Origin: an uncultured Muribaculaceae bacterium
Lineage (GTDB): Bacteria > Bacteroidota > Bacteroidia > Bacteroidales > Muribaculaceae
Length of the DNA: 59,306 nucleotides
Reading direction: 5' to 3'
NCBI GenBank assembly: GCA_947625935.1
Contig: CANQQE010000016.1
Location: 1-59,306 of the forward strand
In this document: positions 1 through 59,306 of the stretch, one piece after another
How the letters are laid out: each line of letters begins with the position of its first letter
How positions within the stretch are numbered: the first letter of the stretch is position 1
The notes under the pieces: generated by a model
What the model was told of the DNA's origin: nothing
The model's database searches: none
Seen by the model: only the letters and a program-made list of their open reading frames with translations
Position numbers and translations under genes: made by a program

Positions 1-49
1 GGCAAATGCAGCCTGAATCTTCAGATTTTGTCTATAAAATAGAGACTGC

Positions 50-415
50 CTAACTTTGGTTGTTAGACAGCCTCGCCCACCACCACGGCAGCCCTGCCAC
101 ACCGCTTATACCACTGCTTGCGCTTGAAACAATCAGACCGATTTTCTTGCCTGACATTTCCATGCCGGGGTGAAACAGGAACGTCTGAAGCGGATCAGCC
201 ATATTGCCCCACCACAACGGGGTGCCGAGGCAGTTTGTATCGCCTGAAATATTAAGTCCAATTACAATGTCCTTGATGGATATAATGCCTTTGCCACGAG
301 GTGTTACGCTGACAATCTTCCCGGATTGGACGCTGATTTTGAGATTGCGCGACGGGTCTCGGGTCTCGACCGGCCTAATATGCTTGTGTATGGCTGAGGA
401 AAGCGGCAAAAACAA
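50..415 (-). pseudogene. Flavodoxin-like fragment (degraded)
   Basis: The stretch that reads LGTPLWWGNM, then SGKKIGL and SSGISGV (about positions 241 down to 98) matches the second half of short flavodoxins of the flavodoxin_4 type, where G-[TY]-P-[IL]-W-W-G precedes the FMN-binding loop. The part upstream of it does not resemble the N-terminal FMN phosphate loop, no start fits a full flavodoxin, and the frame soon ends in a Trp-rich tail and a stop. I read it as a remnant made of part of a flavodoxin joined to unrelated sequence. A novel short protein cannot be excluded. An imperfect inverted repeat at about 45-76 may be a terminator. Confidence 0.4.
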
Positions 416-469
416 CCCGGCCCGTGCGGATTGGTTCGCACGGGCCGGGAAATACTATCGGTTAGACTA

Positions 470-2923
470 TCAGCGGGAAACAACGACCCGGCTGACTGTC
501 GACTTACCATCGCAGGCAGTGATACGGAGCAGGTAAACCCCGCTCTCGATTGATGAGACGTTGATGATAGAGCCGCCAGAAACCTCGGCGACAACGGCCC
601 CGGCCACATTGACAAGCTCCATCTTGGCGATTCCCGAATCGACACCCTCCACGTTGATCACATCACTTGCCGGTATCGGATAAATATTGACATTCCCCGC
701 TCCGTCAGCGATAATGTCTCCCACGCCTCCGGCAGCACCGTCGCGGTAGAGCATATCGTCAACCACGATAGCGCCTTTCTGCGTGATGGGGCTCTCGACC
801 TGCACGATCTTCATGCGGTCTACGTTGTAGACATAACCTGCCTCAAGGTCATCGAGTACCACCTCATGATATTCCCATCCGCGGAACGTTAGGGCGCAGA
901 CGCGGTGCCACTTGGTGTCGGTTCCGGCTGTCACGCCGATCCAAAGCTCATGGTTAGAGAAGTCTCCGTTGACATACAGTCCTACATGGTCGCCGGTTTC
1001 AAGAGGCTGAGGCTCGGCTACCGAGTAATCCCACATAGCTTCGCCATCGTGGGTATCGGCAAACGAGTACGACATCTTAACGGCACCCGTCCCAAAGAGC
1101 TTGGGATTAGTCGATTTGATGGCAGTTGGTTTCACCGTCAAACCCTTGCTGGCTTCAAGATTCCCGACGAGAACGGTGGGAACGTCGAAAGTCTCGATTA
1201 CCGGCGCTTCGGGCTGGTCGGTGACATCGTTTGCATAAAACTCAAACTGTAGGTCTTCACCCATCGGAAGCGACTCGGTGTCGCGAAGGTCACCCGAGAG
1301 CTTGAAGGTGTACTTCTCCCCTACTTTCAGATTGCCCTGCAACGCGAGCACGGCGTTACCAAACCCGTTACCGAGTTTATTGTACTGACAGGCGCGGGAA
1401 TTGAGGTTAACCTTGTTGTTCTCGGTATCGGTGATAGTGATGAGATTCTGGATGCCGGTGGGCTTGATTGTCTTGTCGAAACGCACTTCAAGCGTGGGAG
1501 CGGCGAAGTGCACCGCACCCTGGTCGGCAGGATAATACTCTGTCACATCCAAACGCGAACGGTTGCGTGTGGTGAAGCTGAAATTCACAGGCTCCATGAG
1601 CTGGGGATGCGAATAGGTCTTATCTGGGGTGCGGGCAGTCCCGGCGATATTAACGGTATAGGTCACGTCGGGTTCAAGCGACACCTCAGGAATATACTTA
1701 GCACTGTGGTTATTGTCGGCATATTTCCAGTAGCCCGCCACCGGGGGAGTGATTGAGAACGCCTCCTCAAGCGATTGTTCGTCGATATCGGTGTTGAACT
1801 CAAGCTCTATGGGCGATGAGCAGCTCACAAGTCCGTCTTCGCCGGTCACAGGGCCTTTGACGGTGATTTCAAGCGGGAACTCGCGCTTCATGTTGAGCGG
1901 GGTATTGCAATAGGTCACCTCATTGGCGGTAACGGTGACTGGTTGCTCCACGGTGTAATATTTATCGTTGCCGATGCGCAGGGTGTAATCGCCGGGGGCG
2001 ACGTTGCGCAGCACGAACACTCCGTTAAACATATTGTCGGTCGTACGCTTCTGGACGACTTTCCCGGTAGCGTCAACAAGCTCTACTACGGCACCGCAAA
2101 CAGGAGCGAGCTTGTCGCGGCCGTGCATGGTGAATGTCGGGTTAGGTATATCCATCGAACGGAGGTTATGGTCATCGTAAACCACTCCGGCCACGTTACC
2201 CGTCACGAAACGATCCTCGGTGTTGTAAAACTCCATGATAGACTTGACAAAGTGCCATGCCTCAAGCCACCAGTAGTCGTCGTTCATCAGACGGTAGGCT
2301 TGCGGACGGTGTTCATGCATACCACCTTCCGAGAGCAGACCCACGACATACAGGTTGCGAAGCACGCCGAGACCCGCTGTTCCCCATCCCGGGTAATAGA
2401 ATGTCACGTCGCCGGCAACCTGAGGCTTGCGGGTCCAGTTCGACATCTCGTTGCTCTGCAGGTTCTGCGCGACGATATTGCTCAATGTAAGATTCTCGGG
2501 ATAGCGGGGGGTGCCCATCGGCTCCTCGCGGTAAAGCATCAGCAAGTAGTTGACGCCCTCGCCGGCGTTGGAGTGTATCGAGAAAAACAGGTCGGAACCC
2601 CAGTCGTTGGCCTCTTTGGAGATACTGCCAAGCGAACGGTCGTCGGCCTCGGTGTTCTTGATTCGCGACAATTTGGCCTGCGCGCCCAAAGAGTCAAGTA
2701 TGTGGTACATATGCAATCCCTTGTAAAGGTTGCTCGTCGATTCCCAATAACCTGCTGTATCGTTCTGTGCGAACGGATAGAGCTGGATCGGACGGTCGTT
2801 GCTCGTGTAACCGCCGTGGCCTGGATTAATATATATTTTCAGGTCGCTCATCTTGACAGCCCACACTGACGACAAACCGCCGACAAGGGCCAGGACCAGT
2901 AATGTTAGACTGCGTTTCATCAT
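470..2923 (-). CDS. Secreted N-acetylmuramoyl-L-alanine amidase with T9SS sorting domain
   Basis: The 817-residue protein starts with a signal peptide (hydrophobic residues 5-22). An Amidase_3 domain follows at about 27-235. The zinc and catalytic residues are visible: His36 in PGHGG, Glu61, His117 in SIHSNA and Glu199 in SEGG. After it come a carboxypeptidase-regulatory-like beta domain (about 245-345), Ig-like SbsA/Big_5 modules (about 350-560) and a galactose-binding-like region. The C-terminus (about 745-817) has the YPIPASD start and the VYLLRI end of a type A T9SS sorting domain. The family cleaves the amide bond between muramic acid and the stem peptide; here it is probably exported through T9SS. 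Its start overlaps the end of the TolB-like gene by 4 bp (ATGA), which implies co-transcription. Confidence 0.85.
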   Translation of the reverse strand: MMKRSLTLLVLALVGGLSSVWAVKMSDLKIYINPGHGGYTSNDRPIQLYPFAQNDTAGYWESTSNLYKGLHMYHILDSLGAQAKLSRIKNTEADDRSLGSISKEANDWGSDLFFSIHSNAGEGVNYLLMLYREEPMGTPRYPENLTLSNIVAQNLQSNEMSNWTRKPQVAGDVTFYYPGWGTAGLGVLRNLYVVGLLSEGGMHEHRPQAYRLMNDDYWWLEAWHFVKSIMEFYNTEDRFVTGNVAGVVYDDHNLRSMDIPNPTFTMHGRDKLAPVCGAVVELVDATGKVVQKRTTDNMFNGVFVLRNVAPGDYTLRIGNDKYYTVEQPVTVTANEVTYCNTPLNMKREFPLEITVKGPVTGEDGLVSCSSPIELEFNTDIDEQSLEEAFSITPPVAGYWKYADNNHSAKYIPEVSLEPDVTYTVNIAGTARTPDKTYSHPQLMEPVNFSFTTRNRSRLDVTEYYPADQGAVHFAAPTLEVRFDKTIKPTGIQNLITITDTENNKVNLNSRACQYNKLGNGFGNAVLALQGNLKVGEKYTFKLSGDLRDTESLPMGEDLQFEFYANDVTDQPEAPVIETFDVPTVLVGNLEASKGLTVKPTAIKSTNPKLFGTGAVKMSYSFADTHDGEAMWDYSVAEPQPLETGDHVGLYVNGDFSNHELWIGVTAGTDTKWHRVCALTFRGWEYHEVVLDDLEAGYVYNVDRMKIVQVESPITQKGAIVVDDMLYRDGAAGGVGDIIADGAGNVNIYPIPASDVINVEGVDSGIAKMELVNVAGAVVAEVSGGSIINVSSIESGVYLLRITACDGKSTVSRVVVSR

Positions 2924-3774
2924 CTTTCAGTATTTGTGGGGTTAATCTGATACAGTTCACCTTCGACTGTAGTGAAAATTATTGAACGGTTAGCCGGCGA
3001 CGCCGTAAGCTCGCCGACAAGGCAATCAGGGGTGGTGGCCGTAGCGGTCGCCCCGCTTGCGAGATCAACAAGCACCACAGCCGAGTCGAGAACTATGTAG
3101 CCGTCATCGTGCGACACCACTGCGGCGACAGTGCTGTCATCAATCCAGCAAGGATAATCACCCTTTGGCATAACAGGCTTGAGATCGGTCCCGTCAAGAT
3201 TGCACACAAACACCCCCTTGAAAGGCTCCGAGAACAATATCCGGGTGCCGTCGGGAGAAATCGACGCCCACTGATAGGTATGCGCGCCGGCCACCGGGTC
3301 AAGGCTACTCAACTTGCCGTCAACCGACACGTTGATGTGGTCAAAATCTGTAGCCGCGTATGTTTGGCGGTCAATACCCTTCAGCGCGCGGGAATCGCGG
3401 TTAGGTTTGGCTATCTCTGTCATCGTTGAGGATTTGACATCGAAACAACGCACATCGCGGTTCATCAGACCGTTGACCTTGACAGCCGTGCGATAATAGA
3501 TTTTTGAACCGTCATGCGAGAACGTCGGCTCAAAACCGGCAGCCGCCGATTTGTCGATGACCGAAATCTTTCCGGTAGCCAGATCAAGACTGTTAAGCCC
3601 GGTATGATCGGCAGAGGAAAACAGAAGCGTCGAGCCGTCGGGGCTGAGTACGGGATGATACACCTCGCCCGATATATCGATCCGATGTGGGGTCGTGAAA
3701 TTCGGGACCAACGCCGACGCGCTAAATCCACAAACCGCCATGACCGACACAAAAAAAGTTGTCATGATTTTCAT
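2920..3774 (-). CDS. TolB-like WD40/PD40 beta-propeller exported protein
   Basis: This 284-residue protein has an N-terminal signal peptide (about 1-21) followed by repeats of the form SPDGSTLLFSS, SHDGSKIYY and SPDGTRILFSE. These are the Asp-Gly turns of PD40/WD40-like TolB beta-propeller blades. Such propellers bind proteins or glycans; no catalytic residues are evident. It overlaps the downstream amidase by 4 bp and lies 67 bp after the phosphodiester glycosidase gene, so the three genes probably form one envelope-directed operon. A role as scaffold or sensor for the amidase is inference. There is no T9SS sorting tail, so a periplasmic location is more likely than surface export. Confidence 0.75.
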   Translation of the reverse strand: MKIMTTFFVSVMAVCGFSASALVPNFTTPHRIDISGEVYHPVLSPDGSTLLFSSADHTGLNSLDLATGKISVIDKSAAAGFEPTFSHDGSKIYYRTAVKVNGLMNRDVRCFDVKSSTMTEIAKPNRDSRALKGIDRQTYAATDFDHINVSVDGKLSSLDPVAGAHTYQWASISPDGTRILFSEPFKGVFVCNLDGTDLKPVMPKGDYPCWIDDSTVAAVVSHDDGYIVLDSAVVLVDLASGATATATTPDCLVGELTASPANRSIIFTTVEGELYQINPTNTER

Positions 3775-3841
3775 GCTATTAATCTATAAAAAATGAATTA
3801 AATTTAAACTATTTTCACAATTTTAACGCAGTCCAAACCCG

Positions 3842-6376
3842 TCACTTAACTATAATTCTGACAGGTGTAATTCCATTCGCAGTTTCAACAACCACGATGT
3901 AAAGACCTGCTGACAAGCCACTTACGCTAACCGAAGCCTTGTTGCCTGAAACTGAATGACGACCCACAAGCACACCTGAGGCAGAGTAAATCGCCACAGA
4001 GCGCAACTCACTTTCACTCAGTATGTTAGCCACGCCGCCAACCACAGGGTTTGGGGTTACGGTCACAGCCGCATGGACATCCTGAATGGCGACATTCTCA
4101 ACTCCCGACGGGTTAAGATACTCAGCCTCAAGGGCTTTGATCTTCACATAGTGATTACCGTTAAGAGAAGCGTCTTTCGGGAACGTGAACTTGAGTCCGT
4201 TCAGCTTCATCGGGAAGCTGATCAGATCCGAAAGATCGCCATAAGCCGACAACGGGAACTTAACGCGGTAACTATTTAACGCCGCAAATCCCTGACCATC
4301 ATTGTTTTGCTCAGTGTAGTTGGTACGGGTCGAAACCGGGGTACGCACATCGAGCTGCACCTTATCGACCTTCAGATCGCTCTCAAACTCTACCCAGACA
4401 GCCTCAGGCAGGCTGAATATGTTCGTCGGTTTTAACAATTCGACCGACGGCGCGAGACGCGACACCGCCACCTTGAAATCAACTCGACCATCTTCACTCA
4501 TTTTCGTGCCTGAAGTTCCTGATTGTTTGAAAGTCCAGCCGGTGAAATCGGTGACAGGCAAATACTTAGCAGTTGGTATTTCAACCGACAGAGAAGTCTG
4601 GTCGACAAATTCACCTACGTTTACAGTGATAGTGGTCTGACCATTTTTCAGCCCTTTTAACACACCTTGGTCATTTATGACCGCAACAGTCTCATCCTCG
4701 ACAGTCCAATTGAGACGAGCGGGATCATATTTGTAAGTGTTCGCTCCAATTGTGGCCGTAACCTCCATCGCATATTCGCGTATATGGTCGATTACCAACG
4801 GTTTAACACGCATCGACACATTGGATGCCGCAACAGTCATATCCTTCGACACCGACACGCCATTGAACGTAGCGGTCAGCGGCCCGGTCATCGCCGTGCC
4901 GCCGGCAATAAACACATTGCCTTCGCACGACCCGAGATCTTCCGAGCATGATAGAGTGTAATCCTTAAAATCATAATCGACCACATCGCCATACTGGTTG
5001 TACGCTATAATCTGCGGAGAGAATGACGAATAGGTCGGAGCGAGCAGATTGACATCGTAAAACTCAAGACGGGTCACGTTGTCATCCTTCGGGGCGATCG
5101 AATAAAGGAACATACCGTTTGACACCGCACGCGGAGTACCTTCGGTGGTGGTGTTGATTATGGCGCCGTTATAGTACATTTCAGCCGAGCCTCCGGCGTC
5201 ACAGTTAACCATGTCGGTGCAGCCATAATGCTTCGCAAGCTCACACATCACGCGCGTGGGGCAACCGCCTGACTTGCCATATGTTTTGTCGGTTGAGCGG
5301 TCAATTACAACCACATAAAGCGTCTTACCGTCGGCCGACATTCCATAGCCGGTGCGGGAATATACCTGTGAATTATAAGTTTCAGTGGTGTTATATTTGG
5401 TCAGTTCGCCATCAATCATCACGGCAGCATTACCAGCGACGAAGTTGTCGAGCTTTACGAGCCGGTCGTTACGGTCGAAGTAGTTTGTCTCGATTGTCAC
5501 CTCATCGCCTACGGCAAGGTTGGCGAGAAGTTCGCGTTTGTCGCCGCGACCGACAAGAGCGGCAGCATGGTTGCCGAGTGTGCCGGTACCGGCATTAGTC
5601 CTGACTTCGGCAACTTTCAGTTTGACCTGCTCGCCGATTTTCCACTTCTCCCCTTCGACTAAATCGAGCAACACCTCAGTGCTCTCCCCCTCGACTATAG
5701 TCCATTCAGGCTTGCCGGTAGAACCGGTACCCTGGTTTATGGGACGGAAGGATTTCGACGAACCGTAAAATGAATTGTACATACCGATTTCACCGTCTCT
5801 CACCACTTTATTTATCTGGTAGATTTCAGGCTCACCGATTTTATCGTGTTTCACATATCCGCGATAGTACAGATTGCCGATATGAAGCATCTTATCCACA
5901 TCAATGCCGATCACACCCATGTGTTTCCATCCGCCGTTCCATTGGTCAGAGTGCATATTGGTCTCAGTAATCATCTGGCCGTTGCGCCCGCTACCGCCAT
6001 AACCGACACCATTGAGCGTGGGGCTATATGGCTCTTGGGTGTTCACCACCCAAAAATTGGCGTTAGCACCGGCAAGCACTCGCTTTTCGGCGGTGGTCTG
6101 TCGTTGAGCCGCCTTGACAAGTGACTCAGTGCCCTGACAAGTCTCATTGGCAGTGGTAGTCTCCAATCGATTATACGGATTGGTCACATCCATTATCAGC
6201 ATATTGATATTCAATGGATAGGTTTCAGACCTGAGCCTCTTGTAAGTTATGCCGGGGCCGATGCTCATGCTGATGAGTTCATTCACCTCATGCGGATTCC
6301 CATTCAGCTCAATCTGCTCGGCGTCTACAGGCACTACCGCTGCGGCAGCCAATAATAGGAGTAGACTTTTCTTCAT
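3842..6376 (-). CDS. Phosphodiester glycosidase family (NAGPA/DUF2233) protein with T9SS sorting domain
   Basis: The 844-residue protein has a signal peptide (1-19). An N-terminal NAGPA-type phosphodiester glycosidase domain covers about 50-425. It contains the family blocks RTGYGMS (about 341), GGCPTRVM (about 370) and NCDAGGSAEMYYNG (about 391-404). Big_2/Ig-like domains fill the middle, and a T9SS type A sorting domain closes it (about 770-844, PNPVVGG to LYIVVVE). The family releases GlcNAc from phosphodiester-linked sugars; bacterial members are thought to act on wall or exopolysaccharide glycans, but the substrate here is unknown. It is the first gene of a probable three-gene operon with the TolB-like and amidase genes. 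Confidence 0.8.
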   Translation of the reverse strand: MKKSLLLLLAAAAVVPVDAEQIELNGNPHEVNELISMSIGPGITYKRLRSETYPLNINMLIMDVTNPYNRLETTTANETCQGTESLVKAAQRQTTAEKRVLAGANANFWVVNTQEPYSPTLNGVGYGGSGRNGQMITETNMHSDQWNGGWKHMGVIGIDVDKMLHIGNLYYRGYVKHDKIGEPEIYQINKVVRDGEIGMYNSFYGSSKSFRPINQGTGSTGKPEWTIVEGESTEVLLDLVEGEKWKIGEQVKLKVAEVRTNAGTGTLGNHAAALVGRGDKRELLANLAVGDEVTIETNYFDRNDRLVKLDNFVAGNAAVMIDGELTKYNTTETYNSQVYSRTGYGMSADGKTLYVVVIDRSTDKTYGKSGGCPTRVMCELAKHYGCTDMVNCDAGGSAEMYYNGAIINTTTEGTPRAVSNGMFLYSIAPKDDNVTRLEFYDVNLLAPTYSSFSPQIIAYNQYGDVVDYDFKDYTLSCSEDLGSCEGNVFIAGGTAMTGPLTATFNGVSVSKDMTVAASNVSMRVKPLVIDHIREYAMEVTATIGANTYKYDPARLNWTVEDETVAVINDQGVLKGLKNGQTTITVNVGEFVDQTSLSVEIPTAKYLPVTDFTGWTFKQSGTSGTKMSEDGRVDFKVAVSRLAPSVELLKPTNIFSLPEAVWVEFESDLKVDKVQLDVRTPVSTRTNYTEQNNDGQGFAALNSYRVKFPLSAYGDLSDLISFPMKLNGLKFTFPKDASLNGNHYVKIKALEAEYLNPSGVENVAIQDVHAAVTVTPNPVVGGVANILSESELRSVAIYSASGVLVGRHSVSGNKASVSVSGLSAGLYIVVVETANGITPVRIIVK

Positions 6377-6476
6377 ATTTGCGTTGTTTTAAGGGTAATT
6401 AGATAGGGTTGTTAGTATTCCGATAGAACGCAAGAGCTATCCAATTTATTATAGGACAGCTACAGAACGCTCACCG

Positions 6477-6484
6477 CAAAGATA
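6477..6484 (-). promoter_or_regulatory. Promoter -7 box for the glycosidase-amidase operon
   Basis: Read on the minus strand the site is TATCTTTG, a match to the Bacteroidetes -7 element TAnnTTTG. It lies about 100 bp upstream of the glycosidase start. No good -33 TTTG is seen at the expected distance, so confidence is moderate. Confidence 0.4.
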
Positions 6485-6532
6485 ATATTAAAAATCCGTA
6501 TCTCTTGCGTAATAAATGTTAATAATCACATT

Positions 6533-7537
6533 TTAAACCATGACCAAATAATCACATTTCGCAAAAGTCATACCTACACTCGCTTTTAACAACGAACGGT
6601 CAGCGCTATTCCCTTTCAATAGCTCTATAAGTACTTTCGGATAGTTAGCACCCGCTTCATATGTAAAAGGGAATCCACCGCCAAACCGAGGATTCAGTTC
6701 AAGCACATAGAAGCTACCATCCTTTTCTAAAACATCACAATCCAAATTACCTATGTGACGCAGTGAACTTCCTATCGTCTTTCCGATTTTCTCTATTTCA
6801 GGAGATTCGACAACTACAGCTTTGTCTGTCTCACCCGCCCTCATTGCCAATTTTTTCTTGACAACCACGCCGATAATATTGCCTTCCAGATCATTCATCA
6901 CATCCATTCCATATTCCTGTCCGTCAATATACTCCTGTATGAGGATATAATCCTCTCCCTCAGAAGCATTGGCCAAAATTGATTTTTTAATTTTTCGTTT
7001 CAAAGACGCATACACATCTTTGAGTTCCTCGATGTCATTCACTTTTTCGATTCCTATCGATCCAGACCCCCAACGCGGTTTAAGCATCAATGGGAATTTA
7101 AGGACACCCTCATCTATCTTATTTAAGGCATTCTGATAACCGACAACAGTTATCGGAGATAATAAATTCAGCGACTCAATGAAAACCGATGTCTTATACT
7201 TATCGAAACAAGTCTGTATGACATCCGGGGTTGAAAGTATCAATCTGGTATCCACCTCTGAAAAACGAGCCTTGTTGTTTGCCAAAATCGGTAATTCAAG
7301 GTCGTTCAGGCTAATCAAAGCCGATATAGAATGTTTTTTACACAACTCCAACACCACATCAACATAGCCCGCATCGTACACCGAAGGGACTTGGCACTTA
7401 ACGTCAGCGACACTTAACGCAGGGGCCGACAACTGCATATCGGCAGCGACAATAAGACCCTCTCCGTTCAATTGTTCTTTAAAATATTTCAACAGGTAAG
7501 TGCGTCGTCCGGCGCAAGTGAATAGAAAATTTACCAT
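6533..7537 (-). CDS. ATP-grasp domain protein (carbamoyl-phosphate-synthase-like ligase)
   Basis: This 334-residue protein starts NFLFTCAGRRTYLL, the usual N-terminus of ATP-grasp proteins found in surface-glycan loci (a Rossmann-like pre-ATP-grasp domain, about 1-105). The ATP-grasp fold follows, with KPRWGSGSIG (glycine-rich loop, about 153), IQEYIDGQEYG (about 203) and the metal-binding strand FYVLELNPRFGGG (about 276). Such enzymes join a carboxylate to an amine via an acyl phosphate. It overlaps the upstream decarboxylase gene by 7 bp, so the two products probably act on the same amino-acid-like group, perhaps a decoration of a sugar; that link is inference. It is the last gene of the glycan operon. 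Confidence 0.75.
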   Translation of the reverse strand: MVNFLFTCAGRRTYLLKYFKEQLNGEGLIVAADMQLSAPALSVADVKCQVPSVYDAGYVDVVLELCKKHSISALISLNDLELPILANNKARFSEVDTRLILSTPDVIQTCFDKYKTSVFIESLNLLSPITVVGYQNALNKIDEGVLKFPLMLKPRWGSGSIGIEKVNDIEELKDVYASLKRKIKKSILANASEGEDYILIQEYIDGQEYGMDVMNDLEGNIIGVVVKKKLAMRAGETDKAVVVESPEIEKIGKTIGSSLRHIGNLDCDVLEKDGSFYVLELNPRFGGGFPFTYEAGANYPKVLIELLKGNSADRSLLKASVGMTFAKCDYLVMV

Positions 7538-8730
7538 ACCGATTTCTGTGTATATTCCTTATTAGTCCACTTATCTCTGATTAAACGATATTGTCCGTTA
7601 TCTTCCTCGACATATATTCTCGGCAGATAATTAATGAAATTGGGGCTAAGACACATCGTATATGAACCCACATTTTTATATCTAATCATGTCCCCCACAA
7701 GAAGATTATTATAGCCATTCAACGTGAACAAATGGTCACGTTCAATACATGACGATCCGCATATGATTTGTGGACAATCCGACACGGGAGCATTACCCTG
7801 ACTCAATATTTCTTTTATATAATCAGTCTTTGTAAACAAGGGGTCAACGTCATTTCTCGTTCCGTCGGTGACCACGATGCGACACCCCGGCAGAATCTTG
7901 GTATCTATAACCGTGGATAAATATGACATTGACGAAGCGACAACGGCAGTGCCGGGTTCCACTATAACCGTAAAATCCCTGTTAGGGAAATTTTTCGTTA
8001 TTGATTCCTTGAAAGCATCAGAGTAATCTTTATATGTGGGAGCGTTCCTGAATATGCCGAAATAGCCGCCGCCGATATCAATCATATCCACCGAAAGATT
8101 ATACTTCTTTATTATGCTGCAGGCGTAGTCTACCAAATGTTTATAATATGCGACACTACGAGTACCCGACATTCGATGAATATGCAGACATTTCAGTTTG
8201 ACATTATCAACTTTCGATATGGCCTGCAGTGCATCAGCAAATTCGCTTGTAGCATCGCTAAAGCCAAAACGGCTAAAGTCATTTTCTTTTTTCGTGTCAT
8301 CGGGAGAAATAGCGTTAATGTCAATGTTAAGCCTTATCCCAATGCCATAATCGCCATCAGACGGCAACTCTTTGAGCCACTCGAGCTCACGTTTTGTCTC
8401 GATATTGACAATCGCATTGCCCGTAATCGCCTCCAAGAATGTCTCTTTTGATTTCATGGGGCCGTTATAGATTATCTTTTCTATCGGGAAGCCCACAAGA
8501 CGGGCAAGATTGTACTCGTCGTGGGAGACCACTTCGGCATAGCATCCTAAATCCAAGGCTTTTTTGAGGATATAGGGTAATGAATTAGTTTTTACGGAAT
8601 ATCCGATTATCGAACGCTTAAAATTAGATTTGAGCGCATCGCCAAACAGCGTGGCACTCCGTGTAAATTCGGCTTCATCGAAAATGAAACACGGAGTCGC
8701 GAGCGTTTTATATTTATCAATATCTGTCAT
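7531..8730 (-). CDS. Fold-type III PLP-dependent decarboxylase (LysA-like)
   Basis: The 399-residue protein has the alanine-racemase/ornithine-decarboxylase fold. Lys47 in GYSVKTN is the expected PLP lysine. His183/His185, the phosphate-binding GGGYFG (220-225), EPG (258-260), Cys328 in GSSC and Tyr357 complete the family's active site. The overall form is that of diaminopimelate decarboxylase, but it sits between an ATP-grasp ligase and glycan genes rather than with lysine genes. I infer that it makes an amine or amino acid used in a surface polymer. It cannot be excluded that it decarboxylates diaminopimelate. It overlaps the next gene by 7 bp. Confidence 0.75.
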   Translation of the reverse strand: MTDIDKYKTLATPCFIFDEAEFTRSATLFGDALKSNFKRSIIGYSVKTNSLPYILKKALDLGCYAEVVSHDEYNLARLVGFPIEKIIYNGPMKSKETFLEAITGNAIVNIETKRELEWLKELPSDGDYGIGIRLNIDINAISPDDTKKENDFSRFGFSDATSEFADALQAISKVDNVKLKCLHIHRMSGTRSVAYYKHLVDYACSIIKKYNLSVDMIDIGGGYFGIFRNAPTYKDYSDAFKESITKNFPNRDFTVIVEPGTAVVASSMSYLSTVIDTKILPGCRIVVTDGTRNDVDPLFTKTDYIKEILSQGNAPVSDCPQIICGSSCIERDHLFTLNGYNNLLVGDMIRYKNVGSYTMCLSPNFINYLPRIYVEEDNGQYRLIRDKWTNKEYTQKSVW

Positions 8731-8735
8731 TCTCT

Positions 8736-8870
8736 TTAATTAGTGCCGTCAAAATCAGGGGCTGTGGCATCGCCGTCCTGATTTATATCGTCGCGTTTCA
8801 GTACCTTCTTTATTGTGGATATCACTATGCTGCAATTCGTGCGAAAACCGATGTTGTCAACATACCATAT
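8736..8870 (-). pseudogene. C-terminal remnant of a sugar-phosphate transferase
   Basis: On the minus strand this gap reads WYVDNIGFRTN..., then KKVLKRDDINQDG and ends PDFDGTN before a stop. That is the conserved C-terminus of undecaprenyl-phosphate sugar transferases. It is homologous to, but clearly divergent from, the C-terminus of the intact transferase at 9887-10510 (WYVNNISFKTD... KVIKRE). The remnant begins in the same frame directly after the stop of the epimerase gene, so the 5' part of this older transferase is gone. The likely event is replacement by an incoming epimerase-transferase pair. It is too short to be active. Confidence 0.7.
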
Positions 8871-9878
8871 TTATTTTATGCAGTCTTCATCGTCGATTTT
8901 TCCCCACATCAATTCCATCGGATTCGTCAGTAGTTCTTTTTTCATATCATCACAAGCCGCTTGCCACGTCCAACAAGGTTTCCAACCGAGTATTTCTGCA
9001 CTTTTTTTCCCTGAAAGAAGTATCTGAGGGGTATCGGGCATTTCAGGTCGATAAGTCTTTTTTGCGGTAGCCAATGCAAATGTATTCATAATGCCATCAA
9101 CCATTTCATCCAATGAATACGGCTTATAACCAGGCAAATTGAATATACCACATATATGAGTATTAGCAGCTCTTACAACAGCATTAGAAAAATCTTTGAT
9201 GTAAAGAAGCTCCTTCAACCGTGATGGGTCGCCATAGACATCAATTCCATAGCCATTTATACATCTGCGAATCATGAATCGCCATGGCAACATTTTTTTC
9301 TTTCCATTAAGGAAATAATACGCTTCGGGATGCCAACCATATACCATAAAATGCCGAAAAATACATGGTTCAAATCCATCAGCAATCTTCATATGTTCAA
9401 GAATATCAGAAGCGGCTCTTTTGCAGATAGCATACACAGCATGGTCATTTCCATTTTTAGGGAAGGACCGAATGGCATCATCATTAATCGGCTCTATAGA
9501 ATCCCAATAGTCAACCACATCGCTTGGAGTGGTATTGAACACGATTCTTTTCGTGCCATTCCTTTTCATCCAGTTGCATAAATTCACAGTTCCGACAACT
9601 ATGCTCTGCACATACGGCATCATATTCATGTCTGCATGCGCAGGCATAGTTCCTGCCATATTGACAACCACGTCAAAAAAGTCATTCGGAAGCAAACTGA
9701 AAGACTCGGTCTGCGATATATCAAAGCCTCCGATGAATCTTATATCCTTAGTGGCAAAAAAGCCTCCGTCAGATGGGCGGCGCCCTACTGCAATGACATC
9801 ATAACCACTATCTTTTAAAGCTAACGCACTGTAGCATCCAAGCTGACCCGTTGCACCAAAAACGATTGCTTTTCTCAT
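8871..9878 (-). CDS. NAD(P)-dependent sugar epimerase/dehydratase (extended SDR)
   Basis: The 335-residue protein begins with a Rossmann fold: VFGATGQLG (7-14) is the dinucleotide-binding GxxGxxG. Tyr149 and Lys153 form the YxxxK catalytic pair. The length and shape fit extended short-chain dehydrogenases that act on nucleotide sugars (GalE/RmlD-like), but the substrate cannot be read from sequence. It lies 8 bp downstream of the sugar transferase and probably makes or modifies the sugar that the transferase loads onto undecaprenyl phosphate. Its stop codon is the junction with the truncated transferase remnant. Confidence 0.8.
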   Translation of the reverse strand: MRKAIVFGATGQLGCYSALALKDSGYDVIAVGRRPSDGGFFATKDIRFIGGFDISQTESFSLLPNDFFDVVVNMAGTMPAHADMNMMPYVQSIVVGTVNLCNWMKRNGTKRIVFNTTPSDVVDYWDSIEPINDDAIRSFPKNGNDHAVYAICKRAASDILEHMKIADGFEPCIFRHFMVYGWHPEAYYFLNGKKKMLPWRFMIRRCINGYGIDVYGDPSRLKELLYIKDFSNAVVRAANTHICGIFNLPGYKPYSLDEMVDGIMNTFALATAKKTYRPEMPDTPQILLSGKKSAEILGWKPCWTWQAACDDMKKELLTNPMELMWGKIDDEDCIK

Positions 9879-9886
9879 TTGATTAT

Positions 9887-10510
9887 TTATTGCTTTATAT
9901 TTTGTTTTCTAATTCTATAAGCATCCAACGCTTCCACACCAGCAACTTCAACTGATTCTCTTTTTATAACCTTTAAGACAGTAGTAACCAAAATATTTAA
10001 ATCCGTCTTAAAGGAAATATTGTTTACATACCAAACATCCATGGCAAGTTTTTCATCCCACGACGCTGTATTACGCCCGTGGCATTGCGCCCAACCAGTT
10101 ATTCCAGGTTTTACATCATGCCGATGTAATTCAACTTCAGTATAATACGGGATATATCGCGGCAAGAGGGGGCGGGGGCCGATGAGCGACATATCCCCTT
10201 TCAGGACATTCCACAACTGGGGGAGTTCATCGATAGAGGTGGAGCGTACGAATTTACCCACTTTCGTCAGACGGTCAGCATCAGGGAGCAATTCACCGTC
10301 GCTGTTTCTCTCATCGGTCATGGTTTTAAATTTTACGATTTTGAATATGTTGCCTTTATAGCCGGGACGATCCTGATAGAAAAACGCACCCGCTCCTTTA
10401 TTTGCATAATGCAACCATATGGTAACGACTACCAGCACTGGGCTGAACACAATCAAACCGCCGGCTGCAGTCGCCATATCTATGAATCGTTTTAAAAATT
10501 TTTTATACAT
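9887..10510 (-). CDS. Undecaprenyl-phosphate sugar-1-phosphate transferase (WcaJ/PglC family)
   Basis: I start at the internal Met at 10510 (MYKKFLKRFIDM), which gives 207 residues and a normal family N-terminus. The longer frame from 10552 adds 14 residues that run over the promoter. One N-terminal membrane segment or re-entrant helix (about 8-33) precedes the cytosolic catalytic domain with FKTM, RSTSIDELPQLWNV (the catalytic Asp-Glu pair), GDMSLIGPRP and KPGITGWAQ. The enzyme starts a surface glycan by moving a sugar phosphate to the lipid carrier. It is the first gene of the cluster that reads to 6533. Confidence 0.88.
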   Translation of the reverse strand: MYKKFLKRFIDMATAAGGLIVFSPVLVVVTIWLHYANKGAGAFFYQDRPGYKGNIFKIVKFKTMTDERNSDGELLPDADRLTKVGKFVRSTSIDELPQLWNVLKGDMSLIGPRPLLPRYIPYYTEVELHRHDVKPGITGWAQCHGRNTASWDEKLAMDVWYVNNISFKTDLNILVTTVLKVIKRESVEVAGVEALDAYRIRKQNIKQ

Positions 10511-10531
10511 CACTATGATTAAGAGACTTAG

Positions 10532-10562
10532 CAAAGATAGGCAACTTCTCAAACATAAACAA
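10532..10562 (-). promoter_or_regulatory. Promoter of the glycan cluster
   Basis: On the minus strand the -7 box is TATCTTTG (10532-10539), with a TTG -33 core at 10560-10562 and a 20-bp spacer. This fits the Bacteroidetes primary sigma consensus and leaves a leader of roughly 15-20 nt before the transferase start at 10510. Confidence 0.55.
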
Positions 10563-10580
10563 GTTTATGGGAGAAATTAA

Positions 10581-10620
10581 TATCGGCACCAAAATCCTAA
10601 AACAGGTTTTGATGCCGATA
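10581..10620 (-). terminator. Terminator of the nuo/atp operon after nuoN
   Basis: An 8-bp perfect outer stem (TATCGGCA at 10581-10588 with TGCCGATA at 10613-10620) is continued by an inner A/T stem around a short loop. A T-rich run follows on the minus strand. It lies 25 bp after the nuoN stop and just before the glycan promoter. Confidence 0.65.
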
Positions 10621-10644
10621 CTATTTATTTGATTAGCAATTAAA

Positions 10645-12111
10645 TCAGAGGGAGGCCAAGATGGATGATTGCAGCGACATTTCAAGCAGGGTATTGTAGA
10701 AGCAGCTCACGATACCAAGCAGAATGATTCCAGCTACACATACCCACATTCCGAGACGCTCAGTCCATGCCGAAGCAAACGTCGGGATTTTGCACTCATC
10801 GGGGTTGATGAACATGGCTTTGACCACGAGCAGATAATAGTAAAGCGATACGATAGTGTTGATCAATGCGATTAGCACAAGCACATAAATCGCTACACTG
10901 CCTTGCTGAATGGCACCTGTGAAAATGAAGAATTTGCTGAAGAACCCGGCAAACGGCGGAATACCGGCCAAAGAGAACATGGCAAGCATCATGGTCACTG
11001 ACAGACGGGGATTGGTCTTGTAAAGCCCGTTGTAGTCGTCCATCTTCACATATCCGGTCTTGTTTTCGATAGCCTGAATGACACCGAAAGCGGCGAGGTT
11101 GGAGAAGATATAGACTAAAATGTAATACATGAGCGAAGCTACCCCGGTCTGATTCATGGCTATAACGCCAAGCATTATGTAACCTGCCTGTGATATTGAC
11201 GAGAATGCGAGGAATCGCTTCATGTTGAGCTGGCGGATTGCAAAGAGGTTACCGACCGTTATCGTGAGGATAATGACGGCATAGAGCATCCACTCCCATA
11301 CCTGACTGTAGAACGTGCCGAACACCTGCGCCATGATCACAAGGAAGGCGAAAGCGGCTGAACCTTTTGAAATCACCGACAGATAGGAAGTGACCGAAGT
11401 CGGCGCACCCTGATATACGTCAGCAGTCCAAAGATGGAACGGAACGAGCGAGAGTTTGAAGCCCATTCCGGCAATCACGAAAGCGATAGCCACTACAAGC
11501 ATCACTGAGGGCTGCGAACCGAGAGCTACATAAATGTCGGCAAAGTAAAGTGAACCTGAGAGCGCATAAACGAACGACAGGCCCATCATGAAAACCGCCG
11601 AAGAGAAGACTGCCGTCAAGATATATTTGACAGCGGCCTCATGGCTCTCGTAATGCTTCTTGTCGAACGCAACCATTGCGGCAAGGGGGAGCGATGCAGC
11701 CTCAAGGCCGATAATGAACAACAGGAAGTGACGAGCTGAAATCATCAGGTATATACCAAAAAGTGTGACAAGCAACAGTTCGTAGAACTCGCCGCGGCGA
11801 ACAGAGGTGAAATCGCTGTTGGCCCACCGGCAAGACTGCACGAGCACTATCAGCACCCCTACGTTGAGAATGTTCTTAATCGTAGTTATGATGGCTGATG
11901 TCTGATACATTCCCGCGAAAGCCGTTACATCGCTGTCGAGCATCAGCGCACCAAAACCCATCAGAGTGAAGATGGCGAATAACCCGCAGGTAAATCCGGC
12001 AGTTGCGTTCAACGCTTTTTTGGGCATGAACGTGTCATAGAGGAAGACTAACAGAAACACGACCAACAGGCCGATTTCCTGCTTCATAGCTAAAAATTGA
12101 GAATAATCCAT
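10645..12111 (-). CDS. nuoN: NADH-quinone oxidoreductase subunit N
   Basis: This 488-residue polytopic protein has about 14 predicted membrane helices. The antiporter-like core carries conserved lysines and SxISxAGYI-type blocks (SSISQAGYIMLG, about 288) as well as LAGIPPFAGFFSKF (about 382). It is one of three proton-pumping antiporter-like subunits of the complex I membrane arm, with NuoL and NuoM. It is the last gene of the operon, 13 bp after nuoM, and is followed by a clear terminator. Confidence 0.93.
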   Translation of the reverse strand: MDYSQFLAMKQEIGLLVVFLLVFLYDTFMPKKALNATAGFTCGLFAIFTLMGFGALMLDSDVTAFAGMYQTSAIITTIKNILNVGVLIVLVQSCRWANSDFTSVRRGEFYELLLVTLFGIYLMISARHFLLFIIGLEAASLPLAAMVAFDKKHYESHEAAVKYILTAVFSSAVFMMGLSFVYALSGSLYFADIYVALGSQPSVMLVVAIAFVIAGMGFKLSLVPFHLWTADVYQGAPTSVTSYLSVISKGSAAFAFLVIMAQVFGTFYSQVWEWMLYAVIILTITVGNLFAIRQLNMKRFLAFSSISQAGYIMLGVIAMNQTGVASLMYYILVYIFSNLAAFGVIQAIENKTGYVKMDDYNGLYKTNPRLSVTMMLAMFSLAGIPPFAGFFSKFFIFTGAIQQGSVAIYVLVLIALINTIVSLYYYLLVVKAMFINPDECKIPTFASAWTERLGMWVCVAGIILLGIVSCFYNTLLEMSLQSSILASL

Positions 12112-12124
12112 TGCTTATCAATCT

Positions 12125-13627
12125 TTACAAGCCCAGCGCACGGAAGAACGAGGGGTCAAAGGTAAATCTAATCAAGTTTGCGAAGAAATTGGGGAAACAG
12201 CCGATAGCCGCAACGCTCACGATGAGGGTTACGGTCGACACGCGTTCCCACCATGAAGCATCGGTCAATTGGCGGTGGTGTTCGTCCTGAACCGGGCCAA
12301 GGAGCAATTTTCCGACAACACGAAGAATGTAGACCGCAGTAATCACAATCGAGCAGCAAGCCACAATCGTAAGAACGCGGTGGAACATATCGGAGTTCTC
12401 AAACGAACCGACAAAGATTGTCATCTCAGCCACAAATCCGCTCAAGCCCGGAAGTCCGAGCGATGCGAAACCTGCAATCATGTAGCAGACCGCAAGGAAC
12501 GGCATTATCTTCATGAGGCCACCCATCTGACGTATGTCGCGAGTGTGGGTACGACCATAAATCATACCAATCAATGCGAAGAACAATGCTGTCATCAAAC
12601 CGTGAGAGAGCATCTGCATAATCGCGCCGGTCATCGCCGTGGTGTTGAGCATGAGGATGGCAAAAAGCACCAAACCGCAGTGGCTAACAGAGGAATAGGC
12701 GTTGATATATTTGAGGTCGGTCTGAACGCACGCGCTGAACGCACCATAGACGACCGAAATACCGGTCAGAATCAAGAAAATCCAAGCGAGGTCGTTAGCG
12801 GCCTGCGGCATCAGATACATAGCGACACGGAAACATCCGTAGCCTCCAAGTTTCATAAGCACTCCGGCATGAAGCATGGAGACCGCCGTGGGAGCAGACG
12901 CGTGACCGTCGGGGCTCCATGTGTGAAACGGGAACATAGCGCCAAGCACGCCGAAGCCCACAAACGTCATAGGGAACAAGAAATATTGCCACCCGGTTGA
13001 GATAGCATCGTTCTTAGCGATTTCGAGGAGATTCCATGTGAGTTGGCCACCTTCGGGAGCCGAGTGATAGTAAATGCCGATCAAACCGAGCATGAGGAAA
13101 GCGGAGCCGCCCATCAGCATCAGGGTCAGTTTCATTGCCGAGTATTCCTTGCGACCGCTGCCCCACACTCCAATGAGCAGATACATCGGTATCAACGCCA
13201 CCTCATAGAACATGAACATCGTGAACATATCAATGGTGATGAAGAAGCCGAAGACGCCTGTCGACAGAAGAATCAGCCAAAGGAAAAACTCTTTGGGCTG
13301 ATCAATGTTCCACGATGCGAACGACCCTGCGAAAACGATAATCGACGAAAGGATAAGCATAGCTATCGACACGCCGTCGACACCGACAGCAAGATTGATG
13401 TGAAGCGGCACAAACCATTCCCAAGAGCCCATAAAAAGCATCTCGGAGGTATCGCCGGCGGCACGGAGAGCGAGATATTCAAGCAGGACGTAAGTCGACA
13501 ACGCCATCAGGGCAATCGAACCTGTGACGGCGACGGCGCGAATCTGCTTGATGTTTTGGCAAATGGCCAACAGCCCCAGCATCACTACCGGGATGACCAC
13601 AAAATAAATCAATATATTGGAAAACAT
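12125..13627 (-). CDS. nuoM: NADH-quinone oxidoreductase subunit M
   Basis: The 500-residue protein has about 14 hydrophobic helices and the Proton_antipo_M core: GFGVLGAMFPFHTWSPDGHASAP style block (about 222-242) with its conserved lysine partners, and SSVSHCGLVLF (about 313). As in other NuoM proteins, a conserved Glu lies in an early helix (FYEVALIPMYLL, about 140). It is one of the proton-pumping modules of the complex I membrane arm. It sits 30 bp downstream of nuoL. Confidence 0.93.
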   Translation of the reverse strand: MFSNILIYFVVIPVVMLGLLAICQNIKQIRAVAVTGSIALMALSTYVLLEYLALRAAGDTSEMLFMGSWEWFVPLHINLAVGVDGVSIAMLILSSIIVFAGSFASWNIDQPKEFFLWLILLSTGVFGFFITIDMFTMFMFYEVALIPMYLLIGVWGSGRKEYSAMKLTLMLMGGSAFLMLGLIGIYYHSAPEGGQLTWNLLEIAKNDAISTGWQYFLFPMTFVGFGVLGAMFPFHTWSPDGHASAPTAVSMLHAGVLMKLGGYGCFRVAMYLMPQAANDLAWIFLILTGISVVYGAFSACVQTDLKYINAYSSVSHCGLVLFAILMLNTTAMTGAIMQMLSHGLMTALFFALIGMIYGRTHTRDIRQMGGLMKIMPFLAVCYMIAGFASLGLPGLSGFVAEMTIFVGSFENSDMFHRVLTIVACCSIVITAVYILRVVGKLLLGPVQDEHHRQLTDASWWERVSTVTLIVSVAAIGCFPNFFANLIRFTFDPSFFRALGL

Positions 13628-13657
13628 ACAGTTACTATATTTGCGTTAGTCACCAAG

Positions 13658-15685
13658 TTAAATCAAGCATATTACAGTCACAGCACCGAGCAGCACCGCA
13701 CCAATCAGATACCACCACACATACATCTGGAGGTTGCCCGATTGCAGACCGCGTATAGCGTAGGAGGCTTTGTTGGTCAGGGATGCGAAGCTATCCATGG
13801 TTCCGTCGATGACATGACGGTCAAACCATGCGATAGGTTTACAGATGCCGTTGAAAATTATCTTGTGGGTGATGAACATATAAAGCTCGTCCCAGTAGAA
13901 GCGGTGGTAACACCAACGCCATAGATTCGGGAGAGCCTGCGCCATCTTCTCGGGCATCTTGTTCTCGCTCTTATACATCACGGTCGCGATGATAATGGCG
14001 ACAATGGCCACAACGAGGCTTATGGCTGCCACCGACCAGTCGAGATGTTCGAGATTGGTCAGGAACGACGAGCTTTCAAACATTGGCTCGCCATTCCAAG
14101 TCACGAGATTTCCGAAAGGCACAAAACCGGCTACACACGACACAGCCGCGAGCAACACGAGCGGCAGAGTCATAGTCCAAGCCTGATCGTGGGGCTGGTG
14201 GTGGCCCTGAGGCACTTTGTGTTCCTTCCACCAGAAAATCAGATAATAGAGACGGAACATATAGAACGCCGTGAGACCGGCCACAGCCGACATCCAGATG
14301 TACCAGACAATCGAGTGACCGAAGCAAGCGGTCAGAATTTCGTCTTTGGAGAAGAATCCGGCAAACGGTATTATACCCGCGATAGCGAGACAGCCAATCA
14401 GGAAGGCGATGTGGGTCACAGGCATAAACTTACGCAACCCGTGCATCTCGGTGTAATTGTTGGATCCTATGGCATGGATGATGGCACCCGCGCAAAGGAA
14501 AAGCAATGCTTTGAACATGGCGTGGGTAAACAGATGGAACATACCCGCCATGTAACCTATGCCGTGATGAAATTCGGGACGCGCCACACCCAATGAAACC
14601 ATCATGAACGCAATCTGCGATATTGTCGAGAATGCGAGGACGCGTTTGATGTCGACCTGCACGCAGGCGATCATAGCGGCGTAGTAGGCCGTCAACGCAC
14701 CCACGACGACAATAATGTCGAGAGCCGCGGTTTCCATCAGATACAACGGGAAAAGTCGAGCCACGAGATAAACGCCGGCTACGACCATCGTCGCAGCGTG
14801 AATCAGGGCCGACACGGGGGTGGGGCCTTCCATAGCGTCGGGCAGCCAGATGTGAAGCGGCATCATAGCCGATTTACCCATACCGCCCATGAAAATCAGC
14901 ACTAATGCCCATGTAAGAACCGAAGCTCCCATAAACATCGGGGCCGCACTGTTTTCAAAGATGCCTTTTACGCTGTTGGCCGCATCGAGAGACACCTGAT
15001 AGATATTTTCTCCCACAGGAGCCGATGTGAGATCGGTGAAATTGAACGTCCCGGTATAGAACGACAGGATAAGTATGCCGATGAGGAAGCCGAGGTCGGC
15101 GAAGCGGGTGACGATGAACGCTTTTTTAGAGGCTGAAACCGCCGACGGCTTGGTGTAATAGAACCCGATGAGCAGGTAGGAAGACGCTCCTACAAGTTCC
15201 CAGAAGATGTACATCTGGAAGATATTGGTAGCGACAACTAATCCAAGCATCGAGAAGCTGAACAACGACAAGAACGCATAGAAACGCTGGAAACCTGTCT
15301 CCCACACCCCGTGATGGTCTCTCATGTAGCCGTTGCTGTAGAGATGCACCATGAAGGATATGGTGGTGATGACGACAAGCATCATAGCTGAGATGGGGTC
15401 AAGGAGGAATCCGATGCGAATCACGAGATTCTCATAGAATTGCAGCCAGTCGACATTGAAGATTACGGCCTGCAGGCGGTCGCCTGTGGCGGGATCGATA
15501 AATTCGGGGCTACCACTGAAGAAGTAGGTAAACGCCGTTATGTAGGCAAGCACCATGGTGGTGCCCATCCCGAGGGTGCCGAGTATTCCGGCCATCTTGT
15601 GGCTCATCTTCCCCCCGACAAGGCCGAGAAACAGGAACATGAACAACGGGATGGATAGTATTAAAATAGGCAATGTAACTTCCAT
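13658..15685 (-). CDS. nuoL: NADH-quinone oxidoreductase subunit L
   Basis: The 675-residue protein has an N-terminal Proton_antipo_N domain and a Proton_antipo_M core (MPLHIWLPDAMEGPTPVSAL, about 275). Its C-terminal extension contains the long amphipathic helix HL and a last membrane helix that clamp the membrane arm. FWELVGASSYLLIG (about 145) holds the conserved Glu. It is the distal proton-pumping subunit. nuoK ends 5 bp upstream, consistent with tight coupling in the operon. Confidence 0.93.
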   Translation of the reverse strand: MEVTLPILILSIPLFMFLFLGLVGGKMSHKMAGILGTLGMGTTMVLAYITAFTYFFSGSPEFIDPATGDRLQAVIFNVDWLQFYENLVIRIGFLLDPISAMMLVVITTISFMVHLYSNGYMRDHHGVWETGFQRFYAFLSLFSFSMLGLVVATNIFQMYIFWELVGASSYLLIGFYYTKPSAVSASKKAFIVTRFADLGFLIGILILSFYTGTFNFTDLTSAPVGENIYQVSLDAANSVKGIFENSAAPMFMGASVLTWALVLIFMGGMGKSAMMPLHIWLPDAMEGPTPVSALIHAATMVVAGVYLVARLFPLYLMETAALDIIVVVGALTAYYAAMIACVQVDIKRVLAFSTISQIAFMMVSLGVARPEFHHGIGYMAGMFHLFTHAMFKALLFLCAGAIIHAIGSNNYTEMHGLRKFMPVTHIAFLIGCLAIAGIIPFAGFFSKDEILTACFGHSIVWYIWMSAVAGLTAFYMFRLYYLIFWWKEHKVPQGHHQPHDQAWTMTLPLVLLAAVSCVAGFVPFGNLVTWNGEPMFESSSFLTNLEHLDWSVAAISLVVAIVAIIIATVMYKSENKMPEKMAQALPNLWRWCYHRFYWDELYMFITHKIIFNGICKPIAWFDRHVIDGTMDSFASLTNKASYAIRGLQSGNLQMYVWWYLIGAVLLGAVTVICLI

Positions 15686-15690
15686 GGCGT

Positions 15691-16002
15691 TTAAAATTTC
15701 ATTTTAGACAGATCCTTGACATCAACATCTTTGGCAACACGGAACAGATTGATGATAATCGCGATGGCCAAAGCAGTCTCGGCCGCAGCGATCGCAATCG
15801 CAAACAGGGTAAAAAACATACCCTCCATCTGGCCGGGGAACAAGAATCGGTTAAACACTACAAAATTGAGATCGACGGCATTGAGCATCAACTCTATCGA
15901 AATGAGGATGGCAATCATATTTCGCCGAGTGATAAAGCCGTAGACACCGCAGCAGAACATGACAAGGCTCGGTATCAAGTAATAAAGCATTGTGATTTCC
16001 AT
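15691..16002 (-). CDS. nuoK: NADH-quinone oxidoreductase subunit K
   Basis: This 103-residue protein has three membrane helices. The conserved glutamates of the E-channel are visible in ISIELMLNAVDLNFV (about 34-48) and AIAAAETALAIAI (about 70-82). It forms part of the membrane arm joining the quinone site to the antiporter-like subunits. It lies 9 bp after nuoJ and 5 bp before nuoL. Confidence 0.92.
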   Translation of the reverse strand: MEITMLYYLIPSLVMFCCGVYGFITRRNMIAILISIELMLNAVDLNFVVFNRFLFPGQMEGMFFTLFAIAIAAAETALAIAIIINLFRVAKDVDVKDLSKMKF

Positions 16003-16011
16003 AACCTTGAC

Positions 16012-16524
16012 TTAACGTTTGCGGGCGACCACTACGCCGCCGATTATACAAGCGAGTAACAACACACTGACAGCCTCGAAAGGCAAAAGATATTCGCCAT
16101 GCCCTGTGCCCATGAGAGTCTGGCCTATCTGCTGCATATCGAGCGATGCCATTGCCGGGCGGTCTACCAAATGGAGACAACGCGAGAGCAAAGCCCACCC
16201 GGCCACGCCGAGCATAGCTAACGAGGCGACAAGGCCAAGCGCACGCTTGCGCGAGGCAAGTTTCTCACTGTTGTCACCCGGATGGCTCGTAAGCAGAATC
16301 GAAAAGACAAACAGCACCACTATACCACCTGCGTAAACGGCAATCTGCACCGCACCGAGGAACTCATAATCGAGCTGGAAATAGACGGCTGCGGTGCCGA
16401 ACAGTGCGAACAACAGATAGGTCGCGGCACGCAATATCTTACGGGTGGTTACAGCGAGTACCGAAAACAAGATAATCGTCAGGGCGATGACGAAATACAT
16501 GATGATACTTCCTACTGATTCCAT
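16012..16524 (-). CDS. nuoJ: NADH-quinone oxidoreductase subunit J
   Basis: This 170-residue protein has five predicted membrane helices. The conserved block FLGAVQIAVYAGGIVVLFVF (about 54-73) contains the helix-3 pi-bulge region of NuoJ/ND6. It sits between nuoI (6 bp gap) and nuoK in the canonical order and contributes to the E-channel of complex I. Confidence 0.92.
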   Translation of the reverse strand: MESVGSIIMYFVIALTIILFSVLAVTTRKILRAATYLLFALFGTAAVYFQLDYEFLGAVQIAVYAGGIVVLFVFSILLTSHPGDNSEKLASRKRALGLVASLAMLGVAGWALLSRCLHLVDRPAMASLDMQQIGQTLMGTGHGEYLLPFEAVSVLLLACIIGGVVVARKR

Positions 16525-16530
16525 ATAATG

Positions 16531-17142
16531 TTATTTTTCTTTATTTTCTGACTGGGTTTCCCCGCTCTCCTTGGCTGCGGCAGCGGCTGCGGCTTTCTTG
16601 GCAGCGGCAGCGGCCTTGGCAGCGGCTATTTTAGCCTCGCGCTCGGCGGCGGCTTTGGCAAGCTGCTCAGGTGTTGGAGCCGGCTCCTCCTTCTCGGGGA
16701 GATAGTTGAGTTTCTTGACCAGTTTAGAGCGAGTGAACACCGCCTGCTCGAAATCGTTTGAGAATTTCAAAGCGTCCTGTGGACAAGATGTCACACAAAG
16801 CTGACAGAATGTGCAACTGCCAAGGTCATAGATGTAATTGTCGAGTTTGCGTTTCTTTTTCCCGTCGGGGGTATCAACCATCTTAGTCTGAATGGTGATG
16901 GTCCCGTTGGGACAGTTGCGCTCGCAGATGCCACAGGCTATGCACTTGTGGCGGCCTTCGTCGTCATATTTCAACTCCAGCACGGCGCGAAATCGCTCAG
17001 GGATTTTCATCTCCTCGCGGTCTTCGGGGTATCTTTCGGTGATCTTGGGAGTCACAAACTCCTTACCGGTCACTTCCATTCCCTTGACAAGGCTCACGAT
17101 GCCTTTGCCTAAAGATGAAAAATAGTCTTTTACACTACCCAT
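16531..17142 (-). CDS. nuoI: NADH-quinone oxidoreductase subunit I (2x[4Fe-4S]) with Ala/Lys-rich tail
   Basis: The 203-residue protein carries two ferredoxin-type motifs, CIACGICERNCP (about 68-79) and CTFCQLCVTSCP (about 112-123), that bind clusters N6a and N6b of the complex I peripheral arm. The family core ends near residue 150. Beyond it an unusual low-complexity tail of about 50 residues follows, rich in Ala, Lys and Glu (KAAAAAKKAAAAAAAKES). The tail has no known role and may be a flexible or helical extension. It is the first nuo gene after the inserted atp block, 133 bp downstream of atpG and behind a terminator-like hairpin. Confidence 0.92.
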   Translation of the reverse strand: MGSVKDYFSSLGKGIVSLVKGMEVTGKEFVTPKITERYPEDREEMKIPERFRAVLELKYDDEGRHKCIACGICERNCPNGTITIQTKMVDTPDGKKKRKLDNYIYDLGSCTFCQLCVTSCPQDALKFSNDFEQAVFTRSKLVKKLNYLPEKEEPAPTPEQLAKAAAEREAKIAAAKAAAAAKKAAAAAAAKESGETQSENKEK

Positions 17143-17203
17143 AGAAATGTGAAGATGTTGCGTTATTTGGTTTATTATTAATTATCTATGTCGTTTCTTC
17201 TAT

Positions 17204-17237
17204 AAAAACCGTCATTTCAGGCCGGAAGGCCTGACGG
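17204..17237 (-). terminator. Hairpin with T-tract between atpG and nuoI (terminator or attenuator)
   Basis: On the minus strand, CCGTCA pairs with TGACGG around an inner GGCC-TTCC-GGCC stem, and five T residues follow directly (17204-17208). This has the form of an intrinsic terminator. No TAnnTTTG promoter is visible between it and nuoI, so partial read-through (attenuation) is more likely than full separation of the two transcripts. Confidence 0.55.
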
Positions 17238-17275
17238 CGACGACACCGCGGAGACGACCGGGCACAAGGCCGGTG

Positions 17276-18157
17276 TCACCGGATTTGGCCACCGAGTATG
17301 TCGAGCAACTCGGTTGTGATGCTTTGCTGACGCAGCTTGTTGTACTCCAACCGCAACTGCTCAAGCAGTTTTTTGGCATTGTCATTGGCACTCTGCATCG
17401 CCATTACGCGAGCGGCCTGCTCGGACGCACGGTTTTCAGTGAAAACGTCCTGCATGACGGCGAGCAGAAACATCGGGAGCACCGACCGGAATATCGTGTT
17501 GACATCAGGCTCGAATATGTAGGGGCGATTGCTCTGCCCCACTCCATCGACGGCGAACGCCGATTGCTCAACCGGCAGCAACGGCTCCACGCGCAGTTCC
17601 TGACGGCTCACACTGCGGTAGTGCATATAGAGAATGTCAACCTTGTCAAAATCTCCGCCGGTAAATTTACCACAAAGATCTTCAAGGAATCGTTTCACAT
17701 CGTTTCCGATGCTTTTTGAGTCGATTCCTTCCGGCACCGAGACCTTCAGTCTCGGGACGGATAATTTAGACACCGCCTTGCATATTTTGGCGCCGACAGG
17801 CACCACAGTGATTTCGACATCATCGCCGTACTTGCGGCGATATTCGGCAATCAAAGGGAGCAGACGCTTAAATATGTTGGCATTATAAGCACCACACAAT
17901 CCATCGTCGGAACCCCACACAGCGACGCAGACGCGACGCACCTCGCGCGGTTCAAGCAACGGCGAACTAAATTCAGCGTCGGCCGACAACAGATTGGCTA
18001 TGATGGTCTCAATCTGCCGACGGAATGGGAACAATTGCTTCAGAGCCAGCTCGGCTTTGTGCATCTTGGCCGATGAAATCATTTTCATCGCCCCGGTAAT
18101 CTTCTCGGAAGAAGCCACCGACCCGATTCGTCCTTTCAGTTCGCGTAGGGTTGCCAT
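17276..18157 (-). CDS. atpG: ATP synthase F1 subunit gamma
   Basis: The 293-residue protein starts with TLRELKGRIGSVASSEKITGAMKMISSAKM, a typical gamma N-terminal helix (seen at residues 3-32), and ends with the C-terminal coiled-coil partner (NKLRQQSITTELLDILGGQ). These two helices form the rotating shaft inside the alpha3beta3 hexamer. It is the last gene of the atp block. A hairpin follows before nuoI. The length is normal for the family. Confidence 0.94.
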   Translation of the reverse strand: MATLRELKGRIGSVASSEKITGAMKMISSAKMHKAELALKQLFPFRRQIETIIANLLSADAEFSSPLLEPREVRRVCVAVWGSDDGLCGAYNANIFKRLLPLIAEYRRKYGDDVEITVVPVGAKICKAVSKLSVPRLKVSVPEGIDSKSIGNDVKRFLEDLCGKFTGGDFDKVDILYMHYRSVSRQELRVEPLLPVEQSAFAVDGVGQSNRPYIFEPDVNTIFRSVLPMFLLAVMQDVFTENRASEQAARVMAMQSANDNAKKLLEQLRLEYNKLRQQSITTELLDILGGQIR

Positions 18158-18187
18158 TGACTATGATATTGATATTCGTTATACAAT

Positions 18188-19762
18188 TTAGTTATATCGG
18201 CTTGCTATTTCTTGTGCAGCCTCGGTGAGCTTTGCTGTCACATCGTCGGTCATGCGGCCTGCAAGAATCTCGTCGAGCACATCTTTCTGATATTTGGCGT
18301 GGAGCAACTGTATGAACAGTTTCTCGAACTCGGCGATTTTATCAAGAGGTACCGGTGCGAGCAGTCCGTTAACACCACAATAGATAACAGCCACTTCCTC
18401 CTCAACGGGAACCGGGTTATATTGGGGCTGGATGAGAAGGCGCTCGTTCTTGCGTCCGCGGTCGATGACGCGGGCGGTCACCGGGTCGATGTCGCCACCG
18501 AATTTTGTGAACGATTCAAGTTCTCGGAACTGAGCCTGGTCGATTTTCAAAGTACCGGCCACTTTCTTCATCGGCTTAATCTGAGCGTTACCGCCGACGC
18601 GCGACACTGAGATACCCACGTTAATCGCGGGACGGATGCCTCGGTTGAACAGTGCTGTCTCAAGGTAAATCTGACCGTCGGTGATTGAAATGACGTTGGT
18701 GGGGATGTAGGCCGAAACGTCACCGGCCTGTGTCTCGATAATCGGGAGGGCCGTCAACGATCCGCCACCTTTCACGATAGGCTTCAACACCGCAGGGAGG
18801 TCGTTCATCATCGAGGCCACCGACTGGTTGTCGATGATTTTAGCAGCACGCTCAAGCAGACGCGAATGGAGATAGAATATATCGCCGGGATATGCCTCGC
18901 GGCCTGAGGGACGTTTCAGAATCAGCGAGATTTCGCGGTAAGCCACAGCCTGTTTCGACAGGTCATCGTAGACGATGAGGGCGTCGCGGCCAGTATCGCG
19001 GATGTATTCGCCTATTGCCACGCCGGCAAATGGCGAATAGTAGCGCATGGCAGCCGAGTCGGCGGCTGTAGCGGCCACGACCACCGTATAGTCGAGCGCA
19101 CCGTGCTGGCGCAGGGTCTCGACGATAGCGGCCACCGACGAAGCCTTCTGCCCTATAGCCACATAGATGCAATAGACAGGCTTGCCGTCTTCAAAATTCT
19201 TGCGTTGATTGATAATTGTGTCGATGGCGATAGCGGTTTTACCGATTTGTCGGTCACCGATAATCAGCTCGCGCTGTCCGCGGCCGATGGGCACCATCGA
19301 GTCGACGGCTTTGATACCTGTCTGCAACGGCTGTTTTACCGGCTGACGGAATATCACGCCGGGGGCTTTGCGCTCAAGCGGCATCAGCAGGCGTTCGCCC
19401 TCTATGGGGCCGCGGCCGTCGATAGGTTCGCCAAGAACGTTTATGACACGTCCGAACACTCCTTCACCAACCGGGATGGAAGCGATCTCGCCAGTGCGGC
19501 GAACGGTCATGTTTTCAGTCACCTTGTTGACATTGTTGAGCAGAATAACGCCGACGTTGCTCTCCTCAAGGTTGAGAGCGACACCCTTAACGCCGTTTTC
19601 AAACTCGACGAGTTCGTTGGCGCAGACGTTATCGAGTCCGTAGACATGAGCGACACCGTCGCCCACCTCCAGAACCGTTCCAACTTCCTCGAACGACACT
19701 TTGGAGTTGACGTTCTCGAGTTGTTGTTTCAATACTTCCGATATCTCGCTTGGGTTAATCAT
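18188..19762 (-). CDS. atpA: ATP synthase F1 subunit alpha
   Basis: The 524-residue protein has the N-terminal beta-barrel, the P-loop [11 protein letters not shown] (about 169-179; Ile replaces the more common Thr) and the Walker B strand [11 protein letters not shown] (about 265). The F1 alpha signature [14 protein letters not shown] lies near 360. It makes the non-catalytic nucleotide sites of F1. It lies 8 bp downstream of atpH and 30 bp upstream of atpG. Confidence 0.96.
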
Positions 19763-19770
19763 TTGCTTGT

Positions 19771-20316
19771 TTATTTGCTAAGAAGTTTCAGACGCAATTG
19801 TTTGAGTTCATTCTTTATCGAAGCGTCAAGACGCTCAGAGTCGATGTTTACGACAAAACCACCGATAAGGTCGGGGGCAATCGTGTGGGTATATTCCATA
19901 GACGCTCCGCCGAGATGTTTCTCTATGAGCGATTTCAACCTCGCCTCCTCGTCGGCGGCCATTTGCGCAGCCATGACGACGTTGACCCGGTAGATGTTGT
20001 TTTCGTGACGGTAAAGGTTCTCGTAGGCAAGGGCGATGCCTCTCACCGAAGAGATGCGTTTGTTTTCAATGAGCAGTTTCAGGAAATCATGAAAACATGA
20101 GTCCTTGGCTGTCGCGCCGGCTGCCGTGTCTAAAAGAGCCACCTTGTCGGCGTCGGAAATAAACGGGTTTGACATCACCGGCTGCAGTCCCTCCTGGGAT
20201 GCGAACGCCGCCGTCAACGACTTCATCAATCCATAGACACGCTCAGCCGCTCCTTTTTCAAGAGCGAATTTATAGAGCGCTTTGGCGTATCGGCTCGGAA
20301 TAAGACCTTCGTTCAT
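19771..20316 (-). CDS. atpH: ATP synthase F1 subunit delta
   Basis: This 181-residue protein begins [17 protein letters not shown], the standard OSCP/delta N-terminal helical bundle, and ends with the two-strand C-terminal domain ([24 protein letters not shown]) that binds the b-subunit stalk. It links F1 to the peripheral stalk. It lies between atpF (6 bp gap) and atpA. Confidence 0.93.
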
Positions 20317-20322
20317 CGCATA

Positions 20323-20820
20323 CTAATTATTGTGCTCCATTTCATCGAGCAGTGAGTTGACGAGTTTTGCCTGGGCTTTATCGTCGGCGAGCTGGTTTTT
20401 AACCACCTTTTGAGCAATCTCAAGAGCAAAGTCGCTGACCTGGTCACGGAAACTCTGCTCGGCCTCCTTTCGCGATTGTTCGATAGAGACTTTCGCAGCA
20501 TCCATGACTTTTTGCGCCTCTTTCTGCGCTGCGACTCTGGCCTCCTCGATAATCTGAGTTTTCATCTTGTCGGCCTCGCGGAGCACTTCAGCCTGCTGGC
20601 GACGGGCTTCGACCAACTGCTTGTCGGCCTCCTCCCTCGCATGGTCAAGCTGCTCTTTCGCGTTCTGAGCATACTCAACGCCTTTGTTTATAAAGTCGGC
20701 ACGGCTGTCTATCCCTTTCATTATCGCCGGCCATGCCCATTTCCACAAGATGAAAAACAGCACGGCAAAAGCAACGAACATCCAGAATATCAAGCCGAAA
20801 TCAGGCGTGAATAGTTCCAT
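20323..20820 (-). CDS. atpF: ATP synthase Fo subunit b
   Basis: The 165-residue protein has one N-terminal membrane helix (about 9-28) and then a long charged, Ala/Glu/Lys/Gln-rich coiled coil to the C-terminus, the shape of the Fo peripheral stalk. It sits in canonical order between atpE (13 bp gap) and atpH. Confidence 0.93.
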   Translation of the reverse strand: MELFTPDFGLIFWMFVAFAVLFFILWKWAWPAIMKGIDSRADFINKGVEYAQNAKEQLDHAREEADKQLVEARRQQAEVLREADKMKTQIIEEARVAAQKEAQKVMDAAKVSIEQSRKEAEQSFRDQVSDFALEIAQKVVKNQLADDKAQAKLVNSLLDEMEHNN

Positions 20821-20833
20821 CAGATACGAGTGA

Positions 20834-21082
<249 letters not shown>

Positions 21083-21127
21083 TTAATTTTAAAGTGTTAT
21101 ATTTAGTTTAATTATTTCGTTCCATTT

Positions 21128-22249
21128 TTATTTGGCCGCCTGAGCGGTCTTTTCTTCATGTTTGTGTTCATGCTCGGCTTTTTCTTTGTGTTCATGCTCG
21201 GCTTTTTCCTGAGCGAGAGCGATGAATATGGTCGACAGCATCGTGAAGACATAAGCCTGGATGAAGCTGACCAGGACATCGAGCAGCAGCATGAAAATAG
21301 AGAAGAGCATCGACAACACCGTAGTCGCACCCAAAGCCGCGGCACCCATCTCAGCGAAGATGAATATCAACAGCGTCAGCACGATGACTATCATGTGACC
21401 GCCCATCATGTTGGCGAACAGACGCACGGTCAAAGCTGCCGGTTTGGTAAACATACCGAAAATCTCGATAATCGGCATGATCGGGAGGGGGAACTTCAGC
21501 CACAGAGGCACATCGGGCCAGAAAATCTCTTTCCAATAGTGCTTTGTACCGAATATATTGGTCACGAAGAACGTGAGCAACGCCAACACGAGTGTAACTG
21601 CGATGTTGCCCGTCAGGTTGGCACCACCAGGGAACACCACTATAAGACCGAGAAGGTTCATGAACAGGATGAAAAAGAACACCGTCAACAGATAAGGGGC
21701 GAATCGGGGAGCGTTCTCCTTCAATGTTGATTTGACCACACCGTTGTAGACAAACTCAACAATGGTCTCGAACAATCCGAGCCCTTTGCGGGGAGCTTCA
21801 AAGCCTTTGCGTTTGTGCCAGCGGGCGAGCATGATGCAACAGAAAGCCACCACAATAACAGCGATGAACAGGGCAAGCACATTTTTAGTGATTGAAAAGT
21901 CCCATGGTTTCGACTCCTTGCCGTCGATTATCTCGACGAGTTTACCTTTATAGTCGCCTTCCGTGGCGATTTTGAACGAAGCGTCGCCGTCAACGTATGT
22001 CTCTCCGTGGGCTACACGCGATGACAAGAAGCAGTGCAACCCGTCACTTCCCCAGACGATAATCGGCAAGGGGATGCGTTTATGGTGATTGAACGGGACC
22101 TCCCATCCATAGCCATCACCGAGGTGTTCGAAGATAATTTCCTTGGGGTCTATCTTCGCACCGCCATGGTCATCGGCCGCCACGCGCACCGGCGATACCA
22201 ACGCAGCGATAAGCAAGCTCAATATGAGAAACAACTTCTTCATCATCAA
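21128..22249 (-). CDS. atpB: ATP synthase Fo subunit a, with periplasmic insert and His-rich tail
   Basis: The 373-residue protein has a signal-like N-terminus (about 1-25) and an extra domain of about 95 residues before the first core helix (about 122), as is usual in Bacteroidetes. The core holds the essential Arg in KPAALTVRLFANMMGGH (about 266-282). The C-terminus is a Lys/Glu/His-rich tail built on a duplicated KAEHEHKE unit. Subunit a forms the proton half-channels against the c ring. It starts right after the atpC stop, with no atpI-like gene between them. Confidence 0.93.
   Translation of the reverse strand: MMMKKLFLILSLLIAALVSPVRVAADDHGGAKIDPKEIIFEHLGDGYGWEVPFNHHKRIPLPIIVWGSDGLHCFLSSRVAHGETYVDGDASFKIATEGDYKGKLVEIIDGKESKPWDFSITKNVLALFIAVIVVAFCCIMLARWHKRKGFEAPRKGLGLFETIVEFVYNGVVKSTLKENAPRFAPYLLTVFFFILFMNLLGLIVVFPGGANLTGNIAVTLVLALLTFFVTNIFGTKHYWKEIFWPDVPLWLKFPLPIMPIIEIFGMFTKPAALTVRLFANMMGGHMIVIVLTLLIFIFAEMGAAALGATTVLSMLFSIFMLLLDVLVSFIQAYVFTMLSTIFIALAQEKAEHEHKEKAEHEHKHEEKTAQAAK
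21161..21208 (-). repeat. Perfect 24-bp tandem duplication in the 3' end of atpB
   Basis: Two identical 24-bp units (21161-21184 and 21185-21208) encode the doubled KAEHEHKE tail of subunit a. A partial third unit precedes them. The perfect identity suggests a recent slippage event, so copy number may vary between strains. Confidence 0.85.
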
Positions 22250-22483
22250 TCAATAGATACACACCGACACTACATTTCTATCGACATCGACCACTCCGCC
22301 GCCGATTTCCTGCTCGACGGTCTGCCCGTCGAGCCCGTAGCTCATTTTGCCGGGGACAAGGGTGGAGATAAGCGACGCATGGTTGTGAAGCACGGTGAAC
22401 GCTCCCATCTGACCGGGTAACGACACCCACTCCACTTCGCCTTCAAAAAGGACCGCCTCTGCCGATATCACTTTAAGTGTCAT
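22250..22483 (-). CDS. atpC: ATP synthase F1 subunit epsilon (short form)
   Basis: The 77-residue protein has only the N-terminal beta-sandwich domain (GEVEWVSLPGQMGAFTVLHNHASLI) and lacks the C-terminal helical hairpin that inhibits ATP hydrolysis in other bacteria. This short form is common in Bacteroidetes. Its stop codon abuts the atpB start at 22249. It follows atpD by 63 bp. Confidence 0.88.
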   Translation of the reverse strand: MTLKVISAEAVLFEGEVEWVSLPGQMGAFTVLHNHASLISTLVPGKMSYGLDGQTVEQEIGGGVVDVDRNVVSVCIY

Positions 22484-22546
22484 TGTGTGATTGTTTCTTT
22501 CTCGGTTAATAATTCATATTTCTTTTCACGCCATACTCCGGGAGCG

Positions 22547-24079
<1,533 letters not shown>

Positions 24080-24102
24080 TTAATTATTCTATCAGTTATA
24101 AA

Positions 24103-25191
24103 TCAGTTTGGCAGCGGATAGTGCAATCCATATATTATAACCAACACCATCAACACAAGGTTGAAAAGGTTGATCGGAAGCAGATATTTCCACTCAAGCG
24201 AAAGGAGCTGGTCGATGCGCAGACGGGGGAAAGTCCACTTGAACCATATAATCACGAAAGACAACGCTATCGCTTTGCCTATGAACCAGATGGTACCGGG
24301 TATATAGTCCATCACCATGTTGAAGCCGTCCCATCCGGGGATGTGGAGAGGCATCCAGCCGCCGAGGAACAGCAGAGACGCCACACCGGCGACGATGAAC
24401 AGATTGAGGTATTCGGCCAGATAGAAGAAGCCGAAGTGTATGCCGGAATACTCTGTGTGGTAACCTGCGGTCAACTCACTTTCAGCCTCGGGGAGGTCGA
24501 ACGGGCCTCGGTTGGTTTCCGCCGTGCCGGCAATCAGGTATATCACAAACGCGATGATAGCGGGGATATGGCCTGAGAACAGGAACCAGAGATTGCTCTG
24601 CTGCTCGACTATACCGCCCACCGACATTGTGCCGGCGAAAGCCACCATAGTCAAAACCGAAAGGCCGATTGAAAGTTCGTAGCTGACCATCTGAGCACCT
24701 GAGCGCAATGCGCCGATAAGCGTGAACTTGTTGTTGCTCGACCATCCGGCAAGCAAGATACCAAGCACGCCGATTGACGAAACAGCGACAAGGAAGAAGA
24801 TACCTATGTTGAAGTCGATAATCTGCAACCCGTTACCCCACGGCAAAACGGCAAACGCCATCATCGAGGCGATAATCACCAGGTAGGGGGCGAGGGCGAA
24901 AAGAAACTTGTCGATGTGGTTAAGCGTGATAAGCTCTTTGATAAGAATCTTGAACATATCGGCGAAACTCTGCAGCAACCCGAAGGGGCCCACGCGGTTA
25001 GGGCCGACACGACACTGAAAGGCGGCGCAAACCTTGCGCTCAAAATAGATGTAGAACAACGCAAGCAATGCGTAGACCAACAAGAGACCAACGCCTATCA
25101 GCACACACTCGGTGGTGATGACAAGCCACTCGGGCATGAACGAGCCGAGTAAATTGTGGATCCAGTCGGTTATTGATGAACAGTCGTACAT
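24103..25191 (-). CDS. nuoH: NADH-quinone oxidoreductase subunit H
   Basis: The 362-residue protein has about eight membrane helices and the signature blocks [21 protein letters not shown] (split around residues 50-70), [19 protein letters not shown] (about 217) and [12 protein letters not shown]. Acidic loops of NuoH line the quinone-binding cavity and start the E-channel. It lies 36 bp after nuoCD. Downstream, where nuoI is normally found, the atp block begins. Confidence 0.94.
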
Positions 25192-25227
25192 AACAATTGA
25201 TTACTATTTCTTCGTTCTATATATTCA

Positions 25228-26856
25228 TTAACGGTCCATATCGGGCACTATGTAGTCAAGCGAGCCACCGATAGTTATAAGGTCGGCGATTTTATCGCCC
25301 CGGGTGATGTGGTCGACAACCGCCGCCAGCGGCAGGCAAGGCGGCACAATCTTCAGGCGCAGGGGCGAAGTTCCCCCATTGCTTTCGATGTATATGCCAA
25401 AGACGCCGCGGCACCCTTCGACCATCTGGAACCAGTGTCCTGCGGGCAACTTGAGCACTTTGGGGACTTTGACGCAATATTCTCCGTCGGGAATGTTGTC
25501 GACAAGCTGCTCGAGTATACGCGCAGACTGAGTCATCTCGTCCATACGCACCTTGAAACGCGCCATCGAGTCGCCCTCGGTGCGCACTATTTCGTCAAAC
25601 TCCAGTTCGGAGTAGATGCTATAGGGATCGGTCTTGCGCACGTCGCACGCCCAGCCGGAAGCACGGCCCGAGGGACCGGTTATGGCATAGGACACAGCGT
25701 CGTCGTGGCTGAGGACGCCCACCCCTTCCATACGGTTCTGGGCTATGACATTGCCGGTGAATATTTTGTTGTATTCTTTGATGTTCTTGGGTAGAATCTC
25801 AAGCAGGTGTTTCACATCCTTGACAAAGTCGGGATGCAGGTCGGCCATCACGCCGCCGATACAGTCGTAGTTGAACGTCATGCGTGCGCCGCAGGTGCGC
25901 TCCATTATGTCGAGAATGGTCTCGCGGACGCGCAGAGCGTAGAAAAGCATCGTGGTCGCACCGAGGTCCATGCAATATGTGCCGATAAACAGACAGTGTG
26001 ACGCTATGCGCGAAAGTTCATCCATCATCACACGGATTACCTGTGCGCGGCGGGAAATCTCGATGCCGGCTGCTTTTTCGATGCACATACACAGGCAGTG
26101 GTGGTAATTGTGGGCCGAGAAATAATCGAGACGATCCATAAAATGGAGAGTCTGGGGATATGTCAGTTTCTCGCAGAGTTTCTCCACGCCGCGGTGGATG
26201 TAACCCATATAGACATCTATCTTCTTGATGGTCTCGCCGTCGACGGCGGTGCGGAAACGCAACACGCCGTGAGTAGCGGGGTGCTGCGGGCCGATGTTGA
26301 CGACGAAGTCATCTTCCGTGAACACAGGCACGGTCTTCTTCTCGATGGTGCCGTCGGGTTTCTCGACCCATGAGAAAGTGTTGTCCTCCTGTCGCTCGTT
26401 TTCAATGGATACGGGGTTGAGAGCGGGATCTTCGTCATAGTCTTTACGCAACGGATAGCCCACCCAATCGACGCTCAGGAACAAACGGCGCATATCGGGA
26501 TTGTTGATGAACACGATGCCGAAGAAGTCATAGACCTCGCGCTCATATATGCCTGCGATCATCCAAAGGTCGGCGATGGAGTGCAGCATCGGGTTGTCGC
26601 GGTCAGTGGTGGTCACTTTGACCGATATATGGCCCCCGTGCTTCGTCGATGTGAGATAGTAGACACAGCCGAGGCTATCGGTCCAGTCCATACCCACAAT
26701 CGTCACTAAATAGTCAAAACTCAAGTCGGCATCGTCGCGCAGCGTTTTGGCGAGCTGATGCCACTGGGCGTCGGGAATGTTGATCTGGAGAATCTCCCCC
26801 TCATCAAAAGTGGCGGCGGGAAATAGTTTTGAGATCTTTTCCTGAATGTTTGCCAT
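25228..26856 (-). CDS. nuoCD: NADH-quinone oxidoreductase fused subunit C/D
   Basis: The 542-residue protein joins an N-terminal 30-kDa-type NuoC domain (about 20-140, with EREVYDFFGIVFINNPDMRRL) to a 49-kDa-type NuoD domain (about 175-542, with NIGPQHPATHGVLRF and HRGVEKLCE). The fusion is known from several lineages, including Bacteroidetes. NuoD forms the quinone site together with NuoB. The gene sits in canonical order, 63 bp downstream of nuoB. Confidence 0.94.
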   Translation of the reverse strand: MANIQEKISKLFPAATFDEGEILQINIPDAQWHQLAKTLRDDADLSFDYLVTIVGMDWTDSLGCVYYLTSTKHGGHISVKVTTTDRDNPMLHSIADLWMIAGIYEREVYDFFGIVFINNPDMRRLFLSVDWVGYPLRKDYDEDPALNPVSIENERQEDNTFSWVEKPDGTIEKKTVPVFTEDDFVVNIGPQHPATHGVLRFRTAVDGETIKKIDVYMGYIHRGVEKLCEKLTYPQTLHFMDRLDYFSAHNYHHCLCMCIEKAAGIEISRRAQVIRVMMDELSRIASHCLFIGTYCMDLGATTMLFYALRVRETILDIMERTCGARMTFNYDCIGGVMADLHPDFVKDVKHLLEILPKNIKEYNKIFTGNVIAQNRMEGVGVLSHDDAVSYAITGPSGRASGWACDVRKTDPYSIYSELEFDEIVRTEGDSMARFKVRMDEMTQSARILEQLVDNIPDGEYCVKVPKVLKLPAGHWFQMVEGCRGVFGIYIESNGGTSPLRLKIVPPCLPLAAVVDHITRGDKIADLITIGGSLDYIVPDMDR

Positions 26857-26919
26857 ATCTCTTATATAATGTGATAGATGGTTCGTGGTTTATTTTATCG
26901 TGGTCTGTACCCCTCGCAA

Positions 26920-27528
26920 TCAATCGTCAACCCCCTCTACCGGGTGTGATGCAAGAAATTCCTTCTGTTTCTCCTGCCGGTTGACACCTCCGAAGAAACG
27001 TTCCACCTTGATTTTACGCGACAACTGCATGATACCGTAAATCATAGCCTCGGGACGAGGGGGGCACCCGGGCAGATATACATCTACCGGGATAATATCC
27101 TCGATGCCCTTGGCCACATGGTATGACTTTCGGAACGGGCCGCCCGAAATGGCGCAGCTTCCGCAAGCTATCACATATTTGGGCTCGGCGAGCTGATCAT
27201 AAAGGCGTCGCAGAACCGGGGCCATACGGTTAACGATTGTTCCGGCTACCATGATGAAGTCGGCTTGACGTGGCGACGAACGAGCGACCTCCCAGCCGAA
27301 ACGCGCCATATCGAAACGCGCCGCGCCGAGCGACACGAACTCAATACCGCAGCAACTGGTGGCGAAAGTCAAAGGCCACAGCGAATTGGAACGCCCCCAG
27401 TTAATCAGCTTGTCGAGAGTCCCGACAACTATGTTGGTACCGTTGTCCTGCAGCTCCTTGACGAGCTTCTCGATATATTCGTTATCCTTGAACGCCTCGT
27501 AGGGCATTGATTTTGTTGTCACTTCCAT
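26920..27528 (-). CDS. nuoB: NADH-quinone oxidoreductase subunit B
   Basis: The 202-residue protein carries the cysteines that bind cluster N2: the CC pair in ATSCCGIEF (about 60), Cys in ACGSCAISGG (about 124) and Cys in LPGCPPRPE (about 154). N2 passes electrons to quinone. The start overlaps the nuoA end by 10 bp. Confidence 0.94.
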   Translation of the reverse strand: MEVTTKSMPYEAFKDNEYIEKLVKELQDNGTNIVVGTLDKLINWGRSNSLWPLTFATSCCGIEFVSLGAARFDMARFGWEVARSSPRQADFIMVAGTIVNRMAPVLRRLYDQLAEPKYVIACGSCAISGGPFRKSYHVAKGIEDIIPVDVYLPGCPPRPEAMIYGIMQLSRKIKVERFFGGVNRQEKQKEFLASHPVEGVDD

Positions 27529-27899
27529 TCAAGAGCTCCTTTCCGCCAAGCATAGACAAGGCCCAGCACTAAAACGCCAAAAAACACTGCGATGCTGATC
27601 AAGCCGTCGGGGCCAAGCTCACGGGCACGGACTGCCCATGGATAGAGAAACACGGTCTCAACGTCAAACATCAAAAACAGAATAGCAAACAGATAGTAAC
27701 CCACATGGAAACGCGTCATGCTGTTTCCGCGAGTCGGGATACCGCACTCGTAAGCCTCACCCTTCTGGGGATTGTAGGACTTGGGGGAGATCAGCCCGGC
27801 AAGCCACATGGCCAATGCCACAAGACCGACACCAGTCAAGGCGGCAACCACAGCGAGCAGAGCGTTGTTTTCGATTCCGAAAATTTGTAACGATGTCAT
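27519..27899 (-). CDS. nuoA: NADH-quinone oxidoreductase subunit A
   Basis: The 126-residue protein has three membrane helices and the block NPQKGEAYECGIP (about 44-56), which contains the conserved Cys of the quinone-adjacent loop, and FLMFDVETVFLYPWA (about 75). It is the first gene of the 18-gene nuo/atp transcription unit. Confidence 0.93.
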   Translation of the reverse strand: MTSLQIFGIENNALLAVVAALTGVGLVALAMWLAGLISPKSYNPQKGEAYECGIPTRGNSMTRFHVGYYLFAILFLMFDVETVFLYPWAVRARELGPDGLISIAVFFGVLVLGLVYAWRKGALEWK

Positions 27900-28036
27900 A
27901 TTAAGTGATAATGTTTTTTCTCGTCAAAAAACCACAACAGGGATTACAACCCGCAACGACTCCATATCACACTAATAATCAGAGGGATAGATGCGATGCG
28001 CAGGGTGCTTTCCACGGAAGTGCCGATTTTGCAGTG

Positions 28037-28044
28037 CAAATATA
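28037..28044 (-). promoter_or_regulatory. Promoter -7 box for the nuo/atp operon
   Basis: On the minus strand the site reads TATATTTG, a full match to TAnnTTTG. It is the best candidate in the 270-bp gap before nuoA and predicts a leader of about 130 nt. The -33 element is not obvious. Confidence 0.45.
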
Positions 28045-28169
28045 GACAAAATTTCTTAAAGCCCCCACCCTCTCAGCTCTCATTTTTCACCTTTTTTATC
28101 TTCAGATTCACGCATCAGCGTTTTTCAAAACGACAATAACACCGTCCCCAAAGCCATCAATGCTCTGTT

Positions 28170-29435
28170 TCATGTGACCAGCACCTTGTCAATGCGCGCA
28201 TTGTCCATGTCTACGATTTCAAAACGCAGACCGTTCCAACAGACTGACTCCCCCTCTGAAGGTATATGCTCAAGCTGTTCTATAATCATTCCGGCTACGG
28301 TGTTATAACGGCGCACCTCGTCAAACAAATCCTCACGATTAATGTACGTCAGAAACTCGTGGAAAGAACACTGCCCGTCGACAAGCCACCCCGCGCCGTC
28401 GGCGCGGCTCACTATATCAGGGTCACTGTTCTGCTCGGCTATGGAGCCGACAAGCCCTTCCAGAATGTCACGCAAAGTGATTATGCCCCTGAAGTCGCCA
28501 AATTCATCGCAGACAAACGCCTGAGATATTTTGTCGTGTTTCATCTGCTCCAACGCTAAATAAACGGTCATGTTTTCATAGAAAAATTTGGCCGGTCTGA
28601 CAATATCCCTCAAGCAGAAACCTCTGTCGCTGATTGTCAAGGCGATATCTTTTAGATATACCGCCCCGACAATCTTGTCATTGGAGCTATCGACAACAGG
28701 ATAAGCCATGTGGGTTGAGCCGGCAATCGCTGCTTTAACCTCGTCGGCCGACATCGCGCTTTCAAGCACACTGACATCGGAGCGGTGGGTCATCAACTGG
28801 CTGACAATCAAATCGCCCATCAAGAACACACGCTCCACTATATCCTGCTCAACCTCCTGTACCTCGCCGTCGTTTTTCCCCTCCTGCACGATTGATTTAA
28901 TGTCGGCTTCTGTAACTTTAGAGCGGGAGCCGCCAAAACCGAGTAGCCCTATAACCGTCTCGGAGCTTTTCGACAACAGCCACACAAAAGGTGCAGCGAG
29001 ACGACTGAGCCATAGCATCGGGCGGGCCATAATCACCGACACACTCCCCGCGGCGTTCATCCCTATGCGCTTTGGCACGAGCTCGCCGGCGACAATCGAC
29101 AGATAGGTGACTGCGACAACTATTATGGTCTGGGCTATCCAATGGGCCGTCGATGGCGGAAAACCGATTGCGGAGAGGGCAACCGCAAATTTATCGGACA
29201 GCGCAGCCCCCGTATATATACCCGTCAGAATCCCTATCAGCGTTATCCCTATCTGCACAGTCGAGAGGAAACGGTCGGGATTATCGGCAAGCCTGAGCGC
29301 AATACCCGCACCCTTGTCGCCGCGTTTGGCCTTGTTTGACAGAGTAGTCTTTCGAGCGGAAATAATCGCGATTTCCGACATAGAGAACACACCGTTCAAA
29401 ACGATGAGAAGCAGTATGATGATTATTTCATTCAT
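28170..29435 (-). CDS. Hemolysin-family membrane protein (CNNM-CBS-CorC_HlyC)
   Basis: I start at the Met at 29435 (MNEIIIILLLIVLNGVFSMSE), the standard family N-terminus, giving 421 residues. A longer frame opens inside the dnaK terminator copy at 29660 and is not credible. The protein has a DUF21/CNNM membrane domain (about 1-190), two CBS modules (about 200-325, MTHRSDVSVLE) and a C-terminal CorC_HlyC domain (about 335-421). Relatives transport or regulate divalent cations such as magnesium; the old name hemolysin is not a function. It was the native downstream neighbour of dnaK before the mobile element inserted. Confidence 0.85.
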   Translation of the reverse strand: MNEIIIILLLIVLNGVFSMSEIAIISARKTTLSNKAKRGDKGAGIALRLADNPDRFLSTVQIGITLIGILTGIYTGAALSDKFAVALSAIGFPPSTAHWIAQTIIVVAVTYLSIVAGELVPKRIGMNAAGSVSVIMARPMLWLSRLAAPFVWLLSKSSETVIGLLGFGGSRSKVTEADIKSIVQEGKNDGEVQEVEQDIVERVFLMGDLIVSQLMTHRSDVSVLESAMSADEVKAAIAGSTHMAYPVVDSSNDKIVGAVYLKDIALTISDRGFCLRDIVRPAKFFYENMTVYLALEQMKHDKISQAFVCDEFGDFRGIITLRDILEGLVGSIAEQNSDPDIVSRADGAGWLVDGQCSFHEFLTYINREDLFDEVRRYNTVAGMIIEQLEHIPSEGESVCWNGLRFEIVDMDNARIDKVLVT

Positions 29436-29462
29436 CTGAGTTATCTCGTTGGTTTTCTCTCG

Positions 29463-29470
29463 CAAATATA
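29463..29470 (-). promoter_or_regulatory. Promoter -7 box for the hemolysin-family gene
   Basis: TATATTTG on the minus strand matches TAnnTTTG, 28 bp upstream of the chosen start codon, giving a leader of about 20 nt. It supports the short start over the longer frame. Confidence 0.45.
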
Positions 29471-29626
29471 CAATATTATAATCAATCGATATTACGAAAA
29501 CCTTATCGCCCGATATTATGCAAGGGAAACCAAGGTGGAATTTAATCCGCTCCGATAGCATTGCCAGTCGAACCTCCAGCAAGCATAGCCAGAGAATCTT
29601 CCACACCGTAACGCTCACACTAAATA

Positions 29627-29663
29627 AAAATGGGGTGTAACTCGTTGAGTTACACCCCATTTT
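29627..29663 (-). terminator. Displaced dnaK terminator (left copy)
   Basis: A perfect 17-bp stem with a 3-nt loop (GGGGTGTAACTC against GAGTTACACCCC, extended by four A:T pairs) is followed on the minus strand by a T-rich run. It is the original chromosomal terminator of dnaK, now cut off from dnaK by the element. The right copy at 49032-49068 differs at three positions, but two of those changes compensate each other. Confidence 0.85.
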
Positions 29664-29698
29664 GTTATCGTTGGTTTGGGGACTTACTTCACTTCCTC
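29657..29698. repeat. Left attachment site core
   Basis: The 42-bp core is identical to 49062-49103. Read on the minus strand, it carries the last dnaK codons (EEVK), the stop and the bases up to the terminator stem. Homology ends abruptly at 29699, where the sequence changes to unrelated element DNA. Confidence 0.9.
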
Positions 29699-29737
29699 AA
29701 ATCTAACCATATTTGATTACCAATATCTTAATATTAT

Positions 29738-29752
29738 ATGGTACAAATATGA
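29738..29752 (+). repeat. Putative integrase arm-type site (left)
   Basis: ATGGTACAAATATGA matches 14 of 15 bases with ATGGTACAAATTTGA at 48959-48973, in the same orientation and just inside the other end. Paired short repeats near both ends are typical of tyrosine-recombinase arm sites; the function is inferred. Confidence 0.4.
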
Positions 29753-29800
29753 GATTTCAAGTTGATAGGAATGACATCGGTTACTTTGTCGTTGTGAGTC

Positions 29801-30796
29801 TCATCTTGTTTCTTCCCATTCCTTCTTGACTTTCTCGACCTCCGCTATCAACTGCTGCTCTGTGGGAAGATAGAGTTGATATTTAGATGCAACAATTGTA
29901 TTATTGTCCGAGGGAAGGGTCATCTTAACCAATGTGTCGTTTTTGGCAGTGCATAGTAATATGCCGATTGTGGGATTCTCCTCCGGTAATTTCTCAGTAC
30001 GGTCGTAGTAATTGACGTACATCTGCAATTGTCCCAGATCCTGATGAGTTACCTCGCCTGTCTTTAACTCAAAAATCACGAACCGGCGAGCAAGACGGTT
30101 GTAAAAGACTAAGTCGATGAAAAACTCGTCATCTTCAAGAATGATTCGTTTTTGACGCGCTACGAAAGTGAACCCATTTCCAAGTTCAAGAATAAATTCC
30201 TGAAGGTGATTGATTAATTCTGTTTCAAGGTCATTCTCGTAGTAATGTGCTTTCTTTTCCAAACCAAGGAATTCCAAAATCATAGGATCCTTGACTATTT
30301 CCTGCGGTGCTTCGGGGGCTCTCTCTTTCCGCGCCATTGCCAGCACAGATTCTTTATCATTGCTAAGAAGCAAGCGTTCATATAGCATTGAATTAATCTG
30401 ACGCTTCATTTGACGTGCCGTCCAACAGTTGTTGATAGTTTCAAGTATGTAATATTCTCTCTTATCCTTGTCGGCAATGTCTAAAAGCCACTTATATTGC
30501 GACCAGTTCAATTGTGCATACAGTGTATGCACAATCGGAAACTCCAGATAAAATTTCTTACTATAATCCAACTGACGTTTACCAAATCCACTGCCAAACT
30601 CCGGTTCAAGTTCTTTCGCAAGATTTTTAATTAGACTCTTTCCATACTCGGCACGCGCACTCCCGCCCTGTTCTTTCTCGACAATGCGTCGTCCTATTTG
30701 CCAGTACATCTGTACGCGACAAAAGTCAACTGAACGGACAGCATTAGACCGAGAGGTTTCAATAATCGAGCGTATTTCAGATACTAAATCTTTCAT
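29801..30796 (-). CDS. DUF1016 (YhcG-type) PDDEXK nuclease domain protein
   Basis: The 331-residue protein has an N-terminal DUF1016_N helical domain (about 10-160; YWQIGRRIVEKEQ, GKRQLDYSKKFYLEFP) and a C-terminal PDDEXK nuclease fold (about 170-320). The catalytic Asp in FFIDLVFYN and the Glu-x-Lys in FELKTG are both present. Family members are widespread in defence and restriction loci, but their target is not established. It starts 6 bp after the zeta-like gene and closes a three-gene operon at the left end of the element. Confidence 0.8.
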   Translation of the reverse strand: MKDLVSEIRSIIETSRSNAVRSVDFCRVQMYWQIGRRIVEKEQGGSARAEYGKSLIKNLAKELEPEFGSGFGKRQLDYSKKFYLEFPIVHTLYAQLNWSQYKWLLDIADKDKREYYILETINNCWTARQMKRQINSMLYERLLLSNDKESVLAMARKERAPEAPQEIVKDPMILEFLGLEKKAHYYENDLETELINHLQEFILELGNGFTFVARQKRIILEDDEFFIDLVFYNRLARRFVIFELKTGEVTHQDLGQLQMYVNYYDRTEKLPEENPTIGILLCTAKNDTLVKMTLPSDNNTIVASKYQLYLPTEQQLIAEVEKVKKEWEETR

Positions 30797-30802
30797 TTTT
30801 TG

Positions 30803-31420
30803 TTATTTTGTAGCTTTCCCCTCCGGAAGGATGGTCGAAGCCCAGTCGGGAAGTTCTTCAACATAGCGTTTCACAAGCTCGCCGTCGCTCAGTCGGAACA
30901 AAAGACGGGCTTCCGCGTCCTCGACAGAGTTGTCATAGACATAGAGCCGGTCAACTATCGCAGACAGGATTTTGCAGTTGGCAATGGATTTGTCGTATCG
31001 AGATATGATTTTGGGGATAGGCACATCATGACCGCCATCCAATACTCGTTGAGCGACTCGCTTGGCATTGATTGTCGGAGATTCGGTGGAAACAAAGAAC
31101 AAGCGGATGAAAAACCCCGTTTCTTTCGCTCTGAGAATGTAATCGACTTTATCGGAAGCTGACATCACAGTTTCAAAGATATGGCTCTTACGTTCTGAAA
31201 GACATCTTTCCCTCCATTCATTGCAATAGTTGGCAGCTTTAAGAACAGATTCCTGATTGTTCCAGTCACCGAACACATCCCGGGCAACATTGTCGGGATT
31301 GATATATTCCGAATCCTCCAACCACTCATGATGCAGAATCTTGGATGTCACGGAAGTTTTGCCTGACCCATTGGGCCCGGCAATCACAATAAGGACTGGA
31401 CGATGATTACTTGCTGCCAT
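30803..31420 (-). CDS. Zeta-toxin-family P-loop kinase
   Basis: The 205-residue protein has Walker A AGPNGSGKTS (about 14-23), YINPDNVARDVF (about 39, the usual substrate-pocket block of bacterial zeta-like ATPases) and the helical lid with arginines near SPTINAKRVAQRV. Zeta toxins phosphorylate UDP-N-acetylglucosamine; chromosomal relatives like this one are often called AAA ATPases, and their targets are mostly untested. It overlaps the upstream 71-aa gene by 14 bp, which suggests a toxin-antitoxin style pair. Confidence 0.75.
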   Translation of the reverse strand: MAASNHRPVLIVIAGPNGSGKTSVTSKILHHEWLEDSEYINPDNVARDVFGDWNNQESVLKAANYCNEWRERCLSERKSHIFETVMSASDKVDYILRAKETGFFIRLFFVSTESPTINAKRVAQRVLDGGHDVPIPKIISRYDKSIANCKILSAIVDRLYVYDNSVEDAEARLLFRLSDGELVKRYVEELPDWASTILPEGKATK

Positions 31421-31622
31421 TCTTTATTCTATTTATGGCATCGCCCCATTTCTCTTGAGCCGCCTGTGCAGCTGCTTCAATTCCGGCAGCCACACGCTCG
31501 GCAGCCCGGCGGGTGCTTTCGCGGGCATCCTCGGCTACCTCACGCATAATCTGAGCCATGCGCTCGTCGCCCGGCTCCTCCATCGACGTAAGTCGATAAC
31601 TATTCATCTGCTCTTCCGACAT
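31407..31622 (-). CDS. Small protein, possible antitoxin of the zeta-like kinase
   Basis: The 71-residue protein is mostly helical and rich in Ala, Glu and Arg (RESTRRAAERVAAGIEAAAQAAQEKWG). No known domain is recognised. Its 3' end overlaps the zeta-like gene by 14 bp, as expected for an antitoxin translated before its toxin. It could equally be an accessory subunit. A near-consensus -7 box (TAACTTTA on the minus strand, 31648-31655) lies about 25 bp upstream. Confidence 0.55.
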   Translation of the reverse strand: MSEEQMNSYRLTSMEEPGDERMAQIMREVAEDARESTRRAAERVAAGIEAAAQAAQEKWGDAINRIKNGSK

Positions 31623-31652
31623 AGTATAATCTTTTATTATTCAACGCTAAAG

Positions 31653-31814
31653 TTATGAAAAAAGTCTGAACCAACCTTTCCTTTTGTGATAAACGATCAT
31701 TCTTCTTGCTCGTGTTTCATCGTGGTACACCACCTGCACCCCCGATTCTTTCCCATCAATCTGAAAGATCAGGAACTCCGCCGTACTATTTTGTATCTCA
31801 AATTTCTCCGCCAT
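31653..31814 (-). pseudogene. N-terminal remnant of a RhuM-family protein
   Basis: The frame, 53 codons before the stop (an alternative ATG at 31820 adds two), reads MAEKFEIQNSTAEFLIFQ, then DGKESGVQVVYHDET. This is close to the N-terminus of virulence RhuM-family proteins, which continue with VWLTQ after the DET. Here the similarity stops at that point, and an unrelated RARRMIVYHKRKGWF tail runs to a stop. More than 250 residues are missing. It marks the seam between the Qat cargo and the zeta/DUF1016 operon. Confidence 0.5.
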
Positions 31815-31826
31815 AGACATGAACGA

Positions 31827-32513
31827 TTATTTGATTGTTTTCAGCAGACATTGAAAATTTTCATATACGATAGATTCATCGATATGAAGATTGTTTAATG
31901 CCGCTATGATGTTATTTTTCTTATTATATGGAGCATCACTTTCCGTAAGCATTTTGTTTAACGGTATTCTACTAATTATCCGCCGTCCATTTTCTGAAAG
32001 AGTCATAGCTTCATTAATGGAGAAATAATATCCTTCTCCAATTATTTCATCAATTAAACCTAAAGGTCCACTATACCAATGAAATATTACGTTCCTAACA
32101 TTATATTTTTTGAGGATAGCCAAAACATCTCTTTCTGCTTTTCGAGAATGAACACTTATGATCTTTTTTTCCCCATTTAGACATTGACAAATATAATCAA
32201 AGTATTCAAGCTGACAGTCTTTGTAAATAATAAAATCACGACTGAAGTCTAATCCAACTTCTCCGATGTATGAAGTCATTGGTATTAGTTTTTTCCAGTT
32301 ATCAATCTCTGATAGATGTTCATGTACAAGTTGAGGATGAAATCCTAATGCGAGTCTTGACTTCCTCAACTTATCAAAGTGAGGTAAACCCATTACAAAA
32401 TGACTTGGTAGATTTGTCATTCCTAATGTAAAATCTCCGCTCTTTTCTTTTTTAGACAAATAAGAGTCTGGAGAATTTAGCATATCTATATGGCAATGAG
32501 TGTCTATTATCAT
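31827..32513 (-). CDS. qatD: QatD: TatD-like metal-dependent DNase of the Qat system
   Basis: I choose the ATG at 32513 (228 residues) because it forms the coupled ATGA overlap with the qatC stop; an ATG at 32519 is also possible. The TIM-barrel metallohydrolase motifs are all visible: D-T-H-C-H near the start, GEVGLDF, SVHSRKAE, IFHWYSG and TESDAPY, which give the metal-binding His, Glu and Asp residues. In the described Qat system, QatD is the TatD-family component needed for phage resistance. A housekeeping TatD would not sit in this context. Confidence 0.85.
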   Translation of the reverse strand: MIIDTHCHIDMLNSPDSYLSKKEKSGDFTLGMTNLPSHFVMGLPHFDKLRKSRLALGFHPQLVHEHLSEIDNWKKLIPMTSYIGEVGLDFSRDFIIYKDCQLEYFDYICQCLNGEKKIISVHSRKAERDVLAILKKYNVRNVIFHWYSGPLGLIDEIIGEGYYFSINEAMTLSENGRRIISRIPLNKMLTESDAPYNKKNNIIAALNNLHIDESIVYENFQCLLKTIK

Positions 32514-33847
32514 ACCCAACCCATATATTTATTGATTAATAATGAGTTTTCTGCTTTAAGCATTTTAGATAATTCAGCCCTAGTTCTTTTTACTAAATCT
32601 ACATATTCGTCGATATTGTCAAATCTGCTCATACCAGCGATATAAAGCTCTTTTTTTATATCATTGTCTGAGAGATCATTCTTAAGAAAATCCAACATCG
32701 CAAAAAAATCGTTTGATACATCGCCATCCCTTTTTATAAATATGGTTTCCAACTTATTACCGTAGGTAGTTTTATCCTTTTCGCCTACTAGAGACGCTTT
32801 TCTATACATACAGGGCATGCAGTGCGCACAGTGGGTTGCACTACTATTGTCAAACATATGCTGATGCATATTTCTTTTACCACATGAATTTGACAACGGA
32901 AGAATTTGCATTAAGGTATCTTTATCCTTACAATTTTGTATCATTTCACCCTTCGTTAAAAATTCATAAGGATTCGATATTGATATACCAATATTTAATT
33001 TATTTAATATATATTGATAATTTTGTAGAAAAACAGGATGAGTTGTTCGTGTACTACAAGCGGCTCTACGCGATGGTGATAAGGGATAATTAAGAGAAAC
33101 AGAGCCGTTCTCAGGAATTATGACATCACATTTAGCATAGGAAGCTACAATGGAGGCAAGAGTTACAAACATTAATGATCGAGAACGACATGATGTTTCC
33201 TTAGATAATTCGGGGCTAATCATAACAGCTTCCCGATATTTAATACGTTTCCCATATTTACTTATTAATGCCTTTCTCACCCCATCTTGATCTGATTTGG
33301 GACCTTTCATATAGCTGTCATAATGAGAGGACAAGTATAAATATCCTTTAGGGTTAGATGCAAGATAATCAATAGCACCGATTAAAGAATCTAATCCACC
33401 CGAGAAAAGACGGACTTGAGAAATGTTATCATAATCGGTATGGACTTTATATTTAGGATATTTTATTGTTGCATCTCCTATGAAATTACAATTCCAATAA
33501 TCACCTGTCAGAAATGAAAGCATATCATTAATTTCATTTCTAACAAGCACGAATTTGGAATATTCAGGGATACGGATATCAACATCAAATTCTCGACTCC
33601 AACCGTCAACTGAATAAATAGCTCTATCCACAGATCGATCTATTGTATACACAATTGCAGATAGAAATAGGAGTCCAAAAATCTCTTCGGGTACTTTCCC
33701 ATGAAAATATGATATCGGATGCAATTGAACAATTGCGGCTGTACGCATGCTTCCAGTCGTAAGCATATCTATGCATAACTCGATGCTTAATCGAATATCG
33801 TTTTTTTTAATTTTACGTACTCTATATGATAAAACCTCAATCTTCAT
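32510..33847 (-). CDS. qatC: QatC: QueC-like PP-loop enzyme of the Qat system
   Basis: I start at the ATG at 33847 (MKIEVLSYRV, 445 residues); a longer frame from 33922 lies wholly within qatB. An N-terminal extension of about 145 residues precedes the PP-loop ATP pyrophosphatase motif SGGLDS (149-154). A four-cysteine zinc site at Cys322, Cys340, Cys343 and Cys346 follows, as in QueC, which makes 7-cyano-7-deazaguanine. In Qat loci the QueC-like enzyme is not part of tRNA queuosine synthesis. It overlaps qatB by 11 bp and qatD by 4 bp. Confidence 0.87.
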   Translation of the reverse strand: MKIEVLSYRVRKIKKNDIRLSIELCIDMLTTGSMRTAAIVQLHPISYFHGKVPEEIFGLLFLSAIVYTIDRSVDRAIYSVDGWSREFDVDIRIPEYSKFVLVRNEINDMLSFLTGDYWNCNFIGDATIKYPKYKVHTDYDNISQVRLFSGGLDSLIGAIDYLASNPKGYLYLSSHYDSYMKGPKSDQDGVRKALISKYGKRIKYREAVMISPELSKETSCRSRSLMFVTLASIVASYAKCDVIIPENGSVSLNYPLSPSRRAACSTRTTHPVFLQNYQYILNKLNIGISISNPYEFLTKGEMIQNCKDKDTLMQILPLSNSCGKRNMHQHMFDNSSATHCAHCMPCMYRKASLVGEKDKTTYGNKLETIFIKRDGDVSNDFFAMLDFLKNDLSDNDIKKELYIAGMSRFDNIDEYVDLVKRTRAELSKMLKAENSLLINKYMGWV

Positions 33848-34664
33848 TTCCAGAAAGAATATATATAATTCGATTAAATTCTTGTTGAATAAATAAACGA
33901 CCTTCTGTCCCCGTCCAGTCAATATTTAATGATGAATGTCCATTAAAGCCACGTCTCACATCGTCCATTATTAAATCTCTTATCTCATTAAAAGTAGTAG
34001 AGGTAACAGACGTTCCTTTCTCATGCTCTAATTTTTCTTTGAAGTTTTGAGAAAGATGGCTGTAAATATAAATACCCATAAACTCATCAACAATTTCTAT
34101 TATATCTGAAGAAGATATTGTAGAGGTCATTACATCATCAAAATTACTAGCATCCGAATCAATCTTATCTTCGAATTGGTCTAAGATATATTCTAGCGCT
34201 TCATTAGCGGCTGTATCATCCATTCCTACGACATTAGATTGGAGATACTCACGAAGATAATTGAGTATTGATACACGTGATTTCCCTAGCTCCTCACCTT
34301 TTCCATTTTCCTTTAACCAGTTACTTAAACCCTTACTCGCGATTTCGGCAAAGGTGTTAACAAAACTCTGCGCTACTACAATACCGGAATGACCTAAGGC
34401 TCGTGAATTGCCATTGGACACTCTTGTCCTACCGCCAGCAGCTCTAACAAGATTTCTTATTGCATGATGATAGCCGCTAGTTATCGATTTAGTGAATTTT
34501 CTTTGTTGCTGTTCAATATATTTCTTACTAGCATTAGGTGGGGGATTATTAATTAACTGTTCCGACTTAAGTTCAGCATTAGCTATCTGCGTCATAGCAG
34601 AAGAGGCTGATCCCCAATTAGGTTCACCTTTTACTCCTGGAGTATGTCTATGCGAAGTTCCCAT
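33837..34664 (-). CDS. qatB: QatB: Qat system protein of unknown biochemical role
   Basis: The 275-residue protein begins Met-Gly-Thr-Ser and continues with a Gly/Pro/Ser-rich segment (about 3-45), like other QatB proteins. A helical body follows. No catalytic motif is recognised. Removal of the initial Met would expose an N-terminal Gly. It overlaps the qatA end by 17 bp and the qatC start by 11 bp, so translation of the three is probably coupled. The assignment rests on its N-terminus and on its fixed place between qatA and qatC. Confidence 0.82.
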   Translation of the reverse strand: MGTSHRHTPGVKGEPNWGSASSAMTQIANAELKSEQLINNPPPNASKKYIEQQQRKFTKSITSGYHHAIRNLVRAAGGRTRVSNGNSRALGHSGIVVAQSFVNTFAEIASKGLSNWLKENGKGEELGKSRVSILNYLREYLQSNVVGMDDTAANEALEYILDQFEDKIDSDASNFDDVMTSTISSSDIIEIVDEFMGIYIYSHLSQNFKEKLEHEKGTSVTSTTFNEIRDLIMDDVRRGFNGHSSLNIDWTGTEGRLFIQQEFNRIIYILSGNED

Positions 34665-36543
34665 TTATTACAGAATCTATAGATTTTATTAGTTTTTGAT
34701 TTCCTGATAATTTATTACGTAAGCTGCCATCATTGTCATGCCGATTTAATAAATCATGAAACTTATTTCCTAATGACATAGGAATCTGTTTTACATCTAT
34801 TCGTGAAAGAATATTCGATAATCTCTCATAAGCTCCTGTTACATTTAGATTATCACAAGCGCAATAAATAGAATACCCATTTTTCGCTTTAGGGTCAATT
34901 GTGATTTGTGCATCTAAAAGATTAAAGAAATCGCTCAGGTCATCTTTATCCATTTTCAAGACTTTATCTTGTATTATCTGGTTACAGATTTTATCAGTCG
35001 AATCATAGGCATCTTTAAATATCATTCTTATTCTTGATGGTATTAGAGATATGCCACTCATTTCATTTATAATTTTGTCTCTGGAGACCCAGAATAATTC
35101 CTTCATGTCCACTTTACTAAAAAGCGGATCTTCTGAAATTATCTGTAATAGGTCTGTTTGATTCCACTCATTAAATTCAAAATCACCAGATCGATCACTT
35201 TGCGCAAAATTTTCAATTGAGATTAGTTCTTTAGGTGTAGAGGACTCAGACATTACCCAATTGTTTAGTTGTTTGAAGAGATTAAGGTCTTTCTGTTCAA
35301 TCAACATAAGCTTTAATAGGGCAAACTTTGATTTTTGATCAGTAATACCAGATTGAGCTAGGAGATTAGCTCTAATTTCGTAAGCATTAAGAAATCTCTT
35401 GATTAATCTAGGATTCCAACGAAGAGATTGTCCTAAAATGCTTGAAAATCGAATAACAAAACCTATCGTGTCCTGTAGTTCTTGTTTATTTTCAAATTCT
35501 CCAGTGAGTATTTCCTGAATATTACTCCAACCATATCTGTCAAATTTGTTGTTACGACAAAAATTAGCAAAATCAGCTTGTACAGTCTTAAACTGAGAAT
35601 GCTCCAGTAATGATTCACAGAATAATAATGTTACGTATGACTCCACTTCCTTATGACTCAGAGCCGGTATATTATATGGTAATTGTATGAATTTTTCCAT
35701 ATAAGAGTCACCGAGATTTGGGCGAGTATTATCCGTATCAGCTTTCTGAGATGCTTCAATTATTGTTTTGTATTCACTTCTAACTGCATTTGAAACAATG
35801 AATTGATCAGCCGCTATTACGAATGCAGTTTTCGGAACGTTTAAGAATAGTTTAATTGCTTCAAGATTATCAATAATATGACGTGGTAGACATCTGTCGA
35901 GATCATCAATTAAAACTATAATTTTGCCCTGTTTGCTCTTATTTATAAGATCTTCAAAATCTTTTCGGAAATCCCTAACGGCCTCATATCTCTTTTCTTC
36001 CCCATCCTTAAATAAGTAATCTTTAAGGAATTGTTCTGTATTGTCGCTTGTTAAGAGTTCCTCTAATTTCCCTTTATTCGAATTAAATAATTCAATTAAT
36101 GTTGGGATGATTAAAGAAGCACCGCCAGTAGCACCAGCAGCTAATACAGACGCACCAGTAGCTGTCCATTTCAGGACTCTCATCCAGCTTATAGATTTCC
36201 CGAGTTTCTTAAACGCTTCTTTCAGTTCACCAGCTTTATCCTTTGTCTTTTCCCAAAAACGCTCGTTCCTTTCTAATGAGTCAACTATACCTTGAATTAA
36301 GGCCATTTTTGCGTCATCAAAGCTTTCAAAAGACCACCCATCAAAGTAAATTACAACACAATCTTTATCTGCTTTGAGTTCCTCCTCTAAGATTTTTAAA
36401 ACACTAGATTTTCCGCAGCCCCAATCACCATATAAGCCTATAGTAATAGGCAAATTTTTACTATTGGTTACGACATCTCTTAAAAGAGAAGCGTGTACTG
36501 AATATCCTAATAAATCGACAGAAGTTTCTATGTCTGACCACAT
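34648..36543 (-). CDS. qatA: QatA: KAP-family P-loop NTPase of the Qat system
   Basis: The 631-residue protein has Walker A GLYGDWGCGKSS (36-47) and Walker B IVLIDDLDRCLP (209-220), both diagnostic for KAP NTPases. The hydrophobic insert at about 121-150 between them is the usual membrane-associated segment of this family. The C-terminal 300 residues are helical without a recognised domain. In Qat it is the ATPase thought to sense or drive the response. Its start is 11 bp after the res stop, so it is translated from the type III RM transcript. Confidence 0.87.
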   Translation of the reverse strand: MWSDIETSVDLLGYSVHASLLRDVVTNSKNLPITIGLYGDWGCGKSSVLKILEEELKADKDCVVIYFDGWSFESFDDAKMALIQGIVDSLERNERFWEKTKDKAGELKEAFKKLGKSISWMRVLKWTATGASVLAAGATGGASLIIPTLIELFNSNKGKLEELLTSDNTEQFLKDYLFKDGEEKRYEAVRDFRKDFEDLINKSKQGKIIVLIDDLDRCLPRHIIDNLEAIKLFLNVPKTAFVIAADQFIVSNAVRSEYKTIIEASQKADTDNTRPNLGDSYMEKFIQLPYNIPALSHKEVESYVTLLFCESLLEHSQFKTVQADFANFCRNNKFDRYGWSNIQEILTGEFENKQELQDTIGFVIRFSSILGQSLRWNPRLIKRFLNAYEIRANLLAQSGITDQKSKFALLKLMLIEQKDLNLFKQLNNWVMSESSTPKELISIENFAQSDRSGDFEFNEWNQTDLLQIISEDPLFSKVDMKELFWVSRDKIINEMSGISLIPSRIRMIFKDAYDSTDKICNQIIQDKVLKMDKDDLSDFFNLLDAQITIDPKAKNGYSIYCACDNLNVTGAYERLSNILSRIDVKQIPMSLGNKFHDLLNRHDNDGSLRNKLSGNQKLIKSIDSVINGNFA

Positions 36544-36554
36544 AATATGTAACC

Positions 36555-39542
36555 TTATTGTGTTATTACTTCTTTTACAATCTGGAGCATCTTCTTGTTA
36601 TTGAGCTGCGTGCGGAAATGGACGTTGTAACCCTGTGCGGAGAGGTTATTGAAAAAGATCTCTGCACATTTGATTTTTGCAGCTTCAACACCACGGAGAG
36701 TTGACTTATTCTCAACGTCTTTGGTTTCAACTACGATGTTAAGTTCTTTATCACCGTTGGCTTTCTTGACCACATACATGAAGTCAGGGCTATATGTTCC
36801 ACCGGCAATCGTTGGTATAGCAATACTACTCCGAGGTATTTTGCCATAGACAATAACTTCGGCTATTCCGGAAAGACCTCCGTCAATATCGGATTCGATG
36901 TCTTCAAGTTCAAGAGGGGAATCGTAAGCTTTCGCATCATACAGATACTTTTCTGCCGCATCTCCTTCCTTCATTTTGACGCCTATTCGACCCTGAGCGA
37001 TTTCTTCTCTGACGCTCCCATCGGCATAGGTAAGTGCCGTGGCCCCCGTTGAGCCATCGGTTTTCTTATATTTGAAACGCCCTTGTAAGGTCTCAATCTT
37101 CCAATCAGTGAATAATTGAACAAGTGCGCTTATAGCCTGTTCATTGAAATGCGAATCCTTTATCTTTCCTGACCTTTTAGTATAGCGGCAGATTGCACTA
37201 TGTATCTTCTCAAGAGAAATATTTGTGGTATCCGACACTCGTTTCAAGAACACACCATAGGGTAATGCTTGATTAATAGTATACTGAACGCCGCTGTTAG
37301 ATGTAGACGACATATGTTCACCATCACTAACAACAATGTCTCTACGGCTGGAGATAACTCTATCCGTAAAAATATTTCCTGTTTCAAGTATCTTGTCAAG
37401 AGTCTTGTCAATTTCTACATTGAGGTCGGATTCATACCATATAGTATATCGCTGGTTGAGCTTCTCCCATAGGTCTCTCAACTCTTCAAACCTTGCCTTC
37501 CTGATTTTGACAGGATGATTGGGTTTGCTGTTGCGGTCTCTTACTTTTCCTCTTTCAAGTCCAGACTTGAATAATGGGTATTCCTCAAAAAACGAAGACT
37601 TATTTTCAGGAATAATATTATATTTAAGATCTACATATTTTTTAGTCAATAATTCAACAAATAGAATGGTTGCATCGGTTCCCATTTTTTGCGCTACCTG
37701 TTGAATAATTTCCAATGAGAGTGTAACTGATTCCGGAATCTCACTGTTTATCTGCTCAACGAGTTTCTTCGCAAAATCAGCTTCTGTAAAATCTACAATA
37801 TAATTTAATGTGAATTCCTCATTGGAAATGCGGTTGCCACACTCATCAACAGGAAGACGCAGACCGCGACCTACTTCTTGTAACTTGGAAATATCACTTC
37901 CACTTGAGCGTAGTTTCGCAATTGTGAATACATTAGGGTTATCCCAACCTTCCTTTAGAGTCCATTTTGAAAATAGAAACCTTCTGAGCATTGGATTACC
38001 GTCTTTGTCCACAAACGAAAGCAACTGTTTTTTCCCGTTAAGGATGTCATTAACCTCCTCGGCAATGCTTTCATCCGAAGAACTATTATCCTGTGCGAAA
38101 TATCCGGCGTGGCAAGCTTTGATATTTTTCAGACTTGCCTCCAAATATTCACGATATTCGTTTTCTTGGTCAGAGAGTTTGCCTATAGTGTCTCTAAGTT
38201 TCTCTTTGAGCAATCGTTCAAAGGCTTCAAGTATGTATGGTTTCTTCCCATCTTCACTCTTCCTATACGACGTTATATCATCAATAAAGAATAGAGCAAG
38301 AGTTTTAATCTTAAAAGTTCTACCAGAGAAATTATGGCGTTCTGTCTCAAAATGTCTCTCCAGGGCAAGACGTATCATTTGCTCCTGATAGGAACTCATG
38401 AATACGTTTACGTCCATTTCCTCACCGACAGTTTTAATTAGTCCGTTGGAAAGTTCAATGGAGTTTTTATCTATGGTTTGGATGGTAAGTCCGGTCAGTT
38501 CATCAGCAATCTGTGAGAGTGAATCGCCTATACGGAGTTGGAAACTCCTTATCGGGGAATTCTCCTGTTTGTGTTGAAATGTAGCTGAATCGTTTTTAGT
38601 AACCGACAGCAACTTGATTTTCTCATTCTTTTGTGAAGTCGGCTCGAAATGCTCTTTCGCAACACCTTTAATCAGTCCTTGATTGAACGACTGACAGGCA
38701 TTAAGGTCATAAAGGAGATTTTGGTAATCCTTGATTGTCTTCTTATTCTTTCCTTTGCCGATTGTGACTTCGGGGAATGTGGCACCAAATCTGATGATAC
38801 ACTGTGGGGCAATCTCCGTCTGTATGATGCCGAAAGCTTTCTGCTCTCTCGAAAATTTGTGAGGTTCATCGATGATTACAAACGGGCGTGTGGCTTTAAG
38901 CGCATTATACGGACGATAAAAGCCTTCCACAACATTGCCATAATCATCTCTGCTTAGGATATAGTTCTTCGCATCTTTCAGTAGTTGCATGTTTACTAAA
39001 AGGACGAAAATTTTCTTAGTATCTTGACATGACCCTTTGACAAATTCACTGACGGCCGCAGGGAAATATTGTCTTCCCTTCTTTTTCTTCTTGGGAGGTT
39101 CAAGCGTAAGAAGGTCAATTTCTGCATCATATCCACAAACATCACGGAAATGACGCTTTACATATTCATCCTCCATAAACTGCCTTGCACCTGCTTTGAT
39201 TGGCAATGTAGGCACAGCTACTATGAATTTATTGATTCCATAGCGTTTATGGAGTTCAAACATAGTCTGAACATAGACATAAGTCTTTCCGGTGCCGGTT
39301 TCCATCTTTATATCAAGATTCAGACATGTAGGTTCATGAGTATATCCTCCATACTCATGCGGAATCTTGTTTATGCCTTGTATATTTCGGATGTTGTCAC
39401 CGACTCCATCCTTAAAAATGGTTATTTCAGGATTGGAATAGTAATGCACAGGCGACTTTACCCATGTATCTTTGAATACATCTGCTACTGCGTCCACCGC
39501 CTTTTGCTGATGCGGCAATGAGGATTGAAGTATCAGTTCCAT
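36555..39542 (-). CDS. Type III restriction enzyme Res subunit
   Basis: The 995-residue protein has the superfamily 2 helicase motifs of type III Res: METGTGKT (80-87, Walker A), DEPHKF (about 224, DEXH-type), LKEGWDNPNVF and EVGRGLRLPVD (motif VI). The C-terminal PD-(D/E)xK nuclease is visible as SPDFMYVV followed by VVETKD (about 930-955). The length is normal for the family. Res cuts DNA after ATP-driven communication between inversely oriented sites and needs Mod for recognition. It starts 1 nt after the mod stop. Confidence 0.9.
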   Translation of the reverse strand: MELILQSSLPHQQKAVDAVADVFKDTWVKSPVHYYSNPEITIFKDGVGDNIRNIQGINKIPHEYGGYTHEPTCLNLDIKMETGTGKTYVYVQTMFELHKRYGINKFIVAVPTLPIKAGARQFMEDEYVKRHFRDVCGYDAEIDLLTLEPPKKKKKGRQYFPAAVSEFVKGSCQDTKKIFVLLVNMQLLKDAKNYILSRDDYGNVVEGFYRPYNALKATRPFVIIDEPHKFSREQKAFGIIQTEIAPQCIIRFGATFPEVTIGKGKNKKTIKDYQNLLYDLNACQSFNQGLIKGVAKEHFEPTSQKNEKIKLLSVTKNDSATFQHKQENSPIRSFQLRIGDSLSQIADELTGLTIQTIDKNSIELSNGLIKTVGEEMDVNVFMSSYQEQMIRLALERHFETERHNFSGRTFKIKTLALFFIDDITSYRKSEDGKKPYILEAFERLLKEKLRDTIGKLSDQENEYREYLEASLKNIKACHAGYFAQDNSSSDESIAEEVNDILNGKKQLLSFVDKDGNPMLRRFLFSKWTLKEGWDNPNVFTIAKLRSSGSDISKLQEVGRGLRLPVDECGNRISNEEFTLNYIVDFTEADFAKKLVEQINSEIPESVTLSLEIIQQVAQKMGTDATILFVELLTKKYVDLKYNIIPENKSSFFEEYPLFKSGLERGKVRDRNSKPNHPVKIRKARFEELRDLWEKLNQRYTIWYESDLNVEIDKTLDKILETGNIFTDRVISSRRDIVVSDGEHMSSTSNSGVQYTINQALPYGVFLKRVSDTTNISLEKIHSAICRYTKRSGKIKDSHFNEQAISALVQLFTDWKIETLQGRFKYKKTDGSTGATALTYADGSVREEIAQGRIGVKMKEGDAAEKYLYDAKAYDSPLELEDIESDIDGGLSGIAEVIVYGKIPRSSIAIPTIAGGTYSPDFMYVVKKANGDKELNIVVETKDVENKSTLRGVEAAKIKCAEIFFNNLSAQGYNVHFRTQLNNKKMLQIVKEVITQ

Positions 39543-39543
39543 A

Positions 39544-41508
39544 TCAATATCTAATTTCGAAATTGATACGAAGATTCTTCTCTCCAGCCTGTACGGTCTG
39601 TAGACTGTCTTTCAAACTCTGCAACTCATTCCAACCGAAGGAATAGCCATAGATTACAACATTCTGTGGATTGAATGAAGCTTCCGTTTGATACTTATCA
39701 AGAAGTATGGCTACTGCTTCGTCTGATAAATCTGGGTTGATTAGATAGAGATGCTTGTCGATATAATATGCCGTATAACCGCCAAGATCTAAAGAGTGGT
39801 AATCAGAAGTCAGACCATAACCATCCCTTTCCAGCCATGTTGTAAGTATGGTAGGAACACCAAATTCATCCATAAGGGTATTGTCACCGAATGCAGTATG
39901 CTTATCAAACTTGATGATTTTCTCCAATGCGACTCCAGATGGTTCTTTCAATGTAAAATGTCGGAATCCGAGATCTCCATGAAAAAGAGGATTCTCTGCT
40001 GCGATTTTTTTTGCGGCACGCCTTATACGATCAATGCCTATCGCATCTATAGTTTTATAACCAGCTTTGAATGCTTCTGAATCTTCATTGCAAGCCTCTT
40101 CAGCCTGAACTATTATGTATTTATTATCACTTTCGCCTTTTTGATTGATCTGAAGTATGGCATCCGCAGATGTACTACTGCCACCAAAAAAATCTAAAAA
40201 ATAGCTACTCTGTAAATCTACAAAAGACAGCAAGTGCATGATTAATGTAGTACATTTGGGATTTTTAAATATTTGGGTTATATTGGGAAACAAGTTCCTC
40301 AACTCATTCGCTCCCGAACGTCCATCGAAATTATATACACTTGAAAACTTGTCTTCGTACTCATCGGCATACACTTTTATCTCTACAAGTTTAGTCTCAT
40401 CATCTCCAAAAATAATTTTCCCATCTTCAATAAGTCTTTGCATAGATGTCTCTGGGAAACGATAACCTCGTAAAGGCTCCGCACAGGGCTTTCCGGTTAC
40501 AGGATGTATGATGTCGTAGTGATAACCCTCTTTGCCTGGGTTATGGACACTTCTACTTCCAGTATATATTCCGTTTTCATCAATAAACTTGTAATCTTCA
40601 AAAGGGCCTAGCTGAGACTTATGATCTCTATACCATGCTTTCCAAATTTGTTGTAGGTCTTCCCCTGAATATGATTGGACTAATTCTCTTCCTTTTCTGA
40701 GTAAAAGGTCTTTAATTTCACTGTCTTTAGACTTCCAAATTGGACTTAACGACGCTCTGTTCTTGCAATAACATAGTATATATTCATGTTCTACAGCAAT
40801 ATTTGTGGGATTATTATCTGTGGCATTTTTCCAAATTATTTGTCCTACAAGATTCTCCTCTCCAAAAACGTCATCACATAACAGTTTAAGATTTCCTTGC
40901 TCGTTATCATCAATCGAGATGAAAATTATACCGTCTTTGCTAAGAATGTCGCGGGCGAGGAGAAGTCGAGGCAACATAAACATAAGCCATGCAGAATGTG
41001 ATGCCGAGCCTCGACGAGTAAGGTCAAGAATGCGTTGAGCCTTGTCTAAAGAGATACTGAGTTTTGTGGATAATTCTTCTGCTGTAAAATTGAAGTTGTC
41101 ATTATACACAAATCCGTCAGAACCCGTATTGTAAGGAGGGTCTATATAGATACACTTTATCTGTCCTGCGTATGATTTCAGAAGATGTTTCAGCGCGTCA
41201 AGATTATCACCGCTGATATAGATATTCTTGCTATCCTTGTTTTCCGGCAAAGAGTTATGCGCTTCGTCAGGAACGATTACTGTGGTGGTGTCAAGAGAAG
41301 CCAACATTCGGGCATAGTTCTTGCCAAGAAACCGCAACTCGTATCCCTCGTCCGTTACTTCTACTTTGTCCTTAAGATATTCTTGAAATCTGACAATATC
41401 GAAACTTCCATCTTCCTTGAAACAGGCAGGAAAATGTTCTCTCAGTATTTCAAGCTCGTTAGAGCCTGGCGTTACTGAATTATTTTTATCAATTATATCT
41501 TTAATCAT
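39544..41508 (-). CDS. Type III DNA methyltransferase Mod subunit (N6-adenine)
   Basis: The 654-residue protein has the catalytic DPPYNTGSDGF (123-133) before the AdoMet-binding FFGGSSTSADAIL (about 440), the order of beta-class N6-adenine methyltransferases and of type III Mod. The roughly 300 residues between them hold the target recognition domain, which decides the methylated sequence. The start overlaps the XRE regulator stop by one base (TGATG). Mod both protects the host and directs Res. The recognition site cannot be read from sequence. Confidence 0.9.
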   Translation of the reverse strand: MIKDIIDKNNSVTPGSNELEILREHFPACFKEDGSFDIVRFQEYLKDKVEVTDEGYELRFLGKNYARMLASLDTTTVIVPDEAHNSLPENKDSKNIYISGDNLDALKHLLKSYAGQIKCIYIDPPYNTGSDGFVYNDNFNFTAEELSTKLSISLDKAQRILDLTRRGSASHSAWLMFMLPRLLLARDILSKDGIIFISIDDNEQGNLKLLCDDVFGEENLVGQIIWKNATDNNPTNIAVEHEYILCYCKNRASLSPIWKSKDSEIKDLLLRKGRELVQSYSGEDLQQIWKAWYRDHKSQLGPFEDYKFIDENGIYTGSRSVHNPGKEGYHYDIIHPVTGKPCAEPLRGYRFPETSMQRLIEDGKIIFGDDETKLVEIKVYADEYEDKFSSVYNFDGRSGANELRNLFPNITQIFKNPKCTTLIMHLLSFVDLQSSYFLDFFGGSSTSADAILQINQKGESDNKYIIVQAEEACNEDSEAFKAGYKTIDAIGIDRIRRAAKKIAAENPLFHGDLGFRHFTLKEPSGVALEKIIKFDKHTAFGDNTLMDEFGVPTILTTWLERDGYGLTSDYHSLDLGGYTAYYIDKHLYLINPDLSDEAVAILLDKYQTEASFNPQNVVIYGYSFGWNELQSLKDSLQTVQAGEKNLRINFEIRY

Positions 41509-41717
41509 CAGATTTCAATTTTAGTATTTAATAGATTATCAACACTGACTTCCAATAACTTGGCAATCTTAACTAAAGTAGGCAAATCTGGCTGAGAACT
41601 ATTTGTACACCATTTTGATACGGTTGATGGATTCACATTTAGTTGCTCACATAACCATTTATTTGTCCTTTTCTTTTCTGCTAAAACTACTTTTAATCGG
41701 TTTATATCAGTTTCCAT
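41508..41717 (-). CDS. XRE-family HTH regulator of the RM-Qat operon
   Basis: This 69-residue protein is a single Cro/C1-type helix-turn-helix (KWLCEQLNVNPSTVSKWCTNSSQPDLPTLVKIAKLLEV; core at about 19-56). It is translationally coupled to mod. Small HTH proteins in this position usually repress or time expression of RM genes so that methylation precedes cleavage. Here it would also control qatABCD, because all seven genes follow one another without a visible internal promoter. Confidence 0.85.
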   Translation of the reverse strand: METDINRLKVVLAEKKRTNKWLCEQLNVNPSTVSKWCTNSSQPDLPTLVKIAKLLEVSVDNLLNTKIEI

Positions 41718-41742
41718 GTCGATAAAATTTGTTATCCACTCG

Positions 41743-41773
41743 CAAATTTAGTGAAAGTTTCGCACATAGCAAA
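41743..41773 (-). promoter_or_regulatory. Strong promoter of the XRE-mod-res-qatABCD operon
   Basis: On the minus strand, TTTG (41770-41773) and TAAATTTG (41743-41750) are separated by 19 bp, which is a textbook Bacteroidetes -33/-7 pair. The -7 box lies 26 bp upstream of the XRE start codon. The promoter is framed by an inverted repeat, CACTCG (41737-41742) and CGAGTG (41779-41784), a candidate operator for the XRE protein. Confidence 0.7.
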
Positions 41774-41868
41774 GAAACCGAGTGTGTTTCGCATCATGTT
41801 TTGCTGCATAATGTAGGCAGAATAGGCGATTATTCTTATAGATATTCGAGGCAATCAGTTGTGAATCG

Positions 41869-41999
41869 TTATGATTGGTGCCATTAATAAGGGCTATTTC
41901 GGCCTCAATAGGCAATCATAACCAAAAGAAAATACATTTGGTAAATTGTTGATATATAGTTAGGTATTGTTATGGCTGGTTATGATTTGATTATGATTG
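41869..41999. repeat. Iteron-like TTATGATTG repeats upstream of the replication module
   Basis: TTATGATTG occurs at 41869-41877 and 41991-41999, in inverted form at 41913-41921, and with one mismatch at 41980-41988. The last two copies are 11 bp apart, about one helical turn. They lie in the 378-bp gap between the divergent XRE and HTH genes. Such repeats are typical binding sites for a replication initiator or for the element's HTH protein; no larger ORF is seen in this gap. Confidence 0.45.
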
Positions 42000-42095
42000 A
42001 GGGTATGGGTTGAGTCAGCATTAAATCACCATTGGTTTTTGCTATTCTTTTGCAGAACGCTTCGATATTGAGGCGCAACGCAAATACCTTTTATA

Positions 42096-42455
42096 ATGGT
42101 CGAAAGAACCACTATCAAATTCGAGGATATGCCCAAGGCTCTGGCATATCTGATTGAAAAAGTTGAAGAGCTTGACCGCAAACTTGAATCACTCAGCGAT
42201 ACTTCGACATCCGGCAAGGATGTGTGGATGGGAATTAAGGAACTGTGCGCATACCTTCCGACGCGTCCGGCTACGCAAACTGTCTATGGGTGGACGAGCG
42301 CACATCTGATACCGTTCCACAAGAAGGGGAAGCGCATCATGTTCCTGAAATCGGAGATAGACAAGTGGCTGATTGGAGAACAACTCAAATCAATCCGTGA
42401 AATCGAGGCTGATGCTGAAGCCTTTTGCGCCGGCAGAAAGGAGCGTAAACTATGA
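42096..42455 (+). CDS. HTH (excisionase-like) DNA-binding protein
   Basis: The 119-residue protein has a short N-terminal coiled segment (about 12-38) and a winged-helix HTH_17-like domain (about 45-95: MGIKELCAYLPT, VYGWTSAHLIPFHKKGKRIMF, KSEIDKWL). Proteins of this shape in Bacteroidales mobilisable elements regulate replication or excision genes. It overlaps the following ATPase gene by 4 bp (ATGA) and lies just downstream of the iteron-like repeats, which it may bind. Confidence 0.75.
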   Translation: MVERTTIKFEDMPKALAYLIEKVEELDRKLESLSDTSTSGKDVWMGIKELCAYLPTRPATQTVYGWTSAHLIPFHKKGKRIMFLKSEIDKWLIGEQLKSIREIEADAEAFCAGRKERKL

Positions 42456-43585
42456 ACGTAATGAATGACCCACTTGGCGGTTTCATCGCCGAGGTTGAAG
42501 GCGGAGCTGGACTACAGGCACCAGATGCAGCGGCTGTACGCTATGAGAGGTTATGCAATGAGGCACAACTTGACATCGACAAAGAGGTGCCACCCCCGCC
42601 TGTTGCCATTTATATAGATGATTCCCCTGCCTGTACCTTCGGCAATTTCAGTGCCTCGATAGGAAAGCCCAAAGGCAAGAAGACCTTTAATGTGTCGGCG
42701 ATGACAGCAGCTGCCATGACCAATTCCACGATTCTGAATTATCGTGGCAACATGCCGTCTGACCAAAACGGTATCCTATACTTCGACACCGAGCAAAGCA
42801 AATATCATGCCTTCCGTGTGTTCAAGCGTATCGCTCGACTGACCCACAGGAGCAACGCGGAAATCAAGCAGCGCATAAAATATTACGCTCTCCGTAAATA
42901 TTCGGTGGAAGACCGCATCGGCATGATTGACCATAAGATTCGGAACACCTCTGCTGTCGGGCTGGTAATCATTGACGGCATCCGTGACCTTATGCTTGAC
43001 ATCAACAATCCCCGCGAAGCGACCCTTATTGTCAACTATCTGATGAAGTGGACGGAGGAATTCAATCTTCATCTCCACACAGTCATCCACCAGAACAAGG
43101 GAGACGAGAACGCACGCGGACACATCGGAACCGAAATCAACAACAAATCCGAGACGGTGCTCCGTGTCGAGAAAGACAAGAACGATGATGCCATCAGCAC
43201 GGTCGAGGCGGTCTATATCCGAGATGTCTCTTTCCCTCCATTTGCCTTTCGGATTAATACCGAGGCTTTGCCGGAACTCATCAGTGACTATGTGCCGACG
43301 CCCGAAGCCAAAGGCAACGAGGCATGGGATCCATACCATGACATAGCCGAAGACACTCACCGCAGTGCGCTTGATTCGGCGTTCTCCAATCCGGATACAC
43401 TGCTTCGGCATGGCGAGCTCATGGACGCGCTCCGGGACGCATACGCAGAGGAGGATATCGAACTCAGCGACTACAAGCTCAAGATTCTGATAACTTTTCT
43501 AAAGAACAAGCGGATGATTGAGCAGGTGGACAAGGGCAAAAAGAAAGGCAATCCGTACCGTTACCTTCAGGACTTTTACTATTGA
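42452..43585 (+). CDS. RepA/RecA-like ATPase of the element's replication module
   Basis: The 377-residue protein resembles the RepA-type (AAA_25) ATPases found beside primases in Bacteroidales integrative elements. The P-loop is degenerate (IGKPKGKKT, about 66-74), Walker B is visible in GLVIIDGIRDL (about 170), and a His-x-Asn sensor follows (VIHQNKGDENARG). The C-terminal 80 residues look like a winged helix. It is probably a replicative helicase or loader for the excised element. It is coupled to the gene before it. Confidence 0.7.
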   Translation: MNVMNDPLGGFIAEVEGGAGLQAPDAAAVRYERLCNEAQLDIDKEVPPPPVAIYIDDSPACTFGNFSASIGKPKGKKTFNVSAMTAAAMTNSTILNYRGNMPSDQNGILYFDTEQSKYHAFRVFKRIARLTHRSNAEIKQRIKYYALRKYSVEDRIGMIDHKIRNTSAVGLVIIDGIRDLMLDINNPREATLIVNYLMKWTEEFNLHLHTVIHQNKGDENARGHIGTEINNKSETVLRVEKDKNDDAISTVEAVYIRDVSFPPFAFRINTEALPELISDYVPTPEAKGNEAWDPYHDIAEDTHRSALDSAFSNPDTLLRHGELMDALRDAYAEEDIELSDYKLKILITFLKNKRMIEQVDKGKKKGNPYRYLQDFYY

Positions 43586-43652
43586 AAAAGTTAGTTGGAT
43601 GAAACGGGCCTATATATACACGACACCTCACCCAACCAAAATTCGCCTTACA

Positions 43653-44627
43653 ATGACTAATGATTACCGATACCGGCTTGATAACACCCGTCCACGCATC
43701 AAAGTGACATGCCCTGCCTGCGGACGGCAGAAGAAACTTGTGCGCTATATTGACACACAGACGGGGCGGTTCCTTGCCGATCATGTAGGAAAGTGCGACC
43801 GTATTTTCAAATGCGGATATCACTACACACCATCCGACTATTTTCGGGACCATCCCTGGCTAAGAGAGGCATTATCGTGGCAGTCTTCAACATCGCTGCA
43901 TCAGCCACCACCTCAACGGGTAGAACCGATAAGAAAACCGTCCTTCATAGACACGGGCTTGATGAACGAGACCGTGAAGCATTGTCAATCCTCCACGCTG
44001 TTTCGATTCCTCAGTTCCCTGTGGGGTGAGGACGAAACCATGCGGCTGTTCCGATTATATAATGTAGGAGCAACCACCCGGATGAACGATGCGGCGGTAT
44101 TTTGGCAAGTGGATGTCAACGGGTGTATCCGAACAGGGAAGATAATGCGATACGGCAACGACGGGCACCGCATAAAGGAAGATGGGTTGGTAAACTTCAT
44201 GTGGGCGCACCGTATGAAATCGATGGTTGACAATCTAGATGACTTCAATCTTGTGCAATGCTTCTTCGGCGAACACTTGCTTTCGGTTCACCCCGGATCA
44301 AAGGTCATGATAGTGGAATCCGAGAAGTCAGCCATAATCGCCTCTCATTATTATCCGCAGTACCTTTGGATGGCGAGTGGCGGATGCTGCGGATGCCTCA
44401 ATCGGACGGCTTCGCAGGTATTGAAAGGCAGGGAAGTGTGGCTCGTGCCTGACCTTGATGCCGAAAACCGATGGCGCAGCAAATTGGCGATGCTCCGCAC
44501 AATTACTCCGACTGCCGGAATTGTCACTGCCATATCCGACATGGCAACACCGGAGCAGAGAGCCGCCAAACTCGACATCGCCGACTTCCTTTTGGATGCG
44601 GCATCCCGGAATAACCCCATTGTATGA
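43653..44627 (+). CDS. Zinc-finger/Toprim-like primase protein (DUF6371-like)
   Basis: I start at the ATG at 43653 (MTNDYRYRLD, 324 residues); a longer frame from 43518 lies within the ATPase gene. An N-terminal four-cysteine zinc finger (Cys20, Cys23, Cys48, Cys54) precedes a DUF6371-like middle and a Toprim-like core with VESEKSAIIA (about 219) and VPDLDAENRW (about 263). This layout matches CHC2/Toprim primases of mobile elements. Together with the RepA-like ATPase it forms a self-contained replication module. Confidence 0.72.
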   Translation: MTNDYRYRLDNTRPRIKVTCPACGRQKKLVRYIDTQTGRFLADHVGKCDRIFKCGYHYTPSDYFRDHPWLREALSWQSSTSLHQPPPQRVEPIRKPSFIDTGLMNETVKHCQSSTLFRFLSSLWGEDETMRLFRLYNVGATTRMNDAAVFWQVDVNGCIRTGKIMRYGNDGHRIKEDGLVNFMWAHRMKSMVDNLDDFNLVQCFFGEHLLSVHPGSKVMIVESEKSAIIASHYYPQYLWMASGGCCGCLNRTASQVLKGREVWLVPDLDAENRWRSKLAMLRTITPTAGIVTAISDMATPEQRAAKLDIADFLLDAASRNNPIV

Positions 44628-44676
44628 GCTGAAGACGGAGCCAATCAGCTTGCTGAATGTAGGGAGGATTTTAGTA

Positions 44677-44793
44677 ATAAAATTCCGTAGCTTATTATGG
44701 CATTTTCATCCGAAGTCTCCGACCTCTCCCGAAAAAGCCATCAGTCACCGAGCCACCTCCCGGCTCTCTGTTGCGATTGATACGGAATTTTAT
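44677..44793 (+). other. Three-stem inverted-repeat structure before mobV (possible oriT or structured RNA)
   Basis: A perfect 13-bp inverted repeat (ATAAAATTCCGTA at 44677-44689 and TACGGAATTTTAT at 44781-44793) closes a 117-nt region. Inside it are a second stem with 10 of 11 pairs (44697-44707 with 44731-44741) and a 5-bp hairpin (44750-44754 with 44762-44766). The layout folds as a three-way junction. It ends 25 bp before the MobV start, where relaxase origins of transfer often lie. Confidence 0.5.
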
Positions 44794-44818
44794 CATAATC
44801 ATTTTAATTCAAGAATAT

Positions 44819-46216
44819 ATGACAACACAATATGCTGTGTGCCACTTGGAGCGTGGCGCAGGCAACGATTCGGGGATGTCATGCCACATCGAACGCAAGA
44901 CCGCCGAGGGCAAACCACACATTCCCGACAACGCCGACGAGAGCAGAACACACCTCAACCGCGAACTTATAGACTTTCCGGAGGGCGTTGTTAACCGCAC
45001 TCAAGCTATTCAACACCGTATTGAGACCGCCGGACTTAAGCGGAAGGTCGGCAAGAATCAGACCCGTGCCGTCCGTGTGCTTCTGACCGGAACCCATGAG
45101 CAGATGATAAAACTTGCAGGCGAAAGTCGCCTTGATGACTGGTGCCGAGCCAATATCAAATGGCTGCATGACACCTTTGGCAAGGATAATCTTGTGTCAT
45201 GTGTGCTCCACATGGACGAGAAGACTCCCCATCTCCATGCAACGGTTGTTCCCATTGTAACGGCACCACGCACACGCCGTAAGCGCGAGGGTGAACAGAA
45301 ATACAAGGAGAAGACCCCGGCACCGAGACTGTGCGCCAATGAGCTTATGACACGGGGTAAGCTCCGGCAATATCAGGACACATACGCAGAGGCAATGGCC
45401 GGATTCGGATTGAAACGCGGTGTCGTGGCAAGCGGTGCCAGACACCAGACCCAGCAGCAATACAACCGTCAGCAAGCACTCGAACTCCAGACAGATATTG
45501 AAAGACTCACTGACGAGATTGAGAAACTTGCAGCCGAAAAGGAGAAGGTCAAGAAGGAAGCCAAGGACGGCAAGAATCGTATCCTGTCGTGGCTCGGAAC
45601 CGGGGAACTGCCGAAGTTGGAGAAGGAAGTCGCCGACAAGGACAGGCAGATTGCCGCATTACAAAAGCAGCTCACCGAGATTCAAAAGCGGTATGATGAT
45701 CTGAAAGCCAACTCACTCCGTGAGCCCAATTCTTACCAGAAGGAAATCGACATGGCAACTAAACGAGTTGCCGAATGGCAAGCTCGTTATAATGCCGAAC
45801 ACAATCGGGCAAAGGAGTTGCACCGCCTGGCATTCCCCGAGCGTTACCGCCTGTCATCAGGCGCAGACCTTGTCAGCGGCTGGATTCCCAACCGAATGTA
45901 TCCCAGTCTGTCAATCACGACGCTGTTTCATGGCAACGAGTTCAAGAATACCTCTTACGATGTTCCTCAGAATCTTCTCGACAAGTACGACAGTGGAGCG
46001 CTGACTCTTCATGAATTGGTCAACGAACTGTTTGAGCCGTGGGAGCAGGTCGATGAATCACAACACAGCCTTCTCGCCATCGCACTCCAGACAGCTGCCG
46101 GAGGAATCCCGACACCGCATGTCGGCACCGGCTCAGGTGGTTCCTCATCCGATTTGCCATGGAACGATAACGACAAGGACAAATTCCAACGAGCGAGATC
46201 CAAAAGTAGGAGATAG
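44819..46216 (+). CDS. MobV/Pre-family relaxase (mobilisation protein)
   Basis: I start at the ATG at 44819 (MTTQYAVCHLERG, 465 residues), the usual start of the family. The relaxase domain covers about 1-200 and contains the metal-binding motif HMDEKTPHLH (131-140). A long charged coiled coil follows (about 215-320), then a less conserved C-terminus. The enzyme nicks oriT and leads the strand into a helper conjugation system. The stop is 4 bp from the convergent gene at 46221. Confidence 0.88.
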   Translation: MTTQYAVCHLERGAGNDSGMSCHIERKTAEGKPHIPDNADESRTHLNRELIDFPEGVVNRTQAIQHRIETAGLKRKVGKNQTRAVRVLLTGTHEQMIKLAGESRLDDWCRANIKWLHDTFGKDNLVSCVLHMDEKTPHLHATVVPIVTAPRTRRKREGEQKYKEKTPAPRLCANELMTRGKLRQYQDTYAEAMAGFGLKRGVVASGARHQTQQQYNRQQALELQTDIERLTDEIEKLAAEKEKVKKEAKDGKNRILSWLGTGELPKLEKEVADKDRQIAALQKQLTEIQKRYDDLKANSLREPNSYQKEIDMATKRVAEWQARYNAEHNRAKELHRLAFPERYRLSSGADLVSGWIPNRMYPSLSITTLFHGNEFKNTSYDVPQNLLDKYDSGALTLHELVNELFEPWEQVDESQHSLLAIALQTAAGGIPTPHVGTGSGGSSSDLPWNDNDKDKFQRARSKSRR

Positions 46217-46220
46217 CCTT

Positions 46221-46976
46221 TTAGTCTTTCAGAATCTTCTCATCAATCTCGATAGCATGGGCACCACGGGTGTTGCGAAACGTCTTTTTGATTGATGAGA
46301 GTTCTGTATTGGCGAACCATTCGCCGAAAGTAGCTTTGACAAATGATGCCGTGGTGTCGCCATCAATGTTATATTGGAACGCGATGTTCCATGCGAAATT
46401 TTTCAAAGAGGCTTGAGTCACCTCAGGTTTCTTTGATATTTTCATGGCGTTCACATTGAGAACATCTTTATGGCTGACAAAGTATCTCACGCAATCCAAA
46501 ATCTGAGTGACTTCGGTTTGAGAAAAATTCAGGCGCATAAAGATTTCTTTAGTATACGAGAGAATTTTGTCAAGCTTCTCAGCATCCTCTCGGACCAGTT
46601 GTTCCCTTACTATGCTGGATTCGGCAACATAATGGTCATGAAATTTGATTGCGTCTTCGTAATCCGAATCTTTGACTATAACTGTCGGCTCAACATTTTT
46701 GAGGGCTTCTTTGACTGCTTCCTGCTGTTTGCGCGTAATCAAATCGCTATGAGCCTTATCAAAAGCATTGACTATGCGCTCACTGATTCTATTACATCCT
46801 GCGTACAATAGTTGCCAAAGCGCATAATATATCGGTACAAGCAACAGGCTCCATTGCAATCCCAAATCAAATTTGGCGCAGGTTCCCCACGCCATTGCAG
46901 TAGACAAGGTGAGGTTCACTCCGGTGATGATTCCCGGAGTTATTTTGGGGAGAGTTCTCGATATCATTTTCTTCAA
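46221..46976 (-). CDS. Two-TM protein of unknown function in the element
   Basis: The 251-residue protein has two hydrophobic helices (about 12-30 and 42-60) followed by a charged, mostly helical cytosolic domain. No known domain is recognised. It converges on mobV with 4 bp between the genes. Its position in the mobilisation module suggests a role in transfer or in element maintenance, but nothing in the sequence proves it. An exclusion-like or defence role is equally possible. Confidence 0.6.
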   Translation of the reverse strand: MKKMISRTLPKITPGIITGVNLTLSTAMAWGTCAKFDLGLQWSLLLVPIYYALWQLLYAGCNRISERIVNAFDKAHSDLITRKQQEAVKEALKNVEPTVIVKDSDYEDAIKFHDHYVAESSIVREQLVREDAEKLDKILSYTKEIFMRLNFSQTEVTQILDCVRYFVSHKDVLNVNAMKISKKPEVTQASLKNFAWNIAFQYNIDGDTTASFVKATFGEWFANTELSSIKKTFRNTRGAHAIEIDEKILKD

Positions 46977-47088
46977 TTTTCTGCAAAGTTAGAAAATCCA
47001 TAGAAAACGATAAAGAAATTACATTGTAATACCCTCACTTTTAGGCTTTTTTATCTATATAAATATAGTCGCTTTTCTATAAATATTG

Positions 47089-48336
47089 TTACTCAATATC
47101 ATTGAAATTCAAGTCAAGACTGATAGCGTTTGCAGCTTCATCTTTCAGTCTATCAACAACTTTCGCATATATCTGAGTAGTACGGACATTTGTGTGACCT
47201 AACATCTTGCTGACTGTGTAAAGATCTGTTCCACCGGCAATTTGAAGCGTTGCAAAGGTATGTCGAAAGCAATGGAAGGTGACTTTTCGCTTGATTCCAG
47301 CTGCTTCAATCCATCTTTTCAAAGGGCGCGATACCCACGACGGATCCGGCAAATCTTCAAATACAAGCCTGTCGGCATCTCCCGGTGTGCCACATAATTG
47401 ATATGCCTGTTCTGAAATAGGCTGATATTCTACTCCCTTCGTTTTCTTTTGAGTAAAGTTCAGGCGGTACTGATCTCCCACCTTTTGAATATCGCCCCAA
47501 TGAAGTTTCTGAATATCGCAATGGCGTAGCCCTGTCAACGCAGCAAACAATGCCGCACGTTTGATGATTGGCTTATCGCAGGGAGTTTTTGCCAATGTGT
47601 TGAGTTCGGCGATGGTCAGGAACTCACGACGGCTTTCTGCCTCTGCGATTCCTTTTGCCTTAGCCGAGAGGTCGACAGAGATATAACCATCAATAAATGC
47701 CTGCTTCAACGCCGCCTTAAAGATTGAGAAATATGTCGCAGCCGAGTTTTGTGACAAAGTTCCTTTCTTGCCACCCCCTTGCGGAGCCGTCAGAAGAAAA
47801 TTCTTGAAGTCGTTTATCAGCTTAGTGTCAATTCTTCCGAATGGTATAATACCGTCTTTTGAGAAGATTTTCAACAATTCGCCCATTCGTTTCCAGTTTA
47901 TGAGGATTGATGCCGAGCTATTTTTATGCCGCTCAATAGTAATCTTCTTCACATAGTCAATGAAATTGGCATTGGCTTTTTCCTGTAATTCAGCTTGAGC
48001 TGCATCCTGGTCGGAGTAGAGGGTAGCCGTATCGTATTCCTTCTGACGGATTTGCCGTACCTTATCGGCATAGATGCACGATTCCTGATCTATCTGGGAT
48101 TTACACATGATAACGCCATTGATATCACGTTTCGGTTGAAAGCCTCCGCGAGTAGGTCTTTTCTTATCCCATATCGGTGTCGTTATGATACGTTTGACAT
48201 ATTCACGTACTCGTTTAGGAGTTTCATTCTCCTTCTCATAAACAGGGTATGCCTCGACATAGAGATACCATTCATTCCGAATTTCACTCTTTCGCAGTTT
48301 TACGGATACTGTTGTATGCTGGAGTTTCTTTTTCAT
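47089..48336 (-). CDS. int: Tyrosine recombinase (integrase) targeting the dnaK 3' end
   Basis: The 415-residue protein has an Arm-DNA-binding N-terminus (about 1-110), a SAM-like core-binding domain (about 120-225) and a catalytic domain with Arg271 in TGLRHCD, His355 and Arg358 in HCFRH, His381 in LGH and the nucleophile Tyr390. All catalytic residues are present, so it should be active. It is coupled to the upstream HTH gene by an ATGA overlap and lies within 2 kb of the right attachment site, which supports its role in dnaK-site integration. Confidence 0.92.
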   Translation of the reverse strand: MKKKLQHTTVSVKLRKSEIRNEWYLYVEAYPVYEKENETPKRVREYVKRIITTPIWDKKRPTRGGFQPKRDINGVIMCKSQIDQESCIYADKVRQIRQKEYDTATLYSDQDAAQAELQEKANANFIDYVKKITIERHKNSSASILINWKRMGELLKIFSKDGIIPFGRIDTKLINDFKNFLLTAPQGGGKKGTLSQNSAATYFSIFKAALKQAFIDGYISVDLSAKAKGIAEAESRREFLTIAELNTLAKTPCDKPIIKRAALFAALTGLRHCDIQKLHWGDIQKVGDQYRLNFTQKKTKGVEYQPISEQAYQLCGTPGDADRLVFEDLPDPSWVSRPLKRWIEAAGIKRKVTFHCFRHTFATLQIAGGTDLYTVSKMLGHTNVRTTQIYAKVVDRLKDEAANAISLDLNFNDIE

Positions 48337-48884
48337 TTCTCGGACTTGAATATTTTGTCAATGTCAAACTTAGGTACATATACAAAACGGCCTATCTGAC
48401 GCATAGGGATACTATGCCTTCTCAGATTGCTGTATACCGTCGACTCGCTGATTCTATATTTCTTTGAAACCTCTCCGATTGTATAACAATCTTCCGGCTC
48501 TAATGAATATAGTCGTTTCTTTGGAGTCTCTTCCAAAGGATTCTTTCTTATATCCAATAAGCCCTCGATGTCTGCGATATCAATGAGAGTCATCCTGTCA
48601 CCCGGATTGTGATCTTTTATTTTTCCTTGACGAATCCACCTATAAAGAGTTGGACGAGAAATTTGATAGCGGCTGCATACCTGTACCACTGTTAGCAAGG
48701 CATTACCCTCTGATTTAGCTAAGATCGCCTGACGCTCCATTTCTCTTTTCTCAGCTCGCTTTTTGTTACGATATGTCTCATTGGAACACTTCTTTGAGCA
48801 GTGAACTGAATCAACATTCTTAGCGAGGAATGGCTTCCCGCATACAATGCAGTGTCTCATTATTTTAGCTTTACTTTCGGGCAT
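48333..48884 (-). CDS. Zinc-ribbon double-HTH protein coupled to the integrase
   Basis: The 183-residue protein has an N-terminal treble-clef-like zinc ribbon (Cys12, Cys15 and a CSKKC pair, about 9-35) and two excisionase-type HTH_17 domains (about 65-110 and 130-178; TVVQVCSRYQISRPTLYRWI and YTIGEVSKKYRISESTVYSNL, both split from longer blocks). It precedes and overlaps int. It probably acts as a directionality factor or regulator of integration; that role is inferred from position. Confidence 0.75.
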   Translation of the reverse strand: MPESKAKIMRHCIVCGKPFLAKNVDSVHCSKKCSNETYRNKKRAEKREMERQAILAKSEGNALLTVVQVCSRYQISRPTLYRWIRQGKIKDHNPGDRMTLIDIADIEGLLDIRKNPLEETPKKRLYSLEPEDCYTIGEVSKKYRISESTVYSNLRRHSIPMRQIGRFVYVPKFDIDKIFKSEK

Positions 48885-48958
48885 AGGGCATATCTGTTAT
48901 TGTATCACTTAATCTTCAAATTTGTAACGTAAGTATACTTCGTCTTCATATTTCTGTA

Positions 48959-48973
48959 ATGGTACAAATTTGA
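48959..48973 (+). repeat. Putative integrase arm-type site (right)
   Basis: ATGGTACAAATTTGA pairs with the left arm candidate at 29738-29752 (14 of 15 bases, same orientation). It lies about 90 bp from the attachment core and upstream of the int operon. Confidence 0.4.
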
Positions 48974-49031
48974 TGCAAATATAAGCTAAAAATCCATAGA
49001 AATCAAGTATTCGTAGAGAAAAGTGTAAATA

Positions 49032-49068
49032 AAAATGGAGTGTAACTCGTTGAGCTACACTCCATTTT
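49032..49068 (-). terminator. dnaK terminator (right copy, element-derived)
   Basis: A 17-bp stem with a 3-nt loop lies directly after the dnaK stop and is followed by a T-rich run on the minus strand. Relative to the left copy it has one compensated G:C to A:T pair (49039 with 49061) and one change that leaves a U:G wobble in the RNA (49055), so the fold is kept. Confidence 0.85.
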
Positions 49069-49103
49069 GTTATCGTTGGTTTGGGGACTTACTTCACTTC
49101 CTC
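49062..49103. repeat. Right attachment site core
   Basis: The 42 bp are identical to 29657-29698 and cover the last codons and the stop of dnaK plus the bases up to the terminator stem. Integration here keeps the dnaK reading frame complete. Confidence 0.9.
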
Positions 49104-50999
49104 GAAGTCAACGTCGGTCACATGGTCGTCGCCGCCGGGCTGCGCGCCGGGCTGGGGACCTGCCTGTGCGCCGGGGTTAGCTCCGGCCTGGGCCTGTTGC
49201 TGGGCGTTGAGGATGTCCTGCTGCGCTTCGCCAAATTTTGCCTCGATTTCTTTGATGGCGGCATCAATACCGTCAAGGTCCTGAGCCTTATGGGCGTCTT
49301 TCAGGCGAGCGACCGCACTCTCGATAGCCGCTTTTTTATCGGCGGGAATCTTGTCGCCAAGCTCACCGAGCTGTTTCTCGGTCTGGAAGATTATGGCATC
49401 GGCGTGGTTGAGTTTGTCGATGCGCTCTTTCTCTTTGGCGTCGGCGGCGGCATTGGCTGCGGCCTCGTCCTTCATACGCTTGATTTCAGCGTCGGTCAAG
49501 CCGCTTGAAGCCTCGATGCGGATGCTCTGCTCCTTGCCGGTCGCCTTATCTTTGGCCGATACGTTGAGTATGCCATTGGCGTCAATCTCAAAAGTAACCT
49601 CGATCTGGGGTATGCCGCGGGGTGCGGGAGCTATGCCGTCAAGATGGAACTTGCCGAGGGTCTTGTCATCCTTGGCCATTGGACGTTCGCCCTGAAGCAC
49701 ATGGATTTCGACAGAAGGCTGGTTGTCGGCAGCGGTCGAGAATGTCTCGCTCTTGCGGGTAGGTATGGTGGTGTTGGCTTCAATCAGCTTGGTCATCACG
49801 CCACCGAGAGTTTCGATGCCGACCGACAGAGGCACAACATCGAGCAGAAGCACATCTTTGACATCGCCCGAGAGCACACCGCCCTGGATAGCGGCGCCGA
49901 CAGCAACGACTTCATCGGGGTTGACACCCTTTGACGGTGCTTTGCCAAAGAACTTCTCGACAATCTGCTGTATGGCGGGGATACGGGTCGAACCGCCCAC
50001 GAGGATAACCTCGTCGATATCTTTTGCCGAGAGACCGGCGTCTTTCAGAGCTTGCTCGCAAGGCTTGATGGTGGCCTGGATGAGTTTGTCGGCGAGCTGC
50101 TCGAATTTGGCGCGTGTCAAGGTCTTCACCAAGTGCTTGGGTATGCCGTTGACAGGCATGATGTAGGGGAGGTTGATCTCTGTGCTGGTGGTGCTTGAAA
50201 GCTCGATTTTAGCTTTCTCGGCGGCCTCTTTCAGACGCTGCAACGCCATGGGGTCCTGACGGAGATCCACACCCTCCTCTTTCTGGAACTCGTCGGCGAG
50301 CCAGTCGATGATAACATGGTCGAAGTCGTCGCCGCCAAGGTGGGTGTCACCATTGGTTGACTTCACTTCAAACACGCCGTCGCCGAGTTCAAGGATTGAA
50401 ATATCAAATGTACCGCCACCGAGGTCAAACACGGCGATTTTCTGATCTTTGTTGGTTTTGTCAAGGCCATAGGCAAGTGCGGCTGCCGTAGGCTCGTTGA
50501 CGATACGTTTCACGGTCAGACCGGCGATTTCACCGGCTTCCTTTGTAGCCTGACGCTGTGAGTCGTTGAAGTAGGCCGGCACGGTGATGACAGCCTCGGT
50601 CACCGACTGTCCGAGGTAATCCTCGGCGGTTTTCTTCATTTTTTGCAGAATCATGGCCGAAATTTCCTGCGGGGTATATTCACGGCCGTCGATGTCGATG
50701 CGGGGGGTGTTATTGTCGCCGCGCACCACATTATAGGGCACACGCTCTATTTCATTTTTCACCTGATCGTAGGTTTCACCCATAAAACGCTTGATTGAAT
50801 AGATGGTGCGTTTGGGGTTGGTGATTGCCTGGCGTTTAGCCGGGTCGCCCACTTTACGTTCGCCGCCGTCGACAAATGCGACTACCGACGGGGTTGTGTT
50901 GCGCCCTTCGCTATTAGGAATAACGACCGGGTCGTTACCTTCGAGTACTGCTACGCATGAGTTGGTGGTTCCCAAGTCAATACCTATAATTTTTCCCAT
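49089..50999 (-). CDS. dnaK: Chaperone protein DnaK (Hsp70)
   Basis: The 636-residue protein has the nucleotide-binding signature GIDLGTTNS (about 4-12), [12 protein letters not shown] (about 195) and [14 protein letters not shown] (about 336). The substrate-binding domain and helical lid follow, with a Gly/Gln/Pro/Ala-rich linker and the C-terminal FEEVK, close to the EEVD-like tail of other DnaK proteins. It is full length. The last four codons lie inside the attachment core, so the element restored the 3' end on integration. No dnaJ or grpE lies beside it. Confidence 0.97.
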
Positions 51000-51410
51000 A
51001 ATAAATTGAATTTAATATGTTGTTTTTAATTTTTGAATTATCACTGTCATTCGCATCCCGCCATCGGGGGACGCTGACACATAGAAAACAAATCTGATGC
51101 CAAAAAAGTTGTGCGGATTATTATCTTATGGCTATCAATATCTTACGGAACGGCAGATACTGACAATGTGACCGACAGCACTGACAAAACAGCCGACACG
51201 TCATCGCCATGACACCGGATGCGACGCATAATCATTCCCGTCAGCCGTTTGGCACTTAAATTTGGCCTAAACATCATGTCACATAATCTCATTTAACAAA
51301 AAATTGGTATATTTGCGTGATTATTTATGCGCTGAAGTGCCGCCGTTTGGCAAATTGGCGCATAAACACTTAATTTTAAACATTTTACACCATTACAAAT
51401 AATTATTATC
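51000..51410. other. Divergent intergenic region between dnaK and mce
   Basis: This 411-bp gap separates two divergent transcription units. I see no ORF with coding character and no CIRCE-type heat-shock operator. A -7 box for the plus-strand operon is listed separately; a dnaK promoter is not recognisable to me. Confidence 0.6.
51308..51315 (+). promoter_or_regulatory. Promoter -7 box of the methylmalonyl-CoA decarboxylase operon
   Basis: TATATTTG matches TAnnTTTG about 95 bp upstream of the mce start codon. The -33 region is weak. Confidence 0.45.
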
Positions 51411-51833
51411 ATGAACATTTCTCACATTGAGCATGTCGGCATAGCAGTCCCCAGTCTGGACGAGGCTATTCCTTTCTACGAGAACATCCTTGGCCTTAAA
51501 TGTTTCGCCATCGAAGAAGTTGCAGACCAAAAAGTGCGCACAGCGTTTTTCCAGGTCGGACAAACAAAAATCGAGCTTCTCGAAGGCACTTCGGACGACA
51601 GTGCCATCTCTAAATTCATAGCCAACAACGGTGGCCGCGGCGGCATACAGCACATTGCGTTCGCCATGGCCGACGGAGTCGCCAACGCGCTCGCCGAAGC
51701 AGAGGAAAAAGGTTGCAGGCTCATCGACAAGGCCCCCCGCAAGGGCGCAGAGGGCTTGAACATCGCCTTCCTACACCCGAAATCAACCTGCGGAGCACTC
51801 ATCGAGCTTTGCGAAGATCCCAAAAAGCAGTAA
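51411..51833 (+). CDS. mce: Methylmalonyl-CoA epimerase
   Basis: The 140-residue protein is a vicinal-oxygen-chelate fold made of two repeats, beginning HIEHVGIAVPSLDEAIPFY. The metal ligands are His in HIEHVGI, Glu in KIELLEG, His in IQHIAF and Glu in GALIELCE. It interconverts the R and S forms of methylmalonyl-CoA in the succinate-propionate pathway. It lies 42 bp before mmdA and leads the operon, so it supplies the decarboxylase with the correct isomer. Confidence 0.93.
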   Translation: MNISHIEHVGIAVPSLDEAIPFYENILGLKCFAIEEVADQKVRTAFFQVGQTKIELLEGTSDDSAISKFIANNGGRGGIQHIAFAMADGVANALAEAEEKGCRLIDKAPRKGAEGLNIAFLHPKSTCGALIELCEDPKKQ

Positions 51834-51875
51834 ATCGAACATCAATTTCAACAAACAAAACATAATTCATTTTTA

Positions 51876-53429
51876 ATGAGTACACAGCTTGAAAAAGTGC
51901 AAGAGCTCATCGCTTTGCGCAATGAGGCTCGCATAGGTGGCGGAGAGAAAGCCATCCAAAAGCAACACGATAAGGGCAAATACACAGCCCGCGAACGCAT
52001 CGCACAGCTCCTTGACGAAGGCTCGTTCGAGGAACTTGATATGTTTGTGCGTCACCGTTGCACAAACTTCGGACAAGAGAAAAAATCGTTCCTCGGCGAC
52101 GGCGTGGTGACCGGATACGGCACAATCGACGGACGCCTCGTCTATGTGTTCGCCCAGGACTTCACCGTTTTCGGCGGCTCACTGTCAGAGACGATGGCGC
52201 TCAAAATCTGCAAAATCATGGATATGGCCATGAAGATGGGCGCACCCGTCATCGGCCTCAACGACTCGGGAGGCGCACGCATCCAGGAAGGCATCAACGC
52301 CCTTGCCGGATATGCCGAGATATTCCAATGCAACATCATGGCTTCAGGCGTGATTCCTCAGATCTCAGGCATACTCGGCCCATGCGCCGGCGGAGCGGTC
52401 TACTCCCCCGCCCTCACCGACTTCACCATCATGACCAAGGGCATCTCATATATGTTCCTCACCGGCCCCAAAGTGGTCAAGACCGTAACCGGCGAAGACG
52501 TCACGCAGGACGCCCTCGGCGGAGCGGAGGTACACTCGCAGAAGAGCGGCGTGGCACATTTCGCTGCCGAAGATGGCGAAGAAGCCCTCAAAATCATCCG
52601 CAAACTGTTCAGCTACATTCCACAGAACAACCTTGAGGAGCCCCCGTTGGTGGAATGCACCGACCCGATCGACCGTCTTGAGGACTCACTCAACGAGATA
52701 ATCCCCGACTCGGCCAACCGTCCTTACGATATGTACGAAGTTATCGGCGCGATAATCGACAACGGCGAGTTCCTCGAAGTGCAGCGCGACTACGCCAAGA
52801 ACATCATCATCGGTTTCGCCCGTTTCAACGGCCAGGCTGTCGGCATCGTAGCCAACCAGCCCAAATACCTCGCCGGCGTGCTCGACAGCAACGCCTCGCG
52901 CAAAGGCGCGCGTTTCGTCCGCTTCTGCGACGCGTTCAACATCCCCTTGGTGACACTCGTCGATGTCCCCGGATTCCTCCCCGGAACAGGTCAGGAATAC
53001 AACGGTGTGATCCTCCACGGAGCCAAACTGCTCTACGCCTACGGCGAGGCCACAGTGCCCAAAGTAACCGTCACACTGCGCAAGAGCTACGGCGGAAGCC
53101 ACATCGTGATGAGTTGCAAGCAGCTCCGCGGCGACATGAACTACGCTTGGCCTACGGCCGAAATCGCCGTAATGGGAGGCGCAGGCGCCGTCGAAGTGCT
53201 CTACGCCCGTGAAGCAAAAGAGTCTGACAACCCCGCACAAGTGCTCGCAGAAAAAGAGGCTGAGTACAACAAGCTGTTCTGCAACCCCTACAACGCCGCC
53301 AAGTATGGCTATATCGACGATGTTATCGAGCCGCGCAACACTCGCTTCCGCGTGATTCGCGCCCTGCAGCAGCTCGCCACCAAGAAAGTTGTCAATCCGG
53401 CCAAAAAACACGGCAACATTCCACTCTAA
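51876..53429 (+). CDS. mmdA: Methylmalonyl-CoA decarboxylase alpha subunit (carboxyltransferase)
   Basis: The 517-residue protein is a crotonase-fold carboxyltransferase with N and C lobes. Typical blocks are [12 protein letters not shown] (about 126), [13 protein letters not shown] (about 168), [13 protein letters not shown] (about 366) and [12 protein letters not shown] (about 437). It moves the carboxyl group from methylmalonyl-CoA to biotin. Similar proteins serve as propionyl-CoA carboxylase beta subunits, but the beta sodium-pump gene downstream argues for the decarboxylase direction. Confidence 0.93.
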
Positions 53430-53452
53430 CCGCGCAACGTTTTTATCAGAAT

Positions 53453-54358
53453 ATGAAAAAGCATCTAGTTTTAACTCTCGTCGCGCTGCTCGCAGCATCC
53501 GTCTCATTCGCACAAGGACGCCGCGGACTGCGCATCAACGAGATAATGGTTCAAAACGACAGCAATGTCGTTGACGACTACGGACAGCGCGGAGCATGGG
53601 TCGAATTGTTCAACTCAACCTTCGGCCCGTTGGAAATATCCAGCGTCTACATCACTGACGACCCGGCTCAACCTAAGAAATACCCCGTGCCGTTGGGTGA
53701 CGTGAACACCGAGATTCCAGCTCGACAGCACGTCCTGTTCTGGGCCGACGGCAAACCGTCGCGAGGCACATTCCACATGAGCTTCACCCTTCGACCCGGC
53801 CAAGACAACTGGATCGGCGTGTATGACGCCGACGGCAAGACCCTCATCGACGAGGTCACCGTCCCCGCCAATCTGCCCGCCGGACACACCTACGCCCGCA
53901 AAGCCGACGGCGAGGAGGGATGGGAAGTGCGCACGGGACTCACGGGTAGCCACATTACCCCCAGCAGCAACAACATAATCCGCGACACTAACGTCAAGGT
54001 AGATATGTTCAAGGAAAAGGACGAACAAGGCTTCGGCATGACCATCATGGCCATGTGCATTGTCTTCACCGCCCTGCTGTTGCTGAGCGTATGCTTCTAT
54101 TTGATCAACCGCATCGGAGCGCACATTTCTAAAATAAACAAAATGCACTCCCACGGGCTCGCCATCCACGAAACCCCGAGAGAGGAACGCCCCGACCACG
54201 ACTCAAGCGAAGAAATCGCCGCGATCGTCATGGCTCTCCACGAGCATCTCAACTCACACGACCAGGAACAGACCGTGCTAACCATCAACAAGGTGAAACG
54301 AGCATACTCGCCCTGGAGCTCAAAAATCTACAATCTGCGTGAGCTACCCCGCCGATAA
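53453..54358 (+). CDS. OadG-like delta subunit fused to an N-terminal lamin-tail domain
   Basis: The 301-residue protein has a signal peptide (1-20) and a lamin-tail beta-sandwich domain (about 24-165; LRINEIMVQNDSN, WVELFN). A single membrane helix with an OadG-like region follows (about 195-240; GFGMTIMAMCIVFTALLLLS) and then a charged cytosolic tail. OadG/MmdD subunits are normally about 80-120 residues and assemble the decarboxylase at the membrane. The exported lamin-tail domain would lie outside the cytoplasm. It sits 23 bp after mmdA. Confidence 0.82.
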   Translation: MKKHLVLTLVALLAASVSFAQGRRGLRINEIMVQNDSNVVDDYGQRGAWVELFNSTFGPLEISSVYITDDPAQPKKYPVPLGDVNTEIPARQHVLFWADGKPSRGTFHMSFTLRPGQDNWIGVYDADGKTLIDEVTVPANLPAGHTYARKADGEEGWEVRTGLTGSHITPSSNNIIRDTNVKVDMFKEKDEQGFGMTIMAMCIVFTALLLLSVCFYLINRIGAHISKINKMHSHGLAIHETPREERPDHDSSEEIAAIVMALHEHLNSHDQEQTVLTINKVKRAYSPWSSKIYNLRELPRR

Positions 54359-54406
54359 ATGACGGTTTGAACCAGAGCTATAAACATCATTACTATCAAC
54401 AACGCA

Positions 54407-54844
54407 ATGAAAGAATACAAATATAAAATCAACGGCAACTCCTACACCGTTGCCGTGGGCGACATTGACGACAACATTGCCCAGGTATCAGTCAACGGCA
54501 CCCCATTCAAAGTCGAGCTTGAAAAGAAAAAAGCTCCCGTGACCATTATCAACGCTCCCCGTCCGTCGGCGGCTCCGCGCACCAACACCGGCGCCAAAGT
54601 AATAGCGAAACCGACGGTAGCCAACTCTGGATCACACCCGGTCAAGGCACCCCTGCCCGGCGTAATCATGTCAATCGCCGTCAAAGTTGGCGACATGGTC
54701 AAAGCCGCCGACACCGTACTCGTGCTTGAGGCCATGAAAATGGAGAATGCCATCCATGCCGGACGTGACGGAAAAGTCGCATCGGTCAATGTTAACCCCG
54801 GTGACTCCGTTCTTGAAGGCACCGTCCTGATTACTATCGAATAA
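54407..54844 (+). CDS. mmdC: Biotin carboxyl carrier subunit of methylmalonyl-CoA decarboxylase
   Basis: The 145-residue protein has a short N-terminal beta region, a Pro/Ala-rich flexible linker (about 45-75) and a C-terminal biotinyl domain. The biotinylation motif EAMKMENAI contains the modified Lys (about 112). It carries the carboxyl group between the alpha subunit and the beta sodium pump. It lies 48 bp after the OadG-like gene and 14 bp before mmdB. Confidence 0.93.
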
Positions 54845-54858
54845 AAACCATTCCCAAA

Positions 54859-56025
54859 ATGGCTGAACTCTCATTTAGCGATTTCCTGATGCAGAACCTC
54901 ACTCAGTTCTGGCATCTCACAGGCTTCTACAACGCCACATGGCAGCATTTCGTCATGCTTGCCGTCGGGCTTTTCTTCATATGGCTCGCGATAAAAAAAG
55001 ACTTCGAGCCAATGCTGCTTGTCCCTATAGGCTTCGGTATTCTAATCGGTAACGTACCGTTCAACACCGAGGCCGGTCTCGAGATCGGCATTTACGAGGA
55101 AGGCTCAGTGCTCAACATCCTCTACAATGGAGTCAGTGCCGGATGGTATCCTCCGCTGATTTTCCTCGGTATCGGCGCGATGACCGACTTTTCCGCTTTG
55201 ATTGCCAACCCCAAACTGATGCTCATCGGAGCTGCCGCCCAGTTCGGTATTTTCGGAGCATACATGGTGGCTACAGCCATCGGCTTTGAGCCAGACCAGG
55301 CCGGTGCCATAGCAATCATCGGCGGAGCCGACGGCCCCACCGCGATATTCCTTTCATCCAAACTCGCACCCAACCTCATGGGCGCGATTGCCGTGTCGGC
55401 TTATTCATACATGGCTCTCGTCCCCGTGATACAGCCGCCCATCATGCGCCTGTTCACAACCAAAAAGGAGCGACTTATCAAGATGAAACCGGCTCGTGCC
55501 GTCTCTCAGAACGAAAAAATCATCTTCCCCATTGTAGGTATGCTGCTCACCTGCTTCGTAGTGCCCTCGGGTCTTCCCCTTTTGGGAATGCTGTTCTTCG
55601 GTAATCTTTTGCGCGAATGCGGTGTGACCACACGTTTGGCAAAGACAGCGAGCAATGCACTGACCGACATCGTCACAATCCTGCTTGGAATGACAGTCGG
55701 CGCCTCTACGCAGGCCTCGGAGTTCCTGACCGCCGAGACAATCTTCATCTTCTTCCTCGGATTCATGGCATTCATCATCGCTTCTTCGTCAGGCGTGCTG
55801 TTTGTCAAACTGTTCAATCTCGTATTGCCCGCGTCCAAGAAGATTAATCCCCTCATCGGCAACGCCGGCGTTTCGGCCGTACCGATGTCGGCCCGCATCT
55901 CCAACAACCTCGGACTGGAATATGACCCGTCCAACTACCTGCTGATGCACGCCATGGGCCCCAATGTGGCCGGTGTGATTGGCTCAGCCGTAGCTGCGGG
56001 CGTACTTCTTGGATTCCTTGCATAA
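54859..56025 (+). CDS. mmdB: Sodium-translocating decarboxylase beta subunit
   Basis: The 388-residue protein has about ten membrane helices and the highly conserved [17 protein letters not shown] (about 154-170), whose Asp takes part in sodium translocation and biotin decarboxylation. It decarboxylates carboxybiotin and exports sodium ions. It closes the mce-mmdA-oadG-mmdC-mmdB operon, which couples propionate formation to a sodium gradient. Confidence 0.94.
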
Positions 56026-56086
56026 ACCCCTGTCAATCGTCTGCGAGCCACTTACGGCCGTTCTATCGACGATTGCGGGATTAGAT

Positions 56087-56137
56087 ATTTCAGCGTCACC
56101 CATCAAACGCTTCATGCGATATGGATGACGCTGAAAT
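56087..56137 (+). terminator. Long inverted repeat after mmdB
   Basis: A perfect 12-bp inverted repeat (ATTTCAGCGTCA at 56087-56098 and TGACGCTGAAAT at 56126-56137) lies about 60 bp after the mmdB stop. There is no strong T-run, so it may be an inefficient terminator or an mRNA 3'-end stabiliser. The rest of the 300-bp gap up to 56325 shows nothing I can assign. Confidence 0.45.
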
Positions 56138-56325
56138 TAATTTAATGCAGGGTAATGATGTACCGTAAGGCAACACGACTCTATACATTTTTTGATAAGA
56201 TTTCCTAAAAATCCTTTCAACCAAAAGTAGGTGCTGATTGTTATAAAACCGAACAAGCCAACACAGCCCGTCTATACCCTCACAATAGTGCAGATATAGT
56301 CTCAGGGCGCAATCATGTCAAAATT

Positions 56326-56673
56326 ATGATTACACAGAAAACAATAAAGTCTATCTATCGTAAATATCGTCGTAAGCCGGCTAATGTCGATGAACTCAAC
56401 GTCGGGCTACTCTTTGAGAAAAACCTCGAGAAGCACGGCATTGAGATTAAAGACGGTGCCGTGATCATCAATAGTGTTGAGCCGCTGTCGCCGTTTCATG
56501 AGATTCCGCTCGACCGCATTCACGCGATTATAGATTTTGACATCCATGTGGCAATAGTTCTGCACTCATCAATCGTCTTTCTACGAAAAGATTCCGACCA
56601 AGTCGATGTCGATTTGAAAATGCTTAAACCATCTCTGCTCGATTACATAACAATGGGTTTCTCCGAGAAATAA
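56326..56673 (+). CDS. Small conserved-looking protein of unknown function
   Basis: The 115-residue protein has no recognised domain, no signal peptide and no membrane helix. It is a mixed alpha/beta chain with a basic N-terminus (KTIKSIYRKYRRKP) and a hydrophobic core strand (IIDFDIHVAIVLHSSIVFL). Coding character is supported by its length in a gene-poor region and by the intrinsic terminator 64 bp downstream. No function is proposed. Confidence 0.6.
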   Translation: MITQKTIKSIYRKYRRKPANVDELNVGLLFEKNLEKHGIEIKDGAVIINSVEPLSPFHEIPLDRIHAIIDFDIHVAIVLHSSIVFLRKDSDQVDVDLKMLKPSLLDYITMGFSEK

Positions 56674-56737
56674 GGCGGCCTGCGGGCCTATGACATCACA
56701 AAATCGTTGTCTAAGGAGATAATTTATATAAAAAACG

Positions 56738-56763
56738 AAAAGGGTTTCTCTCGAAACCCTTTT
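56738..56763 (+). terminator. Bidirectional intrinsic terminator
   Basis: A perfect 11-bp stem with a 4-nt loop (AAAAGGGTTTC at 56738-56748, GAAACCCTTTT at 56753-56763) is flanked by T/A runs on both sides. It can end the plus-strand gene at 56326-56673 and also a minus-strand transcript coming from about 56936. Confidence 0.85.
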
Positions 56764-56943
56764 TTCTTGGATCTTTAATATTTACCTTTGCAAATATTCC
56801 TAACATGAGACACCTCAAATTATGTAATATTCAACACTAAATAACCCTAAAAACTAATTCCCTAATTCAAATTATCCTTTTGTCTTTAATCCTTAGTGAG
56901 AACCTATGATGATTATTTCCTGGACTGATTAATTTTTACATTG
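56738..56943 (-). ncRNA. Candidate small RNA unit B (about 200 nt)
   Basis: A full -7 box (TAACTTTG on the minus strand, 56944-56951) starts a gene-free stretch that ends at the intrinsic terminator at 56738-56763. No ORF of useful size lies between. The box is embedded in TAACTTTGCAATGT, the same as in unit A, and GGAAATAATC follows in both leaders. The unit has the build of an independent small RNA. A long 5' leader is excluded because the terminator intervenes. Confidence 0.4.
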
Positions 56944-57204
56944 CAAAGTTAATCACCGCCGCGGGCAATTCGTGATAAGTGAGTCAAAAATATAAACTAT
57001 TTAGAATAGCACCATTTTTAATAAGCTCATTGTTAAGCATTTATACTTCAATCATAAAAATAAAATATAAACCAATATATGACAGTTTTTGCGGCAAAAG
57101 TGCCATTTCCATTCCTAAAAGACCGAGTTATCTCACATAAGCAAGGTAAAAGTTTTTGAAAAAGCATTGCTTCCATAAAACAATCGGCGATGGACAAAAC
57201 CGTT

Positions 57205-57418
57205 GCGATGGTCAGAACGAGAGCGGGCGGCTATCTCACGATGCCGCCCGCTCTCGAGTCAGTTTCCTGACTAATAATTTAAACTAACATAAAACACTCT
57301 TTCTTACCTAAAAATTCATCTTACTTACTAATATAAGATAACCGATTTAAAATTCAAATAACTCTTTTCAAAACAAAGCACTTATGCTTGACAACAGGAT
57401 TATTTCCTTTTGACATTG
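57205..57418 (-). ncRNA. Candidate small RNA unit A (about 200 nt, structured)
   Basis: A -7 box TAACTTTG (minus strand, 57419-57426) is followed by about 140 nt of A/T-rich sequence. After that come a 6-bp hairpin with a GAAA tetraloop (about 57257-57272) and a perfect 14-bp G/C stem with an 11-nt loop (57218-57231 with 57243-57256). No ORF is found. The stem lacks a T-run, so the exact 3' end is uncertain. Shared promoter and leader words with unit B suggest tandem paralogues. Confidence 0.38.
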
Positions 57419-57558
57419 CAAAGTTACGCCACACGGAAACGCCCGGCAACATCATTAAACCGCAATATAATATTTTTTATATTTATATTTTAAGCTATTA
57501 TGCTGATTTACAATTATATAAAATCAACCTGATATAATCAAAAATATAACCTAAAATA

Positions 57559-59133
57559 TCATGACAGACCAATCTTCACAACACTATCCTCAAAAGTCTC
57601 CCGGTTAAGAGCCTTGCTTTTCAACTTGTTTCTATAGGTATATATGGTGTTTAACGACAGCCCCATGAACCGTGCGATTTGAGCTGAGTCGTCGAGACCG
57701 AGACGCATGAATGCGAGTATTCTCAATTCAGTGTTAAGTTTCACCCCCTCCGGCAGAACAACTCGTTTATCTTTCTGTAGCAAAAGATTAACCTCATCGA
57801 CAAACGTCGGATAGATGCGTGTGAACGCATTGTCAAAGATTTCTATGAACAGCAGCTTCTGTTCTTCGAGCATTTTGCCCGATTTTATCAAAGCATAAAG
57901 GTCCTCTACCTGACCAGCCGTTATTTTACGTCCGGCAATACGGCTAAACTCCTCAAGTTTTTCCATGTATATGGAGCACAGATTCAGGAACTGGCTTATA
58001 AAAGTGTCTTTCAACAGGTTCGCCTCATAGCTTTTTTGTTTAAGGGCATTGAGGGTCTTGACTTCACGCCTGATAAACAGCAACGACCCTACGATTACGC
58101 CCATAGCGATTACCAAAGCCACAAGAAGCCACGTCATTATATCAAGTTTCCGTTGGTCACGTTCCCTGAACGCACCTGATATTATAGGCAATCCATCGGT
58201 TGCCTGCATAGCTCTGATTGCCGAACCCGACAGCACCGCATTATTCAGCGAGTGGGATATGTATCGGTAAGAGCGGTCAATATCACCCTGCTCATACAGC
58301 ATCTGTGCCACGGCATGGAGCGCGGTCTCCTCCCTTACACCGCAAAGCACATCGGAAACTGCAGCCAGAGCTTTATAATAGATGGCCTCGTCGCGCCGTT
58401 CAGGAATTTTTCGGTAGTAGCTCCCGAGCATACTGCTCGCGCGAGCAAACAGATGGTCCGACATAGGCACAGTTTCGACCACTTCGCTAAGCAACCCGAC
58501 CACTTCCGTATCCTGTCCATGCAGGGCGCTCGCTCTCGCCCGGTAAAATTGGCCCGCCGGAGTAGACGGATCCACTGCCGATGCGAGCGAATCGGCATAC
58601 AGCGTTCTTAGAGCCATATATTTATCCTTTGAGACAGGCTGCGAGAAATTAAGCGACATCATCAGGTACAAATCATTAGCCGCACGATAAAAAGCCACTC
58701 GGTTTTCTTCAGAGATTCCCTTCCGTTTCATGGAATCCAAAGCATGAACCGCCTCGACAGTCACACCCTTGATTGGCAGAGTCTCAATCCACAACAAGCT
58801 TATCTGCTCCTCCGTCAGCCTGTCGCCGCAATTACGGGCTTCATCCCACGCCAACTGGCAATATTTCAAAAGAGAATCAGTGTCATATGACTTATACTCG
58901 TCACAGACCTCCTCATAAAGTAACATCAGTTGCACACCGCGCCTCACTGGCACAAGTTTCATCAGTGAATCTATACGACTCTCCTTGGCGGAATAGTATA
59001 AATCGCTATTCTCAAGCGTCTTATCAAGAAGTTCAAGTGCATCTTCCACCGACGCAGGCAACTCGTCCCTGCTGGCCGACATGGGGAAACACACGATTAA
59101 TGCCATCAGTAATGATAGGTAAGTTTTTAGCAT
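57559..59133 (-). CDS. DUF6377-type membrane regulator with C-terminal HTH
   Basis: The 524-residue protein has a signal peptide (1-20), a helical TPR-like periplasmic region (about 25-320) and one membrane helix (about 329-350). A DUF6377-like cytosolic segment follows (LKDTFISQFLNLCSIYMEKL), then a LuxR-type HTH (about 462-512; LRILAFMRLGLDDSAQIA, LSLNTIYTYRNKLKSKAL). Such one-component regulators in Bacteroidales sense periplasmic or membrane events and bind DNA from the membrane. Their ligands are mostly unknown. It lies downstream of its own -7 box at 59162-59169. Confidence 0.82.
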   Translation of the reverse strand: MLKTYLSLLMALIVCFPMSASRDELPASVEDALELLDKTLENSDLYYSAKESRIDSLMKLVPVRRGVQLMLLYEEVCDEYKSYDTDSLLKYCQLAWDEARNCGDRLTEEQISLLWIETLPIKGVTVEAVHALDSMKRKGISEENRVAFYRAANDLYLMMSLNFSQPVSKDKYMALRTLYADSLASAVDPSTPAGQFYRARASALHGQDTEVVGLLSEVVETVPMSDHLFARASSMLGSYYRKIPERRDEAIYYKALAAVSDVLCGVREETALHAVAQMLYEQGDIDRSYRYISHSLNNAVLSGSAIRAMQATDGLPIISGAFRERDQRKLDIMTWLLVALVIAMGVIVGSLLFIRREVKTLNALKQKSYEANLLKDTFISQFLNLCSIYMEKLEEFSRIAGRKITAGQVEDLYALIKSGKMLEEQKLLFIEIFDNAFTRIYPTFVDEVNLLLQKDKRVVLPEGVKLNTELRILAFMRLGLDDSAQIARFMGLSLNTIYTYRNKLKSKALNRETFEDSVVKIGLS

Positions 59134-59161
59134 AGCAAATGTTAGGTTCTTTTATACAGGG

Positions 59162-59169
59162 CAAATATA
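59162..59169 (-). promoter_or_regulatory. Promoter -7 box of the DUF6377 regulator
   Basis: TATATTTG on the minus strand matches TAnnTTTG, 28 bp before the start codon. Confidence 0.45.
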
Positions 59170-59231
59170 GATGCTACAAAAGTAATAAATTTGTGATATA
59201 TGCTTCAACCCCATTTTTTCAACTCAAAGAA

Positions 59232-59270
59232 AGAGGGTGTGTCGTAATAAAGGTTTACGGCGCACCCTCT
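59232..59270 (-). terminator. Intrinsic terminator of a gene beyond the window
   Basis: A stem of about 16 bp with two G:U-type pairs (59232-59247 with 59255-59270; AGAGGGTG against CACCCTCT) is followed on the minus strand by a pyrimidine-rich run. It lies upstream of the DUF6377 promoter, so it ends a transcript that enters from the right. Confidence 0.6.
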
Positions 59271-59306
59271 CATTTTAGGGTGCTGAGATATGGATATATT
59301 TCAGGC

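Follow-up and report, generated by a model that had tools for sequence, protein, structure and literature searches.

The 59,306-nt window, by which we mean the whole stretch of DNA analysed, contains a row of seven genes on the minus strand: XRE, mod, res, qatA, qatB, qatC and qatD, running from 41717 to 31827. A sequence-only reading had listed these genes and the spacings between them, and both were recovered exactly. XRE and mod overlap by 1 nt, 1 nt separates mod from res and 11 nt separate res from qatA; overlaps of 17, 11 and 4 nt then join qatA to qatB, qatB to qatC and qatC to qatD. The interval given in that reading, 31827..41773, takes in the promoter. From promoter to qatD, the features are:

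41743..41773, minus strand: Bacteroidota-type promoter, TTTG-N19-TAAATTTG
41751-41765, minus strand: imperfect inverted repeat overlapping the promoter, candidate XRE operator
41508..41717, minus strand: XRE/RstR-like helix-turn-helix protein, 69 aa, candidate autorepressor (NF041951, 1.1e-9, under the cut-off)
39544..41508, minus strand: mod, type III DNA methyltransferase, EcoP15I-like, 654 aa
36555..39542, minus strand: res, type III restriction helicase/endonuclease, 995 aa (NF012027, 1150.8 bits)
36544..36554, minus strand: res-qatA spacer, 11 nt
34648..36543, minus strand: qatA, KAP-family NTPase, 631 aa (Walker A GDWGCGKS, Walker B)
33837..34664, minus strand: qatB, 275 aa (MGTS N-terminus; P15 and W17 conserved)
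32510..33847, minus strand: qatC, QueC-like, 445 aa (SGGLDS, TRTTH, Cys/His cluster; PDB 9vlk, 1.2e-42)
31827..32513, minus strand: qatD, TatD-family nuclease, 228 aa (motifs D.H.H, GEVGLD, HSR, FHWY, SDAP)

The assignment of mod and res to a type III restriction-modification pair held, with PADLOC E-values of 1.6e-253 for Res and 1.3e-172 for Mod. Mod is an N6-methyltransferase with DPPY and an EcoP15I-like C-terminal domain, and it matches EcoP15I (PDB 4zcf, 4.6e-194) over nearly its full length. Res resembles that enzyme in family and motifs (GTGKT, DEPH, PDF..VET), has helicase and C-terminal endonuclease domains and adjoins mod. The window pair differs from EcoP15I in having XRE ahead and Qat behind, and its recognition part varies between relatives: the middle of mod is only 8-32% identical to that of G468, from another Muribaculaceae genus.

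The Qat system is complete and in the order A-B-C-D, as had been claimed: KAP NTPase QatA, QatB, QueC-like QatC and TatD-type QatD. PADLOC and NCBIfam E-values were 3e-92 and 4e-108 for QatA, 8e-77 and 1.8e-88 for QatC, and 1.6e-49 and 1.3e-56 for QatD; QatC scored above its NCBIfam equivalog cut-off whilst QatA, QatB and QatD scored below theirs. QatB had no match in PADLOC and its sequence-profile evidence alone was weak. Its predicted fold (pLDDT 88.3) is helical, and just two PDB entries matched it at E <= 0.001, both of them QatB-QatC structures (9y01 and 9y02), so that by modelled fold the protein is a match to solved QatB. QatC carries SGGLDS and the invariant TRTTH, with a Thr pair in place of Tyr/Asp that was equated with T278/T280 on the basis of motif and not of an alignment with the P. 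aeruginosa protein. Key motifs of the row's proteins look intact. The QatABCD of P. aeruginosa and E. coli, as described in the available part of PMC13279940 (PDB 9y01, 9y02, 9zee, 9vlk), has in common with the window the gene order, an MGTS QatB, an SGGxDS QatC and the QatB fold. There the qat genes were tested as their own operon, whereas here they stand behind restriction genes and, between the window and G468, QatABC and QatD differ in descent.

Promoter and candidate regulator

Qat is co-directional and tightly spaced with the restriction genes, and scanning the sequence for terminators gave no candidate where res meets qatA. Co-transcription of the seven genes seems likely on sequence grounds. 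The promoter, TTTG-N19-TAnnTTTG at 41743-41773, lies 25 nt ahead of the XRE start codon. This pattern occurs twice in the window against 0.91 expected, a count reached in 23 of 100 shuffles, and with a frequency so near chance it was discarded as stand-alone evidence. TAAATTTG is nevertheless found at the same distance from XRE in G427, G600 and G468, which also have its surrounding sequence in common. No TAnnTTTG was present on the minus strand between 34147 and 39256, whilst sigma-70 and terminator scans gave results at or near chance. The earlier claim that this is the only strong promoter is supported by the conserved box and by the lack of a consensus match near qatA; the pattern taken alone is weak support. 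Weak or non-consensus promoters may lie inside res.

XRE, the first gene of the row, encodes a protein 87% identical to that of G468, where the gene was seen at the DNA level alongside an opposite-strand frame. The -7 box is conserved. The candidate operator is weak in the window (4/6 pairs) and perfect only in G468 (GTGAAANNNTTTCAC). Shared control of restriction and Qat, with XRE as its candidate repressor, seems likely.

The element at dnaK and the same row in a second genus

An integrase, a relaxase and flanking direct repeats were all found at one specific site, and by these features the row is cargo of an integrative mobilizable element of ~19.4 kb at the dnaK 3' end:

29621..29701, no strand: left copy of an 81-nt direct repeat (dnaK 3' end plus terminator), a likely att site
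42096..44627, plus strand: HTH_17, AAA_25 and DUF6371/zinc-ribbon genes of maintenance/mobilization type
44816..46216, plus strand: Mob_Pre relaxase
47089..48336, minus strand: tyrosine integrase
49026..49106, no strand: right copy of the 81-nt repeat, 95% identical, overlapping the last dnaK codons
49089-50999, minus strand: dnaK, whose 3' end is the element's site

Other cargo beside the row includes zeta-like and YhcG genes. A second integrase-like element follows dnaK in the congener G394, judged by resemblance of translations. No empty site was seen, and the gene left of the element had no match in the two congeners searched.

The sequence-only reading had named beforehand the absence of this linkage from other genomes as a point against itself. 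The linkage was found in G468, which carries XRE-mod-res-qatABCD with a res-qatA spacer of the same 11 nt (8/11 nt identical), ruling out a unique accident. Promoter, XRE, res and qatD of G468 match the window, whilst its qatABC comes from another Qat lineage. Pairwise identity was 87% for XRE, 78% for Res and 72% for QatD, against 30/28/32% for QatA/B/C (28/22/28% in the multiple alignment). By blastn, the similar stretch runs 52 nt into qatA, breaks off and begins again at the qatD ATG; a laxer limit added short matches of 105 and 40 nt inside the dissimilar region. On account of these boundaries, qatABC looks like an exchangeable cassette. The G468 qatABC is close to that of a Segatella copri plasmid (66/46/62%), with similarity in three blocks that start 2 nt ahead of qatA and reach 114 nt inside qatD. 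Grouping the window locus (G000) with G468 was rejected by the QatABC tree (p-AU 7e-45), whilst the QatD tree joined the two (100/96). That a second genus has the row, with part of Qat exchanged, makes the restriction-Qat pairing look retained and not accidental.

Restriction genes beside Qat in other loci

The survey comprised 136 loci, 62 of them with qatA and qatB. Matches below 40 bits and six below-cut-off matches in frames of 539-669 aa were left out. L076, in which no qatA was found, and L120, whose stretch is too short for qatC and whose qatA is overlapped by annotated Xre/RES toxin-antitoxin genes, were dropped; L053 (G093) was judged not to be real Qat. A QatC scan of viral contigs gave 80 loci, 71 of which were QatC-like frames for which neither qatA nor qatB nor qatD was found (366-803 aa, in most cases about 600-720). 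These were dropped, as was L144 at a contig end, and 8 Qat loci were kept. Scanning genome contigs with QatC returned one locus, L002, equated with G552 on identical match coordinates.

Among the 25 Bacteroidota loci with an upstream flank (L047, L051 and L064, with <300 nt upstream, were excluded), 10 had a restriction or BREX gene upstream of Qat on its own strand, and none had one downstream on that strand (sign test 0.002; 0.008 with two like pairs collapsed), the restriction-protein reference set coming mostly from those same loci. Type III, LlaJI-like, Eco57I-like, type I and BREX genes were represented, and six or seven of the ten were tightly joined. For tight junctions only, 7 vs 0 gave 0.016, and 5 vs 0 after collapsing gave 0.06. 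By the reference set used, the remaining 15 of 25 had no such gene upstream on the same strand.

In 313 genomes of the family, nine close relatives of res were found, and two of them carry Qat. Qat directly behind type III res, which the earlier reading proposed to look for in other genomes, recurs (G468), but in a minority of relatives; the count rules out Qat as a universal type III partner and indicates that the restriction system can do without the link. None of 24 viral-contig res relatives had Qat beside it in the stretches covered. In G427 the slot behind res holds other genes (310, 377 and 346 aa) 14 nt after res. For six of the nine relatives no same-strand gene was mapped starting <=80 nt after res, on a map that kept frames of >=60 aa and can lose overlapped frames.

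Beyond Bacteroidota, Pantoea qatC matched in 19 of 5426 E. coli genomes; the four of these 19 that were examined had no annotated restriction gene directly upstream of Qat. Plasmid records matched QatC (125) and QatA (103), and neighbourhoods were examined for 23 of the 103. Genes annotated 'restriction endonuclease' precede qatA in Roseivivax (by 141 nt), Sulfitobacter (by 124 nt) and, farther off, Delftia. Counting these, linkage stands at 10/27 in Bacteroidota and 3/24 in others (p 0.058), a weak indication of an excess in Bacteroidota.

Defence-island hitchhiking might account for the row: Qat would have landed behind res by chance and be expressed by read-through or from a weak promoter of its own, with no functional or regulatory tie. 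The 15 unlinked loci, the G427 slot, the six relatives with nothing mapped behind res and the adjoining zeta-like and YhcG cargo are all in its favour. We nevertheless consider it unlikely, given that same-strand placement is upstream only, that tight junctions recur with different restriction types and that G468 keeps the junction despite its unlike qatABC.

Descent of QatD and standing of the pairing

The explanation we regard as probable is a two-layer defence operon on the mobilizable element, in which an XRE-mod-res platform and Qat, in a slot behind res, share one message and the layers most likely work independently. Gene order, spacings, promoter box, element repeats and integrase, second-genus linkage, the common frame around unlike qatABC and upstream-only placement in the surveyed loci form its sequence-based part and are established at that level. 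The platform would be EcoP15I-like type III, its small XRE probably repressing the shared promoter and hence its own gene, and the slot directly behind res is here filled by complete Qat, presumably read on the same message. Mod would be produced at the start and Qat at the end, bringing up both defences together once a new host is entered. Mod/Res would attack unmethylated DNA, and QatB, its N-terminal glycine modified by QatC, would act on phages escaping restriction. Recombination would swap the recognition part of mod as well as the qatABC cassette, letting both diversify on one mobile unit. The earlier interpretation is supported in part, by the single gene row, the conserved promoter box before XRE with none near qatA, and the second-genus linkage; layered action and QatD working on Res products are hypotheses. 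Obligate dependence of Qat on restriction is disfavoured because 15 of 25 loci are unlinked and because QatB plus QatC suffice against some phages in P. aeruginosa (PMC13279940, available part).

A functional partnership would go further, with DNA ends or fragments made by Res, or by another upstream restriction enzyme, serving as substrates or triggers of Qat, chiefly of QatD. If restriction ends feed QatD, QatD should follow restriction linkage and not QatABC. Consistent with this, the restriction-linked G000, G468, G444, G400 and G552 fall into a single QatD clade (96/90) although their QatABC belong to three lineages, and grouping QatD like the QatABC tree (G000 with G400 and G552) was rejected (p-AU 0.019). 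Across 37 loci, identities of QatA, QatB and QatC correlate mutually at 0.87-0.88 and with QatD at 0.67-0.71, and the available text of PMC13279940 describes QatA as DNA-binding. However, the clade was noticed in the tree before any test, which tempers the chance of such a split (about 0.004; 0.018 with pairs collapsed); in G742 the upstream gene is cut by the contig end, and L137 has 1199 nt upstream. The type I-linked G1053 and G1279 lie outside this clade of the QatD tree. The same pattern would arise if recombination on related elements had exchanged qatD, and G468 and G400 have a common downstream flank (86-87%). Protection by QatB and QatC alone also argues against partnership, which we judge improbable. 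We give similarly little credence to its broader form, in which Bacteroidota restriction operons carry an exchangeable Qat module, QatD being a platform part and qatABC a cassette swapped like a recognition domain. QatD, perhaps with QatA, would then couple restriction-made ends to QatBC, making Qat a follow-up stage of restriction and not a separate system.

For the two-layer operon, the closest comparisons are defences set within restriction operons. Embedded defences were reportedly treated by Payne et al. in 2024. The RptR-controlled RRDM island of enteropathogenic E. coli (available part of PMC12255303) is likewise a seven-gene row joining a second defence to a restriction operon. Its first gene is a small self-repressing regulator, a role for which XRE is the candidate here, but it is type I with DarTG2 between hsdS and hsdR, where the window has type III with Qat behind res; the term XRE is absent from the main text of PMC12255303 as available. 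TgvAB, in the VPI-2 type I operon (PMC11411939, available part), is a second defence that covers restriction's misses; it is a type IV-like enzyme from another phylum, lacks an RptR-type repressor and is embedded, whereas Qat is appended. Qat joined to restriction genes was not found in the titles and abstract openings searched (partly narrow, by whole-word 'Qat'), and the term is absent from the main texts of PMC11090510, PMC12839542 and PMC13092281. Thus, the earlier view of the tight coupling as unusual needs narrowing: defences in restriction operons are already known and Qat behind restriction recurs in Bacteroidota, whilst the Qat form is new.

Restriction and Qat are chemically different anti-phage systems, here in one tight row on a small mobile element. 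The data suggest that QatA, QatB and QatC need to match as a unit and that QatD can be held in common. A further suggestion is that entire second defences repeatedly dock at the 3' end of restriction operons, a point of relevance to predicting defence synergy and annotating islands. The 2026 structural paper, in its available part (PMC13279940), names as open the way in which modified QatB stops phages and the roles of QatA and QatD. Ready-made genetics for such questions comes from the natural fusions that join Qat to restriction operons of several kinds and from the natural hybrids with unlike qatABC and a common QatD.

The operon, its promoter and its carrier element

The seven genes of the sequence-only reading, XRE-mod-res-qatA-qatB-qatC-qatD, are present on the minus strand (41717-31827), and all of its claimed spacings were confirmed. 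PADLOC, Pfam and NCBIfam gave the family assignments, and the motifs sought in Mod, Res, QatA, QatB, QatC and QatD were all found. EcoP15I Mod was the nearest solved protein to Mod (E 4.6e-194) and QatC best matched solved QatC (E 1.2e-42). QatB, the sole weak call by sequence in the operon, starts with MGTS and has conserved Pro15 and Trp17; its predicted model (mean pLDDT 88.3) had two matches at E ≤ 0.001 in a PDB library, both QatB-QatC structures (9y01, 9y02). G+C content was 33-40% in the operon versus about 50% across most of the window.

The claim that the sole strong promoter lies before XRE held in part. The full pattern TTTG-N17-21-TAnnTTTG occurs twice in 59 kb, once before XRE, a count near chance. 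In its favour, two relatives, G427 and G600, and G468 from another genus of the family share TAAATTTG upstream of this XRE gene, at the window's distance of 25 nt and in nearly identical surroundings, and no TAnnTTTG was found on the operon strand within 34147-39256. We give the box weight because it is conserved across relatives, not because of the pattern count. The TTTG at -33 is present in the window and matches more weakly in G427 and G600, the two relatives compared there. No terminator-like site was found at the res-qatA junction. An imperfect inverted repeat between the two promoter boxes is perfect in G468 (GTGAAANNNTTTCAC), 5/6 in G427 and 4/6 in G600 and the window; it is a candidate operator, not more.

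Copies of an 81-nt direct repeat, 95% identical, lie at 29621-29701 and 49026-49106 and include the last dnaK codons and the dnaK terminator. They enclose genes for a tyrosine integrase, an accessory HTH protein and a Mob_Pre relaxase, three small element genes, the operon and, directly past it at 29801-31420, genes for a zeta-toxin-like kinase and a YhcG/DUF1016 nuclease. We read 29621-49106 as an integrative mobilizable element of ~19.4 kb at the dnaK 3' end; no empty site of it was seen. In the congener G394 (locus L223), the dnaK stop is followed by genes for another accessory protein and an integrase-like protein, judged by likeness of translations rather than a domain search.

Qat behind restriction genes

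Relatives of res at E ≤ 1e-200 numbered nine among 313 family genomes, and the slot after res holds Qat in the window and G468. The search for type III res followed by Qat in other genomes, proposed from sequence alone, was answered in another genus: G468 carries XRE-mod-res-qatABCD with an 11-nt res-qatA spacer, 8/11 nt identical to the window's. In G427 (L042, 6068-9174), three uncharacterised genes of 310, 377 and 346 aa fill the slot of this close relative, starting 14 nt past its res; the first, which was scanned, had no Pfam match, and the set is possibly an undescribed defence module. The other six res relatives had no same-strand gene start within 80 nt after res on the gene map. Type III genes adjoin Qat in a different way in G990 (L072, 3-4577), where mod-res is convergent to qatD, 86 nt off.

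Across the phylum, Qat loci came from overlapping sets of genomes at the level of the window's order (393), family (398), class (395) and phylum (395), and from L002, a record titled Bacteroides sp.; neighbours of all were annotated. Loci needed at least 700 nt upstream, and restriction or BREX genes were scored when they lay up to 4.5 kb upstream on Qat's strand. Such a gene lay upstream in 10/25 loci and downstream on the same strand in 0/25; the restriction reference set was taken mostly from these loci, so some types may have gone undetected, upstream or downstream. Six of the ten were directly joined (≤ 20 nt), or seven with G1279.

Restriction or BREX genes upstream of Qat, all on the same strand
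Window and G468: type III, 11 nt
G400: LlaJI-like endonuclease (Pfam RE_LlaJI), 4 nt
G552: truncated LlaJI-like endonuclease (similarity to that of G400), 5 nt
G444: Eco57I-type methylase, 20 nt
G1053: HsdS, 14 nt; HsdR present, HsdM not identified
G1279: HsdS and a 77-aa frame, 15 nt; HsdM present
G1189: Eco57I-type enzyme of 1252 aa, 102 nt
G039: HsdM-HsdS, then an AAA gene 223 nt from Qat
G891 (L071): BrxL, 298 nt

In G484 a methylase gene is divergent from Qat.

Outside the phylum, the same reference set gave no match at the 24 loci from plasmids and E. coli. Three of the 24 carry a gene annotated as a restriction endonuclease upstream of Qat but not directly joined to it, and in two, defence-like genes of other kinds precede Qat by 10-24 nt (an SbcC-like gene in Aliarcobacter, NERD/DUF3883 in Sulfuricurvum). 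On the Aliarcobacter plasmid (L109, 1-13579) qatABCD lies within one gene row: SbcD-like and SbcC-like genes precede it (10-nt gap), while DUF2779 and AAA-domain genes follow qatD (1-nt gap as annotated). One of eight viral-contig Qat loci (L138) had a same-strand BrxL 630 nt upstream. At 71 of 80 viral-contig QatC-profile matches (L146-L216), the frame is QatC-like and in most cases about 600-720 aa long, and qatA, qatB and qatD were not found; it is a phage-borne QueC/QatC relative.

Comparison of the window and G468

Identity between the two loci was 87% for XRE, 61% for Mod (74-94% over the first 200 columns, 8-32% in the middle), 78% for Res and 72% for QatD, whose last stretch was only 32% identical; QatA, QatB and QatC reached only 30, 28 and 32% in pairwise alignment. 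By blastn, similarity began in the second half of mod, continued across res and the spacer, ended 52 nt into qatA and returned at the first base of qatD (80%); a laxer limit added two short matches (105 and 40 nt) within the gap. The G468 qatABC are near those of a Segatella copri plasmid (66/46/62%), with three similar blocks that together reach from 2 nt ahead of qatA to 114 nt inside qatD. Among all pairs of 37 loci, the window and G468 showed the largest departure of QatD from the QatC trend. In the QatABC tree the window groups with G400/G552 (100), and G468 falls beside Segatella and G742; forcing the window and G468 together was rejected (p-AU 7e-45). The program's long-branch warning, where the G468 group meets G344, has no bearing on this split. 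The QatD tree joined the window and G468 (100/96). The two loci thus have an operon frame in common (promoter, XRE, mod ends, res and qatD) but not qatABC. Replacement of qatABC between shared res and qatD is the simpler of two readings; gain of Qat at the same base in both lineages, with qatD shared afterwards, is less simple.

In a tree of 17 QatD, the restriction-linked window, G468, G444, G400 and G552 formed one clade (96/90), whilst their QatABC come from three lineages. This pattern was spotted before being tested, and the neighbour gene of G742 is cut off. As G468 and G400 have a common downstream flank, recombination on related elements could explain the clade. The type I-linked G1053, from another order of the window's class, and G1279, from a different class, fall elsewhere in the wider QatD tree. 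A QatD lineage tied to restriction linkage is a lead from these trees.

Proposed working and novelty

In type III systems, Mod marks the host and Res cuts unmarked DNA. A single message from the XRE promoter would encode all of the proteins, from XRE through Mod and Res to Qat, and XRE presumably damps its own promoter; by analogy, the window's Mod would mark the host and Res cut unmarked DNA. QatC would act on the QatB N-terminus: one study found that the catalytic residues of QatC and Gly2 of QatB are needed, though its attempt at reconstituting the reaction did not succeed (PMC13279940), and N-terminal deazaguanylation is stated, citing other work, in another paper (PMC13329287). Qat may then protect once restriction is evaded. 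This one-message account with independent defence layers is probably correct. Mere hitchhiking of Qat behind restriction genes is possible but rather unlikely, and a functional partnership of restriction and Qat more doubtful still.

Defences within restriction operons, one under a small repressor, are already published (PMC12255303, PMC11411939). In open-licence literature outside bioRxiv, searched mostly at the level of titles and abstracts, no paper was found that links Qat with restriction genes, which is weak evidence of absence. As far as we have seen, three things are new: Qat behind type III restriction, its recurrence in one orientation behind several restriction types, and dissimilar qatABC genes flanked by a common res and qatD.
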